A stretch of 64,000 nucleotides of DNA from Brassica napus. Its lineage: Eukaryota; Streptophyta; Magnoliopsida; Brassicales; Brassicaceae. Within the stretch, counting starts at the first letter, position 1. Each line of letters starts with the position of its first letter. Shown piece by piece: positions 1 to 64,000 of this stretch. A program made the position numbers and the translations under genes. The notes beneath the pieces are model-generated. The model ran no database searches, was not told where the DNA came from, and saw only the letters and a list, made by a program, of their open reading frames with translations. The DNA lies in NCBI RefSeq assembly GCF_020379485.1, contig NC_063436.1, positions 26,720,423 to 26,784,422 of the forward strand. The letters are read 5' to 3'.

Positions 1-431
1 AAATGTCATTCTATAAGTTAAAAAACTTTCATTTCAATTAAATTTAATCAAATGGTTATTTTTAAAAGAATAGTAATACTATTACTGTATATGGTTAGAT
101 ATTTTGGATGCTCTAAGTACTTCACATATCATTTTCTATTTTTGCAATAAAAACACTGCTACTTACAAAAAAATTTTGAAACTTATTTATGTAATGTTTA
201 CAAAAAAAAAAAAAACTTATTTATGTAAGGCCTATTTAGCTGAATATACAAATTCCTTGTGGTAATTGCAGATCTATGCATTATTTTTAAATATTTGCAT
301 AACCATGTAACAATTGTTCTGTGCTGCCAATATTCTCCTCGAACTGAGACGAAAATGTTTACCTGTTACCGGGGTTGAAGAACAAAATGTATTTTGATTG
401 CAAGTGGAGAGGAAGAGCAATATATGTAGAA
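1..431. other. intergenic, no gene seen
   Basis: AT-rich sequence with poly-A/T runs. Only short open frames without recognisable domains are present. It lies 3' of the CBF gene, which is read leftward. Confidence 0.5.
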
Positions 432-432
432 A

Positions 433-1279
433 ACCGGTTATAATTTGACATAGTTGACGTACATACATATTGAAACCGGATTTAGGAGCAATAATTTATT
501 GCGATCCTATATTAGACACATATGTTGCATGAAGTTCATATTAAAATCAGTAACCGGTTATAAATTCTATAAAACCGAAACATCAGATCTATAACCGGTT
601 ATAAATTCTATAAATTTTAGACACAACTAGAGAATGAGTTTAACTTTTTAGAACGAGACGATCTTTTAACATATAAAATGTATCTAAGTGCTTTGGGTTT
701 TTGTAGGAAAGAAAAATAGTAGTTGAACATTCTTGATTCTTTGCATTATTATCACTCTCTCTCTCTCTCTCTTTTTCTCTCCTCAGTTCTTTGCATTTGT
801 GGTAATTAACAGTGTGTTCAGCTCACGTGTAACGTGTAACAGGTCGTATATTAGGAGCTACCGGTTATAATTTGACATAGTTGGCGTACATAAATATTGA
901 AACCGGATTTAGGAGCAATAATTTATTGCGATCCTATATTAGATACATATGTTGCATGAAGTTCATATTGGAATCAGTAACCGGTTATAAATTCTATAAA
1001 ACCGAAACATCAGTCCTATAACCGGTTATAAATTCTATAAATTTTAGACACAACTAGAGAATGAGTTTTACTTTTTAAAACGAGACGATCTTTTAACATA
1101 TAAAATGTATCTAAGCGCTTTGGATTTTTGCAGAAAATAAAAATAGTAGTTGAGCATTCTTGATTCTTTGCATTATTATCACACACTCTCTCTCTCTTTC
1201 TCTCCTCAGTTCTTTGCATTTGTGGTAATAAACAGTGTGTTCAGTTCACGTGTAACGTGTAACAGGTCGTATATTAGGG
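433..1279. repeat. 427-bp tandem direct duplication
   Basis: Copy 1 runs from about 433 to 859 and copy 2 from 860 to about 1279, head to tail and highly similar, with a few substitutions and a different CT-microsatellite length (near 755-780 and 1185-1200). Each copy carries three ACCGGTT cores, five of the six forming the full AACCGGTT palindrome (432, 552, 593, 979, 1020; the first of copy 2 is TACCGGTT). Each also ends in a CACGTGTAACGTGTAAC segment. No coding potential is seen. It lies downstream of the CBF gene. Confidence 0.85.
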
Positions 1280-2000
1280 GCACGCTTGGTATTACCACAA
1301 TTTATACAGTACCATTACCTGTTAGCTAATTTATATCCTTTTTTTGTTATCTAGTGCAAATTCCCTTTATGTAATGCATATACTTGTTCTATTCACACAC
1401 AATCACACGCACACAAAATAATCCGGAAGTTTTGATATTCTTAAGCGTACCTAACTTTTGATATCTGCTAAGATTACCACACGAGGTATCCCTTTATTTT
1501 CTGCTATCCATAATAATGCACATGACTTTGACTATTCATTAGATACCCCATAACTTTTGCTAAAAAGTAATAACTACATGAATGAAGTAGTTTTCATGAC
1601 TTGGTATTCACAAAAGATCTATAAACTTTTCATATTTACCGAATTGCCTGGACTTTTCCTATTTAATATTTACCAAGTACCAACTATGAAACATCTGCAA
1701 TGAGAACCGGAGGAGAATGAGCTTTTATTATTTTTAGATGTCTCAGAAGTCAGAAAGTTGTTTGTCAATTAATTTTTTTTTTGTTGGTTCAAAGTCTTCA
1801 AATTGAAATTTCTTTCTTGCAGAGGAGAGCCAATAAGATGATTATGCTGCACAAAAAAATACTAGCATTTGATAACACAATTGTTTAAACATTCACACTC
1901 AGCTTCCACATTACCAAAAAAAAAAAGATTCCCATAAAAAGGCAGAATCCGAAAATCCAAAAGAAGTATTATACGAAAAAATTGAAAAAAAAACTTTGCA
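1280..2000. other. 3' flank of the CBF gene, no gene seen
   Basis: About 720 bp of AT-rich DNA. The part next to 2000 should include the CBF 3' UTR (minus strand). No ORF, tRNA or repeat family was recognised. Confidence 0.5.
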
Positions 2001-2645
2001 CTAATAACTCCAAAGGGACACGTCAGCATCTCCGTCAAAGTCATAGTTATGTCCGAAATGTACGGACGGCGGCGGCAAAAGCATTCCTTCCGCCATACTA
2101 GCCAACAAGGCCGGCATCTCTAACATGGACTCCTCGTCCATATAAAACACATCGTTGTTTTCCTCCGTGAAAATAGCCTCCACGATCGTCTCCTCCATGT
2201 CCAGGCCATGATCCGTCGTCGTATTATTTATCTCAGCCTGAAAAGCCAAGGCGGCTTCAGCAGCCGCCTTCTGAATCTCCTTGGGGCATGTTGTCTCCGG
2301 GATACGGAGCCGCCAAGCCGAGTCAGCAAAATTGAGACAAGCTGATTTGCCGCGGAGGGCTATGGCGGCGACGTCGTGAGCACGAGCTGCGATCTCGGCG
2401 GTTAAGAAAGTACCGAGCCAAATCCTGGATTTCTTGTTTGGCTCCCTCACTTCACACACCCATTTACCTGAGTTTCTCAGACGAACTCCTCTATAAACTG
2501 GGTGACGCGTCTCCCGAAACTTCTTACGACCGGCTGGTTTCTTCGGACAGCTCGCGGCCAGCTTCGGACAATACTCTCCGCCTAATGTAACCGGAGACTC
2601 ATACTCGGAGCCCAACATTTCAGAAAAGGTAGAAAATGAGGTCAT
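2001..2645 (-). CDS. CBF: CBF/DREB1-type AP2/ERF cold-response transcription factor
   Basis: Intronless gene encoding 214 aa, the usual CBF length. The AP2/ERF DNA-binding domain spans about residues 50-106 (YRGVR, WLGTF and AARAHDVAA blocks). It is bracketed by the two CBF signatures: [16 protein letters not shown] at 34-49 and DSAWR at 108-112. The acidic C-terminus ends in LWSY (211-214), the CBF activation-domain ending. CBF proteins bind CRT/DRE elements (core CCGAC) and switch on the cold-acclimation regulon in the nucleus. The ATG at 2645 gives the canonical N-terminus ([10 protein letters not shown]). The [13 protein letters not shown] variant within AP2 looks like Brassica CBFs. Which of CBF1-3 it corresponds to cannot be decided, and only one copy lies inside the window. 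It is intact. Confidence 0.96.
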
Positions 2646-2960
2646 TGTTGAAAACTTTTTTTAAATAAATAAAAAATAACTGGATAAGTAACTACAAAGA
2701 TCTATGTTTCGTTGGTTTGATAAATGTTTAATTTATCTCTCAGGTGGATTCTAAAGTTTGTAGTTCGATCAAAAGTTGGGAGTGAGAGTTGGTGTTTATA
2801 GGCCTTTGGATGTAGAGGCCTTTGGAAGTAGAGGCGAACACGGAGTTTCTGGTTCCTGGAATGACAAGTGGACATGACACAGCTAAGCGATCCCACGGCT
2901 TGTGTATGCGCTGTTTTTATTCACTAATAATATTACACGTGTCCTGTTGACCCCACAAGA
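2646..2960 (-). promoter_or_regulatory. CBF upstream region with TATA box and G-box
   Basis: Read on the minus strand, a TATAAA lies at 2800-2795, about 150 bp before the ATG, consistent with a 5' UTR of 110-120 nt. Further upstream an ACACGTGT palindrome (2935-2942) with G-box/ABRE core sits beside a GTTGACC W-box-like motif. In Arabidopsis bHLH (ICE1, PIF) factors act on CBF promoters through such E/G-boxes. Use of these sites here is inferred. Confidence 0.5.
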
Positions 2961-3900
2961 AATTTCTTTTGACTCTTCACTCGTTATCAAATACTATAAA
3001 TTTATTAATTCTTTTTAAACTTTGTGCGAGTGTGTGGCTGTTTTGTGTTGTGTAGGGCAACCGGTATGTAACTATTAACTTCCATGAATAAACAAAGATG
3101 GGCATTTTTTGTCAACCATCTAGAAAATAATGGACACAATCGATATGCAAAGAAGATATTTTTTGTGCTCTCTTTTTGTTTTTTTCCTTGATATTTTTTG
3201 TGCTTCTGTGTTTTTTTTCTTCCAACAATCTTCATGATTTTATTTTTATTGATATTTGAATATCCTCTATATGTGTTTTTTTTCCTCGACACAACTATTC
3301 CTTTAAGGCTTAACATTCCAACGATTATGGTTTCAAGTATCCAACAACTTGTTATAATGATAACTCTCGTTGGAGTGTTATGATTACAGATTTTTTTTTC
3401 TTTACTTCTTATATACTGTATAGGTCTAATAAATGACAGTTCAATTACAAAGCATCATTTAAAAGAATATTCGTGTCTAACCATTCTTAGGCTAACGCAA
3501 AACAAATATCTATATATATATAGAACAATTAGGATAATCCAAACAAACGTGACAAAACATCCACACAAAAAACAGTCGAAGAATATAGGGTGAAAGAGCG
3601 GAACCTTACTGAAATCAACTAGCACAGTCATAGAGACAAAATATTAATGTTCTTTCGTGGCATGCAATAGACTTTCAATTAATCCAATGACGCTATTACT
3701 TCTAATGTAATTACTTCTAGTTCTAACTTCTAAGTGATAGAAGATTAACAGAAAGTACTTAATTTTTTTTACTTATATAATATTAATATAGATAATTGGT
3801 TCAATTAAAATTTTGACTTTACAAGATCAAATCATTCGCACATTCACAGAGTAGAAAACAATTGATTTAATTGTATAGTGAAAAGAAGAAAAAACAAAGG
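2961..3900. other. intergenic, distal CBF upstream
   Basis: AT-rich DNA without a supported gene. The segment near 3780-3900 resembles 4600-4720 (shared stretch around 'aagatcaaatcattc' followed by 'cacattcacagagta'), so the surroundings of the next MITE look locally duplicated. Confidence 0.45.
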
Positions 3901-3901
3901 A

Positions 3902-4461
3902 GGGGTGTATTCAATATAACATTAGAGGTGATTTGATTTTAATGAAGTTACAGAGATTTAAGTAATTTTTGTTAAACCATTCTAGAATATAAAATAAAAC
4001 TATGGGATTTGAGTTTTATTTTTATTTTTTAACTAAGAAATTCCACCCAAACATCATAAAATCACCTAAAAATTTTAAAACTCCACAATTTAAAATATTT
4101 TCAATAACTGTGGATTTTAGAGTATTCTAAAATATGTCAAGTTCAATAACAATAGATTTTAAATAAGTTTTATGTTTGAATAATAGTTGATTTGTCATTT
4201 TAATACAAATTATATACTCAGTTGAATGCACCCCCTTCCCCCCTTCCCTCCCCCCCCCTTAAAAATTTTAAAATTTCACAATTTAAAATATTTTCAATAA
4301 CAGTGGATTTTAGAGTTTTATAGTACTCTAAAATATGTCAAATTCAATAACAATAGATTTTAAATAAGTTTTATGTTTGAATAATAGTTGATTTGTCATT
4401 TTAATACAAATCATATACTCATTTGAATGCACCCCCTTCCCCCTGCCCCCCCCCCTCCCCC
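3902..4461. mobile_element. MITE with duplicated right half
   Basis: The left end GGGTGTATTCAA (from about 3903) is matched, inverted, by TTGAATGCACCC at about 4222-4233 and again at about 4423-4434. The terminal inverted repeat is therefore present once on the left and twice on the right. The roughly 195-bp right half (about 4065-4240) is repeated at about 4265-4440. Each right end is followed by a long C-tract (about 4229-4258 and 4430-4461). Termini of this kind are common in Brassicaceae PIF/Harbinger-like MITEs; the superfamily is an inference, since no clean target duplication was found. Confidence 0.6.
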
Positions 4462-6103
4462 AAAAACATTTTATCTTATGTCTCCTCAAAGGAAAGAAAC
4501 CTACATGAAATATCTCGTTTGAAGTTGCTCTTGTTCTAAGTGAAAGAGATTAAAAAGGAGAAGAATAGGTGCAGCTCCAACGGAAACTACTCAAAAGAAA
4601 AAACTTTTCACTAACATAATATCAATAGAGCTTATTGATTAAATTATAAATTTAAAAGATCAAATCATTCACACATTCACAGAGTAACAAGTGATTTTAC
4701 TGTATACTGAAAAAATAGTTTTCTTCCATCTATCTCTCTTTTCATTTTTCAATGGAAAAAAGAGAGATGAAATATCTCGTTTGAAGTTGCCCTAGTTCTT
4801 TTTGTTTTCTCTTTTCAATCGACAATATAAGATAACTTATTTTCTATTCTTTTGATACTGGTCTAATTTGGAGTATGAAAAGAACAATTTATTAAGTACA
4901 CATTGATGATTAGTTCTCAAGTTCAAATAAAATATAATATTCGATTGTGTTTCTCTTATCTTCTGTGCTTCTTAAAGTACTAAAGTTGTATAATATAATA
5001 ATATAGTTAGTTTTTTAACTATATATAATAATATAGTTAGCGTAAGATGAATTGAGTAAATAATTGACCACCATCGAATGCAAGCATGTAAAAATGTGTA
5101 GCTTCGTCTGAGCCAACGGATTAGACAGATACAATAGCAAATTAAACATCACTCTCAGTCTCAAAGTATATCGATAAAATATCTGAAATCAAAAATAATA
5201 TCTATGAAAAAACTTGTGGTCTAAACCTAAATCACGTGGGCGCGAGTATTTAAAGCCGGACGTTCGATCAAACGTATATGATTTTCTATTCTTACTATAA
5301 ATCCAAAAGGTAGTATCCCTCTTTAGAATATCTTAAGTAAGTATGGACAATGAAAACAAGAAGCGAACTAAAACAACCAAAACCAAAAAGAAATTGAATA
5401 ATCAATTTTACTGTAAACTAACAGAAAAAACTGTGTCAAAAATTATATTTATCTAATCAAATTTTCTTTTCTAATATAAAATACTGAAAAACTGAAAGAA
5501 ATGAATTAAACCAAATAGAATATCAAGTGTTCAGTATTTCTTCTTCATTAATAGATATGTAGAAGACTTTTTCATGATTAAATTAATTAAACTAATTTGA
5601 AAAAGAATAAAAGTGAGGAGAGATAAGAGAAATTTTCTTTTGAGAGATACATATGCAGTAACACATTTTTCTGTTAGTGTAATTTTATTTGTAGAGTTTT
5701 TTTTTGAATTTTTTTTTTGTAGAGTTTAACTGTATTAATTAAACAAATGATAGAAAGTCCTTTTTCAAGGAAAAAAAAACTCATACAAATTCTGATGTCA
5801 TTATTCGCTAACAAAAAACATGTCTCTCAGCCTAGCAATTCTCTCACCTTATTATATTGACAATGTCAGAGTAAAAACTAAAAACAAGACAAAATACGAG
5901 GGAAAAAGGAGTGGTAACGTGAAGAAAATGACAATAAAAATAATAATAATGGTATCTTGAGAGGAAAGTAAAGCTTGAAATTGACGGAACTCGACAGTGA
6001 GAGGGACCAGAAAAGGAAAGGTAGGGACAGTGCTTCCGCTGTTAGGCCACGGTTACCGGACCCATCTTTCTGTTTTTGGAATCGATCTCTACTAATAATT
6101 TAA
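4462..6103. other. intergenic, degenerate local duplications only
   Basis: No gene recognised. A motif around 'gaaatatctcgtttgaag' occurs near 4508 and 4769, indicating an old duplication of roughly 260 bp. The segment near 4980-5040 repeats an 'ataatatagttag' unit. The remainder is low-complexity AT-rich DNA. Confidence 0.4.
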
Positions 6104-7147
6104 CTAGATTTTTTACCCGCACATCCGTGCGGGTAGATTTTCATTTTATAAATATATAACGGATACCATCTCAAAACTTTAAAAGACATGATTTATATTT
6201 TAGTGTTATATATTGTGTAAATTTATAATGTTATTGGTTATGTTTCTTATTCGATATTATAAATGTATAATGATTTGTTTTATATATTTTAATTTATTAT
6301 TAATTATTATTATATATTAATATATTTTCGAGTTTGGTAAAATAAATTGATAGTATGAAATAAAAAAATTGAGAATCTCCTTAATTTTTTATAATTTTTA
6401 CAGAATGTATACAATACATTTTAAAACTTTATTTGTTATACTATAAAACTGATATTTTCTTAGCATAATTTATATTTCTATGTTATTTGTTTTAGTATAT
6501 TGTGAGATTTTATAAGTAAATACATTATAATAATACTATATTATTAATTATGGAATCAATCGCTGCATTAATTAAAAAAATATTTTAAAATTTTATTAAG
6601 ATTTTGTTAGGTTTTTTCAACCTATTTTATTATAAGTAAAAATAAAATTTAAATTTACAGTTAAAATTTATTTACTAATATCTATATAATTTATAAGATT
6701 TTTTAGAAGTTATATATTAAATTGATTAACTTAAATATTCAAATAGATGAAATTGATGAAATAGACCTATTATGACTTTTATGGTATTTTTTTAATAAAT
6801 AAGATATAGAATATAATTACAAAATTTGAAAAATAGCATACACTTTTATTTTATTTTGTTTTATAATAAAATTTTATTTAAATTAATGAATAATAGTATA
6901 TATTATTAATTACAAAATTAATCAATGGTATTAATTTATATAAAATATTTTAAAATTTTAGAAAGATTTTGTTAGATTTTTTCTTAATATTTTGTTATAA
7001 CTAAAAATAAAATTTAAATTTATAGTTAAAATTGATTTATTATTAATATCTTAATATAAATAATTAAATAAATGTAATTAACGAAATGGACCTAGTATGA
7101 CTTTTTTATGGTAGATAAAAATGGTACTTCTCTTTTAATAGAGAAGA
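6104..7147 (-). mobile_element. non-autonomous Helitron, 1044 bp
   Basis: On the minus strand the element starts with TC (7147-7146, TCTTCTCTATTAAAAGAGAA) after a host A. It ends in CTAG (6107-6104) before a host T, the A/T insertion preference of Helitrons. A hairpin with 8-bp stem, ACCCGCAC-GGAT-GTGCGGGT, sits just before the 3' end (6116-6135). No Rep/helicase coding sequence is present; the interior is AT-rich. Confidence 0.85.
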
Positions 7148-7265
7148 TGATTGTTTCGGTTTTAAACTCTACTTTCGTCAATGTTATGTGTTACTTATCG
7201 CTAAACTAGATTACATTCAGAACTATTGGAAATTTCAGTTGGAAATTTACAGTATTATAATAGAA

Positions 7266-9537
7266 CTAGGATAAGACCCGCGCCTTGTGCGGGATTAAGT
7301 TATTATTTTTATTATATTTTGGAGAATGAAACAATAGTTTGGCTTCATTTGGATTACGGGTGTTCAATCCGAATATCGGGTTAGTTTCGGTTCGGTTCGG
7401 TTTTTTTCGTATTTGGTTAGTAAAATATAACTACTATTCTAAATCCATATTTACTTTGACTTTAGTCTTTCACATACTTTTGAAAGATTTCAACTGGACG
7501 ACTAAATTGATCAGCCAATCTTATTGCTTTAAATCATTAGTGTTTATATATATATATTATTTAGTTTGAATATTTATTAAATAAAAATTCATATGCGTTA
7601 TATTTTATGATCATTAGTAACTTCTTATAACAAAAAAATAATCTATTGATCACAAAATTTTCAGAGTGGGAATATTCAAATTTCTAATAATATATAGACA
7701 TTTTGAAAAATTCAAATATAACATATAAGAAAAAATATAAATGTTTTTACTATATATTTAATGTGATTTTTTAATATCTTTCAATATCATAAAATTAAAA
7801 AAAAAGAACTAAGATACCAAAATTGTTATCAAATATTTATTATTCATAATAATTAATTTTCATATATACGTTAATCATATTAGGTAATTTCGTAGCTTCT
7901 AATTAAGGAAAGTGCAAAACAAAATTTGGTAGATTATTTATCAATTCGATAGTTAGTTTAATAAAAAATATAATGTAAGTCAAGATGGACCAACCTATTT
8001 TTCTAAGAATAGTATATTTTATATAGTCATTTATTAAATGAGAATTTATAATCATACAGTTCTATGATCATTCATATCATTTTATAACTGAATATTTAAA
8101 TCATCGATAACAAAATTTTCAATGTGAAATCTTTAATAAGTTTATAATTTATAAATGTTTTTGAAAATTCATTGAAAGTTTTAATATTAAAATATTTATG
8201 TAATCTTATGGTATATAGTATAATATAAATATATATATATATAAATATATATATGTTTTATTATTAAATGATATTTTTTACTCATATGGATTTAAAATAA
8301 TGTGTATCTTCTTATAATATTAAATAAAAGTTCATATTAATACAATTTTATGATCATTTGTAACTTATTATGACAAAAAAAATAATCTATTGATCACAAA
8401 ATTTTCAGAGTGGGGATCTTCAATTTTTTAATAATTTATAGACGTTTTGAAAAATTCAAAATATAACATATAAGAAAAATTATAAATGTTTTTATTATAT
8501 ATTTAATGTGATTTTTAAAGATATTTTAATAATATAAAATTAAAAAAAGAACTAAGATACAAAAATTGTTATCAAATATTTATTATTCATTATAATTAAT
8601 TTTCACATATACGTTAATCATATTAGGTAATTTCGTAGCTTTTATTTAAGGAAAGTGCAAAACATTTTTTGGTACGTTATTTATCAATTCGATAGTTAGT
8701 TTAATAAAAAGTGTAATATAAGTTAAGATGGACCAACCTATTTTTCTAGGAATAGTATATTTTGTATAGTTATTTATTAAATAAGAATTTATAATCATAC
8801 GGTTCTATGATCGTTCATATCGTTTTATAACAAAATATTTAAATCATCGATAACAAAATTTTCAATCTGAAATCTTTAATAAGTTTATAATTTATAAATG
8901 TTCTTGAAAATTCATTGAAAGTTTAATTATTAAAATATTTATGTAATCTTATGGTATATAGTGTTTAATATATATATATATATATTTATTTTATTATTAA
9001 ATGATATTTTTTACTCATATGGTTTTAAAATCATGTGTATCTTCTTATAATAAAAATGTTAAACCATTGATCATTAATTTTTAACATAATAATTTTAATA
9101 GTTTTAGTCATTTATTGTCGTTTTTAAAAATTCAAAATATAACATCTACGAAAAAATCTAAATTTTTTTTATAGCTAATTTGATTGTTTAATTTATTTTA
9201 ATAATATAAAATTAAACAAAAAATGATGGAGGAGATATACATTGTTATCAAATCTTTATTATTAAACTCATTAATTGTCATATATATATTAGTCATTTAT
9301 GTTAATTCCGTAGATTTTATTTAAGGAAAAAAAATATCATATCATATCATTATATCATATAGTTTGACCAACTTATATATCTAACAACATATAAAAATCG
9401 AATGTGGACCTACTTATTTTCCAATTGAATGTAATTGACTACCTAATTGAGTGTCACCTATGCATTGGAGCCTCTTTTAATTAATGCAAAATTGAGGTTA
9501 CATTTTTTCAAATGTTCCTCAATTAATATATAAGGGA
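7266..9537 (-). mobile_element. non-autonomous Helitron, 2272 bp, with internal duplication
   Basis: The minus-strand 5' end is TCCCTTATATATTAATTGAG at 9537 after a host A. The 3' end CTAG is at 7269-7266 before a host T, preceded by a GC-rich hairpin (7276-7295). The interior holds a roughly 745-bp direct repeat: about 7578-8320 and 8323-9060 share the stretch 'aataatctattgatcacaaa' and matching flanks. No transposase-like ORF. It lies 118 bp from the Helitron at 6104-7147, in the same orientation. Confidence 0.8.
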
Positions 9538-9840
9538 TTATATTAATAAAATGCAGTCCTTCCATTTTGGAAATATTGTTTTTGATAAAAATAAACTATG
9601 GATTATATATATATTACCATTACATACTCTCAATTTCAGAAGGATTCATATTCTAGAAAAAAAAATTGTTTCAAAATAATACATTTTTTAATTTTTTTCT
9701 ATCTATTATTTAATAAAAACTGTAAATTTCAAAAAATAATAATGGTGTTTATTGGATTTCTATTAAATAAAAGTTATGAAAAAATATTGTTCACAAAAAA
9801 AACAGTATATTTACAATAAAATTTTAATGTGTTTTGTTAA

Positions 9841-12800
9841 TCTAACTAATACTAAAAGGGTTATATGAGGAGTAGAGAGGCTGTCCACGTCAGCAATTAA
9901 TTCAAGCCAATCAGGAGGCTTCTCTATGACACGTCAGACACGCGATCTTCAGAGGCGAGACCCGGCCCTTTTTCTTTTCATCTTTTCCGCCATCTTCGTT
10001 TCATTCGATCGCCGTTCTGGCTACTAGCAATCAATTCCATATCGAGCAATCAATCTCTTCTCTATTATTAAACGTAGTTTGATCTCATAAATGGAGACTT
10101 TTGGCTTTCACGATCTGAGATTCTATATATATAGATCTCACTCTCAACCTCTTCCCTTCACCAGAAATTATTCTCTTCCTGCGAGGTGATTGCGTTCGAC
10201 GATAAAAGGTATGAGCTCTTGCGTTTAGAATCATCTTCTCATCTATTCTAAACTAAACATCAAAGAAAAAAAATGTGATTGTGGCGAACGCTTTGGTTTC
10301 CTCTCCGATTTATAAACTGGCCGCTCTTCCTCCACTGTTCAAGTCGCCTGCTTCGATCTACAGAAGTCAGTCGATGTTCTTCAACCATGGCGGTGAGTTT
10401 TCTAAGATTCTGGGAAGCCAGAAACGTCGAGAGATGATGGCGTCGATATGCTCTTACTGGATTCAAAGGTATTTCTTTAAAAACTCATGTTCATACTGTT
10501 GTTGAATTCATGTTCATCGATAGGTTAGACTACTCCGGCGTGTAATATCAACATTATCAAGGTTTTGAATTTAGATCTTTGTTAGGTGTTTCTGTTTGTA
10601 AACTCCTGTTAATAGTGTTCTTAAACTTTCATTTTAATTAAGACGATTCTGTTTTTTAAATCATGTTAATATTGTTCTTAAACTAACACATGTTCAAAGT
10701 GTTCTTAACTCATGTTCATATTAATTTATAAATTGTTTGTTGATTATGCTTCCTTTCTTAATTTGTTTCAGGCGACCCTCATGCTGGCCACTGTGAATGT
10801 TAACCGGCTTGCAACTTACAGGACTTATCTCAAGGAGGGTTCAATGTATTCCATCACCGGTTTTGATGTTCAATGTTCCGTGAAATCAGAACTTCTGGCT
10901 TTCCTACTCCTCCCTGTTGATTAGATTCAGTGATGCTACCTCTTTGGATGAAATAACTAAACCGGCTTCACCCATACCTGAAGAATGTTTCAGGTTATGT
11001 AATAACACGAGATGCTTGGTCTTGCCGACTCACACTCAATTCCCAATTATTTACACTCTATTTTTGATTATTAAACGTACGCTTCACATTGACTACGTTA
11101 TATAACTTATTAAACACTAAACCTGTCGGGTTACTGTCCATTTATGTAGGCTGGTCTCTAGCGACACTGGGCATGCATCAGCAGCTCCACTGCTGAGGGG
11201 CTATGCCAAGGTTGAGCCTCTGACTATAGCTGAGCTCAAATGAATTCAGTGACAAGAATGAAGAAGGGCTCAGGTAGTACACTAGCTTTAACATACTATA
11301 ATTTTCTTTGTCAACACTCTGTCTGTGATTCTGATATTCCAATATTGATCTTATCTGTACCGGCATGATCACCGGCATCAAGATAGACAAAGGGTGATGC
11401 TACGTTTCTTGCTCCAACTGTACCAGGAAGCTTCAACGCACTATCTCAGCCTTTACATGTGTTCACTGCAACAATACTAAAGCTGTTGGTGTCCTTCGGC
11501 ATGTATAATTCCGTAGCATGTTGTTTACATTCATTTTGGTATCACGTGTAGGTCTCGACTTTTTATACACGTTCACTGTCTTATAGCTACCTTGTGGAGA
11601 TGGCCATTGCTGATGATACTGCTGTAGAGTCTATTTTTCTGCTTTGACAGGGTAATGACAAAACTGCATAACATGAGAGTCTATGAAGATGATATTCCTG
11701 GTGCCATCTCGGTACCTGCTAAGGCAGAGCCGAATACATGAGCAGGTCTAAGTGGTGTCAACACAACTAAGTCTCCAGCACTAGGGTGTTCTAAGATGGT
11801 CAAGAAAGCACGCAAGTCATAGATTAAAATAATGATAGATCTGGCATCAGTATTTCCTCTTTGAATAATGCTTAGGCATTGTTGTTTTTCTTTTGTTTTT
11901 GAACAAGTTCGTTTATGTTTTACTCCTCTTTTGGTTAATCTATGTTTGGTTTAGACTCTCTTTATAAAATATGTCTCAGTTTCCACAATTGTTGTACATC
12001 TAACTCACTATTTATTTAAGACGGACGACACTTGGTCCCAGCTTATTGTCTGTATGAAACAAGTGTTTCACCATCATCTTTGTATAACCGATTTACCCTT
12101 AATCTAGAATCCAAACAATAAGCAAACGTCTTTTAATGATAGTTAGTACAAGTTCCATCTAAACCCAATATATTGATCCCATCTGTTGTTATGTTACGGA
12201 CATTGTTTCCTGCAGATACTTTAAATCGTATGAATTAATGAACATAGCATCAATAGCGTGAGAGATAAGTTAATGTCTTTTAATGTTTCCTAAAAATTAG
12301 TCTGTAACCGTCGAGTTAATTCATTTTAGTCTCTGCTAATTACCTATATCTTTCGATAATTCTCTGTAATCTCAACCTACAATCACAAAAAAAACTCTTT
12401 ATGGTGAAAAAAACATCTAAAGAAAGAGCTCGAACTGACACCGGGGAGCCGAGTACAAGCAACCTTAGTCGTCTGTTCGTAAGCACTGACTCACCTAATG
12501 CTACCAATGTTGCTGATGACTCCATCTCAGGTTTGTACAACTAATCTAACTTAAAAAAACATATTGTCAACCAAATTACATAAACAATTAAAAGCCACTA
12601 CAAGTCGGTTCTTCACATTAAAAATCAATATCTTCATGTGTGAATTGTTAAGGAAGTTGAGGATGACGTCACTGTTTACTAAGTGTACCACTAAAGGGCA
12701 TGAACCTAGACCACTAATTAGATTCTCCCTTTAATACCACAATGTCTACGTTTCAATTTAAATGATTAGTAGTACTATTATTTATTACCCCTAACATTTA

Positions 12801-13550
12801 ATAGACACATTACTCCTAAAGAAGATAATTGAATTAATAATTATTGGTATTGAACCAAAATAAATATGAAAATAAATCATAGAAAATTTTCTTTTCATGA
12901 AAAAAAATATAGAATATGTTTTAAAATTATTAATTATTCATAATAGTTTTAAAGTTTATAAACTCTTCAGATTTAGGTTTAAATAAATTGTTGATGTAAA
13001 CTTTTGAGGCTTTTTGGCGACCTTTTGAAGATTGTTCTACAATGGGTAGCAGTTATCAAAATATCATTGTAAGTGACATCAACTCATATTGATTCTAAAT
13101 ACCATACAAGATTTCTAATACCGTAACTTAGAATTTCATTGTTAATTAATAGTGCAAGCTCACTGATTTCAAGCAAACAATATAAATTTTTGAATATCTA
13201 CTATGTTAGAATAGTGATGTAATATGTTCTCAAATTTTACACGTGTAATACATGGTTCATTTTTATCGCAATTTTATCTATGATTAATAATTTGTTTCCA
13301 TGACAATCCAATATATAAGATAAAAAAAATTTGGATCATAACTTAGATTTAACTATTCTTTATTCATTTCACATTTGCTGATCTTTCTATATATAGTTTT
13401 AGATAGTACATTGATAACAGTCAGTTTTAGTCCTTTCTAATTTAGTATATGGTTCATATTTTATAAAATGGGATGTAATATATGTGCATTATTATATTAA
13501 ATACATTTATATTTGTCTAACTCCGGGCGTAGCCCGGACAAAATCTCTAG
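9841..13550 (+). mobile_element. Helitron, 3710 bp, carrying an RPA-like pseudogene
   Basis: It starts TCTAACTAATACTAAAAGGG at 9841 after a host A and ends CTAG at 13547-13550 before a host T. The hairpin CCGGGC-GTA-GCCCGG lies at 13523-13537. The 5' part holds a promoter-like and 5' UTR-like stretch and then a decayed replication protein A-like gene. Plant autonomous Helitrons often encode RPA70-like proteins beside RepHel. No RepHel is seen here, so this is a non-autonomous relative or a derivative. Confidence 0.85.
10380..11790 (+). pseudogene. decayed RPA1/RPA70-like OB-fold protein gene inside a Helitron
   Basis: Pieces in several frames match the OB-fold RPA-like proteins common in plant Helitrons. 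In order: an RFWEARNV...VDMLLLDSK block (about 10400-10468, split by a frameshift); ATLMLATVNVNRLATYRTYL and GSMYSITGFDV (10771-10870); IRFSDATSLDEITKPASPIP (about 10920-10980); PLLRGYAKVEPLTIAELK (about 11190-11240); a C-x2-C...C-x2-C zinc-ribbon block (11411-11505); YLVEMAIADDTA (about 11588-11624); VMTKLHNMRVYEDD (about 11651-11692). Frameshifts and stops (for example after 'IFLL') break the reading frame. RPA proteins bind single-stranded DNA, which fits a rolling-circle element. Non-functional as read. Confidence 0.78.
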
Positions 13551-14563
13551 TATATATAAAAATGTAAAATATGTATCTTTTTGAAACAAAGAAAGTATAT
13601 ATCATGTCTAACCAGCATACGAGTTTCTCTCAAAAGTTTTCTGAATTCTTATATTAAGATGAGCTTTTAAACCAACTAATTTCTAATATTTCCCTTTCAA
13701 CTTGCGTGGGCCTCCAACCCATTTTAGACAGTCAAGACTCAATAAGACCAGCTCTCCTGGATCCAATGGAATAACTACGATTCTACACTAAGATGATTTT
13801 TATCATGGGATTTATTTTCGTTTGATTGGAAATGTGTTTGCACTAGAGTCTTTGTATGAAAATTCTAGCCACCCTTTTTTAATATATTACACCGAATTTT
13901 AGCAAAAAAAAAATTTGCATATATATATATAAACATGTAACTTGAGAAAAAATGAAATAAGATTTATAAACACTATAGTTTTTAGGAGAAATTTTATATT
14001 TACCATTTTTATGGTACCACTTTTTATCTTTACCACCAAGAAAGAGACATTTTCAAAGATACATTTTTCATTAAGTGACAAAAGAACAAAATCATTATTA
14101 TTATATATATATATATATATATATATAATAGATTATTATTTAAATAAATAAAATAAAAAAATAAAAATAATTTTTTCTTTTATGTTTTTGAATTATACTT
14201 TTTCAAATTCGAACCTTTATAAATTTTTTTTTCGAATTTTTTTTAAAAATTTGTTTTTTAAAAATTTTTCTTTTGAAAATCGAAAATTATGTTTGAAACT
14301 ACTTTCAAAATTTTTTAAATTTTTTTTGAAGTATTTATTTATATATTTATTAGAATCCTAAATTTTACATTCCAAAAACCCTATCTCACTCCTATTCCAA
14401 AAACCCTATCTCACCCCTTCATTAAAAGTGAGAGTAAAAATAATTGTAAACATGAAAAGTGGTATTATGAATATGATATTTGTGGCAATTTCCATTTTAT
14501 ATTAAAATTAACTAACTAAAATTTTCTGCTTAAGACCATGTTTGTTTCTGTATACAGACGCTG
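13551..14563. other. intergenic, simple repeats
   Basis: No gene recognised. A (TA)n microsatellite lies at about 14102-14127. Long A/T homopolymer-rich stretches occupy 14150-14350, followed by two copies of an 'aaaaaccctatctcac' motif near 14375-14415. Confidence 0.5.
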
Positions 14564-14571
14564 CATCTGGA

Positions 14572-14917
14572 CAGTGATGTGCATATACTTTTGGGGGCCT
14601 AAGACTAATTATTTTTAAAATAAATTTTTTTTCATAATTTTTTTAACATAGTTAGAAAGGTAGATACCAAGTACGTTTATGAAAAAAGGGAAACATTATT
14701 CAAAAGAGATCAAACTAAAATGCAGAGAACAAAATATATAGACAACAAGTTCTTTATAAACATGTGTATACATTCTTCTTCTTTTTTTGAGCAACGTGTA
14801 TCCACTCATACTTCATAAACTACTACTGCATTTTGTGTATATGGACCTCAAATATTGATAAAAAATAGGAAGCCTGAGACGATCGCCTTTTTTTTTACTA
14901 TGGTGAGCACGGCTCTG
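14572..14917. mobile_element. hAT-like MITE, 346 bp, with 8-bp target duplication
   Basis: The element begins CAGTGATGTGC and ends GCACGGCTCTG, imperfect inverted termini of hAT type (CAG...CTG). It is flanked on both sides by the identical 8-mer CATCTGGA (14564-14571 and 14918-14925), the hAT target-duplication length. The interior is AT-rich and non-coding. Confidence 0.75.
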
Positions 14918-15068
14918 CATCTGGATGCAGTGTAGGCCCTGAACTAAAGTAGGAGAACCATCTGTTTTAGGCACCAAACTAGACTACATGTTAAAGAGCG
15001 CCAAATTTTTTAAAATATGCTTGTATTCTAGTGATTGTGTATCACTTTATTATGTGTTATATACTAGT

Positions 15069-15735
15069 CTTGATTGGTAGAGCATTAGCATTAACAGTAG
15101 TAGTATATAAAAGCAGTATGTTGTAGGAGATGTATGCTTTTGTTAAACTGTTTAATAGGATGATTAGTAGACCAGTATGAATATGCTAGTTAAAATAATT
15201 ATAAAAATTAGTATATAATATATAATATATTTATAATGAATATATTTCTAATATATATATATATATATATATTAACATATAAAATTAAAAGATATAAAAT
15301 TAATTTATTTTATTTAATAATTTTAAATTATGTTTATTTCGAAAATTATTATTTTAAAATAAATTTTATGATTAAAATATCTATTTAAAAAATAATATTA
15401 CACATTTAAAATAAATTAAATTATATTTTAATTGTAAAATACTATTTAAAAAAATATTTTTATTGTAAATTAATTTTAGAAATCAAAATTTTATTTTCTG
15501 GATATAAAATAATTTTATGATATTACTAAATAAAATAAATAAATTAATTATATATTTTCTTAGTCTTATAAATTATAAATGCAAATGTTCTTATAAAAGC
15601 TTCATATGAGAACATAGGCGAGAGAGCATTTGGAGAGTTTTGGCATTTAGTAAATGCTTCTATAAATATTTTTCTAACAATTGTTGATTGGATAATGTAA
15701 AGCATAATGCTAATGCTAATGCTCTACCTATCAAG
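15069..15735. mobile_element. MITE-like element with roughly 24-bp inverted termini
   Basis: The left end CTTGATTGGTAGAGCATTAG at 15069 is the near-perfect inverse of the right end (about 15712-15735). The roughly 620-bp interior is AT-rich and non-coding. A clear target duplication was not found. A sequence resembling a pol III B-box, GGTTCGAAAC, follows the right end at 15741 and the left terminus resembles an A-box, so an insertion into an old tRNA-derived SINE is an alternative reading. Confidence 0.55.
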
Positions 15736-15989
15736 CCCTAGGTTCGAAACTTGATGGGTGCCATACTATTTTTTTTTGCTTTATGCGGCAGTTTATATTG
15801 GGCCTAGCCTTATCTGAAATTCGGATGTTAGCATTATTCAAATGTTATTCGTTTGGACACTATTGCATCAACATCTATAATATCTTGAATATCTTGATAT
15901 TTGAGATGCTAAAAAATACAAAAGATCTAAATACACTTAGTACAAATATAAAACATAACTAATTAGTTATTATAATTACTATAAAATAT

Positions 15990-16560
15990 TTTTGATAAAA
16001 AAATTGCGATTTTTCGCCAAAAATCAGAAACCCGTTTTCACACCAAAACTGAAGACGCGTTTTTTCGCTGAAATCCAAAAATGCATTTTCCGCTGAATTT
16101 CGAAAATGCGCTATCTCGCCAAAACGAAAAAATGTGTTTTCAGTGGAAAACACGTTTTTTTGCTGAAACCCAAAAATGTTTTTTTTCCGCTGAAATCCAA
16201 AAAGAAAATTTTTGCAGAATTTCGAAAAACTGTTATCTCGTCAAAACGCAAAAATGTGTTTTCGTGTCAAAACCCAAAAACATGTTTTCCCGCTAAAATC
16301 TAAATATGCACTTTCCCACCAAAACTCAAAAACACATTTTCTCGCCAAAACTCGAAAACAGTTTTTCTCGCCAAACCCGAAAATATATTTTCCCGCCAAA
16401 ATCCGAAAACACGTTTTCCCGTTAAAACAAAAGTAAAGATTTTCCCCCGAAACCCAAAACACATTTTCCCGCAAAAACACAAAAATGCGTTTTCGCGAAG
16501 AAACCCAAATATGTGTTTTCCCGCCGAAATCCGGAAAACACGTTTTCCCGCCAACACCAG
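15990..16560. repeat. degenerate minisatellite rich in TTTCCCGCC motifs
   Basis: About twenty diverged units of roughly 27 bp follow the pattern 'ttttcccgccaaaacccgaaaacac'. TTTCCCGC, the canonical E2F-binding core, is exact at 16286-16293, 16389-16397, 16465-16472, 16517-16525 and 16544-16552. Near-misses such as TTTCTCGCC occur in the other units. The regular spacing creates open frames on both strands, which are repeat artefacts and not genes. Confidence 0.8.
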
Positions 16561-16801
16561 AAAATGTATTTTTTCGCCTACATCCAAATTATATGTTTTC
16601 GTCAAAATTGCAAAATTAACTTTCTTATCAAAATCCGCAAAATTGTATTTTTTACAATATTCAAATAAATTATTTTGTATTTCTTTTTTTTTGCATAAAA
16701 ATACGATTTTGCGGATTTTGATAAGAAAGTTAATTTTGCAATTTTGACGAAAACATATAATTTGGATGTAGATGAAAAAACACATATTCTGGTGTTGACG
16801 G
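16548..16801. repeat. foldback: roughly 105-bp inverted repeat
   Basis: The left arm (about 16548-16653) and right arm (about 16697-16801) are reverse complements with an uninterrupted core of about 67 bp (from 'acatccaaattatatg' to 'aaaatccgcaaaat'). A roughly 43-bp T-rich loop separates them. The left arm overlaps the last unit of the TTTCCCGCC array, so array and foldback probably belong to one foldback-type element. It is non-coding, and its transcript would form a long hairpin. Confidence 0.8.
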
Positions 16802-17113
16802 AAAAATCACGAATTTTTAGTCATTTGAAATACTAGTATTCAAATGCTATTATGAATTAAAAAAAAAACAAATAATTTAACATCCAATGTTGCATCTGGA
16901 TGCAAATACTAACTATATAAACCAACAACATCCGGTTGTATTGTATTATGTTTTTTATGCTGTAATAAGTTGCTAAGCAACATGCAACATCATTACCAGA
17001 AAAAAACTTTGTTTGAATATAAAAATGTTATGTTTCTACTGGGCTTTTGATGGAGTGTTTAACAAATTGGCCCATAGCTAAAAATTATACAAAATTGCTT
17101 TCATTTTCCAACA

Positions 17114-19582
17114 TCTCCCTATATATTAAAAGAAAAATCACTTTAATGAGGCCTAAAGACGTGTCGCCCATAGATGAAGTTTCAAAAAAATTATTGTAAT
17201 TTAATTGGTTGATTATTTTTAATTTTTATTCATTTAAATTAGATCTAAAAAATTTAAGGTAAGTATAAAAACATTTAACATCACTTGCCATATAATCTAA
17301 AGAATATTACAAATAACAACTTATGGCAACTAATTCTCGAAATTATGAAAGATTAATAATGTTATATTTATTACTTTTAATATTTATAAACTATAAAATA
17401 TAATGAACGAATTTTTATATAAGATAATTATAATAGTTTTATACTCTACTTGATGAATTGTATTCGAATATAATTATATATTAACTATTTTAAATATTAC
17501 AAAATCCAAACATATTTATCGTTGTTTATAGAATAAATTTATCAGAATTTTAAAATTATTTATATAGTATTATAAATTATTTATAAAAATATAAATCCTA
17601 CTATATATTGATTGAAAAGTCACATAAGTGATTTTTTTATTACGTGTTGATCATAAATGAACTCTTCAAATTGTTATAATTTGATTGACCGATGATTTTT
17701 AATTTTATTTATTATAATTATATCTAAAAGAAAAGGATAATTCAATTACAACTTTTCAAATAATCTACATAATATTAGAAATAATTATTTATAGTAACTA
17801 ACTGTTGAAACTATGAAAGAGTAATAATGTGATCAATTTTTTTATATATTTATAAATTACATAAAATAATAAACAAAAGTGTTTATTTCAATTGATATAA
17901 TGATTTTATATTCGTATAGAAAGAATTATATTTGTATATAAAGTATCATAATAACTATTAATGTCTAATAATTCAATGCATGTTTTATAAATCAATTAAT
18001 GTCTAATAATTCAATGCATGTTTTATAAATCATTTATAAAATTATAAATATATTTATAAAAATCAGACGTTTTAAATTATTATAAGAGGTTCTAAGTCAT
18101 TTATAGAAGCTTATACATTAATTTATAAAATGTATTTTGAAAATTTATCCTCATATTACAATATTTTGATTTTTTTTTCATTTTTAATGGTAAAATTCCT
18201 CAACTATGTTTACTTAGTGTAGAAATCCCTAAACTAAAGATTTACTGGTAGTAATAGTAATTATGACCTGTTAGAGTTTAATTCATTAAATAAAGTTAGT
18301 TTATGGGGTTTTTCGTTAAATACTTAGTTTGAGGGTTTTTACCCAAAACAAACTTAGTTAAGGGGTTTTAACGTTAAAACTCCTTATTATTTCCTTGTTA
18401 TCTTTTATTTAAATTTTATAATTGGATTTGTTTTATCAAAAACCAGTTGCAATCAACTGACGAGATATCTTCTTTTCTAATATCATGTATTTAATATTTA
18501 AATATATATATAGCAAGATTTGAGTTACCAAAATTATGTATATATTATAACTAGAATATCTTTAAAATTTTATTAGAAGATATTCTTTCTCATAGCTGAA
18601 CTAAAATTTATTAGAGGATATTCTATCTCATAACTTCTCTTGAAAACTAGGTCATTTAGAAACTTAAACTAATTTTCTATATAAATATCAAGCCACCCCT
18701 ATTAGTTTCACGCATCTATTTTTTAAGTTTTCATATGTTTTTGATCGTTCTAATTTAAATTCTACTTTTGTGATCTTGCGCAGATGTATGATAATCAATA
18801 AGTAACTCATAGACGGAAACACCATTACTGGTAATTTTATGGAGGATTTTTCTTCTCCGTTTATTTTTGTTCTCTTCCTCTCCATGTTGTATCTCTATCT
18901 ATTTTTTTGCAACAGTAGTGATTCAACTAACAAAAAGAGACGACTCTGTTTATCCAAGAACTAATCATCCTTTTTTTTTATAAAGTTAAATCACTTATCA
19001 AGAATATAATACAAGATGTGTATGCTAATCAAGTGCAATTTATTTATTGTGTGTGATCTTCTTCGGTACGTCTGAGAGCCAAAGGTAATCTCAAAGCTTT
19101 TTAAAAACTTTGAAACTCATTGACATTGTCCTATCAATTATATAATTTGTTATCTTTTGGAGATTGTTTACATCTTTAAATATTTTTGTTAGAATTACCT
19201 CTTTTCAGACTCAAGGCTTAGAGAAAGAAACCGTAAATCATCTCTGCTGTTATAATGAAACCAATGATAATAAATCTCAGGTAATTCAAAGCTCTCTTTT
19301 ATATTTCTGGCTGATTTTTTTATTGGGGTTATGCATGAAATATTTGTTTTTTCTCAATTATATTTTTGTTGTTGTTTTAAGATTAGTGTTAAATGTGATC
19401 GTTTCTTAAACGTTCTAATGTATTCTTGTTCATATGAACATAGTATAAATATGAATATGTAACATCGAATCTTTCATATTAGCTATATACATGTAACATA
19501 AGTATTATATAGTTGTAAATATATAATTATCAATTTAATATTAATGTTAATGCCTGCACATGCGTGCGGGCGGTCCACCTAA
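17114..19582 (+). mobile_element. Helitron, 2469 bp, with a partly repeated 5' region
   Basis: It starts TCTCCCTATATATTAAAAG at 17114 after a host A and ends CTAA (19579-19582) before a host T; CTRR allows CTAA. The hairpin CCTGCAC-ATGC-GTGCGGG lies 12 nt before the end. A second, diverged 5' end, TCCTACTATATATTGATTG, occurs at 17596 and also follows an A. The roughly 480 bp after each start are related, so the left end is duplicated. No supported ORF. Confidence 0.75.
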
Positions 19583-19685
19583 TTATTTTAAAATCAGTTG
19601 AATTATATAAAAAATATCTGTTTCAAACGTAAAACGTAAAAGTCACATCTCCTAACTACCCTGTTTCATCTCAGACTGATTGGGG

Positions 19686-20463
19686 CAGTGTCGGACTAAC
19701 ATTTTCCACTGCCCCAATCAAAATTTAAAATTATGCCTTTGTACATATTTTATCAAAATCATAAAACAGTATAAAACAACTTTAATTTTTATTAAATAGA
19801 AATGGAAGTCTATAGTTTGTTTAGGAAATAAAACTGTGATAAAAATATTTATTGGTAAAATGAATTTTGTTTTTCATTTTTTATACAAAATTATCCACTA
19901 GATTTCTACAGTCATTTTTTCAACCATCCATTATATGTCTATCATAAAAATCAGTAAACACAATCCAAAAATATTATCGTAATAAAGTGAAACTATCAAA
20001 CTTTTATCACATTTCGAAAACTATGAAATAACAAACATATCTTCTTACTACGTAAAGGATTAGTTGAAAAAACTAAAACATTAAAACTAAACTATATATT
20101 AATAGTTAAGAGAAAAGAGGACAAAAAAAAATTAGAATAAAATAAAAATTATGCAAAACGATGCAAAAGAATAAATTGAAACCAAATGAAAATCGGTTTT
20201 GTTGCTAATTTTAATTAGAGTTTGAATTATCATCTAAAAGAGAAATGTACTAATATATTTAATATATAACAAATTTATAAATATAGTTGAAAAGTTCAAC
20301 AAATTTTATATAAAAATTCCTTATAAATAATATTTTAACAAAAAAATTTACAAAAATTTATTTGTTTATAGGTAATAGTATGAATATTTTCTTAAAAATA
20401 TGCCCTATTATTTTGGATCCTCTAATCCACGGCTTGGGTGGCTTGCCCTCCGGACCGGCCCTG
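19686..20463. mobile_element. probable hAT-like MITE, no target duplication
   Basis: The left end CAGTGTCGGACTAAC and right end CCGGACCGGCCCTG are imperfect inverted hAT-type termini (8 of the first 12 positions match). The flanking 8-mers differ, so either the boundary is wrong or the duplication has decayed. A small hairpin (GATTGGGGCAGTG / CACTGCCCCAATC, 19679-19724) spans the left end. Interior AT-rich, non-coding. Confidence 0.45.
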
Positions 20464-20906
20464 AATTCTCACACAAAATATCTTGAGAGCTTTCAACTAG
20501 TTCATTTTTATCACTTTCACAGGTAAACTGATTGAGATAAATTGATCTTGGATCTGATGTGTTTACTCTTACGGTTTTTGTTTGTTTGTTATTAGTTGAA
20601 TCTTTGTAAGAATCTATTTGCTTGTTATTAGATCTTTGTCCGTTTGAATTCTGATATTAGGTCATTAATTGTCTGGACTTGAGCTCGAATATATGTAAAA
20701 AAGATTTTTAAGTCATGGTTAGTGAATTCTGATATAGGTCATTAATCACGGTCTGCCATATATTTCGTAGTTAGTGATTCACAAAAAAAGTCAACACTTG
20801 CAAGTCCGTTTATTGTGATGGCTTATGTACATAGTACACTGTGTTGAGTGTTCAGTTTAGGAAGCGTCGTGAACCTCCTTTTATGTTGTGATTCTGTAGT
20901 AAAATC
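20464..20906. other. 5' region of the RS40 relic
   Basis: No independent gene. Position and the TAG-type acceptor shortly before the relic ATG suggest an old 5' UTR and leader intron. Confidence 0.4.
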
Positions 20907-21045
20907 ATGAAGGCAGTCTTCTGTGGGAACTTTGAGTATGATGCGCGTGAGGGGTGATCTTCAGGAAATATGGCAAAGTTGATAGGGTCGATACGAAAGC
21001 TGGTAAGCTCTTTTATATGTTCTGCCTTTTAAATACATGTTATTT

Positions 21046-21330
21046 TTTTTTATCTTTGTGGTTGACCTCGATGAACAAGCAGTACCATACTCAGCATTTT
21101 CTTTGACGCATGATGTTTTGATCTTGGGATTGCCATACTCCCACCAGTCCATGAATGAGCCCATAAGGAAATCCATCTCATTGTCCTCCCAAAACGAGTC
21201 ACTTTCCTTCCGCCATGCCATCTTAATTGCATTGAATTCTTGGACACATAACTCTGCAATGGAGAAGGCACTCTGTTGTTCCTTGGCATATTAATTCCAT
21301 AATGCAAGGTCTGTAACTGCTTCACTGGTC
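21046..21330 (-). other. unidentified gene-like fragment in the RS40 relic intron
   Basis: The minus strand has an open frame with plausible protein composition: a FNAIKMAWRKESDSFWEDNE block followed by MDFLMGSFMDWWEYGNP. No family was recognised. It ends without start or stop logic and sits between the relic's exon 1 and an alpha-tubulin fragment, so a captured exon or filler DNA is more likely than a gene. Confidence 0.4.
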
Positions 21331-21424
21331 ATTAAGTTTGCTGAGTTTTCTTTTTTTTTTTAGGTTCTAGGACTGTACAAATAATCTGTCCTACTAGTTA
21401 AGTAAAGTCTTATTGTCAGCGACA

Positions 21425-21660
21425 CTCCTTGAGTTTGAGATCAGACACAGCTCTCTGAAGTCTGAACTTTTGTAAGATTCACCACCCGGGAAAACAGTTG
21501 GAGGCTTGTAGGACACCAATCCACAAACTGAATGGTTCGTTTTGTCTTCATGGTTGCAACCGCAGCAGTGACATCTTTGGGAGCAACATACATTAGACTA
21601 CAAGCCATGTATTTTCGCTGTGTATGTCGCCTGTGGTGAGGCGATAAGGTTCTTGCCAAG
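21425..21660 (-). pseudogene. alpha-tubulin gene fragment
   Basis: The minus strand encodes [20 protein letters not shown] followed by [16 protein letters not shown], the near-C-terminal region of alpha-tubulin (tubulins bind GTP and form microtubules). A PPTVFPG-like stretch and an RAV-SD-like stretch follow in shifted frames. The fragment lacks the rest of the gene, is antisense to the surrounding RS40 relic, and abuts a retrotransposon LTR at 21679. Non-functional. Confidence 0.75.
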
Positions 21661-21678
21661 CGCCTTGGCGGCAAAAGC

Positions 21679-21965
21679 TGTTAGGATACTCTCGTATCTT
21701 CTCATAATATTCTCATATCTCTGTAAATATAGAATGTTTACATATCTTGTCTCTCTAGTTAATACCACGCTCTCCTCTGTAACTATATAACAGCACTTGT
21801 ATCATTCATTATTTAATAAGAGAAACCATTATCTATATAGTATCAGAGCAGAACGCTCCTTAAACCTAATCAACCCTCTCTTCTCTTTTTCTGTTTTTTG
21901 CCGCCAGTCAAAATGGCTGCAACCAACAACTTCGATCTTCCTGTTACACAGGTCACAAACATCAG
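21679..21965 (+). mobile_element. truncated copia-type LTR, primer-binding site and gag start
   Basis: A sequence starting TGTTAGGATACTC (21679) leads to a tRNA-Met-type primer-binding core TATCAGAGCA (21841-21850). Next comes a short leader and an ATG with MAATNNFDLPVTQVTN (from 21913), typical of a copia gag N-terminus. It then runs directly into the RS40 fragment at 21966. No second LTR or pol was seen. The LTR 3' edge (about 21837) is degraded. Confidence 0.55.
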
Positions 21966-22190
21966 GTTTTGGTTTTCGAGTACATGGATAACGAAAGGGA
22001 TGCTGAAGATGCAATCCGAGGCCTTTACCGTATTGAATTTGGGAGTAAAGGACGCAGGCTCTGTGTTGAGTGGACAAAGGTAGGGCACTGAGTATGGTGA
22101 GAGCCCGAGGAGGAGGGAGAGGAACAGTCGTAGTCCTGACAACAAGAGAGAGACGTTGAAGAACGAAAGCCCAAGTGGTTACTGTTCAAA

Positions 22191-22864
22191 CATGTATAAA
22201 AATGATTGGTTTCATTATGGTCAAACACAGAATGAGTAAGAATACGATTTTTCATTCAGAGAATTTCTTCGGAATTCGTTGACTGGTGTATCTTCTCAAA
22301 TTCAACTGCCTCTAACATTTCTCTCGTCACATTGGGCGTAGACTTCTTCTTTTTTGACCTTTTAAGCTGATAACATAATAATTATTAGAATGACACTTTT
22401 GTAGTTTTATATCGTTTACTTTTCTTGGACCAGAGGCAATTGAAGAAAAGAAACTTCAGTTGTTATTGTGTTTTGTGTTTATTGGACCGTGTTATGCTTC
22501 TCCGTTTGCAGCTTTTGGAACGCAACGACAAAGGTAATGCTTCTCCTGTTTCACCAAAGTACCTCTCATTGACAAACAAAGCAGAATAAGTTGGATGTGT
22601 GTTAATGAACACTTATGTAGGGAGGACCAATGACTCGACTTTGGTCTGTCATGTCTTGAACGACATTCAGACAACGTTCTGACTAGGCGATTGGTCCCAA
22701 AAGCTTTGTCTTCTTGGGTTATGTAAGCGAAAATATATTGTGACCTATGTTACATGGAACCAAAAGCTGATAGTGGAAACAAAATTTTATGGAAGTGCAG
22801 AACTAAGATCCTTTTGAAAAAAACAACTAGGAAGAAAAACATGTTAGAAGTGTATATCTAAATA
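22191..22864. other. intergenic 3' of the RS40 relic
   Basis: No domain recognised. It may include the relic's former 3' UTR. It ends at the host A (22864) that precedes the first unit of the Helitron dimer. Confidence 0.4.
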
Positions 22865-25800
22865 TCAATACTATTAAAACAGAAGACCTTTTTTTGAGGT
22901 GACCTCCTGTTTCAGCAGTATTTACAAAATCATGCCACTGGCTTAATTAAAACCAATGTTTTTATTTAATTCTGTATTTTTCAAAATTCTTTTGATTTAA
23001 ATAGCAACACCTATATTTAATTAACAATGCCTTCCTATCGGGTTATTTAAACAGCAACACCTACGTTTTACAAAACTTCAATTGTTATAAACAGCAACAC
23101 TGATTTTCAATTCTTATACAGTATACGTACATAACATCTTTGTATATTGATTCTGTTTTTCCATCAACACCAAAGCTTGAACGTTTATTGGAATCTGCAA
23201 ACTACCAATAAAAACAATACATTCTGTTAATACCAGTGTATCTGTATCGACCATTCATCACTTCCAATCCATGTTTTGGTTACAAAAGATTGCACCAAAA
23301 AACATACATGTTGCAGTATTCAAAATCATGAAAATCTAACACTTTATAGTATTATTCGTAAGCTTGCATTTTTATATGTATAGTATGTGATACAAACGAA
23401 CCCATAAACCCCAGATCCTTTTCAGTATTTTAATTTATTAAAATAAAGCAATATCATAAATACCAATCTTTTTTGGGTTTAAAAACCATAAATAGCTATA
23501 CCATCAAATAAAAAGCAAAAATTTAATCAAATAAACTATTTTTTCCGAAGTTGCTTAAATAACAATAACCAATATATTAAATCATAAATACCTGGTCGAG
23601 TTTTATATTTTCATCTTTAAAATATCAATAACAACCAATCAAAACAAGAAGCCACAAAATTTGGTAACTTAAAACTCTATCATGGAATAAAATTTTACAT
23701 AATAAATACACATAATTAATATCCTCACGGGATTAACCACTGTGCAATATATTCGACAAAATTATTGAATTTTCAAAGTTTTTTTCAAATCAATAACCCA
23801 AAATATAAACCACTAAATCAAAAGCTAAAAATTTGGCAAAAAAAACTAGATTTTCGGAATACATAACCATATCGAATAATCATAAATACCAATCTTTTTC
23901 AAATCAATAACCATAAGTAACTTTACCATTAAATAAAAAGCTTTCATTTAAGCAATTAACAAAATTTTCGGAAGCTGCTTAAATATCAATAACGAATATA
24001 CAAAATCATAAATAACTGGTCAATCTTTATATTTTCATATCTTTAAAATATTAATAACAACCAATCAAAACAAGAAACTGCAGATTTTGGTAATTTTGAT
24101 CTATATTATAATAAACCAAATATCTAATTTGTATAACTTGAATAAACTTGATTCACAAAATATATATGATTTGAAAATATATTTATATATATATATGATT
24201 TGATTAAACTCACGGCAAATATTCTCTAACAACATTGAATTGGAATATCCTAAACCCATGACCTTTTCTTTTGCTATATATACAGCATTTTAACCTCACG
24301 GCAAACACACAGATTTCAAAACGTTTCACAAAATCACACATAATGTCTTCTAAGAAAAAGATGGTGTACCTTGATGAGAGATTAGGCCATGGAAAACAAT
24401 TTGGTTGATTGAAGCCAAAGTCATACACACCTGAAAACCATACAATGTCGGGTTTGGTGAGACTTTAGAGATCATATTTGCAGACAAAAAAGTAAATGAA
24501 GCGACATTTTGAATTGAGTAGTAATATATTACCTGATTAACGTTAGCTACTGTCTCATGCCATCTCAGAATTATCCTAATCTTCTTAGTTTATTTCCTTA
24601 CGTTTCTAATCTGTAAAAGTGTAAAAATAATAACATTTAAATTCCTGAGTTGTCATAGGTATGCATTCCTTACATTTTGACCAAATGAATATATATTAAA
24701 ACAAGTAAGGATGGTACTCAGTAGAACACTTATCTTCATACTGATTGTTTGTAGTGCACAGCGTGGATGACAACTGGACTGTAGTTCCTGAAAATGTATT
24801 TGTTTTCAATCAAATTATTTTTTGTACTTATAAATGATAAATATATTATATCTCAATAGTAAATAATTTTTTTTTGGTAAAATACAATAGTAAATAATTG
24901 ACAGTAATAGTATATTATCTTTCATTCAATACGCACCCGTGATAGTTTATATACATCGATCAATGTTTAATGATACAGATTTTTTCATTTGTAGAAATAT
25001 TTGTGAACTCCCGTTGCAAACCTCACAATAAAAACAAAATAAAGTAAGAATATATTTTGTAAAAATAAAAATAGAAGAAATTACAATGAAGATAAGAAAT
25101 ATTTTTGTTTTCGAGAATATGAAAATATATCTTTTGATAAAATATTATTATTTATTATAAATACTTTTGGTTTTGTCAACTATAAATACTTATTTAATTT
25201 TTTTTATTGTAAGAGGATCTACAACTTTAACAAACGGGAGTTTATTTAATTGTATACCTTTTGAATGTTTGTTTCAGACAAACTCAACACCATGTTTGTA
25301 CGGCTTAAACTTTAAAGAAATTATTTACTTATAAGTCATCGCAACACGTTTCCATCTCATCTGAATAAGAAATAAAATCATCGTATCCAACATGCAAACC
25401 AGATTAAAAAAATAAGTTAGTTCTGAAAATACAATATTTAAAAGAGATATGGATGAAGAAGAGAAAAGGAAATAACAATGGATTTACCTTTTAGGGATCA
25501 GATGAAGTGTTACTTTCGGAAATCACCATCTTCTTCAATTCTTCTCTTTAACCGAGAGGAACCGACAGCTGAGAGAGTGAAATGTTTTTAATGAAACCTG
25601 AAAAAAAACACATGTTTGTCTGTTCCTTTAATGGGCTTTAGATTAAAAAAATCTCAAGGCCCAAACTAAAAACACATCTTTAATATATAACCACTGCATT
25701 ATATTTATAATAATTATTTGAACTGAATTTATCTAATTTATTAATTTATTTTAAATAAATATTTAATTGAAATGATCGAATTTTATTTAGTTAATTAACT

Positions 25801-27466
25801 TAAATATCATAAAAATTAAGTGTAAATATATTACTAACATTATATTTAAAACACAAACAAGCCTATTAACCGAAAACAAAAATAACTATATTTGAAGAAA
25901 ATATAATTTTATAAACTAACATAACTTTTTTTTCAATATCGAATATTATTAAACGAAATTAAAATTTCTAAGTTCCTTAACAAGAAAAAAAAGGATCCAA
26001 ATCGCTGAAGGTACCAAATGGATGTACAAGAAAATGAACACAAACCTTTGGAGTTTTTGTCTATTGAATCACCAAATCGAATGAGCTCAACAAGGTCTTT
26101 CTTTCAATGCATCCGACCAACTTCTATTTCATCGGATCTATTATATTATTTAAGTCATCGGAGGGACATGCAAAACAAATAAAATAAGCTTTGTGTAAGA
26201 ATTGATTTGAATTCAACTCTCTACCGAGGATGAAGAAAATAGAGTAAAAGGTTTACCTTGGAGACGAGGTCGATTCGTGGAAGACAAAACTCATTGCTTG
26301 CTTCAATCGCCTTTTGAGAGTTTGATTTTTTTTTTGTAACCAGAAAGTTGTCTGAAAGTGGCAAAAATATCTGGAGTCTATCGGGTAGAAGCTAGAATTA
26401 GTGTGAGCTTGGGCCGATTTTGATGAAATCCTTATATAAAAGAATTTGCTTAAGAAAAAAAAAATTACAGCCCATCTTGATAATTTTATAAGCTTAATTA
26501 TAATCAAGCCATATTCTGGCCCATTTAAAAAAAAATAACAATCACATATCAAATAAAAAGAATTAAATTATAATTAATTCAACATTTATAATGTACTAAT
26601 AATATAAACATTCAAAGTTTTTTTTTTAAAAAAACTATAACATTTTTTTCAACTTTATTGTAATTAATAGTTAAGATAAATATATGTTATCCTATATCCT
26701 ACAAAGGAATATTGATCAAACTCTATTCCCAAGTAAAACTTTACCACAAATAAATATTATATGTGTACAATATAATTTATTCATAATTTAAAATCTGAAA
26801 GGCATAGAAATCATAATTTACCTTGACTTTAAGTTAACAAATAAAAAATCAATAGTATTATAGTAATAGCAGATTGATATATTGTTATTATGTGAAAAAT
26901 TTAGACAACTTTCTCAATTGTGTAGTTCGAAATAACATTAAACATGTAGACATTTAATCTCTTATAAGATACAAGCAAAATATACATATTTGGATATGTT
27001 AATATAACTGAAACAATCCTCGGGCCGAGGATTCCTCGCACTTTCATAATATAAATGCTATTTTTTGCTATCTTATTATACCCTATTTAAAGAAAAAAAT
27101 GAAAAAAAAAATTCAAAATGTTTTATTTTACTTTATTGGAAACAATAAATCTGAATAGAAATAGAACAAGAACCAAAATACTCGAAACTATATCAGATTC
27201 ATATTATATCCAGATCCAAACGTAAAACCAAACAATTCAAACACTCTAACCAAACACAGCTTTATACATAAACAAATGGTTCATATATTTTAAACCACAA
27301 AACCCAAAACAACAACTAAAACTAAAATTAAAAATCGATATAAATAAATCAGAACTATACTGAAAACCGAATGTCTTGCCAAAACATATGAATCAACAAA
27401 CATTCATGTTAATAAAATTGCCAAAAAAAAATATTCCGCGCTTTCAAAGCGCGGGTCACTATCTAG
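22865..27466 (+). mobile_element. Helitron, 4602 bp, unit 1 of a head-to-tail dimer
   Basis: It starts TCAATACTATTAAAACAGAA after a host A (22864) and ends CTAG (27463-27466). A near-terminal hairpin, CGCGCTTT-C-AAAGCGCG, lies at 27437-27453. The next base is the TC of unit 2, with nothing between. Internally there is a diverged direct repeat (about 23430-23670 and 23880-24095). There are spliced-looking, minus-strand gene-like pieces with GT/AG borders around 24210-24830, 25480-25560 and 26040-26400, for which no family was recognised. No Rep/helicase ORF, so non-autonomous. Confidence 0.88.
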
Positions 27467-30400
27467 TCAATACTATTAAAACAGAAGACCTTTTTTTGAG
27501 GTGACCTCCTGTTTCAGCAGTATTTACAAAATCATGCCACTGGCTTAATTAAAACCAATGTTTTTATTTAATTCTGTATTTTTCAAAATTCTTTTGATTT
27601 AAATAGCAACACCTATATTTAATTAACAATGCCTTCCTATCGGGTTATTTAAACAGCAACACCTACGTTTTACAAAACTTCAATTGTTATAAACAGCAAC
27701 ACTGATTTTCAATTCTTATACAGTATACGTACATAACATCTTTGTATATTGATTCTGTTTTTCCATCAACACCAAAGCTTGAACGTTTATTGGAATCTGC
27801 AAACTACCAATAAAAACAATACATTCTGTTAATACCAGTGTATCTGTATCGACCATTCATCACTTCCAATCCATGTTTTGGTTACAAAAGATTGCACCAA
27901 AAAACATACATGTTGCAGTATTCAAAATCATGAAAATCTAACACTTTATAGTATTATTCGTAAGCTTGCATTTTTATATGTATAGTATGTGATACAAACG
28001 AACCCATAAACCCCAGATCCTTTTCAGTATTTTAATTTATTAAAATAAAGCAATATCATAAATACCAATCTTTTTGGGGTTTAAAAACCATAAATAGCTA
28101 TACCATCAAATAAAAAGCAAAAATTTAATCAAATAAACTATTTTTTCCGAAGTTGCTTAAATAACAATAACCAATATATTAAATCATAAATACCTGGTCG
28201 AGTTTTATATTTTCATCTTTAAAATATCAATAACAACCAATCAAAACAAGAAGCCACAAAATTTGGTAACTTAAAACTCTATCATGGAATAAAATTTTAC
28301 ATAATAAATACACATAATTAATATCCTCACGGGATTAACCACTGTGCAATATATTCGACAAAATTATTGAATTTTCAAAGTTTTTTTCAAATCAATAACC
28401 CAAAATATAAACCACTAAATCAAAAGCTAAAAATTTGGCAAAAAAAACTAGATTTTCGGAATACATAACCATATCGAATAATCATAAATACCAATCTTTT
28501 TCAAATCAATAACCATAAGTAACTTTACCATTAAATAAAAAGCTTTCATTTAAGCAATTAACAAAATTTTCGGAAGCTGCTTAAATATCAATAACGAATA
28601 TACAAAATCATAAATAACTGGTCAATCTTTATATTTTCATATCTTTAAAATATTAATAACAACCAATCAAAACAAGAAACTGCAGATTTTGGTAATTTTG
28701 ATCTATATTATAATAAACCAAATATCTAATTTGTATAACTTGAATAAACTTGATTCACAAAATATATATGATTTGAAAATATATTTATATATATATATGA
28801 TTTGATTAAACTCACGGCAAATATTCTCTAACAACATTGAATTGGAATATCCTAAACCCATGACCTTTTCTTTTGCTATATATACAGCATTTTAACCTCA
28901 CGGCAAACACACAGATTTCAAAACGTTTCACAAAATCACACATAATGTCTTCTAAGAAAAAGATGGTGTACCTTGATGAGAGATTAGGCCATGGAAAACA
29001 ATTTGGTTGATTGAAGCCAAAGTCATACACACCTGAAAACCATACAATGTCGGGTTTGGTGAGACTTTAGAGATCATATTTGCAGACAAAAAAGTAAATG
29101 AAGCGACATTTTGAATTGAGTAGTAATATATTACCTGATTAACGTTAGCTACTGTCTCATGCCATCTCAGAATTATCCTAATCTTCTTAGTTTATTTCCT
29201 TACGTTTCTAATCTGTAAAAGTGTAAAAATAATAACATTTAAATTCCTGAGTTGTCATAGGTATGCATTCCTTACATTTTGACCAAATGAATATATATTA
29301 AAACAAGTAAGGATGGTACTCAGTAGAACACTTATCTTCATACTGATTGTTTGTAGTGCACAGCGTGGATGACAACTGGACTGTAGTTCCTGAAAATGTA
29401 TTTGTTTTCAATCAAATTATTTTTTGTACTTATAAATGATAAATATATTATATCTCAATAGTAAATAATTTTTTTTTGGTAAAATACAATAGTAAATAAT
29501 TGACAGTAATAGTATATTATCTTTCATTCAATACGCACCCGTGATAGTTTATATACATCGATCAATGTTTAATGATACAGATTTTTTCATTTGTAGAAAT
29601 ATTTGTGAACTCCCGTTGCAAACCTCACAATAAAAACAAAATAAAGTAAGAATATATTTTGTAAAAATAAAAATAGAAGAAATTACAATGAAGATAAGAA
29701 ATATTTTTGTTTTCGAGAATATGAAAATATATCTTTTGATAAAATATTATTATTTATTATAAATACTTTTGGTTTTGTCAACTATAAATACTTATTTAAT
29801 TTTTTTTATTGTAAGAGGATCTACAACTTTAACAAACGGGAGTTTATTTAATTGTATACCTTTTGAATGTTTGTTTCAGACAAACTCAACACCATGTTTG
29901 TACGGCTTAAACTTTAAAGAAATTATTTACTTATAAGTCATCGCAACACGTTTCCATCTCATCTGAATAAGAAATAAAATCATCGTATCCAACATGCAAA
30001 CCAGATTAAAAAAATAAGTTAGTTCTGAAAATACAATATTTAAAAGAGATATGGATGAAGAAGAGAAAAGGAAATAACAATGGATTTACCTTTTAGGGAT
30101 CAGATGAAGTGTTACTTTCGGAAATCACCATCTTCTTCAATTCTTCTCTTTAACCGAGAGGAACCGACAGCTGAGAGAGTGAAATGTTTTTAATGAAACC
30201 TGAAAAAAAACACATGTTTGTCTGTTCCTTTAATGGGCTTTAGATTAAAAAAATCTCAAGGCCCAAACTAAAAACACATCTTTAATATATAACCACTGCA
30301 TTATATTTATAATAATTATTTGAACTGAATTTATCTAATTTATTAATTTATTTTAAATAAATATTTAATTGAAATGATCGAATTTTATTTAGTTAATTAA

Positions 30401-32068
30401 CTTAAATATCATAAAAATTAAGTGTAAATATATTACTAACATTATATTTAAAACACAAACAAGCCTATTAACCGAAAACAAAAATAACTATATTTGAAGA
30501 AAATATAATTTTATAAACTAACATAACTTTTTTTTCAATATCGAATATTATTAAACGAAATTAAAATTTCTAAGTTCCTTAACAAGAAAAAAAAGGATCC
30601 AAATCGCTGAAGGTACCAAATGGATGTACAAGAAAATGAACACAAACCTTTGGAGTTTTTGTCTATTGAATCACCAAATCGAATGAGCTCAACAAGGTCT
30701 TTCTTTCAATGCATCCGACCAACTTCTATTTCATCGGATCTATTATATTATTTAAGTCATCGGAGGGACATGCAAAACAAATAAAATAAGCTTTGTGTAA
30801 GAATTGATTTGAATTCAACTCTCTACCGAGGATGAAGAAAATAGAGTAAAAGGTTTACCTTGGAGACGAGGTCGATTCGTGGAAGACAAAACTCATTGCT
30901 TGCTTCAATCGCCTTTTGAGAGTTTGATTTTTTTTTTGTAACCAGAAAGTTGTCTGAAAGTGGCAAAAATATCTGGAGTCTATCGGGTAGAAGCTAGAAT
31001 TAGTGTGAGCTTGGGCCGATTTTGATGAAATCCTTATATAAAAGAATTTGCTTAAGAAAAAAAAAATTACAGCCCATCTTGATAATTTTATAAGCTTAAT
31101 TATAATCAAGCCATATTCTGGCCCATTTAAAAAAAAATAACAATCACATATCAAATAAAAAGAATTAAATTATAATTAATTCAACATTTATAATGTACTA
31201 ATAATATAAACATTCAAAGTTTTTTTTTTAAAAAAACTATAACATTTTTTTCAACTTTATTGTAATTAATAGTTAAGATAAATATATGTTATCCTATATC
31301 CTACAAAGGAATATTGATCAAACTCTATTCCCAAGTAAAACTTTACCACAAATAAATATTATATGTGTACAATATAATTTATTCATAATTTAAAATCTGA
31401 AAGGCATAGAAATCATAATTTACCTTGACTTTAAGTTAACAAATAAAAAATCAATAGTATTATAGTAATAGCAGATTGATATATTGTTATTATGTGAAAA
31501 ATTTAGACAACTTTCTCAATTGTGTAGTTCGAAATAACATTAAACATGTAGACATTTAATCTCTTATAAGATACAAGCAAAATATACATATTTGGATATG
31601 TTAATATAACTGAAACAATCCTCGGGCCGAGGATTCCTCGCACTTTCATAATATAAATGCTATTTTTTGCTATCTTATTATACCCTATTTAAAGAAAAAA
31701 ATGAAAAAAAAAATTCAAAATGTTTTATTTTACTTTATTGGAAACAATAAATCTGAATAGAAATAGAACAAGAACCAAAATACTCGAAACTATATCAGAT
31801 TCATATTATATCCAGATCCAAACGTAAAACCAAACAATTCAAACACTCTAACCAAACACAGCTTTATACATAAACAAATGGTTCATATATTTTAAACCAC
31901 AAAACCCAAAACAACAACTAAAACTAAAATTAAAAATCGATATAAATAAATCAGAACTATACTGAAAACCGAATGTCTTGCCAAAACATATGAATCAACA
32001 AACATTCATGTTAATAAAATTGCCAAAAAAAAATATTCCGCGCTTTCAAAGCGCGGGTCACTATCTAG
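27467..32068 (+). mobile_element. Helitron, 4602 bp, unit 2 of a head-to-tail dimer
   Basis: Same length and practically the same sequence as unit 1, with a constant offset of 4602 bp over the whole unit. By eye I found one difference, a T in unit 1 (about 23471) that is G in unit 2 (about 28073). It starts TC at 27467 directly after the CTAG of unit 1 and ends CTAG (32065-32068) before a host T (32069). The pair therefore has a single A/T insertion site: A, unit 1, unit 2, T. Confidence 0.88.
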
Positions 32069-32261
32069 TATATATTAAAATATCAGAATAATTTTAAAAA
32101 ATTTATGACTAAGGTTCTAACGGGTGAATCTTGAAAATAATAATATGAATAAAGATGAAAGGAACGAAGATGACCAAAATAAAAGGAATATTTGTTCATT
32201 ATTGTTCCATGATTTGATAAGAAATAGTTTTACACTATCATCCTTAAATTAAAAAAAAAAA

Positions 32262-32972
32262 CTAGGTGTTTTGCCCACACATGCGGGCATAAACTTCTTA
32301 TGAATACTTATTAGTTTATGTTTTATTAATCTAAAACCAACATAATAAGTTATTATTTATGGTTTTAAATAGTTAAATCAAACATTAAAGTATTTATATA
32401 TGTCAAATATTTTTTTATCAAAATATATACTTACTATTGTGTTAATTTTTTTTAAACACTCATATCTTAGAAATAGTTTAGAAAATATCTTTATATAAAT
32501 TTTTTCTTCACTAATATTTAATTATCAATTGTTTTTTTATCTTAACTTTTTAACTTTTATAATAAAATATTGTTTTCAGATAGCAACACAATATATATAA
32601 GAATAATATTATTTTTTATAACTCTATTATATTATTTTATAATCAATTATTTAATGTAACATATAACATATAAACTTTATACTATTAAAATAAAATTCAT
32701 TTTTAATTATATATACAATTCAGTAAAGATATTGTTTAAAATTCGTTTTTAATATAACATAGAAATTTAATATTATTAACATTCGTTTTTAATCATATAC
32801 AAGATTCATTAAGAATAATTTTAAATTAATATATTAATGACTCAGTAAATAACAAATAATAAATCAATGATTTAGCTAAAACCTAATAAAAACATGACAA
32901 GTAAGCAAAATTTCATAAAATCATGGAGAACATGACAAATAAGCAAAATCACTTCATAAATAATAGTATAGA
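32262..32972 (-). mobile_element. small non-autonomous Helitron, 711 bp
   Basis: The minus-strand 5' end TCTATACTATTATTTATGAA begins at 32972 after a host A. The 3' end is CTAG (32265-32262) before a host T. The hairpin GCCCGCA-TG-TGTGGGC lies at about 32273-32290. AT-rich and non-coding. Confidence 0.82.
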
Positions 32973-33730
32973 TAAGAAGGAAAAAAAATATTCCTTATAA
33001 ATGGTATCAAATTTAAAGAATGAAGAGAAATTGACTATTTTCATTCATTCATTTGGTTGCTATTTGGACCCTAAAAACATATGCAAAATCTTGTATAAAA
33101 AGTTATTTTGTACAAAGATAATTTATAGTATTAGTTTAATATTTATGTATTTTTATTCTCTCTATTTTAATACTATTGATTTTTAGATTTCTTATAAATT
33201 AAAAATTATTCATATATGACTTTTGATTTTTGAAACGAATGCTAGATTTTAAAATGGAAGCGCAAACTTAGAACGTATTTTCACAGAAATTATTATAGAA
33301 ACGTTTTGAAAATGAAATTTTTAATTTTTTTCATAAACTTCTGATACCGATTCCAATTCCGAATTAAGAAGTGGACGTACAATGAAGTTTTTGTGCATCG
33401 TAAAGTATGTGACAAAAGGGCATAAATATATGTTTATTTTCCTTTGACCAAAAGTGTATATATTTATATACGTTTTTCCATTTTTTTCGTTGGGTTTCTC
33501 TTTCTCTTATATATGGCCGATATTATTCGTTTGCTTTGATTAATTTTTTCCCCTCAATGCGGCCGTAAAGTTGTTATAATATATATCTCTTTTGATTACT
33601 ACCTCAACTGGGTTTCTACAAAAATTCCTGATTTTGGGATTGGTGCTATGCTAGTCCAAGTCCACTCGATTGGAAGTTTCTGGGTTTTGATTTGAGTTGC
33701 CGATTTGATTTGAAAGTTTGTTCCTTTTTC
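32973..33730. other. SEUSS-LIKE upstream region
   Basis: No gene is supported up to about 33480. The stretch 33480-33731 should contain the promoter and first leader exon of the SEUSS-LIKE gene, since a GTAAGT donor follows at 33732 and a matching acceptor lies at 33859-33860. Confidence 0.45.
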
Positions 33731-34004
33731 GGTAAGTTCGAGATAGCTACTTCAAGTTTGCTCCTTTGTTAATTTAGGGCTAATCATGTGTAGTAAAGTT
33801 TTCGCCTTTCCATCTTCTCCGTTGATTCGATGAAACAATTTGCTTTTCTTTTTCCTTCAGGCTTTGAGAATACTCTGGACAGCTCTAAGCAGAAGTGTGT
33901 GATTAGACCATATCCGATTAGGATCAGTTTGGCTTTGTTGCTTGGTTCTAACAGGACTGTTTCAAGTCTCAGTCTTTGCTCTGTGTCTGCTTCTCTCCTG
34001 GGGC

Positions 34005-36910
34005 ATGAACAAAGCAACGGTCTCAGGAGCGATAGAATCTAGTTTCTCATTGACTGATGCTCTAACTATGCAGAGGAACGGAGGCATCAGTAATCCGCGT
34101 GTCCCAACGTCACCAATGTCCTTCTCGAATAACATTAACGTTCCAGGCTCCTTGGTTCTTGATGGCTCTGCTTCAATGCAGCAAGGAGGACAAGGCTCAG
34201 TTCCAATGAGGGAAAACAGTTATCTCCATGTGGATAAGAAGCCCAAGTTAGAGGTTAAGCAAGAGGACATGCTGCAGCAGCAGGTTTTACAGCAGTACAT
34301 CCAGCGTCAGGACCCCACGGGGAGGAATCCACAGCTGCAAGCTTTGCTTCACCAGCAGAGGCTGAGGCAACAACAGCAGCAGATTCTTCAGTCCATGTCA
34401 CCCTCTCAGAGACTCCAACTCCAGCAGCAGCAGCAGTTGTTGAGACAGCAGCAAGGCGCTCAGCAGATCCCTCCTAGTGTACGTCCTTTTGAACCTGGCG
34501 TCTGTGCAAGGAAACTGATGATGTACTTGTATCATCTACAGCAACGACCTGCTGTAAGCTATAATCTTTGGTCTTTTTAGCAGTTTCATCACATCTATTC
34601 AGTTCCAGCATTGATAGTTGATACCTTTTTTGTAGGAAAATTGCATTACTTATTGGAGAAAATTCGTGGCTGAGTACTTCTCACCTCGTGCAAAGCAAAG
34701 GTTGTGCTTGTCACAGTACGAAAGTGCTGGCCACCATGCGCTTGGCATGGTTTCCCAGGCAGCTCCGGTCAGTCTTCTCTTACCTTTGTAGTCACACGCA
34801 TGTTTAGTCGACTTCTGAATCTCTTTTTGTTTGCAGGATATGTGGCAGTGTGATCTTTGTGGCACAAAGTCTGGAAAAGGATTTGGTAAGAGACTAAACG
34901 CTCTCTTTTTGTCTCTTACAACTCTGATAATTGTTTTCTATTGTCAAAATCTGCAGAGGCAACGTTTGATGTGCTTGCAAGACTAAATGAAATCAAATTT
35001 GCTAGTGGCATCATTGATGAATTCTTATATCTGGACCTTCCACGAGAAAACAGATTTTCCAATGGACTGATGATGTTAGAATACAGAAAAGCAGTTCAGG
35101 AAACTGTACATGAGCAGTTTCGTGTTATCCGTGAGGGCCATCTTCGTATCATATTCTCTCAAGATTTGAAGGTATTACCAATTTTTTTCGTTGCCTTGCC
35201 AAATCAGTGAATATTAAAAGTGAAGAGGAAAAAAGCAATCAGTCACCAGTGTGCTAGTGCCTAGCTAATGTTTGACTTTGCTTCTTTCCAGATACTTTCT
35301 TGGGAGTTTTGTGCTCGGCGTCATGAAGAGCTTCTCCTCCGCAGACTTATTGCTCCACAGGTCTTATTCTGATGACATAGCCTCTTTTTTATGAGCTTAA
35401 GACTTTACATAAAACGTTTAGGGTCAACATTGTCCCTTAAATGCAATTTATGAGCTTAGATATGAACACAAAGTATGTAAACTTGGAAAGTGAATTGAAA
35501 ACTTATCGGTGATGCAGGTGAACCAGTTGCTTCAGGTTGCACTAAAATGCCAGAGCACAATCTCGGAGAGTGGGTCAGATGGAGTTTCTAAGCAGGATTT
35601 ACAGTCAAACAGTAACATGTAAGCTGATCCATAACATTTGATTTGCCTTTGATGCAAAGTATTCTTCTTATTGTCCATGTTCTAGCATATTCTGTTTCTA
35701 GTGCAATATATCATTGTTGGGTGCCAATTTGTGTCTCAGGGTCTTGGGAGCAGGACGGCAGCTGGCAAAGTTCATGGAATTACAGTCTCTGAATGATCTT
35801 GGCTATCCAAAAAGATATATCAGAACTCTACAGGTACTCTTTAAGTTCCTTTCCTTTCCTAGCTGTTAGTTTTATATCTGAAGTCTTAAGAAGTCCTAAT
35901 ATCGAGCCATCACGTGTTGCAGATATCTGAAGTTGTTAAGAGCATGAAGGATCTGATGAACTTCACTGGCGACCACAAAATTGGTCCTATTGGTAAGTCT
36001 ACAACATTCTTCTTGATATGAGACCTGAAACAAGGTTGCCATTCTTCTTGGAATGATACTTTATTTTTGTAGCTCTCCTTTTGAGATGTTCTGTTTGATG
36101 ATCTGAGTTTCTGACTGAATGTAATCGTTTTGATGCTTCTATGCAGAGGGGTTGAAACAGCTTTTTGAACAGACAGCGGCAGTAAAGCTCCAGAGACAGA
36201 AAGAGATGGAGCAGTTAGGTAATAGTGGAGCTATAATGAATGCGTCATCTCAAGCTCAGATGGCGTTGACACAAGGAACGATGAACGGCCTAACTGGGAA
36301 CAACAATCACCCTCAAATTGTCGGTCGTGGAGCTATGAATGGCTCAGCTCAAGCCGCAGCAGCTCTGACCAACTACCAGAGCATGCTTATGAGGCAAAAT
36401 GCTATGAACAACCCAAACTCGAAACAAGAGGGGTTCTCGAGTCAGAGCCAGAGTCCATCTTCCTCGTCTCATCAGAGGCAGAACTTAGCCACAGGTGGAT
36501 TTCCCAGCTCTCCCCAGATGCAACAGCGCACCATGAATGGCGCTCCCAACACGCTTCAACAGAATCCTCCTCATCGTTTGCTGCAACCACCACATTCACA
36601 TGGTACCAATCAGGAGCAGCAGATGCTTCACCAGATGTTGCAGCAGATGTCTGAAAACGGAGCAAATGTGCAACAGCAACAAGCCTTTTCAGGTCAAAGT
36701 GGTGGCAACAGTAATGCAGAGAGAAACCCAACTGCCTCTACTTCAAACATCTCAGGAGGAGGAGTACGAGTTCCAAGCCGCAACAACAGTTTCAAATCAG
36801 CTTCAAACAGCAACCTTCATTTAACAGAAGATATACCTATCACAGAACTACCTCATGATTTCTCAGCAGACGACTTCTTCAACAACAGCGATATTTATGG
36901 CAGCTTGTAA
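34005..36910 (+). CDS. SLK: SEUSS-LIKE transcriptional co-regulator (LIM-binding/LDB family)
   Basis: Nine coding exons: 34005-34553, 34636-34767, 34837-34885, 34957-35171, 35292-35360, 35518-35618, 35740-35833, 35923-35992, 36147-36910. All junctions are GT-AG and the total is 680 codons plus stop. SEUSS-family proteins are nuclear adaptors that bring LEUNIG-type co-repressors to transcription factors in flower and embryo development. The N-terminal third is Gln-rich. The conserved LIM-binding-like domain starts near residue 165 (GVCARKLMMYLYH) and continues through WRKFVAEYFSPRAKQR and FEATFDVLARLNEIKFASG to the 'GPIEGLK' exon. A Gln/Asn/Ser-rich tail follows. A leader intron (33732-33860) precedes the ATG. 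Length and position fit Arabidopsis SLK3 (AT4G25515) or SLK1 (AT4G25520); which one is unresolved. Confidence 0.93.
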
Positions 36911-38033
36911 GATCTCAACGCAAACAGAAGCATTGGTACTTTGACATAACAAAATGAAGGAGGGTTTAGGCTTAATTTGCCGCATTTAGGTTTGGTTGGG
37001 TCTTTGTATAGAAACCAAAGAGATATTGAGAGAAACTGTTATTTGTTGTAACCTATATAAGGTACTTTAGCATCTTTTTCCCATCTTTTTAGTGATAATA
37101 TGATGAGATCTTAGGTTATGATCTCAGCAAACATTTTTCAAGTGATGTTATTCTTTTCTATGCTTTTGCTTTGATAACAATCTGTTCATAGAAAACATTT
37201 GTAAGATAGCCATAAATAGTACAAATCAGAACCATTAACTATTGACTGTAAATTCATGACCTTTTTATTAATTTAAATTTACATTTTTTATTTCTAATAA
37301 TATAAGATAAAAAAATCATTAGAAATAGATTTATAACTAATCTATATTGAGTTTTTTCAATTAAAAAGAAATATTCTTCCATTTGAATTATAACACTAAT
37401 AATGAGTATATGTAAATTCCAGAATCAGAACATACGTTACCTTGTATAGCTCTATAATGGAGTATTTTATCTCTCTAGGGATGCTTTTGAAGAGTAATTC
37501 TCAACAAATTTTTGTATTGAAATTTTTCATTGAGTATATTGAAATTTTTTTTTAATTTTTGGTAGAGCACAGCATGTGCTGTTCCAAATAGAACTGTACT
37601 ACAGTAAAAGAAGAAAAAAAGACATATATATATACCTGTGTATTTTTTTATTTTAATAATAATAAAAATTAATAAATAAAAAAACATACGTTTTCTTACC
37701 TAATTGATATTCTAAATATTCTATTCAAAAGTAATACTATGTGTCTCTTATTTAAACTGGTCATGAAGCACTTTGTCTGTGTTAGAAGCTTAAAACCCCT
37801 TTGACTGATGAATATATATACACAACTGGTGTAGTTTGAGATTACATCAGTGTCACTAGAAGGGGAAAGAATGAAGATAAAGTGCCTATATGTAGGTTAC
37901 AACTTCCTTCACTGGTCTCATAACCCTTTTGGTTTCTATACAAAGACCAACAAACCAACCTAAATGAGAAGAATAAAGCCTAAAACCTCCTTTCACTTTG
38001 TTAAAGTCAAAGTAGCAACGCCTCTGTTCTGTT
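36911..38033. other. intergenic between convergent SEUSS-LIKE genes
   Basis: It holds the 3' UTRs of both genes. A small imperfect palindrome (GAGCACAGCATGTGCTGTTC, 37564-37583) is present; the rest is AT-rich with microsatellites near 37620-37680. No gene is supported. Confidence 0.45.
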
Positions 38034-40365
38034 CTACAAGCTACCCTGCTTATCACTGTCGTTGAAGTTGTCGTCTGAGAATTCGACAGGTATTTCTGTG
38101 GCATCTTCTGGAAAATGTGTCTGCTGAAACGTGTTGAGAGTGCGCTGCTGCTGCTGTTGCATCTGGGGAGAGCTGAGAAATCCACCTGTTGCTAAGTTCT
38201 GCCTCTGATGACCCTGGTTTGAGTTTGGGGTTGGATGCTGACTCGACGAGAACCCCTCTTGTATGCTCGTATCTGAGTATTGGTTATTCACAGCATTTAG
38301 CCTCATAAGCATGCTTTGGTTGTTGGTCAGAGCAGCAGCGGCTTGAGCTGAGCTATGATGGTGATTGTTGTAGCCAGTTAGGCCGTCCATCTGAGCTTGA
38401 GCTGACCTATTCATAGCTCCACTATTCCATAAGTGCTCCATCTCTTGCATTTTCTGTCTCTGGAGCCTCATTCTCTCTGTCTGTTCCGAAAGTCGTTTCC
38501 ACCCCTCTATGTAAGGGCATCAAAACATTTACATTCAGCCACAAACTCAATCACCGGATCAAAACAGAACATTTCAAGTGAACCAACTTACCGATAGGGC
38601 CAATTTTGTGGTTCTCTGTGAAATCCATCAGAGCCTTCATGCTCTTGACAACTTCATATGTCTGCCACATCGCAATGGCTCACTATTAGGTCTTCTTACG
38701 ACTTCAAGATACAAAACTAACAGCTAGGAAAGCAGCTAACTAGTACCTGTAGAGCTCTGAAATATTTTTTCGGATAGCCAAGATCATTCAGAGGCTGTAA
38801 TTCCATGGAATTTGCCAGCTGCCTTCTTGCCGCCAAGACCCTGAGACACAAATTGGCACCCAACAATGACATATAGCACTCAAGTGTCGTTGACAATAAC
38901 AAAAGAGTAGAATATTGAATGTATGAAGGGTAAATCAAGTGTCATGGACACATGGATCAACTAACATGTTACTATTTGTTTGTAAATCCTGCTGAGCAAC
39001 AACCTGAAGCAACTGGTTCACCTGCATGCATGACCGATAAAAAAAGGTTTGAGGAAACAAAGTAATAAAGTTGAGCACAAGCATTTTGTAAGTCTGAATC
39101 TCCTAATAATCATCAGAACTAGGACCTTGGGAGCAATAAGTCTGCGGGGAAGAAACTCTTCATGACGCTGAACACAAAACTCCCAACGCAGGATCTAGAA
39201 AGATCCAAAGGTCACGCACGATTAGCTAAAGCATTAGTAGTACAGTGGTAAAACAGAAAAAAAAAATGGAATAAAGAGAACCTTTAAATCTTGAGAGAAT
39301 ATGATCAGAAAAGGGCCCTCATGAACAACACGACACTGCTCATATTCAATTGTCTGAACTAGTTTTCTATATTTTAATACAATCAGTCCACTGGAAACTC
39401 TGCATTCTCGTGGATCTTCCAGAGATAAGAGCTCGTTAACGAAGCCACTAGCAAATTTGATTTCAAATAGTCTGGGAAGCACATCGAAAGTTGCCTCTGC
39501 GGATTCAAAACAAGAAGACGACAGCTATTTTAGCATATGGAAGTTGCTTCACTGTGCTTAAAGTAAAGGGAAGTACACAAATGACTCTTACCAACTCCTT
39601 TTCCAGACTTGGTGCCGCAGTGATTACACTGCCACATACCCTGCAAACAAAACAAGAAGATAGTATAGTTGGAGTAAACATGTTTGTTTAACAAAAAAAA
39701 AAATAGGCTGATGAAGAAACTGACCTGTGGTAAGGTGCCAAGCATGTGGTCAGCACCTTTGTACTGTGAAAAGCACAACCTTTGCTTTGCACGAGGTGAG
39801 AAGTATTCAGCCACGAATGCCCTCCAAAAGGTAATGCAATTATCCTATAAAAAAAAAAGGTATCAGAAGGCTAACTTAAGTAGATGTTATAAAACTGGTA
39901 AAAGTCAGAGAGGGATAAGTATTAGCTTATTACCTCAGGTCGTTGCTTTATGTGATGCAAGAACATCATAAATTTCCGATGAGCGCACATACCACCTCCA
40001 AAAGGACATACATTAGGAGGGATCTGTTGTTGCAGTAGTAGCCGTCTCAGCTGCTGCTGTTGCTGAAGTTGGAGTTGAAGCGTCTGCTGGTGTTGCCTCA
40101 GCCTGTACCGGTGAAGCAAAGCTTGCAACTGCGGATTCCTTACGGTGGGGCCCTGGTGCTGGATGTACTGCTGTTGTGGAAGATGGCGGGGTCTCTGAGA
40201 TTGAAGAAACTGGTTCTGTTGCCTCCTCCAAGCTTGCAACTGCACATCTTGTCCCCCCGTGGGTGGGTCCTGATACTGATTGTAGTGCAGCATGTCGTCT
40301 TGCTCAACTTCTTCTAACTTGGGCTTCTTCTTCTTATCCACATGGTAATAATTGTTTTCCCCCAT
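38034..40365 (-). CDS. SLK: second SEUSS-LIKE gene, N-terminally shortened
   Basis: Nine coding exons on the minus strand: 40365-39934, 39844-39725, 39640-39592, 39496-39282, 39194-39126, 39021-38966, 38840-38747, 38661-38592, 38506-38034. Five internal exons have exactly the sizes of those in the gene at 34005 (49, 215, 69, 94, 70 bp). The sum is 525 codons plus stop, without a frameshift. Compared with that paralogue it lacks about 70 N-terminal residues: an in-frame TGA lies four codons before the ATG, which corresponds to an internal Met. It also lacks 15 codons in exon 6 and has a shorter tail. The LIM-binding core is kept (FWRAFVAEYFSPRAKQR, FEIKFASGFVNELL). Function as a SEUSS-type adaptor is plausible but altered; it could be an early-stage decaying copy. 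Confidence 0.88.
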
Positions 40366-40800
40366 CGGAACTGAACTGCATCAGACCCACCAAGAAGGAA
40401 TGTTAGTGGTTATTTGAGGATGAGACAGGAACCAAATGAAAAGGTTGAGACTTGAAAGTTGAAACCTAACAAACAGAATCATCTTAGCCAATCACAAAAC
40501 CAAATGGATCCTCCTAAGCACTCTTCTAATCAGTAATCACCCATCAAGAAACGGTTAAAGAAGACGGAAAGGAGCAAACTTGACGTAGCTTCATCAGCAT
40601 CAACGAGCATCTCAAAAGGATGGTGAACTTACCTAAAGGAACAAACTTTCAAAATCGAACTGTAATCAAAACCTACAAACTTTCGATCACGTAGACTCCG
40701 ACTCCGACTCCGACTCGCACTCGCACTCGCACCAATCCCAGTTCCCAAAACCAAGAAACTCCAAGTTCGCACCTTTTTTTTCAAACTTTAAAATGATCTT
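40366..40800 (-). promoter_or_regulatory. leader of the second SEUSS-LIKE gene with hexamer repeat
   Basis: A GTAAGTTC donor lies on the minus strand near 40632 and a GATGCAG acceptor at about 40380, mirroring the leader intron of the other SEUSS-LIKE gene. Upstream, a hexanucleotide array (ACTCCG then ACTCGC units on plus, about 40687-40731) sits in the presumed 5' UTR. Stretches homologous to the first coding exon of the paralogue are still discernible, with large deletions. Confidence 0.5.
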
Positions 40801-41130
40801 TTGATTTTAATTTGATTAATAGTTGAACCGGACCGGAAATAACCAATTTGTATCACCGACCTCGTGGGTCAAAGGATACTGACACGTGGTGGTCAAGTAT
40901 TTGTTATAAAAGATCTTCTGCTACGAGTGGCCCCCTTGACACGTAGTATTCTATAAATTTTTGATCCTACGTGGCTTTACGAAATCTTTTCTAGTGCGTG
41001 CGATTCCAGACCGTAGATGTCAGTACAGTGGTAACAACTCGGATGAGAGATTAAAATTTAATAAATGTTTAATGTCAAAAAAAATATTGTTAAAATTTGA
41101 TAATTTCTGACAGAAAACCATTATATCTTA
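40801..41130. other. upstream region of the second SEUSS-LIKE gene
   Basis: Promoter-side DNA with two CACGTGG/ACACGT-type motifs ('gacacgtggt' near 40891, 'gacacgtag' near 40938). No gene seen. The right edge is the host A before a Helitron. Confidence 0.4.
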
Positions 41131-43573
41131 CTAGATTTTTTAACCGCGCTACGCGCGGATAAGATATTATATGTATTTCTCAATTCTAAAAAAATAATGT
41201 ATAATATTGTATTACATTATTTAAAGAATATAAAATAAGACTACATAACATAAATATATTTTTAAAATTTTCTTTGTGGAAATCATTATGTTGTTTGATT
41301 TTTGTACTTGATTCACATATTTGCATAGTTATTTGTGATAGATGAATATATTTTAATTATCAGTAAATAATATATATTTATTATATAATATAAGAAAAAT
41401 AAAATTATTTACTTTTAAAACAAACTTGTCTCATGTTGGGGACTCGGTTATAGACATATCATATTCGAAGGAGACATTTTTACAATTATTAATCTTCTTA
41501 ACAGTCAAGAAACAAATCTGAATATCAAAACAATATGTCATACGATCTCTTTGTGGAATAACTGCTCTGAAGAAATTCAATTTAGGCATCAAAAAGGACT
41601 GGAAATGGATGTGCAGATGTTTTATCTAAGTCAGTTTTACAAAATACTATTCATAGTTCATATATCATTTATGTCCATCCTTTTTTTTGTCTATCATTTC
41701 TTAAACATCTTGAAATAACTGATGTTAATTAATAATAAACTTTTGGCTGGCAAAAAAAATTAATTTTGTCTAATTATCGCTTAATTTTTTAAACTGATAT
41801 ATATGTATTTCTCAATTTCTAAAAAAATAATGTATAATATTGTATTACATTATTTAAAAAATATAAAATAAGACTACCTAACATAAATATATTTTTTAAA
41901 TTTTCTTTGTGGAAATCATTATGTTGTTTGATTGTTGTACTTGATTCACATATTTGCATAGATATTTGTGATAGATGAATAACTATATTTTTATTATCAG
42001 TAAATAATATATATTTATTATATAATATAAGAAAAATGAAATTATTTACTTTTTGAACAAAGTTATCTCATGTTGGGGATTCGGTTATAGACATATAATA
42101 TTTGAATGAGATATTTTTACAGTTATCAATCTTCTTAACAATGAAGAAACAAATCTGAATATCAAAACAATATTTCATACGATCTCTTTATGGAATAACT
42201 ACTCTGAAAAAATTGAATTTAGGCATCAAAAAAGACTGAAAATGATGTGCAGATGTGTTATCTAAGTCAGCTTTACAAAGTACTATTATTCATAGTTCAT
42301 ATATCATTTAAGTCCATCCTTTCTTAACCATCTTGAAATAACTGATGCTAATTAATAATAAATTTTTGGATGGAAAAAAAATCAAATTTGTCTAATTATT
42401 GCTTAAATATTTTATTAATATTGTCTAAGAAGCTTTCAATTGATATCATAGTTTAATTTTTATTAGTTTTTTTTGTTAATTTTAGAGTTTTTTTGTATTT
42501 AATATTTTTTCCATATTAAGCTTATATTTCTTTCACATAATATGTATATGTCATAAAAATTACCATCAAATCAGTTTTACTTATTTATTATTTTGTTTTT
42601 AATGAAAATACACTTTTTAAATAATTTAATTTAAAATAAAATTATATATTAATTTGTTGTATTCTAACAATTTGATTGATTTAATTAATTTGCTTTGGTG
42701 GATAACTTAAAAAGTTTTCATATGAATCGGGAAAAGCAAGCTTATGTTGTTATATTATATTTATTTGTGTATATGGAATCTATATATAATGCTAGTGTAA
42801 TAAAAAAAATAACATTATTTTTTTGTAACTTCAAAAAGATACATTATTACAATTTGAAATTATTCAAAATTGAATAAAATGGTAATTATATAAATATAAT
42901 TGTTTTTTTATCTTGTTTAGATTGATTCTCATGAAAAGAAATCGATAGGTTAAACAAATGCTTCAAAATTTGTTGTGTTATTGTTTTGTCTATAAATTAC
43001 AAAATTTATTGAATTGATATATTTAATTATTGCATCCTTAAATAATATTTTATTAAAACATTAGAGAACTGTGTTTTGAGTTGTTTTGTCAAAATTGTAC
43101 AAAAATCTATGTTTTTTTATATTTGTCACGAAAATTTATATGTTAAACTTTCTTTTACAAAATTCTTAACTTTGTCACGAAAACAAAAATCTATGTTTTT
43201 CATATTTGTCAATGTTCTCACACTTTCAAATAATATATAGCTTAGTCACTTACTTATTTTTTTTGTACAAAACAAAGTATCGGAGTCTTGAAAGTTGAAT
43301 CCATATTATTGTAAATGTACATAAATGTTTGTGATTACATATTTAGTGATTCTTGTATATGTATCCAAGAAAGTTTCAATGGCTTAGTGGTGTATGTCTT
43401 ATATTTATGTCATATTAACCCGGGTTCGATCCTTTCCTTTGCATTCTTTTTATTTTTTACGAAAAAATGAATGAGATGACGTGGCAACTTCGGACTATCT
43501 GATTGGACGATTTTTTTATGCCTACGTGGACACTCTAAGAGGAGGTTATATCCCCCTTTTAGTATAGTATAGA
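41131..43573 (-). mobile_element. non-autonomous Helitron, 2443 bp, with internal duplication
   Basis: The minus-strand 5' end TCTATACTATACTAAAAGGG begins at 43573 after a host A. The 3' end CTAG (41134-41131) is followed by a host T. The hairpin CCGCGC-GTA-GCGCGG lies at about 41143-41158. The interior carries a roughly 640-bp-offset direct repeat (about 41166-41760 and 41800-42372, each beginning 'atatgtatttctcaatt'). No Rep/helicase coding sequence. Confidence 0.83.
43378..43431 (+). other. tRNA-like pol III box pair inside a Helitron
   Basis: TGGCTTAGTGGTG (A-box-like) is followed about 42 bp later by GGGTTCGATCC (B-box-like). This is the spacing of a tRNA or tRNA-derived SINE head. No cloverleaf with an acceptor stem could be built, so this is a relic or coincidence, not a tRNA gene. 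Confidence 0.3.
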
Positions 43574-43934
43574 TTTTTATATGTTAATAATTTTCTTATT
43601 CCATAATCCATGCACTAGAATACAATTGTATTAGTAAATATGTTTTCGTTAATTTAAAATTTAGTCCTTTTATAAAATGTTCTTTATGATTATGAGGCTA
43701 TAAGTGGTTTGATGATCTATCATAATCTTGTACTGTGGAAATATAAATGGTTACTATCAATAGTATTCATTGCAGCTGAAATAGCAGAGCGTATGACTCA
43801 AAGCAATTACTTAGGTATTCGACTCTTTACGCAGATGTAAGAGAACTCATGTAGAGAACGAGGGACAAAACATGAAACTGATGTCCCGAAATAACGTAAA
43901 TGTGTTATGTGTTATGTGCGTGGTGAGCCTACCG
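43574..43934. other. left flank of the copia insertion
   Basis: No gene recognised. It ends in the target site GGATT (43935-43939) of the copia element. On the minus strand the open frame interrupted by the element would run from 49640 into this flank and stop within about 10 codons. Confidence 0.4.
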
Positions 43935-43939
43935 GGATT

Positions 43940-44447
43940 TGTTGACATGAGAGCATGAATGACATAGAGGAAGAAGAGATCAAGTCAAGACATGCATCCG
44001 GAGTGATCAAAGTGTGCTTGTCCGTACAAGTTTGATCTAAACTTGGCGTGCAAGACAAGATGAGACTTATCTGTGATCAAGGAGGATGTGATACTTGCCT
44101 TAAGATATTTAAATGATGTCGGCCAAGAGAAGGGATCCGTTGAAGAAGAGGACAAGGTGGTTCAAAGGAGAGAGAGCCGTTTGGTGCTGTCGCTTTCCAC
44201 CTTTGCTGTGCGCACCTTGCCTTGATCAGTCCCCTTTGTTTATTCTTTTCTTCTATGTCAACTTGCCATTAGTTTATTCATTGTTGTATCTATTTAAGGC
44301 ATGTAACCAGAACCAAATGAATCAAGGAAATGAGTTCCTCTTCTCTTTAGTCTTATGCGATTCTCTCTCTCTCTCTCTCTCTCTCTCGATTCTCTTCACC
44401 TTCTTCATAATTCTCATAATGGCTTAAACAAATCTCATATTCTTTCA
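43940..44447 (+). repeat. 5' LTR of the copia element
   Basis: 508 bp, TG...CA. It contains a (CT)n tract at about 44361-44387 that is one dinucleotide longer than in the 3' LTR. A TATTTAAG motif near 44291 could serve as TATA box. The open frame at its end (from 44113) is LTR sequence, not a gene. Confidence 0.95.
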
Positions 44448-44459
44448 TGGTATCAGAGC
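44448..44459 (+). other. primer-binding site
   Basis: TGGTATCAGAGC directly follows the 5' LTR. It is complementary to the 3' end of initiator tRNA-Met, the usual primer for minus-strand DNA of plant copia elements. Confidence 0.93.
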
Positions 44460-44621
44460 AACCTTACTCTTGAGACCTAAACCTTTTTCTTTCTTCCGCA
44501 AATTCTCTGAGTTCTAAATTCTATTTTTGGCAAAGTTCATCTTGTTCTTGATTCTTTGTTTCCAGAATTTGCCAAAAGTAGCAAAAACCATCCGAAACCT
44601 TTTCTTTTCTTTTCTCTCTTG

Positions 44622-47600
44622 ATGGATACCTCTGAGAACACAAAGATGGTGATGATACCAGTCACACTCAAGGGTCCTAACTACCTGACATGGGCAAGAC
44701 TTGCCAAAACAGCTCTCGGAGACAGAGGTCTTTGGGAAGTTGTTGAAGAAGGCCGCCCCACCAAGAAGACTGTCCTAGGAGAGGATGGCAAAGAGGTGGT
44801 GATTGCGGATGCTGGGGAGAAGAAGAAAGGTCAGGAGGACCTCATGGTGTTGTCTATCATCCAGAATAGCCTCGCTCCTTCTCTCCAAGAGGCTTATGCC
44901 TTTTGTGAGACCTCCAAAGAGTTGTGGGACACTCTTAAGAAGGTATATGCTAATAAATCCAACATAAGCAAGGTGTATGAAGTGAAAGGAGCCATCAACT
45001 CTCTCAGTCAAGAGGACACAGACTTTGATGCTCACTTTGGGAAGTTCCGGTCCCTATGGGCCGAGCTAGAGATGCTCAGGCCAGCCACTGTCGACCCAGA
45101 TGTTCTCCATGAGAGGAGAGAGCAGGATAAGGTCTTTGCCTTACTACTTACCCTTAACCCAGGGTATGATGACCTAATCAGGCACATACTGAGGAACAAG
45201 GAGCTTCCCTCCCTTGATGAAGTGTGTGCGGAGATCCAAAAGGAGCACGGCTCAGTGGGTCTCTTTAAGAGAAAGGGAGAGATGGTGATGGCCAATCAAG
45301 CTGAAGAAGCCGAGAACAAACCTGCCGGAGTAGCCAACAAAGGATACTATAAGCCTGAGGATAGGAAGGTGTGGGTGTGTGACCACTGCAAGAAGAAGGG
45401 TCATGGGAAGGACAAGTGCTGGATCCTTCACCCACATCTCAAACCGGCCAAATTCAGAACTGAAGGAAGGGCCAACTACTCGGGTGACATTGGAGAAACA
45501 TCCAACCGCTCTCAAGCTTTTGAGGAGAAAAAGCAGGGCCATGATGATACCATCAAGAAATCTGACATTGAGGCTCTCATCAAAGCTCTTAAGGAGTCCG
45601 GTAACACCCTTGGAACTTCTCTTAATGCTACTTATCACACGCCTAGAGGTCTCTTTACTTCTTATCAAGTAGCTCACCAAACTGAGAGAGTTAAGCCTTT
45701 AGTTATAGACTCAGGCGCCTCTCACCATATGATAAGTGATGTTAACTTGATTAGTAACATAGAACCGGTGATAGGCAATGTGATGATAGCTAATGGTGAT
45801 AAAATTCCAATTAAGGGAGTAGGAACACTTAAGCTGTTTGATAAAGACTCTAAAGCCTTCTATATGCCTACTTTTGCCTCTAACCTTCTTTCTGTAAAAA
45901 GGGCTACTACTGATCTAAATTGTAATGTCATATTTAGTCCTAATGAAGTTGTGTTTCAGGATATTGAGACTCTTAAGTTGATTGGCAAAGGTGTGACAAA
46001 GGGAGATCTCTACCTTCTTGAAGACGCCAAGACTCCTTCTTATTTATCTTCAGCTTTTAGTTCAATTCCTGTCTTAGATCATGATGTATTGTGGCATGCT
46101 AGGCTAGGCCATCCTCATTCCCGTGCACTGAACTTGTTGTTACCTGATATTTCTTTTAAAAATGATGGCTGTGAAGCTTGTATCCTTGGTAAACATTGCA
46201 AGACCGTTTTCCCTAAGTCATCTACAATCTATGAAAAGTGCTTTGATCTTATACACTCTGATGTTTGGACTGCACCATGCATATCTAGGGAGAATCATAA
46301 GTATTTTGTCACTTTTATAGATCAGAAATCAAAATATACTTGGCTGACTATGATTCCAACTAAAGATAGAGTGCTAGATGCTTTCATTAATTTCCAAACT
46401 TACATAACTAATCAATTCAATGTTAAGATCAAAGTGTTCAGGTCAGACAATGGGGGGGAATACACAAGTCATGGTTTCAAAAATTACCTGGCCAAGCATG
46501 GAATACTTCATCAAACGAGCTGTCCATATACACCCCAACAGAATGGAGTGGCTGAGAGGAAAAATCGGCACCTTATGGGCGTGGCCAGATCCATGATGTT
46601 TCAGACCAATGTTCCTAAGCGGTTCTGGAGTGATGCAGTCATGACAGCATGTTATCTGATCAACCGCACTCCAACCAGAATCCTTGGTGACCTCACACCA
46701 TATGAGGTAATGAACAAAAGAAAACCCTCTATTGATCATTTACGTGTATTTGGTTGCTTGTGTTATGTCTTGCAGCCAGATGGACAGAGAAACAAGCTTG
46801 AGCCACGGAGCACCAAGGCCGTTTTTCTTGGCTATTCCACTACCCAAAAGGGCTATAAATGCTATGTTCCAGAGGCCAGGAAGGTCTTAGTCTCCAGAGA
46901 TGTGAAGTTTGTGGAATCCAGAGGATACTTTGAGAAGAAAAGTTGGGATGAGCTCAAAGATCTCTCTCAACCGTCCTCAGACAGAGCAGACACACTAAGG
47001 CGGCTTATGCAGAACTTGGGAATCAGTTTGTTTCCATCTGCTGGCACTCAGGAGACTGGAGCTGTTCCGGAGACAGTGAGAGCTCCACAAGATTCTACCA
47101 CAACCCCACATCCTCATCCTGATCCTGAATGGGGGAACAACAATGATCATGAGGCTGAGGGCAATGATCCTAATGTTCATGATCCGGATGAGCAGATGCA
47201 GCAAGAGGCTGACCAAACCACTGATGTGAACTCTGGAGGAGTCGAATCAAGTGGACAAGAAGATGTACAAGAGGTGCAGCAGCTTAGGAGAAGCACAAGA
47301 GAGAGGAAACCGGTTTCAAACTGGAACAACACTAGAGTATACTTCAACGCAGAGGCAGTAGCTCATCCACCCAGTGCCGTGTGCTCCCTTGCTTACTATC
47401 CAGAAGAACATCAAGCCTTTGTGGGTTCATTGGATCAGGAATGGATACCAAGAACATATGCAGAAGCTATGGACAATGATGAATGGAGGGAGTCAGTGAA
47501 TGATGAAATGGGAGCTATGGAAAGAAACAACACCTGGTATGAGACAGAGCTTCCAAGAGGGAAGAAAGCCGTGACCAGTAGACTCATACACACCATCAAG

Positions 47601-48989
47601 TATCTTGCAAATGGGAAACCAGAAAGAAAGAAGACCAGGCTGGTGGCAAGGGGATACACACAAGTGTATGGAGAAGACTATCTAGACACCTTTGCACCAG
47701 TGGCCAAGCTTCATACAATCCGGATAGTTCTCTCACTAGCAGTGAACCTAGAGTGGGATCTTTGGCAAATGGATGTGAAGAATGCTTTCTTGCAAGGTGA
47801 ACTAGAAGATGAAGTATACATGAGGCCACCTCCCGGAATGGAAGAGATGGTGAAACCAGGGAATGTTCTTAGACTCAGAAAGGCTATCTATGGCTTAAAG
47901 CAATCACCAAGAGCCTGGTACCACAAGCTAAGTACTACACTGAATGGAAGAGGCTTTGTGAAGTCTCAAGCTGATCATACACTCTTTACTCTCACAAGCA
48001 AGCAAGGGATTGTGGTAATCCTAGTCTATGTGGATGATATCATCATCACTGGTAGTAACAAGGAGGGAATCAACTCAACCAAGACATTCCTCAAGACTGC
48101 ATTTGACATCAAGGATCTAGGAGAGCTGAAGTACTTCCTCGGCATTGAGATGTGCAGAACAAAGGAAGGATTGTTTCTGTCCCAAAGAAAGTATACTTTG
48201 GACATTCTAAAGGAGGCAGGAGACCTTGGAGGAAGAGTGGCCAAGACACCACTAGAAGAAGGCTACAAGGTTATGCGTGAGGGGGAGTTTGATGCAACTC
48301 CCTTTGAGGATGTCAAGAGGTATAGAAGAATGGTTGGGAAGCTTATATATCTTACTATCACAAGGCCGGATGTGTGTTTTGCTGTGAACCAAGTGAGCCA
48401 ACATATGCAAGCTCCTAAGGTACATCATTGGAACATGGTGGAAAGGATCTTGAGATACTTAAGAGAGGCGCCAGGTCAAGGAGTGTGGATGGCTTGCAAC
48501 AAGAGTACTGAAGTTGTTGGGTATTGTGATGCTGATTGGGCTGGAGATCGAGTTGATAGGAGATCAACCACAGGCTATTGCACCTTTATTGGAGGAAACC
48601 TAGTCACATGGAAGAGCAAGAAGCAGAAGGTGGTCTCTTGCTCAAGTGCTGAGGCAGAGTACCGATCTATGAGGAAGCTTACTAGTGAACTCATATGGAT
48701 CAAGGGACTGCTAAAGGACTTGGGCATAGAGATCTCCACGCCAATGACTATGCACTGTGACAATCAGGCAGCAATACACATTGCATCAAACTCTGTGTTC
48801 CATGAGAGGACTAAGCATATAGAAGTGGACTGTCACAAGGTGAGACAAGCAGTGGAGCAGCAAGTGATTCTTCCATGCTACACAAGAAGTGAAGATCAAC
48901 TAGCTGACATATTCACCAAGGCAGCCAGCAGCAAGGTTTGTGAGTTCATCCATCCTAAACTTGGACTCACGGATCTTCCATGTCACTGA
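44622..48989 (+). CDS. copia gag-pol polyprotein
   Basis: Uninterrupted 1455-codon frame; the ATG at 44622 fits best because upstream in-frame sequence is non-conserved leader. In order: UBN2-type gag; CCHC zinc knuckle from residue 253 (CDHCKKKGHGKDKC); aspartic protease (DSGA, D363); GAG-pre-integrase HHCC block (about 490-530); integrase catalytic D547, D609, E645 (35 residues between the last two); reverse transcriptase (YVDD at 1136-1139); RNase H (CDADWAGD, D1303). The order protease-integrase-RT-RNase H defines Ty1/copia. All catalytic motifs are intact and no stop or frameshift is seen, so the copy appears coding-competent. Gag and Pol share one frame, as is common in plant copia elements. 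Confidence 0.95.
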   Translation: MDTSENTKMVMIPVTLKGPNYLTWARLAKTALGDRGLWEVVEEGRPTKKTVLGEDGKEVVIADAGEKKKGQEDLMVLSIIQNSLAPSLQEAYAFCETSKELWDTLKKVYANKSNISKVYEVKGAINSLSQEDTDFDAHFGKFRSLWAELEMLRPATVDPDVLHERREQDKVFALLLTLNPGYDDLIRHILRNKELPSLDEVCAEIQKEHGSVGLFKRKGEMVMANQAEEAENKPAGVANKGYYKPEDRKVWVCDHCKKKGHGKDKCWILHPHLKPAKFRTEGRANYSGDIGETSNRSQAFEEKKQGHDDTIKKSDIEALIKALKESGNTLGTSLNATYHTPRGLFTSYQVAHQTERVKPLVIDSGASHHMISDVNLISNIEPVIGNVMIANGDKIPIKGVGTLKLFDKDSKAFYMPTFASNLLSVKRATTDLNCNVIFSPNEVVFQDIETLKLIGKGVTKGDLYLLEDAKTPSYLSSAFSSIPVLDHDVLWHARLGHPHSRALNLLLPDISFKNDGCEACILGKHCKTVFPKSSTIYEKCFDLIHSDVWTAPCISRENHKYFVTFIDQKSKYTWLTMIPTKDRVLDAFINFQTYITNQFNVKIKVFRSDNGGEYTSHGFKNYLAKHGILHQTSCPYTPQQNGVAERKNRHLMGVARSMMFQTNVPKRFWSDAVMTACYLINRTPTRILGDLTPYEVMNKRKPSIDHLRVFGCLCYVLQPDGQRNKLEPRSTKAVFLGYSTTQKGYKCYVPEARKVLVSRDVKFVESRGYFEKKSWDELKDLSQPSSDRADTLRRLMQNLGISLFPSAGTQETGAVPETVRAPQDSTTTPHPHPDPEWGNNNDHEAEGNDPNVHDPDEQMQQEADQTTDVNSGGVESSGQEDVQEVQQLRRSTRERKPVSNWNNTRVYFNAEAVAHPPSAVCSLAYYPEEHQAFVGSLDQEWIPRTYAEAMDNDEWRESVNDEMGAMERNNTWYETELPRGKKAVTSRLIHTIKYLANGKPERKKTRLVARGYTQVYGEDYLDTFAPVAKLHTIRIVLSLAVNLEWDLWQMDVKNAFLQGELEDEVYMRPPPGMEEMVKPGNVLRLRKAIYGLKQSPRAWYHKLSTTLNGRGFVKSQADHTLFTLTSKQGIVVILVYVDDIIITGSNKEGINSTKTFLKTAFDIKDLGELKYFLGIEMCRTKEGLFLSQRKYTLDILKEAGDLGGRVAKTPLEEGYKVMREGEFDATPFEDVKRYRRMVGKLIYLTITRPDVCFAVNQVSQHMQAPKVHHWNMVERILRYLREAPGQGVWMACNKSTEVVGYCDADWAGDRVDRRSTTGYCTFIGGNLVTWKSKKQKVVSCSSAEAEYRSMRKLTSELIWIKGLLKDLGIEISTPMTMHCDNQAAIHIASNSVFHERTKHIEVDCHKVRQAVEQQVILPCYTRSEDQLADIFTKAASSKVCEFIHPKLGLTDLPCH

Positions 48990-49118
48990 TCTCTCCTTCC
49001 ATGAAGTGTTCTACTCTTTTTCCTTGGTTAGGGTTTTGTCCCATGTGGTTTTTCCTAACTAAGTTTTTAATGAGGGAATAGCTTCATGGAGTCCAAGCTT
49101 GACTTGTCCCACATGGTC

Positions 49119-49133
49119 AAGCTTGAGGGGGAG
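49119..49133 (+). other. polypurine tract
   Basis: The purine-rich run ending GAGGGGGAG immediately precedes the 3' LTR and would prime plus-strand DNA synthesis. Confidence 0.85.
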
Positions 49134-49639
49134 TGTTGACATGAGAGCATGAATGACATAGAGGAAGAAGAGATCAAGTCAAGACATGCATCCGGAGTGA
49201 TCAAAGTGTGCTTGTCCGTACAAGTTTGATCTAAACTTGGCGTGCAAGACAAGATGAGACTTATCTGTGATCAAGGAGGATGTGATACTTGCCTTAAGAT
49301 ATTTAAATGATGTCGGCCAAGAGAAGGGATCCGTTGAAGAAGAGGACAAGGTGGTTCAAAGGAGAGAGAGCCGTTTGGTGCTGTCGCTTTCCACCTTTGC
49401 TGTGCGCACCTTGCCTTGATCAGTCCCCTTTGTTTATTCTTTTCTTCTATGTCAACTTGCCATTAGTTTATTCATTGTTGTATCTATTTAAGGCATGTAA
49501 CCAGAACCAAATGAATCAAGGAAATGAGTTCCTCTTCTCTTTAGTCTTATGCGATTCTCTCTCTCTCTCTCTCTCTCTCGATTCTCTTCACCTTCTTCAT
49601 AATTCTCATAATGGCTTAAACAAATCTCATATTCTTTCA
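49134..49639 (+). repeat. 3' LTR of the copia element
   Basis: 506 bp, same termini as the 5' LTR and identical to it by eye apart from one CT dinucleotide. Followed by the target duplication GGATT (49640-49644). Confidence 0.95.
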
Positions 49640-49905
49640 GGATTGTGTTGAGTGCAGCTACCTCTGTTTGGTTTCCAGTGAACCAGAAAACAATGTTTGA
49701 TTTACTCAGCAACAAAAGTGTTAAGGCTAATGGGATATCTTGATCGATGAAGCCTCCATAGAAGAAACGACCAAGATTCAAAAATGAAGAGCCCATAACA
49801 ACTGTGTCTCTGTTCTTCGAATCGTGTGAGTTTTCAAAATAGAATATGGTCTCCTTTGAGGAGGTTAAATTGGTGTCAATGTTTTTTTTCATTTTTTTGG
49901 GGTGC
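49640..49905 (-). other. unidentified open frame truncated by the copia insertion
   Basis: On the minus strand about 80 residues are open up to the insertion site, including MGSSFLNLGRFFYGGFID and an IPLALTLLLLSKS hydrophobic stretch. The frame then enters the LTR. Across the empty site it would meet a stop within about 10 codons, near 43920. I recognise no family. It lies downstream of the inhibitor-2 gene and could be a gene remnant or a chance frame. Confidence 0.35.
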
Positions 49906-50002
49906 AATTAAAATGCAAACAAGATGTTCTTAATTTCTTATAAATATAAAGTTCTACATATGTATAATCCAGAAATAACACCATAGTGTAACAATGTGTT
50001 CA

Positions 50003-51246
50003 TCAAGTAGAAGACGAAGATGACTTCCCTGAAGATATCGCATCCGCAGCACCTGGAGTGTTCTGTGAGATTGTTGCCTCTGGTTTACCTGTTTTGGCAC
50101 TATCGTCTCCTTCTGCGTCTTCACCATAGAAAGAACCACCAGAGGATCTCATCTCCTTTACCATTCGAAACTCGTCATAGTGCACCCGTCTATGTTCATT
50201 GAAACTTGTGTTTTTCTCTCCCTCAGGATCTGCAGTGCACAAAAAAAACAGAGATGAAGATATGATGACATGATGGAACTACTGAGTCAGCTTTGATGGG
50301 TATTTTGCGAAGAACCTTCTTCATTTTGATCTATTGGTTCTGCTTCATCCTCTGACGGGGTCCAGTCACCAGAATCAGATATGTGGCTAATAATTTTACT
50401 TGAAGAAGCTAAATCGTTCAGATCATTCTTTAGTTCTTCAGCACGATGCATTTCAACAAAGTTGTCAAACGATCTTACTCTAGAAGACAGAGAACCTGAA
50501 AAAAAATCAACCATAAAGAAAAGGAAAAAAAAAAACTAGTTCAAGTCACACTTCCAACTAGGCTGATAACAATTAAAACAGGACGCCTGCGGCAAATAAA
50601 ACATATATGTAGGCATTAAAAAAAACTGAAAATAGAGCAATGGACAAACCACCATCATCATCAATCATGGGGTACGGTGGGTGATAGGGTGTCTTTGGTT
50701 CAGTAATCTTCTGCCTAACAGGTTTGTTGGATTCAATTTCCACTATATTAGCTTCATCCCATTGTACACGTCCCCTGCCATTCAATATTAACATACTTGA
50801 TGATGCTACACCAAGAGAAGTTTTGCTAATAGCTAAAGAAAAAGGGACAATGTGTACAGCCCCTGAACCGTAGATAGGAAACATCCTTAGATAAACTTAA
50901 CAACAATTGCTATTCTGTAGTTCATGAGCCTTACGATGAAGACAAGAGTACTCTTACTATTCACTTTTGTGCTTGATTAGGGAAACTCATAAACATACAC
51001 AAGCAGGTATTCATTTGTCCATGTGTCATTTCCCTCCAGATGATCCGTTTAAACGCATGCTCTATCTAAATGATCAAATTTATCTAAAATTTTAAAACTC
51101 ATCTAAATGATTCATTTGAATTTTTTTTGTCTTTATCACTAAACAAACAATAATTCTCGTTTCCATCTATATGAACCATCTTGAAGAACAAACGAAAATG
51201 TCCAATGTAAAAGTAAAATGGGGGAAGGGGAAACATACTTTGTCAT
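50003..51246 (-). CDS. protein phosphatase 1 inhibitor-2 (I-2/IPP-2 family)
   Basis: Four coding exons on minus: 51246-51239 (only ATG ACA AA), 50774-50653, 50495-50316 and 50229-50003, summing to 178 codons plus stop. Inhibitor-2 binds and regulates type 1 protein phosphatase (TOPP in plants). Visible family motifs are [15 protein letters not shown] (residues 3-17), [11 protein letters not shown] with the conserved Thr of the GSK3-type site, an acidic EDEAEP/DQNEEG stretch, and the [16 protein letters not shown] helix, followed by a Ser-rich tail. Exon 2 reads [12 protein letters not shown], apparently with a three-residue insertion relative to what I recall of plant I-2. A tandem donor (GTG|GT, end 50650) would add one Gly. 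The Arabidopsis gene I know (AT5G52200) is on another chromosome, so this is probably a transposed or duplicated copy. Confidence 0.85.
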
Positions 51247-52211
51247 CTTGAGGTGATTATATACTCTTTCAGGCTTGACCAATATTATAGCTCGACCTGA
51301 TTGCAAGAAGAAAAAAAACTCAGGTTAGATTACGTACATGTTGGGCAGGTCTACACATTGATCATCATCTTCCTCTACTGTTAGGTAGGTCATACACCTA
51401 TCAAACCCAAATTCACACCAATTCGCAACTGTTTATGATATACAATTCAGACAGAGTCACCTTGCTTCCTATGGCACGACAGATTCTCGCTCGCTTCCGG
51501 AAGTTTTTTTTTTGTCTCGTCTCTCTTGGACTTTTTCTACCTCGTATGTTTACCCTCACCAAGGATCTCACGCTTTAAGAAGACGTGCGGTCAATAGCCG
51601 TCCGTGCATTTGACATTGACCATTATAGATTCTATGTTTAGCCACTAGAAATAGAATTATCCGTTAGATTCAACTGATTCACGTTGACTGGTAAGGGTAG
51701 TTTTGTAATCAGCTTCTTCTAGACATAAATAGAATGTATTTTGAATAGACCCAGTATGTTCTTAACTCTTAATAGAGTGTTTTCCGTTCTACACGCGATT
51801 CGTGTATTTTACTTGTTTTTTATTTTAATTTTTAATATCATATCAACTGTTTTGGTTCGTTTTTGAATTGTTAATGATTAATTATGTATGTAAAGAACTT
51901 TTGAAAGCTTTATATAGCAACAATCTTCGAAGAATTTCATAGTAAGGACTGGAAGCAAACTCTCTCTCTATATATACAAAAGGAAGATATTGATCAACTT
52001 AAGATACAAAAGAAACTCTGATTAAGACATATATGACATGGCACATTCTTAACTTATGATTGGCTGAATTTCTCATCTCTCCCTTGGGATGTTCTTGTTA
52101 ATACATAAATATTTTTGCCTGCACATTAGTAAAACCAATGCAGTGTTATCAAAACCTTGCATCGTTGCCGAAATGTTGATGATGTAATGGGTTTTAGTCT
52201 GATGATCTTTC
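51247..52211. other. inhibitor-2 leader/promoter and MSH3 3' flank
   Basis: A leader-intron acceptor for the inhibitor-2 gene is likely near 51300 (minus strand, TGCAATCAG). The first leader exon and promoter should lie at about 51350-51650. The remainder up to 52211 is AT-rich and includes the MSH3 3' UTR. The homeodomain gene FWA, which in Arabidopsis lies beside MSH3, is not found here. Confidence 0.45.
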
Positions 52212-55200
52212 CTACCTTGCTACTAAATCTTCTGCAATCTTCCAAGCATCTTTTAACAACTTGAATGATTTTGAAGGGTCGTCTTCAGAGAGAGCACATC
52301 TCAGGTCTGCAAACAAGTCACCTAAAACAGACATAGATTCTTCGGTGCGAGATTCTGGGGGTTCAGCATGTGCTTTTGGTTTCCCCGGTGACTCCATGAG
52401 ATGCTTTACGCTACTAACTGTTTTTCTCTCTCTTGCACGTACCTCAGCTTCCAAATTTGCAGCCATGGTAATGGCTCGATCTATACATGATGGAGGTATC
52501 TACAGTTAAATATAGAAGTGGAGATCAGCTTCCATGAGCGGACTAAAATGACTTCAATAATCATCTTAAACATCTATCTATATCTGAATGAACTTAATTG
52601 TGTAAGCATCTGCATGTGAGGCGGATGGGGAAATACAAAGAGACGGAGTTTACCTGGGCAAGCTGAGCAACCTTAAAACCAAAGCTCCTGCTGCAAAGGC
52701 CACGCACGAGTTTATATAGGTAGGTCACATTATCATGATCAGACCCGCCATTATCCTTCTGTGATGTCAGATACGAGACATGGTATGTACCAGCAGAAAC
52801 CGGGAAACTGTTACTGATCTCGGCTATTTCAGGGTAATGCGTGACAAAAAGAACCAAACATCTCTTTTCTACTAAGAGATGGTGTAGTGTTGCATAGGCA
52901 ATGGCTACACCGTCATGTGTGCTAGTGCCTCTTCCGAGCTCATCTATTATAACAAGCGAACGTGAAGAGCAGGTTCTGATTATGTGCGAGGCCTCACTTA
53001 ACTCCTCTAGAAAAGTACTTCGACCATGCTGGATACTGTCTGTAGCACCCATCCGAGTGAAAACACCATCAAGAACGTGCAGCTTGGCGAATGAAGCTGG
53101 TACAAAGGAACCAACCTGGGAAACCAGAATCATTTAGCATTCAACAGATGTAAAAAATACTAAAAACGGATAAGCTTATACTGCTAATCTCCATGTTACC
53201 TGAGCCATTATGGAAATTAAAGCAACTTGACGGATATAGCAGCTCTTTCCTCCCATGTTAGGTCCAGTGATAATCTGGCAATATTCCCCTTCTGCGTGCA
53301 AGCTTGTGTCGTTTGGGACGAAGTTATCTTGTAATATAGTCTCCAAAACCTGGGAAATTTTTGAAAAAGCAATGAATAATAATATTCCCAACTTGATTAG
53401 GCAAAGGAAGAGAAAAGAATAACAAGTGAGAGCAGAAGCATACAGGATGACGACCAGACTGTATGTTTATCTCAACTGGTTCACTGTCATCAACAAACAA
53501 AGGACACATATAGTTCTGCATAGGGGGAAAAAGAAGAACACAAGTTAAGAATTGAAAAGCAGTGACTGCTAGAAAATTTTGTGGGGTTTGTTCCTTTGGC
53601 AAACCTTATTTCTAGATAGAGTTGCAAAGGAGTGCAAACAGTCCAGCGCAGCAAGAGCTTGAATGGCAGCCTGAAAATCAATATAGTATCCAGCAAAACT
53701 TTTGAGAAAACTATCCCATGAAGCTCGGTTCACTATAGCAAGATGTTCTGTTGCTAGAGCTAGCTCGTCCAGTCCAGCTACTATTTCTGGGGGGTGATAT
53801 CGAATAGTCTTTTTGGTGCTATTAACTTTCACCCAATTGATAGGAACCTTGGCATCAACAGGCACCTGTATTAGAAAGAAATCATTAGCTTCAAATAAGA
53901 AACAAATACCCAAAATTTTAAAATATTGTTGTGTTTATACTTGGTACGCAAGAAGATGGATGTGAATGATGTCTAGTGGAATGTGCGCGAAATCATATTA
54001 ACACAAGCTTCCTTCTTAAAACCTTTTCTATTCTAAATACATGAAGATGCTTTTGGGGTAGCCATTTAGGTGCAGTTTCAAAAAGAATAAAAAAAGCTGC
54101 ACTCTTGTGGTAAGAAAGCATCATCTTAAAAATACGAGTTCTCAGGAGAGTACCTCTATTAAATGCGTGATCCCAGACACATCAAGAAAATCCAAATTTC
54201 GATTCGCGAGCTTCTTTCGATATGAAACTATCAAGGAATCTAGCTTTTCCCTGACAGCTAGAACTGCTTGGCGAGCTTCAGCAAGCTGTCCATAGTAAAT
54301 AACACAACTGAATTATGAACACACAAAATCGCCGCTAAAATAGAATCAGATCAGTGTTAAGGGCCTTTATGATGCATAAAACATAATGTAAAGAGAGAAG
54401 CGATTAAGGGTATATAAACCTCAGGAAATTGGTTGCTAGAAGTGATTAGTATGTCGAGCAAGTCTCCTCGAGCAGCCCCTTCCTTGTTGAGGGCAGAGAG
54501 AAGTTTCGCGGCATTGTCAACCACAGCAGGGGACGAAACAACCGAAATCAATTTTCTCAAAAGAGAAGACCGCACAGTTGCGGATTGCATACTCCTCGTT
54601 TCACAATATTGCTTTATGCCAAGGCGTTGAAGTTGCTTCCCCGCAAGTAAAATAGCTTCGATAACTGCAATGAACTTTTCACCCAGAAAGTTAAGAACTC
54701 TCAGGCCTCAGGTGAGGAAGAGAGGTAAACAAAGAACTAACAGGATATCTAAGAATAAATAAATGCTTTGGCCCATTGACATTTATAGCTCTACATATGA
54801 TTATCAAAAAATGAATGTCATTGTGAGGAAAGAGGATAGGACCCTGAACAATTTCTGTCAGATGCTACTACTATGCATCAGTATTTTTTTTGTTTGACTA
54901 GATATCACAAAAATACTAATACTCTTTATTGTTAGCCAACTTACTTCAAGAAAGAGTTTTATGATTAGTCATAAATGGTGCGCTATATGCCAGGCACATA
55001 TATAAGAGGGTAAAGGACAAGCCAAGTTTCACCTCTGTGGCTTTAGCAGTCCGATGAAAGATTCTTGTTATTCCACGTTGAATATCAGGTGATCTAGACA
55101 AGGCTGTCAAGACTGAGGAGAGCACATGATAAAACTCAGATGGTACAATTTTTCTCTCAGAACTTTGTTCATCTAACTCGTCGCTGGCCTGGGAAGAACT

Positions 55201-57326
55201 AGGAGATCCCATGCATGCAACAATCTCAGAAACAGCATCAAGGCGAGCCGATATCAAATTTCTATCGCAAAGAGGATGAGTCACCTGTCGAGTGAAAGTG
55301 TTACAAATCATGATCAGCGAAAAGTCCATCAACACTCTGTTTCTGAAAGGTAAGTATAGAAATCTATGTCCCTTCAAGAACTGATGGCCGTAAAATCTTA
55401 TTACTTTATTATAATACGACGACAATGTGGTTTATCCTTACAAAAAGCCCTTTGTGTCAAAGCTAAGAAGAAAATAAAATGTGTCTTACCCAGTGTCTAA
55501 GAAGCCTGGAACCATATACCGTAAGAGTCTGGTTCATATTATGGAATAAAGAGCCAGACTCCGATCCATCTGAGTTATTTCTTATAACCTGAAAAAGCGA
55601 CAACCTGTTTTAAAAGTACTTAAAAAGGACTGGAGTCTTAATATTCACTGAATATCACATTATGACAGGTAAAATAAAGCGGAAAGCACCTCCAACTGTT
55701 GCAGTGTATTGGCTGAGAGAGTCATCTCTGTGGTGCTTGATAAAGAGCGAATTGAAGCTCCCTCGAAAAGGATCCTTTCAAATCCAAACTGTTTGAGATG
55801 GCGCAGTGTCAGGGCAAGGGCTTTAACAGTCAGATGTGGCATGTTCATAATTGTCTGCACCATCAACAAGGCAACAAATTAGCAGGAACTGCAACAAGCA
55901 ACTAGTTTTATTGAAAAAAAAAACTACTAGAAAACATATATCATAAACAAAAGTTAAAGGTTTTAGAAATCAAATGACATACATGAACTGTCAAGCGAGA
56001 TATTTTCTCTTCAGCAGCCTCCACCTTGTTTTCTTTATCATCTTCTATGTTTCTTGCACTGAGATCTTCATATATTGAAACAATCTCATCTACTGCACTA
56101 CCATTGCGGAAACGATCCAGTGCGGCACGTTCCACTCGAACGTTTGAAGTAGGTCCAGCATATCCCAACAGAAACTGCCAAACAAAGATCCCAAGCGACC
56201 ATTCATCAGTACATGCATTTATATCAACCAAGAACAGAAGTTCTAGTATACTAAACTAATCCGTAGAATAAATTTTCAAACAGACAAAGATTCTTGTCAA
56301 ACAGTTCATCAAGAAGCATCCAGCGCACGATAACTAAAAAACCTAAAAACGAGCTTAAAATACCAAATGTAACATTGACTTATACACATATAACTGTACC
56401 TTCTCAGTTTGCTGTGAAAGAGGCTGGCCAAGCAACAACTCAGCTGGAGATAAGCTCAAAACCACAGCCTCTAACCCACTCCTCATGAAATTATCATTAA
56501 ACTCTCCATGAACAACTTCACCAGTAGAAATCTCAACGCCAACAACACCAACTCTAACATCAAAACTCGCTTCCAAACCACAACCTTTATTACTCTCCCT
56601 ATCAACTCTCTCATCCACTACACAAACCAAGAAATTACTCTGACCACCAAAACCTTCTTCACCAACACACCCGCCACTTATATCCTCAGCCGCCTCAAGC
56701 GTCGCTTTAGTATACAAACCCGATAAGCCACGGAAAAACGGACCGGCCCGGTTCGCTCCGTGGGACTTAATAGCCGCAGTTTCGGTCTGCTTCACCACAC
56801 CAACCTTGTACCCTGCATTCACCAGCCTCCTCACGTGGACATTGAGCCGAAACGTCGGTACGCTCGCCGTCATGAAGCTGTGATCCATATGAGCGTAAAT
56901 GCCCAACACACGCGCTGCTATCTCCGCGTCTTCTCCGAAGAATCTATACCTGTAACCAACTTCCACCATCAGAATCACATCCGGGTGCTTACTCTTCAGC
57001 TCCACCACCTGCTGTTCCAACGGCGTGTACTTAATCGAGGTTGTTACGGGGAGAGATTCTTCCTCCGGTGGAGGTTCTAGGAATCTCTGGAGGAATCTTC
57101 GGTGTAGATTGGGGTCGGGTTTGGGTGTGGGGTTTTGAGATGGTTTGGGCTTCTTGGGTGACGCGGCGGCGAGATGATCGGAGAGAAGTTTTCGCTTGGA
57201 AGGGGAGAAGGAGACGGTGGCGGAAATCTTCGGCGGCGGTGTTGACGATTCCTGATTCGGCGGCGGTGAGGGTTTGGGTTTGGGAGCGAAGAATCGAGAA
57301 ATCACCTGCTGTTTCTGCTTGCCCAT
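52212..57326 (-). CDS. MSH3: MSH3 DNA mismatch-repair protein
   Basis: Twelve exons on minus: 57326-56400, 56174-55983, 55854-55690, 55588-55490, 55284-55033, 54674-54420, 54285-54154, 53865-53605, 53515-53444, 53349-53200, 53115-52654, 52499-52212. Every exon is a multiple of three (all phase-0 introns), giving 1084 aa, close to the Arabidopsis length. MSH3 pairs with MSH2 as MutS-beta and recognises insertion/deletion loops in the nucleus. Features: PCNA-binding PIP box QQVISRFF (6-13), MutS mismatch-binding domain I (about residues 95-210), connector, core and clamp, Walker A GPNMGGKS (814-821), [10 protein letters not shown] signature (868-877), Walker B LVIIDE (889-894), then an HYPEI H-loop and a C-terminal helical dimer region. 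No break is seen. It shares a short promoter with CFIm25. Confidence 0.97.
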
Positions 57327-57650
57327 GGTTACTTCTTCGTGGCTATGGCGATTCGTTGGTTGCCAATTTTCGCGCGCTTTCTTAGGCTGCTGCTTGATAG
57401 TCTGGAGAAGAGTGACGAAGGCAAGCGGTCTGAGGAGATTCTTCTGGGCCTAATATTTAAATGGGCCTTTATACATGATTCCCTAATGGGCCATCGATGG
57501 TTTTGATTTGATACGGTGTCGTATTAGGAACGCGACTCTAGAAGTTGTAGTGGATACGGTGTCGTATTAACTCCTCCGTCAAGATTACTTCTCTGTCGCC
57601 GTCGCCGCCGAGATCAATCGATCGATACACAGAGAAAGAGAGAGAGAGAG
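57327..57650. promoter_or_regulatory. 324-bp bidirectional promoter of MSH3 and CFIm25
   Basis: The start codons of two divergent genes are 324 bp apart. The region has three TGGGCC site II-type motifs (57445-57450, 57462-57467, 57487-57492). It also has two copies of the interrupted palindrome ATACG-GTGT-CGTAT (57511-57524 and 57554-57567), 43 bp apart. A (GA)n tract (about 57632-57650) directly precedes the CFIm25 ATG. Site II elements are bound by TCP factors and are frequent upstream of genes active in dividing cells; their role here is inferred. Confidence 0.7.
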
Positions 57651-59603
<1,953 letters not shown>

Positions 59604-61434
59604 TTCTACTCGGTGTTCAAGAAGAAGAAACCTGTCAGATTAGGCACGATAGAGAGATGTAGCTACCAGTTTTAGAGATCCGAGTTCTGGATGATGCATG
59701 TTGGTTTCTTTACATTATAGACTTGTTGGCATTATGAAGAACAGGTTCGTTCATGTATCAGCACAAGAAGATTATTCATCTAATTTCTAAAAGCATTCGT
59801 CATTATTTGACTAACGGCTGTCTTCTCTAACCATGAAACATGTGTTTTGACTAATGATATTTTCATTGACGTGCTATCAATATATGAAACACAAACTAGG
59901 CCATGTTAAATCTACATTGTCTCAGTCGATCTGTAATAAATATCTGAAAGAGAAGTATATTACCATACCACAAATCCAAATGGTGAGAAGCAGGAGAAGT
60001 TTTATTATTCAACAGTCTGTCCCTAATCAAGACTGATCATATAACATTTTCGGATGACTAAACATGATCGACGTAACATTAGATGTGTCATTGGTCGAGA
60101 GAAGAGTACATTTGGTCATGCTTCATCATAGGCCAGTAGAGCCAACAAGTACAAAACAAAGTCAGAGTATTTGAAAATTAGCGACAGCTCATTGCGAATG
60201 GGACATAAGTAATTAACATTGCAAAAGTTAACAATATTCCTCAGATAAATCTTATAACTGGTCCACTTGTCGGTGTAAATGTAATATTTTTTCTTCTATT
60301 ATCAAGAAAGACAAAAACGTGAGTGGAAAAAACTATACAATTAATTTCTTGCAGCAAATAGGAGCTCAATGTTGACTTCACTGCAAATTACATACAAAAT
60401 GTCTCTAGCCAACTTAAAGTTCTAATATATATATAGCTAGCAAATAAACTTTTTTTTTTCGAACTTTGCTAATACAGTTTGTCTACTTGCTATTGATGCT
60501 TTACTAAAAAGACACATTCTTTAACAGATTGAATGATTGCTTCTCTATAATCATTGTTTCATCATTTACAATCATTGGATTGAACCAGACAGATTATTCC
60601 ATCCACTGAGTTAAATTTATATGTGATCCAAATTGAAGAAGTCGGTCTTATTTTCTTGAGTTCTTGCCACCATTTCAGAGATATTTTTTGGATATGAAGA
60701 TTTTATATGCATGAAGAAATCACATATCTAAAATACGATTGAACTTAAACTAATACGCTAATCGTTTTGTGTTGAACCCTATTTTCTTTGTTTCACAAAA
60801 ATTGTTATTTTGATACATTTTTTTGTTACACGAAAAGTGTCGTTTTATAAATACATTATGAATCATATTTATTTTTCGTTTTGATATTAGTTGAATATTT
60901 TTGATTTATAAATGGATTTATTTTTCTTTAATATTATTGATCAAACAAATGTATTTATTAATCAATATCTTTTACTTTTTGTAAAGTGTTACAAACAAAT
61001 TTTTGTTTTCTCAACTAAATTTGAAAATAAATAATCATTCTTCTTCATATCTCGTATCCGTTCTTTTTGTCTTCCTATATGTTTTTGTGATGGTTACTAG
61101 TTAGATCATATATGTATTAATAATTTAATTTTGTCCTAGCAGACTTTTGCTACCTACACCTAACCAGTCCTTGCATAACCACAATGGCTTTTGTGATCAG
61201 TACTTATACAAATACACATATATGCATATACATACGAAATTCACACATAAATATCCTAAATTCCATGTGGGTCTACATGCATATAGTATACGAACCATTT
61301 GTCTTTTTATTTCTAAGCAGACCCATTTGGTCATTTCTTAACATTAAGTATGCTAACTCTATCTGTCGGCCTTTGGTGATATATATGTTATCTCAATACA
61401 GACATGTATTCTTCTACTATAACAGGATTGAGAA
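59604..61434. other. intergenic between CFIm25 and LAF1
   Basis: It holds the CFIm25 3' UTR and the LAF1 promoter. Around 60785-61010 there is a MITE-like segment: 'tttcacaaaaattgttattt' on the left and an inverse-like 'tttttgtaaagtgttacaaa' on the right. Its boundaries are unclear. No gene supported. Confidence 0.45.
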
Positions 61435-62365
61435 ATGTTGAAGACGATAGCTGTAGAGAGACCAAAGCAGAGACAGAGGAAAGGGTTCTGGTCACCAGAA
61501 GAAGACGAGAAGCTAAGGAGTTTCATCCTCTCTCATGGTCATTCTTGCTGGACGACTGTTCCCATCAAAGCTGGTCTCTCCTTAAATCTTTTTCTTTTAT
61601 TGTTTAGTCTTTGTCAAAATAATTTAGCCAATTTTTTTTTTGTTGGGGTTTAATATGAAAAGGGTTACAAAGGAATGGAAAGAGCTGCAGATTAAGATGG
61701 ATTAATTATCTAAGACCAGGGTTAAAGAGGGATATGATTAATGCAGAAGAAGAAGAGATCATATTGACTTTTCATTCTTCCTTGGGCAACAAGTAAGCTT
61801 TACCCTAACCTAAAAAAAAACTAACCCTCTTTTCTCAGCAGATGCTAAAGAGTAAAGAGAGCTGTTCTTTTGTGTGATTAGGTGGTCTCGGATTGCAAAG
61901 TTCTTACCGGGGAGGACAGACAATGAGATAAAGAACTATTGGCACTCTCATCTGAAAAAGAAATGGCTCAAGTCTCAGAAGTTGCAACATGCAACATCTA
62001 TATCCACTTCTTCCGAATCACTCGTTGCTTGCGGGAGAAGAAACCCGCAAACCTTGATCTCACTTCCAGAGAAGACATCTTCATCTCCATCACAAGAAAG
62101 CAATGACAACAACAACAACTATTCATGCTCTTCTGGTCCTGAGATTGCAAGGCTGTTCTTCTCCGAGTGGTTTACTTCGTCGGATCCCTACTTTGATCAT
62201 TCCTCTAATTTGACAGACTCTAACCACATCCAAACTCCAAATATTCAAGGACCTGTCTCAGACTACGAAGAATCAGGTGATGTTAATCAGTTCTATTACA
62301 ACGAGATGGTGATGATGAGCAACAGCAACTGGACTCTTAACGACGTCGTTTTTGGCTCGAAGTGA
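61435..62365 (+). CDS. LAF1: R2R3-MYB transcription factor LAF1/MYB18
   Basis: Three exons, 61435-61573, 61663-61792 and 61882-62365, giving 250 aa with the two standard R2R3-MYB intron positions. R2 spans residues 16-63 (Trp19, 39, 59) and R3 64-117 (Ile in place of the first Trp, then Trp91 and Trp110). The ending [17 protein letters not shown] is represented as [16 protein letters not shown]. The tail carries the LAF1-type blocks SSPSQESN and IARLFFSEW and the final [15 protein letters not shown]1 is a nuclear activator in phytochrome A far-red signalling and a COP1 target in Arabidopsis. The tail stops at TGA (62363-62365) where I recall the Arabidopsis protein continuing about 25 residues. 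It is the ortholog by position of AT4G25560. Confidence 0.92.
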
Positions 62366-62483
62366 CATAAGCAGGGGCATAAGATTGATAGAGACGACTC
62401 AGTCGTCAACAACCATGTAAATCCAGTCTCAAACAATGTAAATCAAATTATAAATGAAAAATATTGGGAAAATTATAATTTAC

Positions 62484-62498
62484 CACAAATTTGATACT
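62484..62498. repeat. LINE target-site duplication, left copy
   Basis: CACAAATTTGATACT, identical to 63211-63225 at the other end of the LINE fragment. It follows the oligo-A tail on the element's minus-strand 3' side. Confidence 0.9.
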
Positions 62499-63210
62499 TT
62501 TTTTTTTTGACAACAAACAATGCACAGACTCATATTGACTCTGTGAACCAACTTGGAAACTCTGCATCCATGTGTACGACGAAAGATAGTTGATGCCGGG
62601 CACTACGTGCTAAGCTGTCCGCCTTTTGGTTCGCCGTCCTTGGTACATGAACGATGTCTGAGTTGTGGAAACTTCTTCTCAAAAGCTTGATGTCTTCTAA
62701 ATAGGTTCCAAATGCAGGCCATTCCTCAGGTTCCGAAACCATCTTCACCAACTGAGAACAATCTGTTGCAAACGTAACCTGAAATTGTCTTAAATTTCTC
62801 ATGCATTCCATTGCCCAAATCAATGCCTCCACCTCAGAGTGAAGAGGTGATAGACATGCACGGACATTTCGTGCCCCTAACAAACCATCAAAGCCTGGTA
62901 AAGTAATAAACCATCCTTGCCCTGAGAACACAGCCTTATCTTTCCAAGAACCATCTATAAAACACCATCGTCCTGTATTCGTTTGGATGGAACTATTCTG
63001 TGTAACTGGTGCCACTCTCTGATTCCTTAAAACCTGAGCCTCAGCCCAAAGTGTTGATTCCAGTTCAGCCAGCTTAAGTGTATCTCTCGGATCAACATCA
63101 ATATTACCAAACACCTTCTTATTCCGACTTTTCCAAATATACCATAAGATCCATGCAAACTGATGGTCATCTATCTTTGGATTAACTCTCCAAAAAAGAT
63201 GATCCATATT
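62499..63210 (-). mobile_element. 5'-truncated LINE (non-LTR retrotransposon), 712 bp
   Basis: The inserted fragment is bounded by a perfect 15-bp duplication (62484-62498, 63211-63225). It ends on the minus strand in an A-tract (about 62508-62499). Only the last part of ORF2 is present, the product expected of target-primed reverse transcription that stopped early. It sits about 130 bp downstream of the LAF1 stop codon. Confidence 0.92.
62530..63210 (-). pseudogene. C-terminal LINE ORF2 fragment with RNase H-like domain
   Basis: About 226 codons are open without a stop. A zf-RVT-like lead (FAWILWYIWKSRNKKVFGN) precedes a plant LINE RNase H domain (RVT_3). Its catalytic residues are visible: Asp in FIDGSWKD, Glu in HSEVEALIWAM, Asp in FATDCSQLV and Asp in KADSLARSAR. 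Reverse transcriptase and endonuclease are missing. No promoter is expected; the frame begins at the truncation point. The lack of stops indicates a young insertion. Confidence 0.88.
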
Positions 63211-63225
63211 CACAAATTTGATACT
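63211..63225. repeat. LINE target-site duplication, right copy
   Basis: CACAAATTTGATACT, matching 62484-62498 exactly. Confidence 0.9.
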
Positions 63226-64000
63226 ATTTTCTAAATTTATGTTTAAATGATAACTATTTTGATAAATATCTCAAATTTGTGATGATAAAAAAACTAAAAC
63301 AAGTCTCCTAAATCATTTATAAATATTTAAGAATCATTTATAAAACATTTATAGAAGTTTAATAGCAATATAAAACATTTATGATATTTCAAACAAATTT
63401 CTCCAAAAAAATTGAAGGTAAGATGTATAAAAGAGTTGCATTACAATTTACAACTTAACTAGAGGCTAGAGCTAATTAAAGTGTCTTAACCATAGCAGCA
63501 GCGGGAATTCGAGGCAGCATGCGCCACCGCGTGTCTTTGGCTTCATGGAACTTTGCCTCTGAGTTTATCCATCAGCTCAAATTCATTTGGAGCAAGCTTA
63601 GAATCTAAAAAATTTGGAAACTCTTCCTCACAAAGCTTATCACATTCACAGCTGGAGTAGCATAATCCATGAGCTCCAAGGACGTGCGCGTTTTTACGTC
63701 AGACACAATAAGCTTTACAACTCCTTCATCGAATTTCTTCTTCTGCAAGTTTCTTTCTCGCTGATGTCTTATCTTCCAAATCAATTAAAAGCTCGTGCCC
63801 ATGCCTAGTTCAATGGTTCGGTTTTAAGCTGAACCAAAAAACCAAAATGTTTTAACTAAATTAGTTAAGTATAGTAGTAATATTAAGATTTAATATATCT
63901 AACCAATTAACCTAAACAACTAAATATAATTTATATATTTTACTTTTAAATAAACAAAATAAACACGACTAAAAATAAAATAAAAAATATGAATCCCATA
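63226..64000. other. intergenic with an unassigned minus-strand coding remnant
   Basis: On the minus strand (about 63690-63530) a stretch reads FPNFLDSKLAPNEFELMDKL followed by RGKVP and is interrupted by stops further on and upstream. It looks protein-like but no family was recognised. The rest is AT-rich. AT4G25570 (a cytochrome b561 gene, the next Arabidopsis neighbour) is not seen before the window ends. Confidence 0.35.

Follow-up and report, generated by a model that had tools for sequence, protein, structure and literature searches.

Two almost identical Helitrons standing head to tail at a single site in Brassica DNA raise the question of whether one transposition event or several put them there. 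The pair lies in a window of 64,000 nucleotides (the whole stretch of DNA that was analysed), for which a preliminary description had reported two 4602-bp elements with a constant offset and a single base difference between them. Base-by-base comparison of unit 1 (22865-27466, plus strand) with unit 2 (27467-32068, plus strand) agreed with this in full, pairing 4602 bases with 4602 bases with one mismatch and no indels (4601/4602 bases identical). The left edge of the repeat is exact at 22865 (A at 22864 versus G at 27466), and the right edge falls at 32068 plus one coincident base, since the T at 27467 is matched by the host T at 32069. These results confirm that the sequence as given contains a clean head-to-tail dimer of near-identical Helitrons. 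The sole difference, a T at 23474 (plus strand) versus a G at 28076, sits at a run boundary that reads T6G3 in unit 1 and T5G4 in unit 2. Consensus errors are common at run boundaries, and for this reason the mismatch is a weak sign of divergence or of two real copies; we rejected it as proof of the latter. It may itself be a consensus error, in which case the units are identical.

Each unit begins with a 5' TC (at 22865 and 27467) and ends with a 3' CTAG (at 27463-27466 and 32065-32068), which fits the 5' TC and 3' CTRR of Helitrons. A 3' terminal hairpin, CCGCGCTTTCAAAGCGCGG, with an 8-bp stem and a 3-nt loop, is located at 27436-27454 on the plus strand of unit 1, leaving 12 nt to the end of the element (8 nt plus CTAG), and the same hairpin is found 4602 bases further on in unit 2 (32038-32056, plus strand). 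Folded as DNA, it had a stability of -10.3 kcal/mol (z -6.05), and none of 200 shuffled sequences was as stable. The earlier identification of the units as Helitrons was upheld by the TC and CTAG ends, the hairpin with its 12-nt spacing and the A/T site, which, together with the lack of a target-site duplication, are structural marks of plant Helitrons as used in PMC6591975. No stop-to-stop stretch in the unit exceeds 104 codons, the length of the longest, which leaves no room for a RepHel transposase, and a RepHel gene (HUH Rep plus helicase) was rejected on these grounds; in structure the unit is a canonical Helitron of the Helitron1 type, and it is non-autonomous.

The unit is AT-rich, with a GC content of 26.5% compared to 34.0% for the rest of the window, and window comparison revealed an older internal direct duplication within it (23453-23691 and 23879-24115, together spanning 23453-24115 on the plus strand; 80.5% identical). 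A Pfam scan of eight stretches from the unit left seven without a match up to an E value of 1 and gave one match, to Tweety, at 0.067, far below the cut-off. A 44-codon stretch at 24378-24509 (plus strand), repeated at +4602, showed a weak match to PF02721 (DUF223; E 0.0044, 17.7 bits, under the 24.6-bit cut-off) when one stop was read as X, and its stop-free piece had no match when searched alone. An RPA-like gene is a frequent component of plant Helitrons, and we take this broken, DUF223-like remnant to be a possible relic of it.

The two units abut as CTAG and then TC (27463-27468, plus strand), with CACTATCTAG running directly into TCAATACTATTAAAAC and zero bases in between, as the preliminary description had claimed; the CTAG-TC junction can also be written as CTATCTAG followed by TCAATACTATTAAAAC. 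A search of the window for a 33-base pattern spanning this junction, with up to 3 mismatches allowed, gave a single hit, and 100 shuffles gave none. The whole pair also proved to sit, as previously described, inside one A/T target, with the host A at 22864 immediately before the TC of unit 1, the host T at 32069 and no target-site duplication. Duplicated host flanks, which had been named beforehand as telling against the dimer, were looked for by comparing the 2-kb flanks with each other (E up to 0.1), and the one match was 37 bp long, 78% and in opposite orientation (E 0.001), so no flank duplication was found. Likewise, the 200 bases beside each end of the pair recur nowhere else in the window (E up to 1e-3). 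Outside the pair, the 64-kb window contained no match to the unit at E below 1e-4; its 5'-terminal 40-mer had one extra match there, with 14 mismatches in 40, and its 3'-terminal 40-mer had none at up to 14 mismatches. The 3'-terminal 30-mer gave 0 matches to viral contigs, as expected for plant DNA.

We consider that the pair was probably made when a two-unit product of rolling-circle replication was inserted in one step. The rolling-circle machinery that copied a non-autonomous Helitron1-type element would have come from an autonomous relative at another place in the genome, copying would have overrun the 3' terminator once, either as a concatemeric strand or by going round a joined-end circle a second time, and the resulting two-unit molecule, carrying the CTAG-TC junction, would have entered between A 22864 and T 32069 in a single step. 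The features in favour of this explanation are the unit edges, which lie exactly at both Helitron termini, the identity of the units, the terminal hairpin, and the single target with its unduplicated flanks. Three routes yield exactly this sequence, however, and the junction therefore does not decide between them; it is the near-identity over 4.6 kb, rather than the junction, that favours a single event. Rolling-circle read-through or a circular dimer had been proposed in the preliminary description, and that proposal is partly supported; it overlooked a second, independent insertion, and the junction alone fits two canonical insertions equally well (PMC2267711). Part of the proposed route has precedents in the Helraiser element, whose 3' terminator can be bypassed and whose joined-end circles transpose (PMC4778049), and in an active wheat Helitron that forms joined-end eccDNA (PMC13286980). 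Nevertheless, in the published text available, the products of bypass are truncated or have host flanks attached, the circles are monomers, and a dimer inserted in one step is not described.

The alternative that survives best, although we regard it as unlikely, is that two separate canonical insertions took place, with unit 2 entering first between A and T and a unit 1 of the same young family later using the AT that the 5' T of unit 2 forms with the preceding host A. This route is mechanistically complete and has been set out in print for two adjacent maize elements (PMC2267711): Du et al. (2008) pointed out that the 5' T of a Helitron already in place restores, with the host A before it, an intact AT target, and that a second insertion there leaves CTAG-TC with no spare base, in opposition to the view of Pritham and Feschotte, as given in the same source, that independent insertions should leave an A. 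In the Brassica pair, bases 22864-22866 and 27466-27468 fit the two-insertion route exactly. The maize elements in question, Helitrons No.1 and No.2 at r1, abut head to tail through the same CTAG-TC junction, but they differ strongly in sequence and carry different gene fragments, unlike the Brassica units with their 1 difference in 4602 bp, and they were read as two insertions because the units differ and because lines with one unit exist (PMC2267711). For the Brassica pair, two insertions would require that a single AT dinucleotide be hit again, in the same orientation, by a copy with a one-base difference. Assuming random insertion at AT and the window-wide AT frequency of 0.106, and taking from PMC6591975 the B. 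napus genome size and Helitron count, or for a B. rapa-like case the Helitron density (with a genome size of 284 Mb that we assumed for the latter case), about 0.5 abutting, same-orientation pairs of any family are expected in a genome of Brassica size (the two cases giving 0.53 and 0.45), whereas a burst of 10-200 near-identical copies is expected to give only about 2.7e-7 to 3.3e-4 such pairs per genome, all of these values being good to orders of magnitude only. The odds for two insertions would rise with local hopping or with a target preference for Helitron ends; Helraiser is reported to show no local hopping (PMC4778049). The low estimate for near-identical pairs thus favours one-step insertion or circle recombination over two insertions, unless Helitrons are drawn to Helitron ends, and it is on this estimate, together with the identity of the units, that the single-event reading rests.

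Less probable again is homologous recombination between a joined-end Helitron circle and a single copy already present at the site, which would have added one exact unit; this route was absent from the preliminary description and gives the same sequence as a rolling-circle dimer. Joined-end circles do exist. Those of Helraiser are covalently closed, have their two ends joined precisely and are able to transpose (PMC4778049), and for an active wheat Helitron both joined-end eccDNA and new insertions, with AT markedly preferred as the target, have been shown (PMC13286980). The circles of Helraiser and the eccDNA of wheat Xuan/Feng have the same kind of precise junction of 3' end to 5' end as the Brassica pair, although these forms are extrachromosomal whereas the Brassica dimer is chromosomal. 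In transgenic maize, on the other hand, the Helitron circles detected had imperfect ends, a point that weighs against the one-step dimer (PMC10095026). The product expected from circle recombination is identical to the observed pair, and on this sequence alone the route is indistinguishable from a one-step dimer. Recombination between a small circle and a chromosome would nevertheless be an extra rare step. Overall, the pair is most likely a rolling-circle or circle-derived product.

An assembly or consensus artefact, in which the plant holds one unit that was doubled in the assembly, ranks below these and is quite improbable. The pair is known from assembled sequence, and its lone difference sits at a run boundary, as an artefact would allow; assemblers, however, collapse near-identical repeats more often than they expand them, and a false duplication that joined CTAG exactly to TC would presumably need reads that carry that junction. 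Ordinary unequal crossing-over or segmental duplication, which yields near-identical tandem copies but can only alter the copy number of an already existing tandem, was rejected as the origin and is very improbable, because no flank is duplicated and both breaks lie exactly at structural termini, the latter being the argument that had been made against it from the outset.

Tandem Helitrons are already known, and the Brassica pair stands out among them as long and clean. To call it a rare snapshot, as had been done, was an overstatement given the tandem or head-to-tail Helitrons reported in bat, fly, maize, rice and fungi, and the joined-end circles of Helraiser; tandem insertions in the first four of these are cited in PMC5148889. 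The head-to-tail Helitrons of the bat Myotis lucifugus (Pritham and Feschotte 2007, via PMC2267711) likewise have 0 bases between CTAG and TC, and these perfect arrangements were interpreted as rolling-circle tandem repeats; we liken them to the Brassica pair by the description in PMC2267711. Centromeric plant Helitron arrays (Xiong et al. 2016, via PMC6591975, PMC5148889 and PMC10095026) are also tandem and have been ascribed to rolling-circle replication, but they consist of truncated elements, of which rice has hundreds in tandem, named CentHel (PMC10095026), whereas the Brassica pair comprises two full-length 4.6-kb units among several genes. For the Helitron triple of Metarhizium acridum, which has tandem copies, two insertions are among the two alternatives offered, the same two explanations as are weighed here, although that array has three copies of a non-canonical fungal type as opposed to two canonical units (PMC5148889). 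It has been suggested that a tRNA-Cys array in Arabidopsis consists of short Helitrons in tandem, even though software for predicting Helitrons detected none reliably across the genes concerned (PMC10701932); with that proposal, the idea of tandem Helitrons is not new even in crucifers. A paper on Helitron gene capture in B. napus (PMC11986588) gave no match to tandem, head-to-tail or adjacent, and no report of this locus was found in the literature searched, whose coverage excludes most subscription journals.

The two published explanations for abutting Helitrons, rolling-circle tandem formation and consecutive insertion, still stand side by side (PMC2267711, PMC5148889). With a near-identical, full-length pair at one clean site, in a genus with many reported assemblies, population data could separate both of these routes as well as circle recombination. 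If the one-step dimer is true, terminator read-through of an intact plant Helitron becomes testable at one defined locus; the pair leaves the known capabilities of Helitrons unchanged.

Substitution rates of 6.5e-9 to 1.5e-8 would place the pair at about 7,000-17,000 years of age if the lone difference is one real mutation (95% range about 180-93,000), and the pair would be younger, or of age zero, if it is a consensus error. The fuller claim, which we put forward tentatively, is that gene-bearing Brassica DNA received a full-length 4.6-kb dimer, derived from a multimeric rolling-circle intermediate, in one insertion step no more than roughly 100,000 years ago, and that the machinery responsible may be active to this day.

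The pair is located in a window with several genes. The gene at 56355-57446 encodes MutS domains and matches MSH3 proteins; of 235 MSH3 hits, none of the 120 that were listed bears a crucifer name, full-length relatives falling outside the range of lengths covered. On the minus strand, a gene at 2001-2657 encodes a DREB/CBF protein that shares 99% identity with one from Brassica napus, with identities of 92% for Hirschfeldia and Raphanus, 91% for Eruca and 90% for B. carinata. These values make Brassica, or a plant very close to it, the most likely host. The same protein is also 99% identical to a record labelled Hippophae rhamnoides, which we presume to be mislabelled.

A scan for Helitron-like 3' ends returned five sites, two of which belonged to the head-to-tail Helitron pair itself, while one lay within the DREB/CBF gene. 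The remaining two, at 13547 (+) and 6107 (-), each carry a GC-rich hairpin followed by CTAG and a T, and their sequence differs from that of the pair. One 5'-end pattern of the pair's Helitron family was matched solely at 22865.

An intact-looking copia retrotransposon was found at 43940-49639, with LTRs of 508 and 506 bp (no mismatches and two gap positions between them), a 5-bp target duplication (GGATT) and a single open frame of 1492 codons containing gag, integrase, and RVT_2 domains. On the minus strand, a stop-free stretch at 62530-63267 with an RVT_3 (RNase H-like) domain is probably a retrotransposon relic.

Two glutamine-rich gene segments, 34197-36527 and 38153-40374, form an inverted pair, in which nine blocks are 79-97% complementary. 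We take these to resemble SEUSS-like genes; a Pfam search with two stretches of the pair gave no match. Tandem duplications were observed at 433-1281 (spacing 423-427 bp) and 41184-42389 (spacing 623-639 bp), with a likeness of 86-97% within them. Furthermore, an array of degenerate repeats of the TTTTC-CGCC-AAAA type (16009-16806) has long stop-free frames on both strands and terminates in an inverted repeat (110 nt, 94% complementary, 44-nt spacer).

Finally, records under the names Hippophae rhamnoides and Ageratina adenophora are among the database proteins that match the Brassica-type CBF (2001-2657, minus strand), at 99% and 84% respectively. Considering the species named, both matches are very close; the records are perhaps mislabelled or contaminated.
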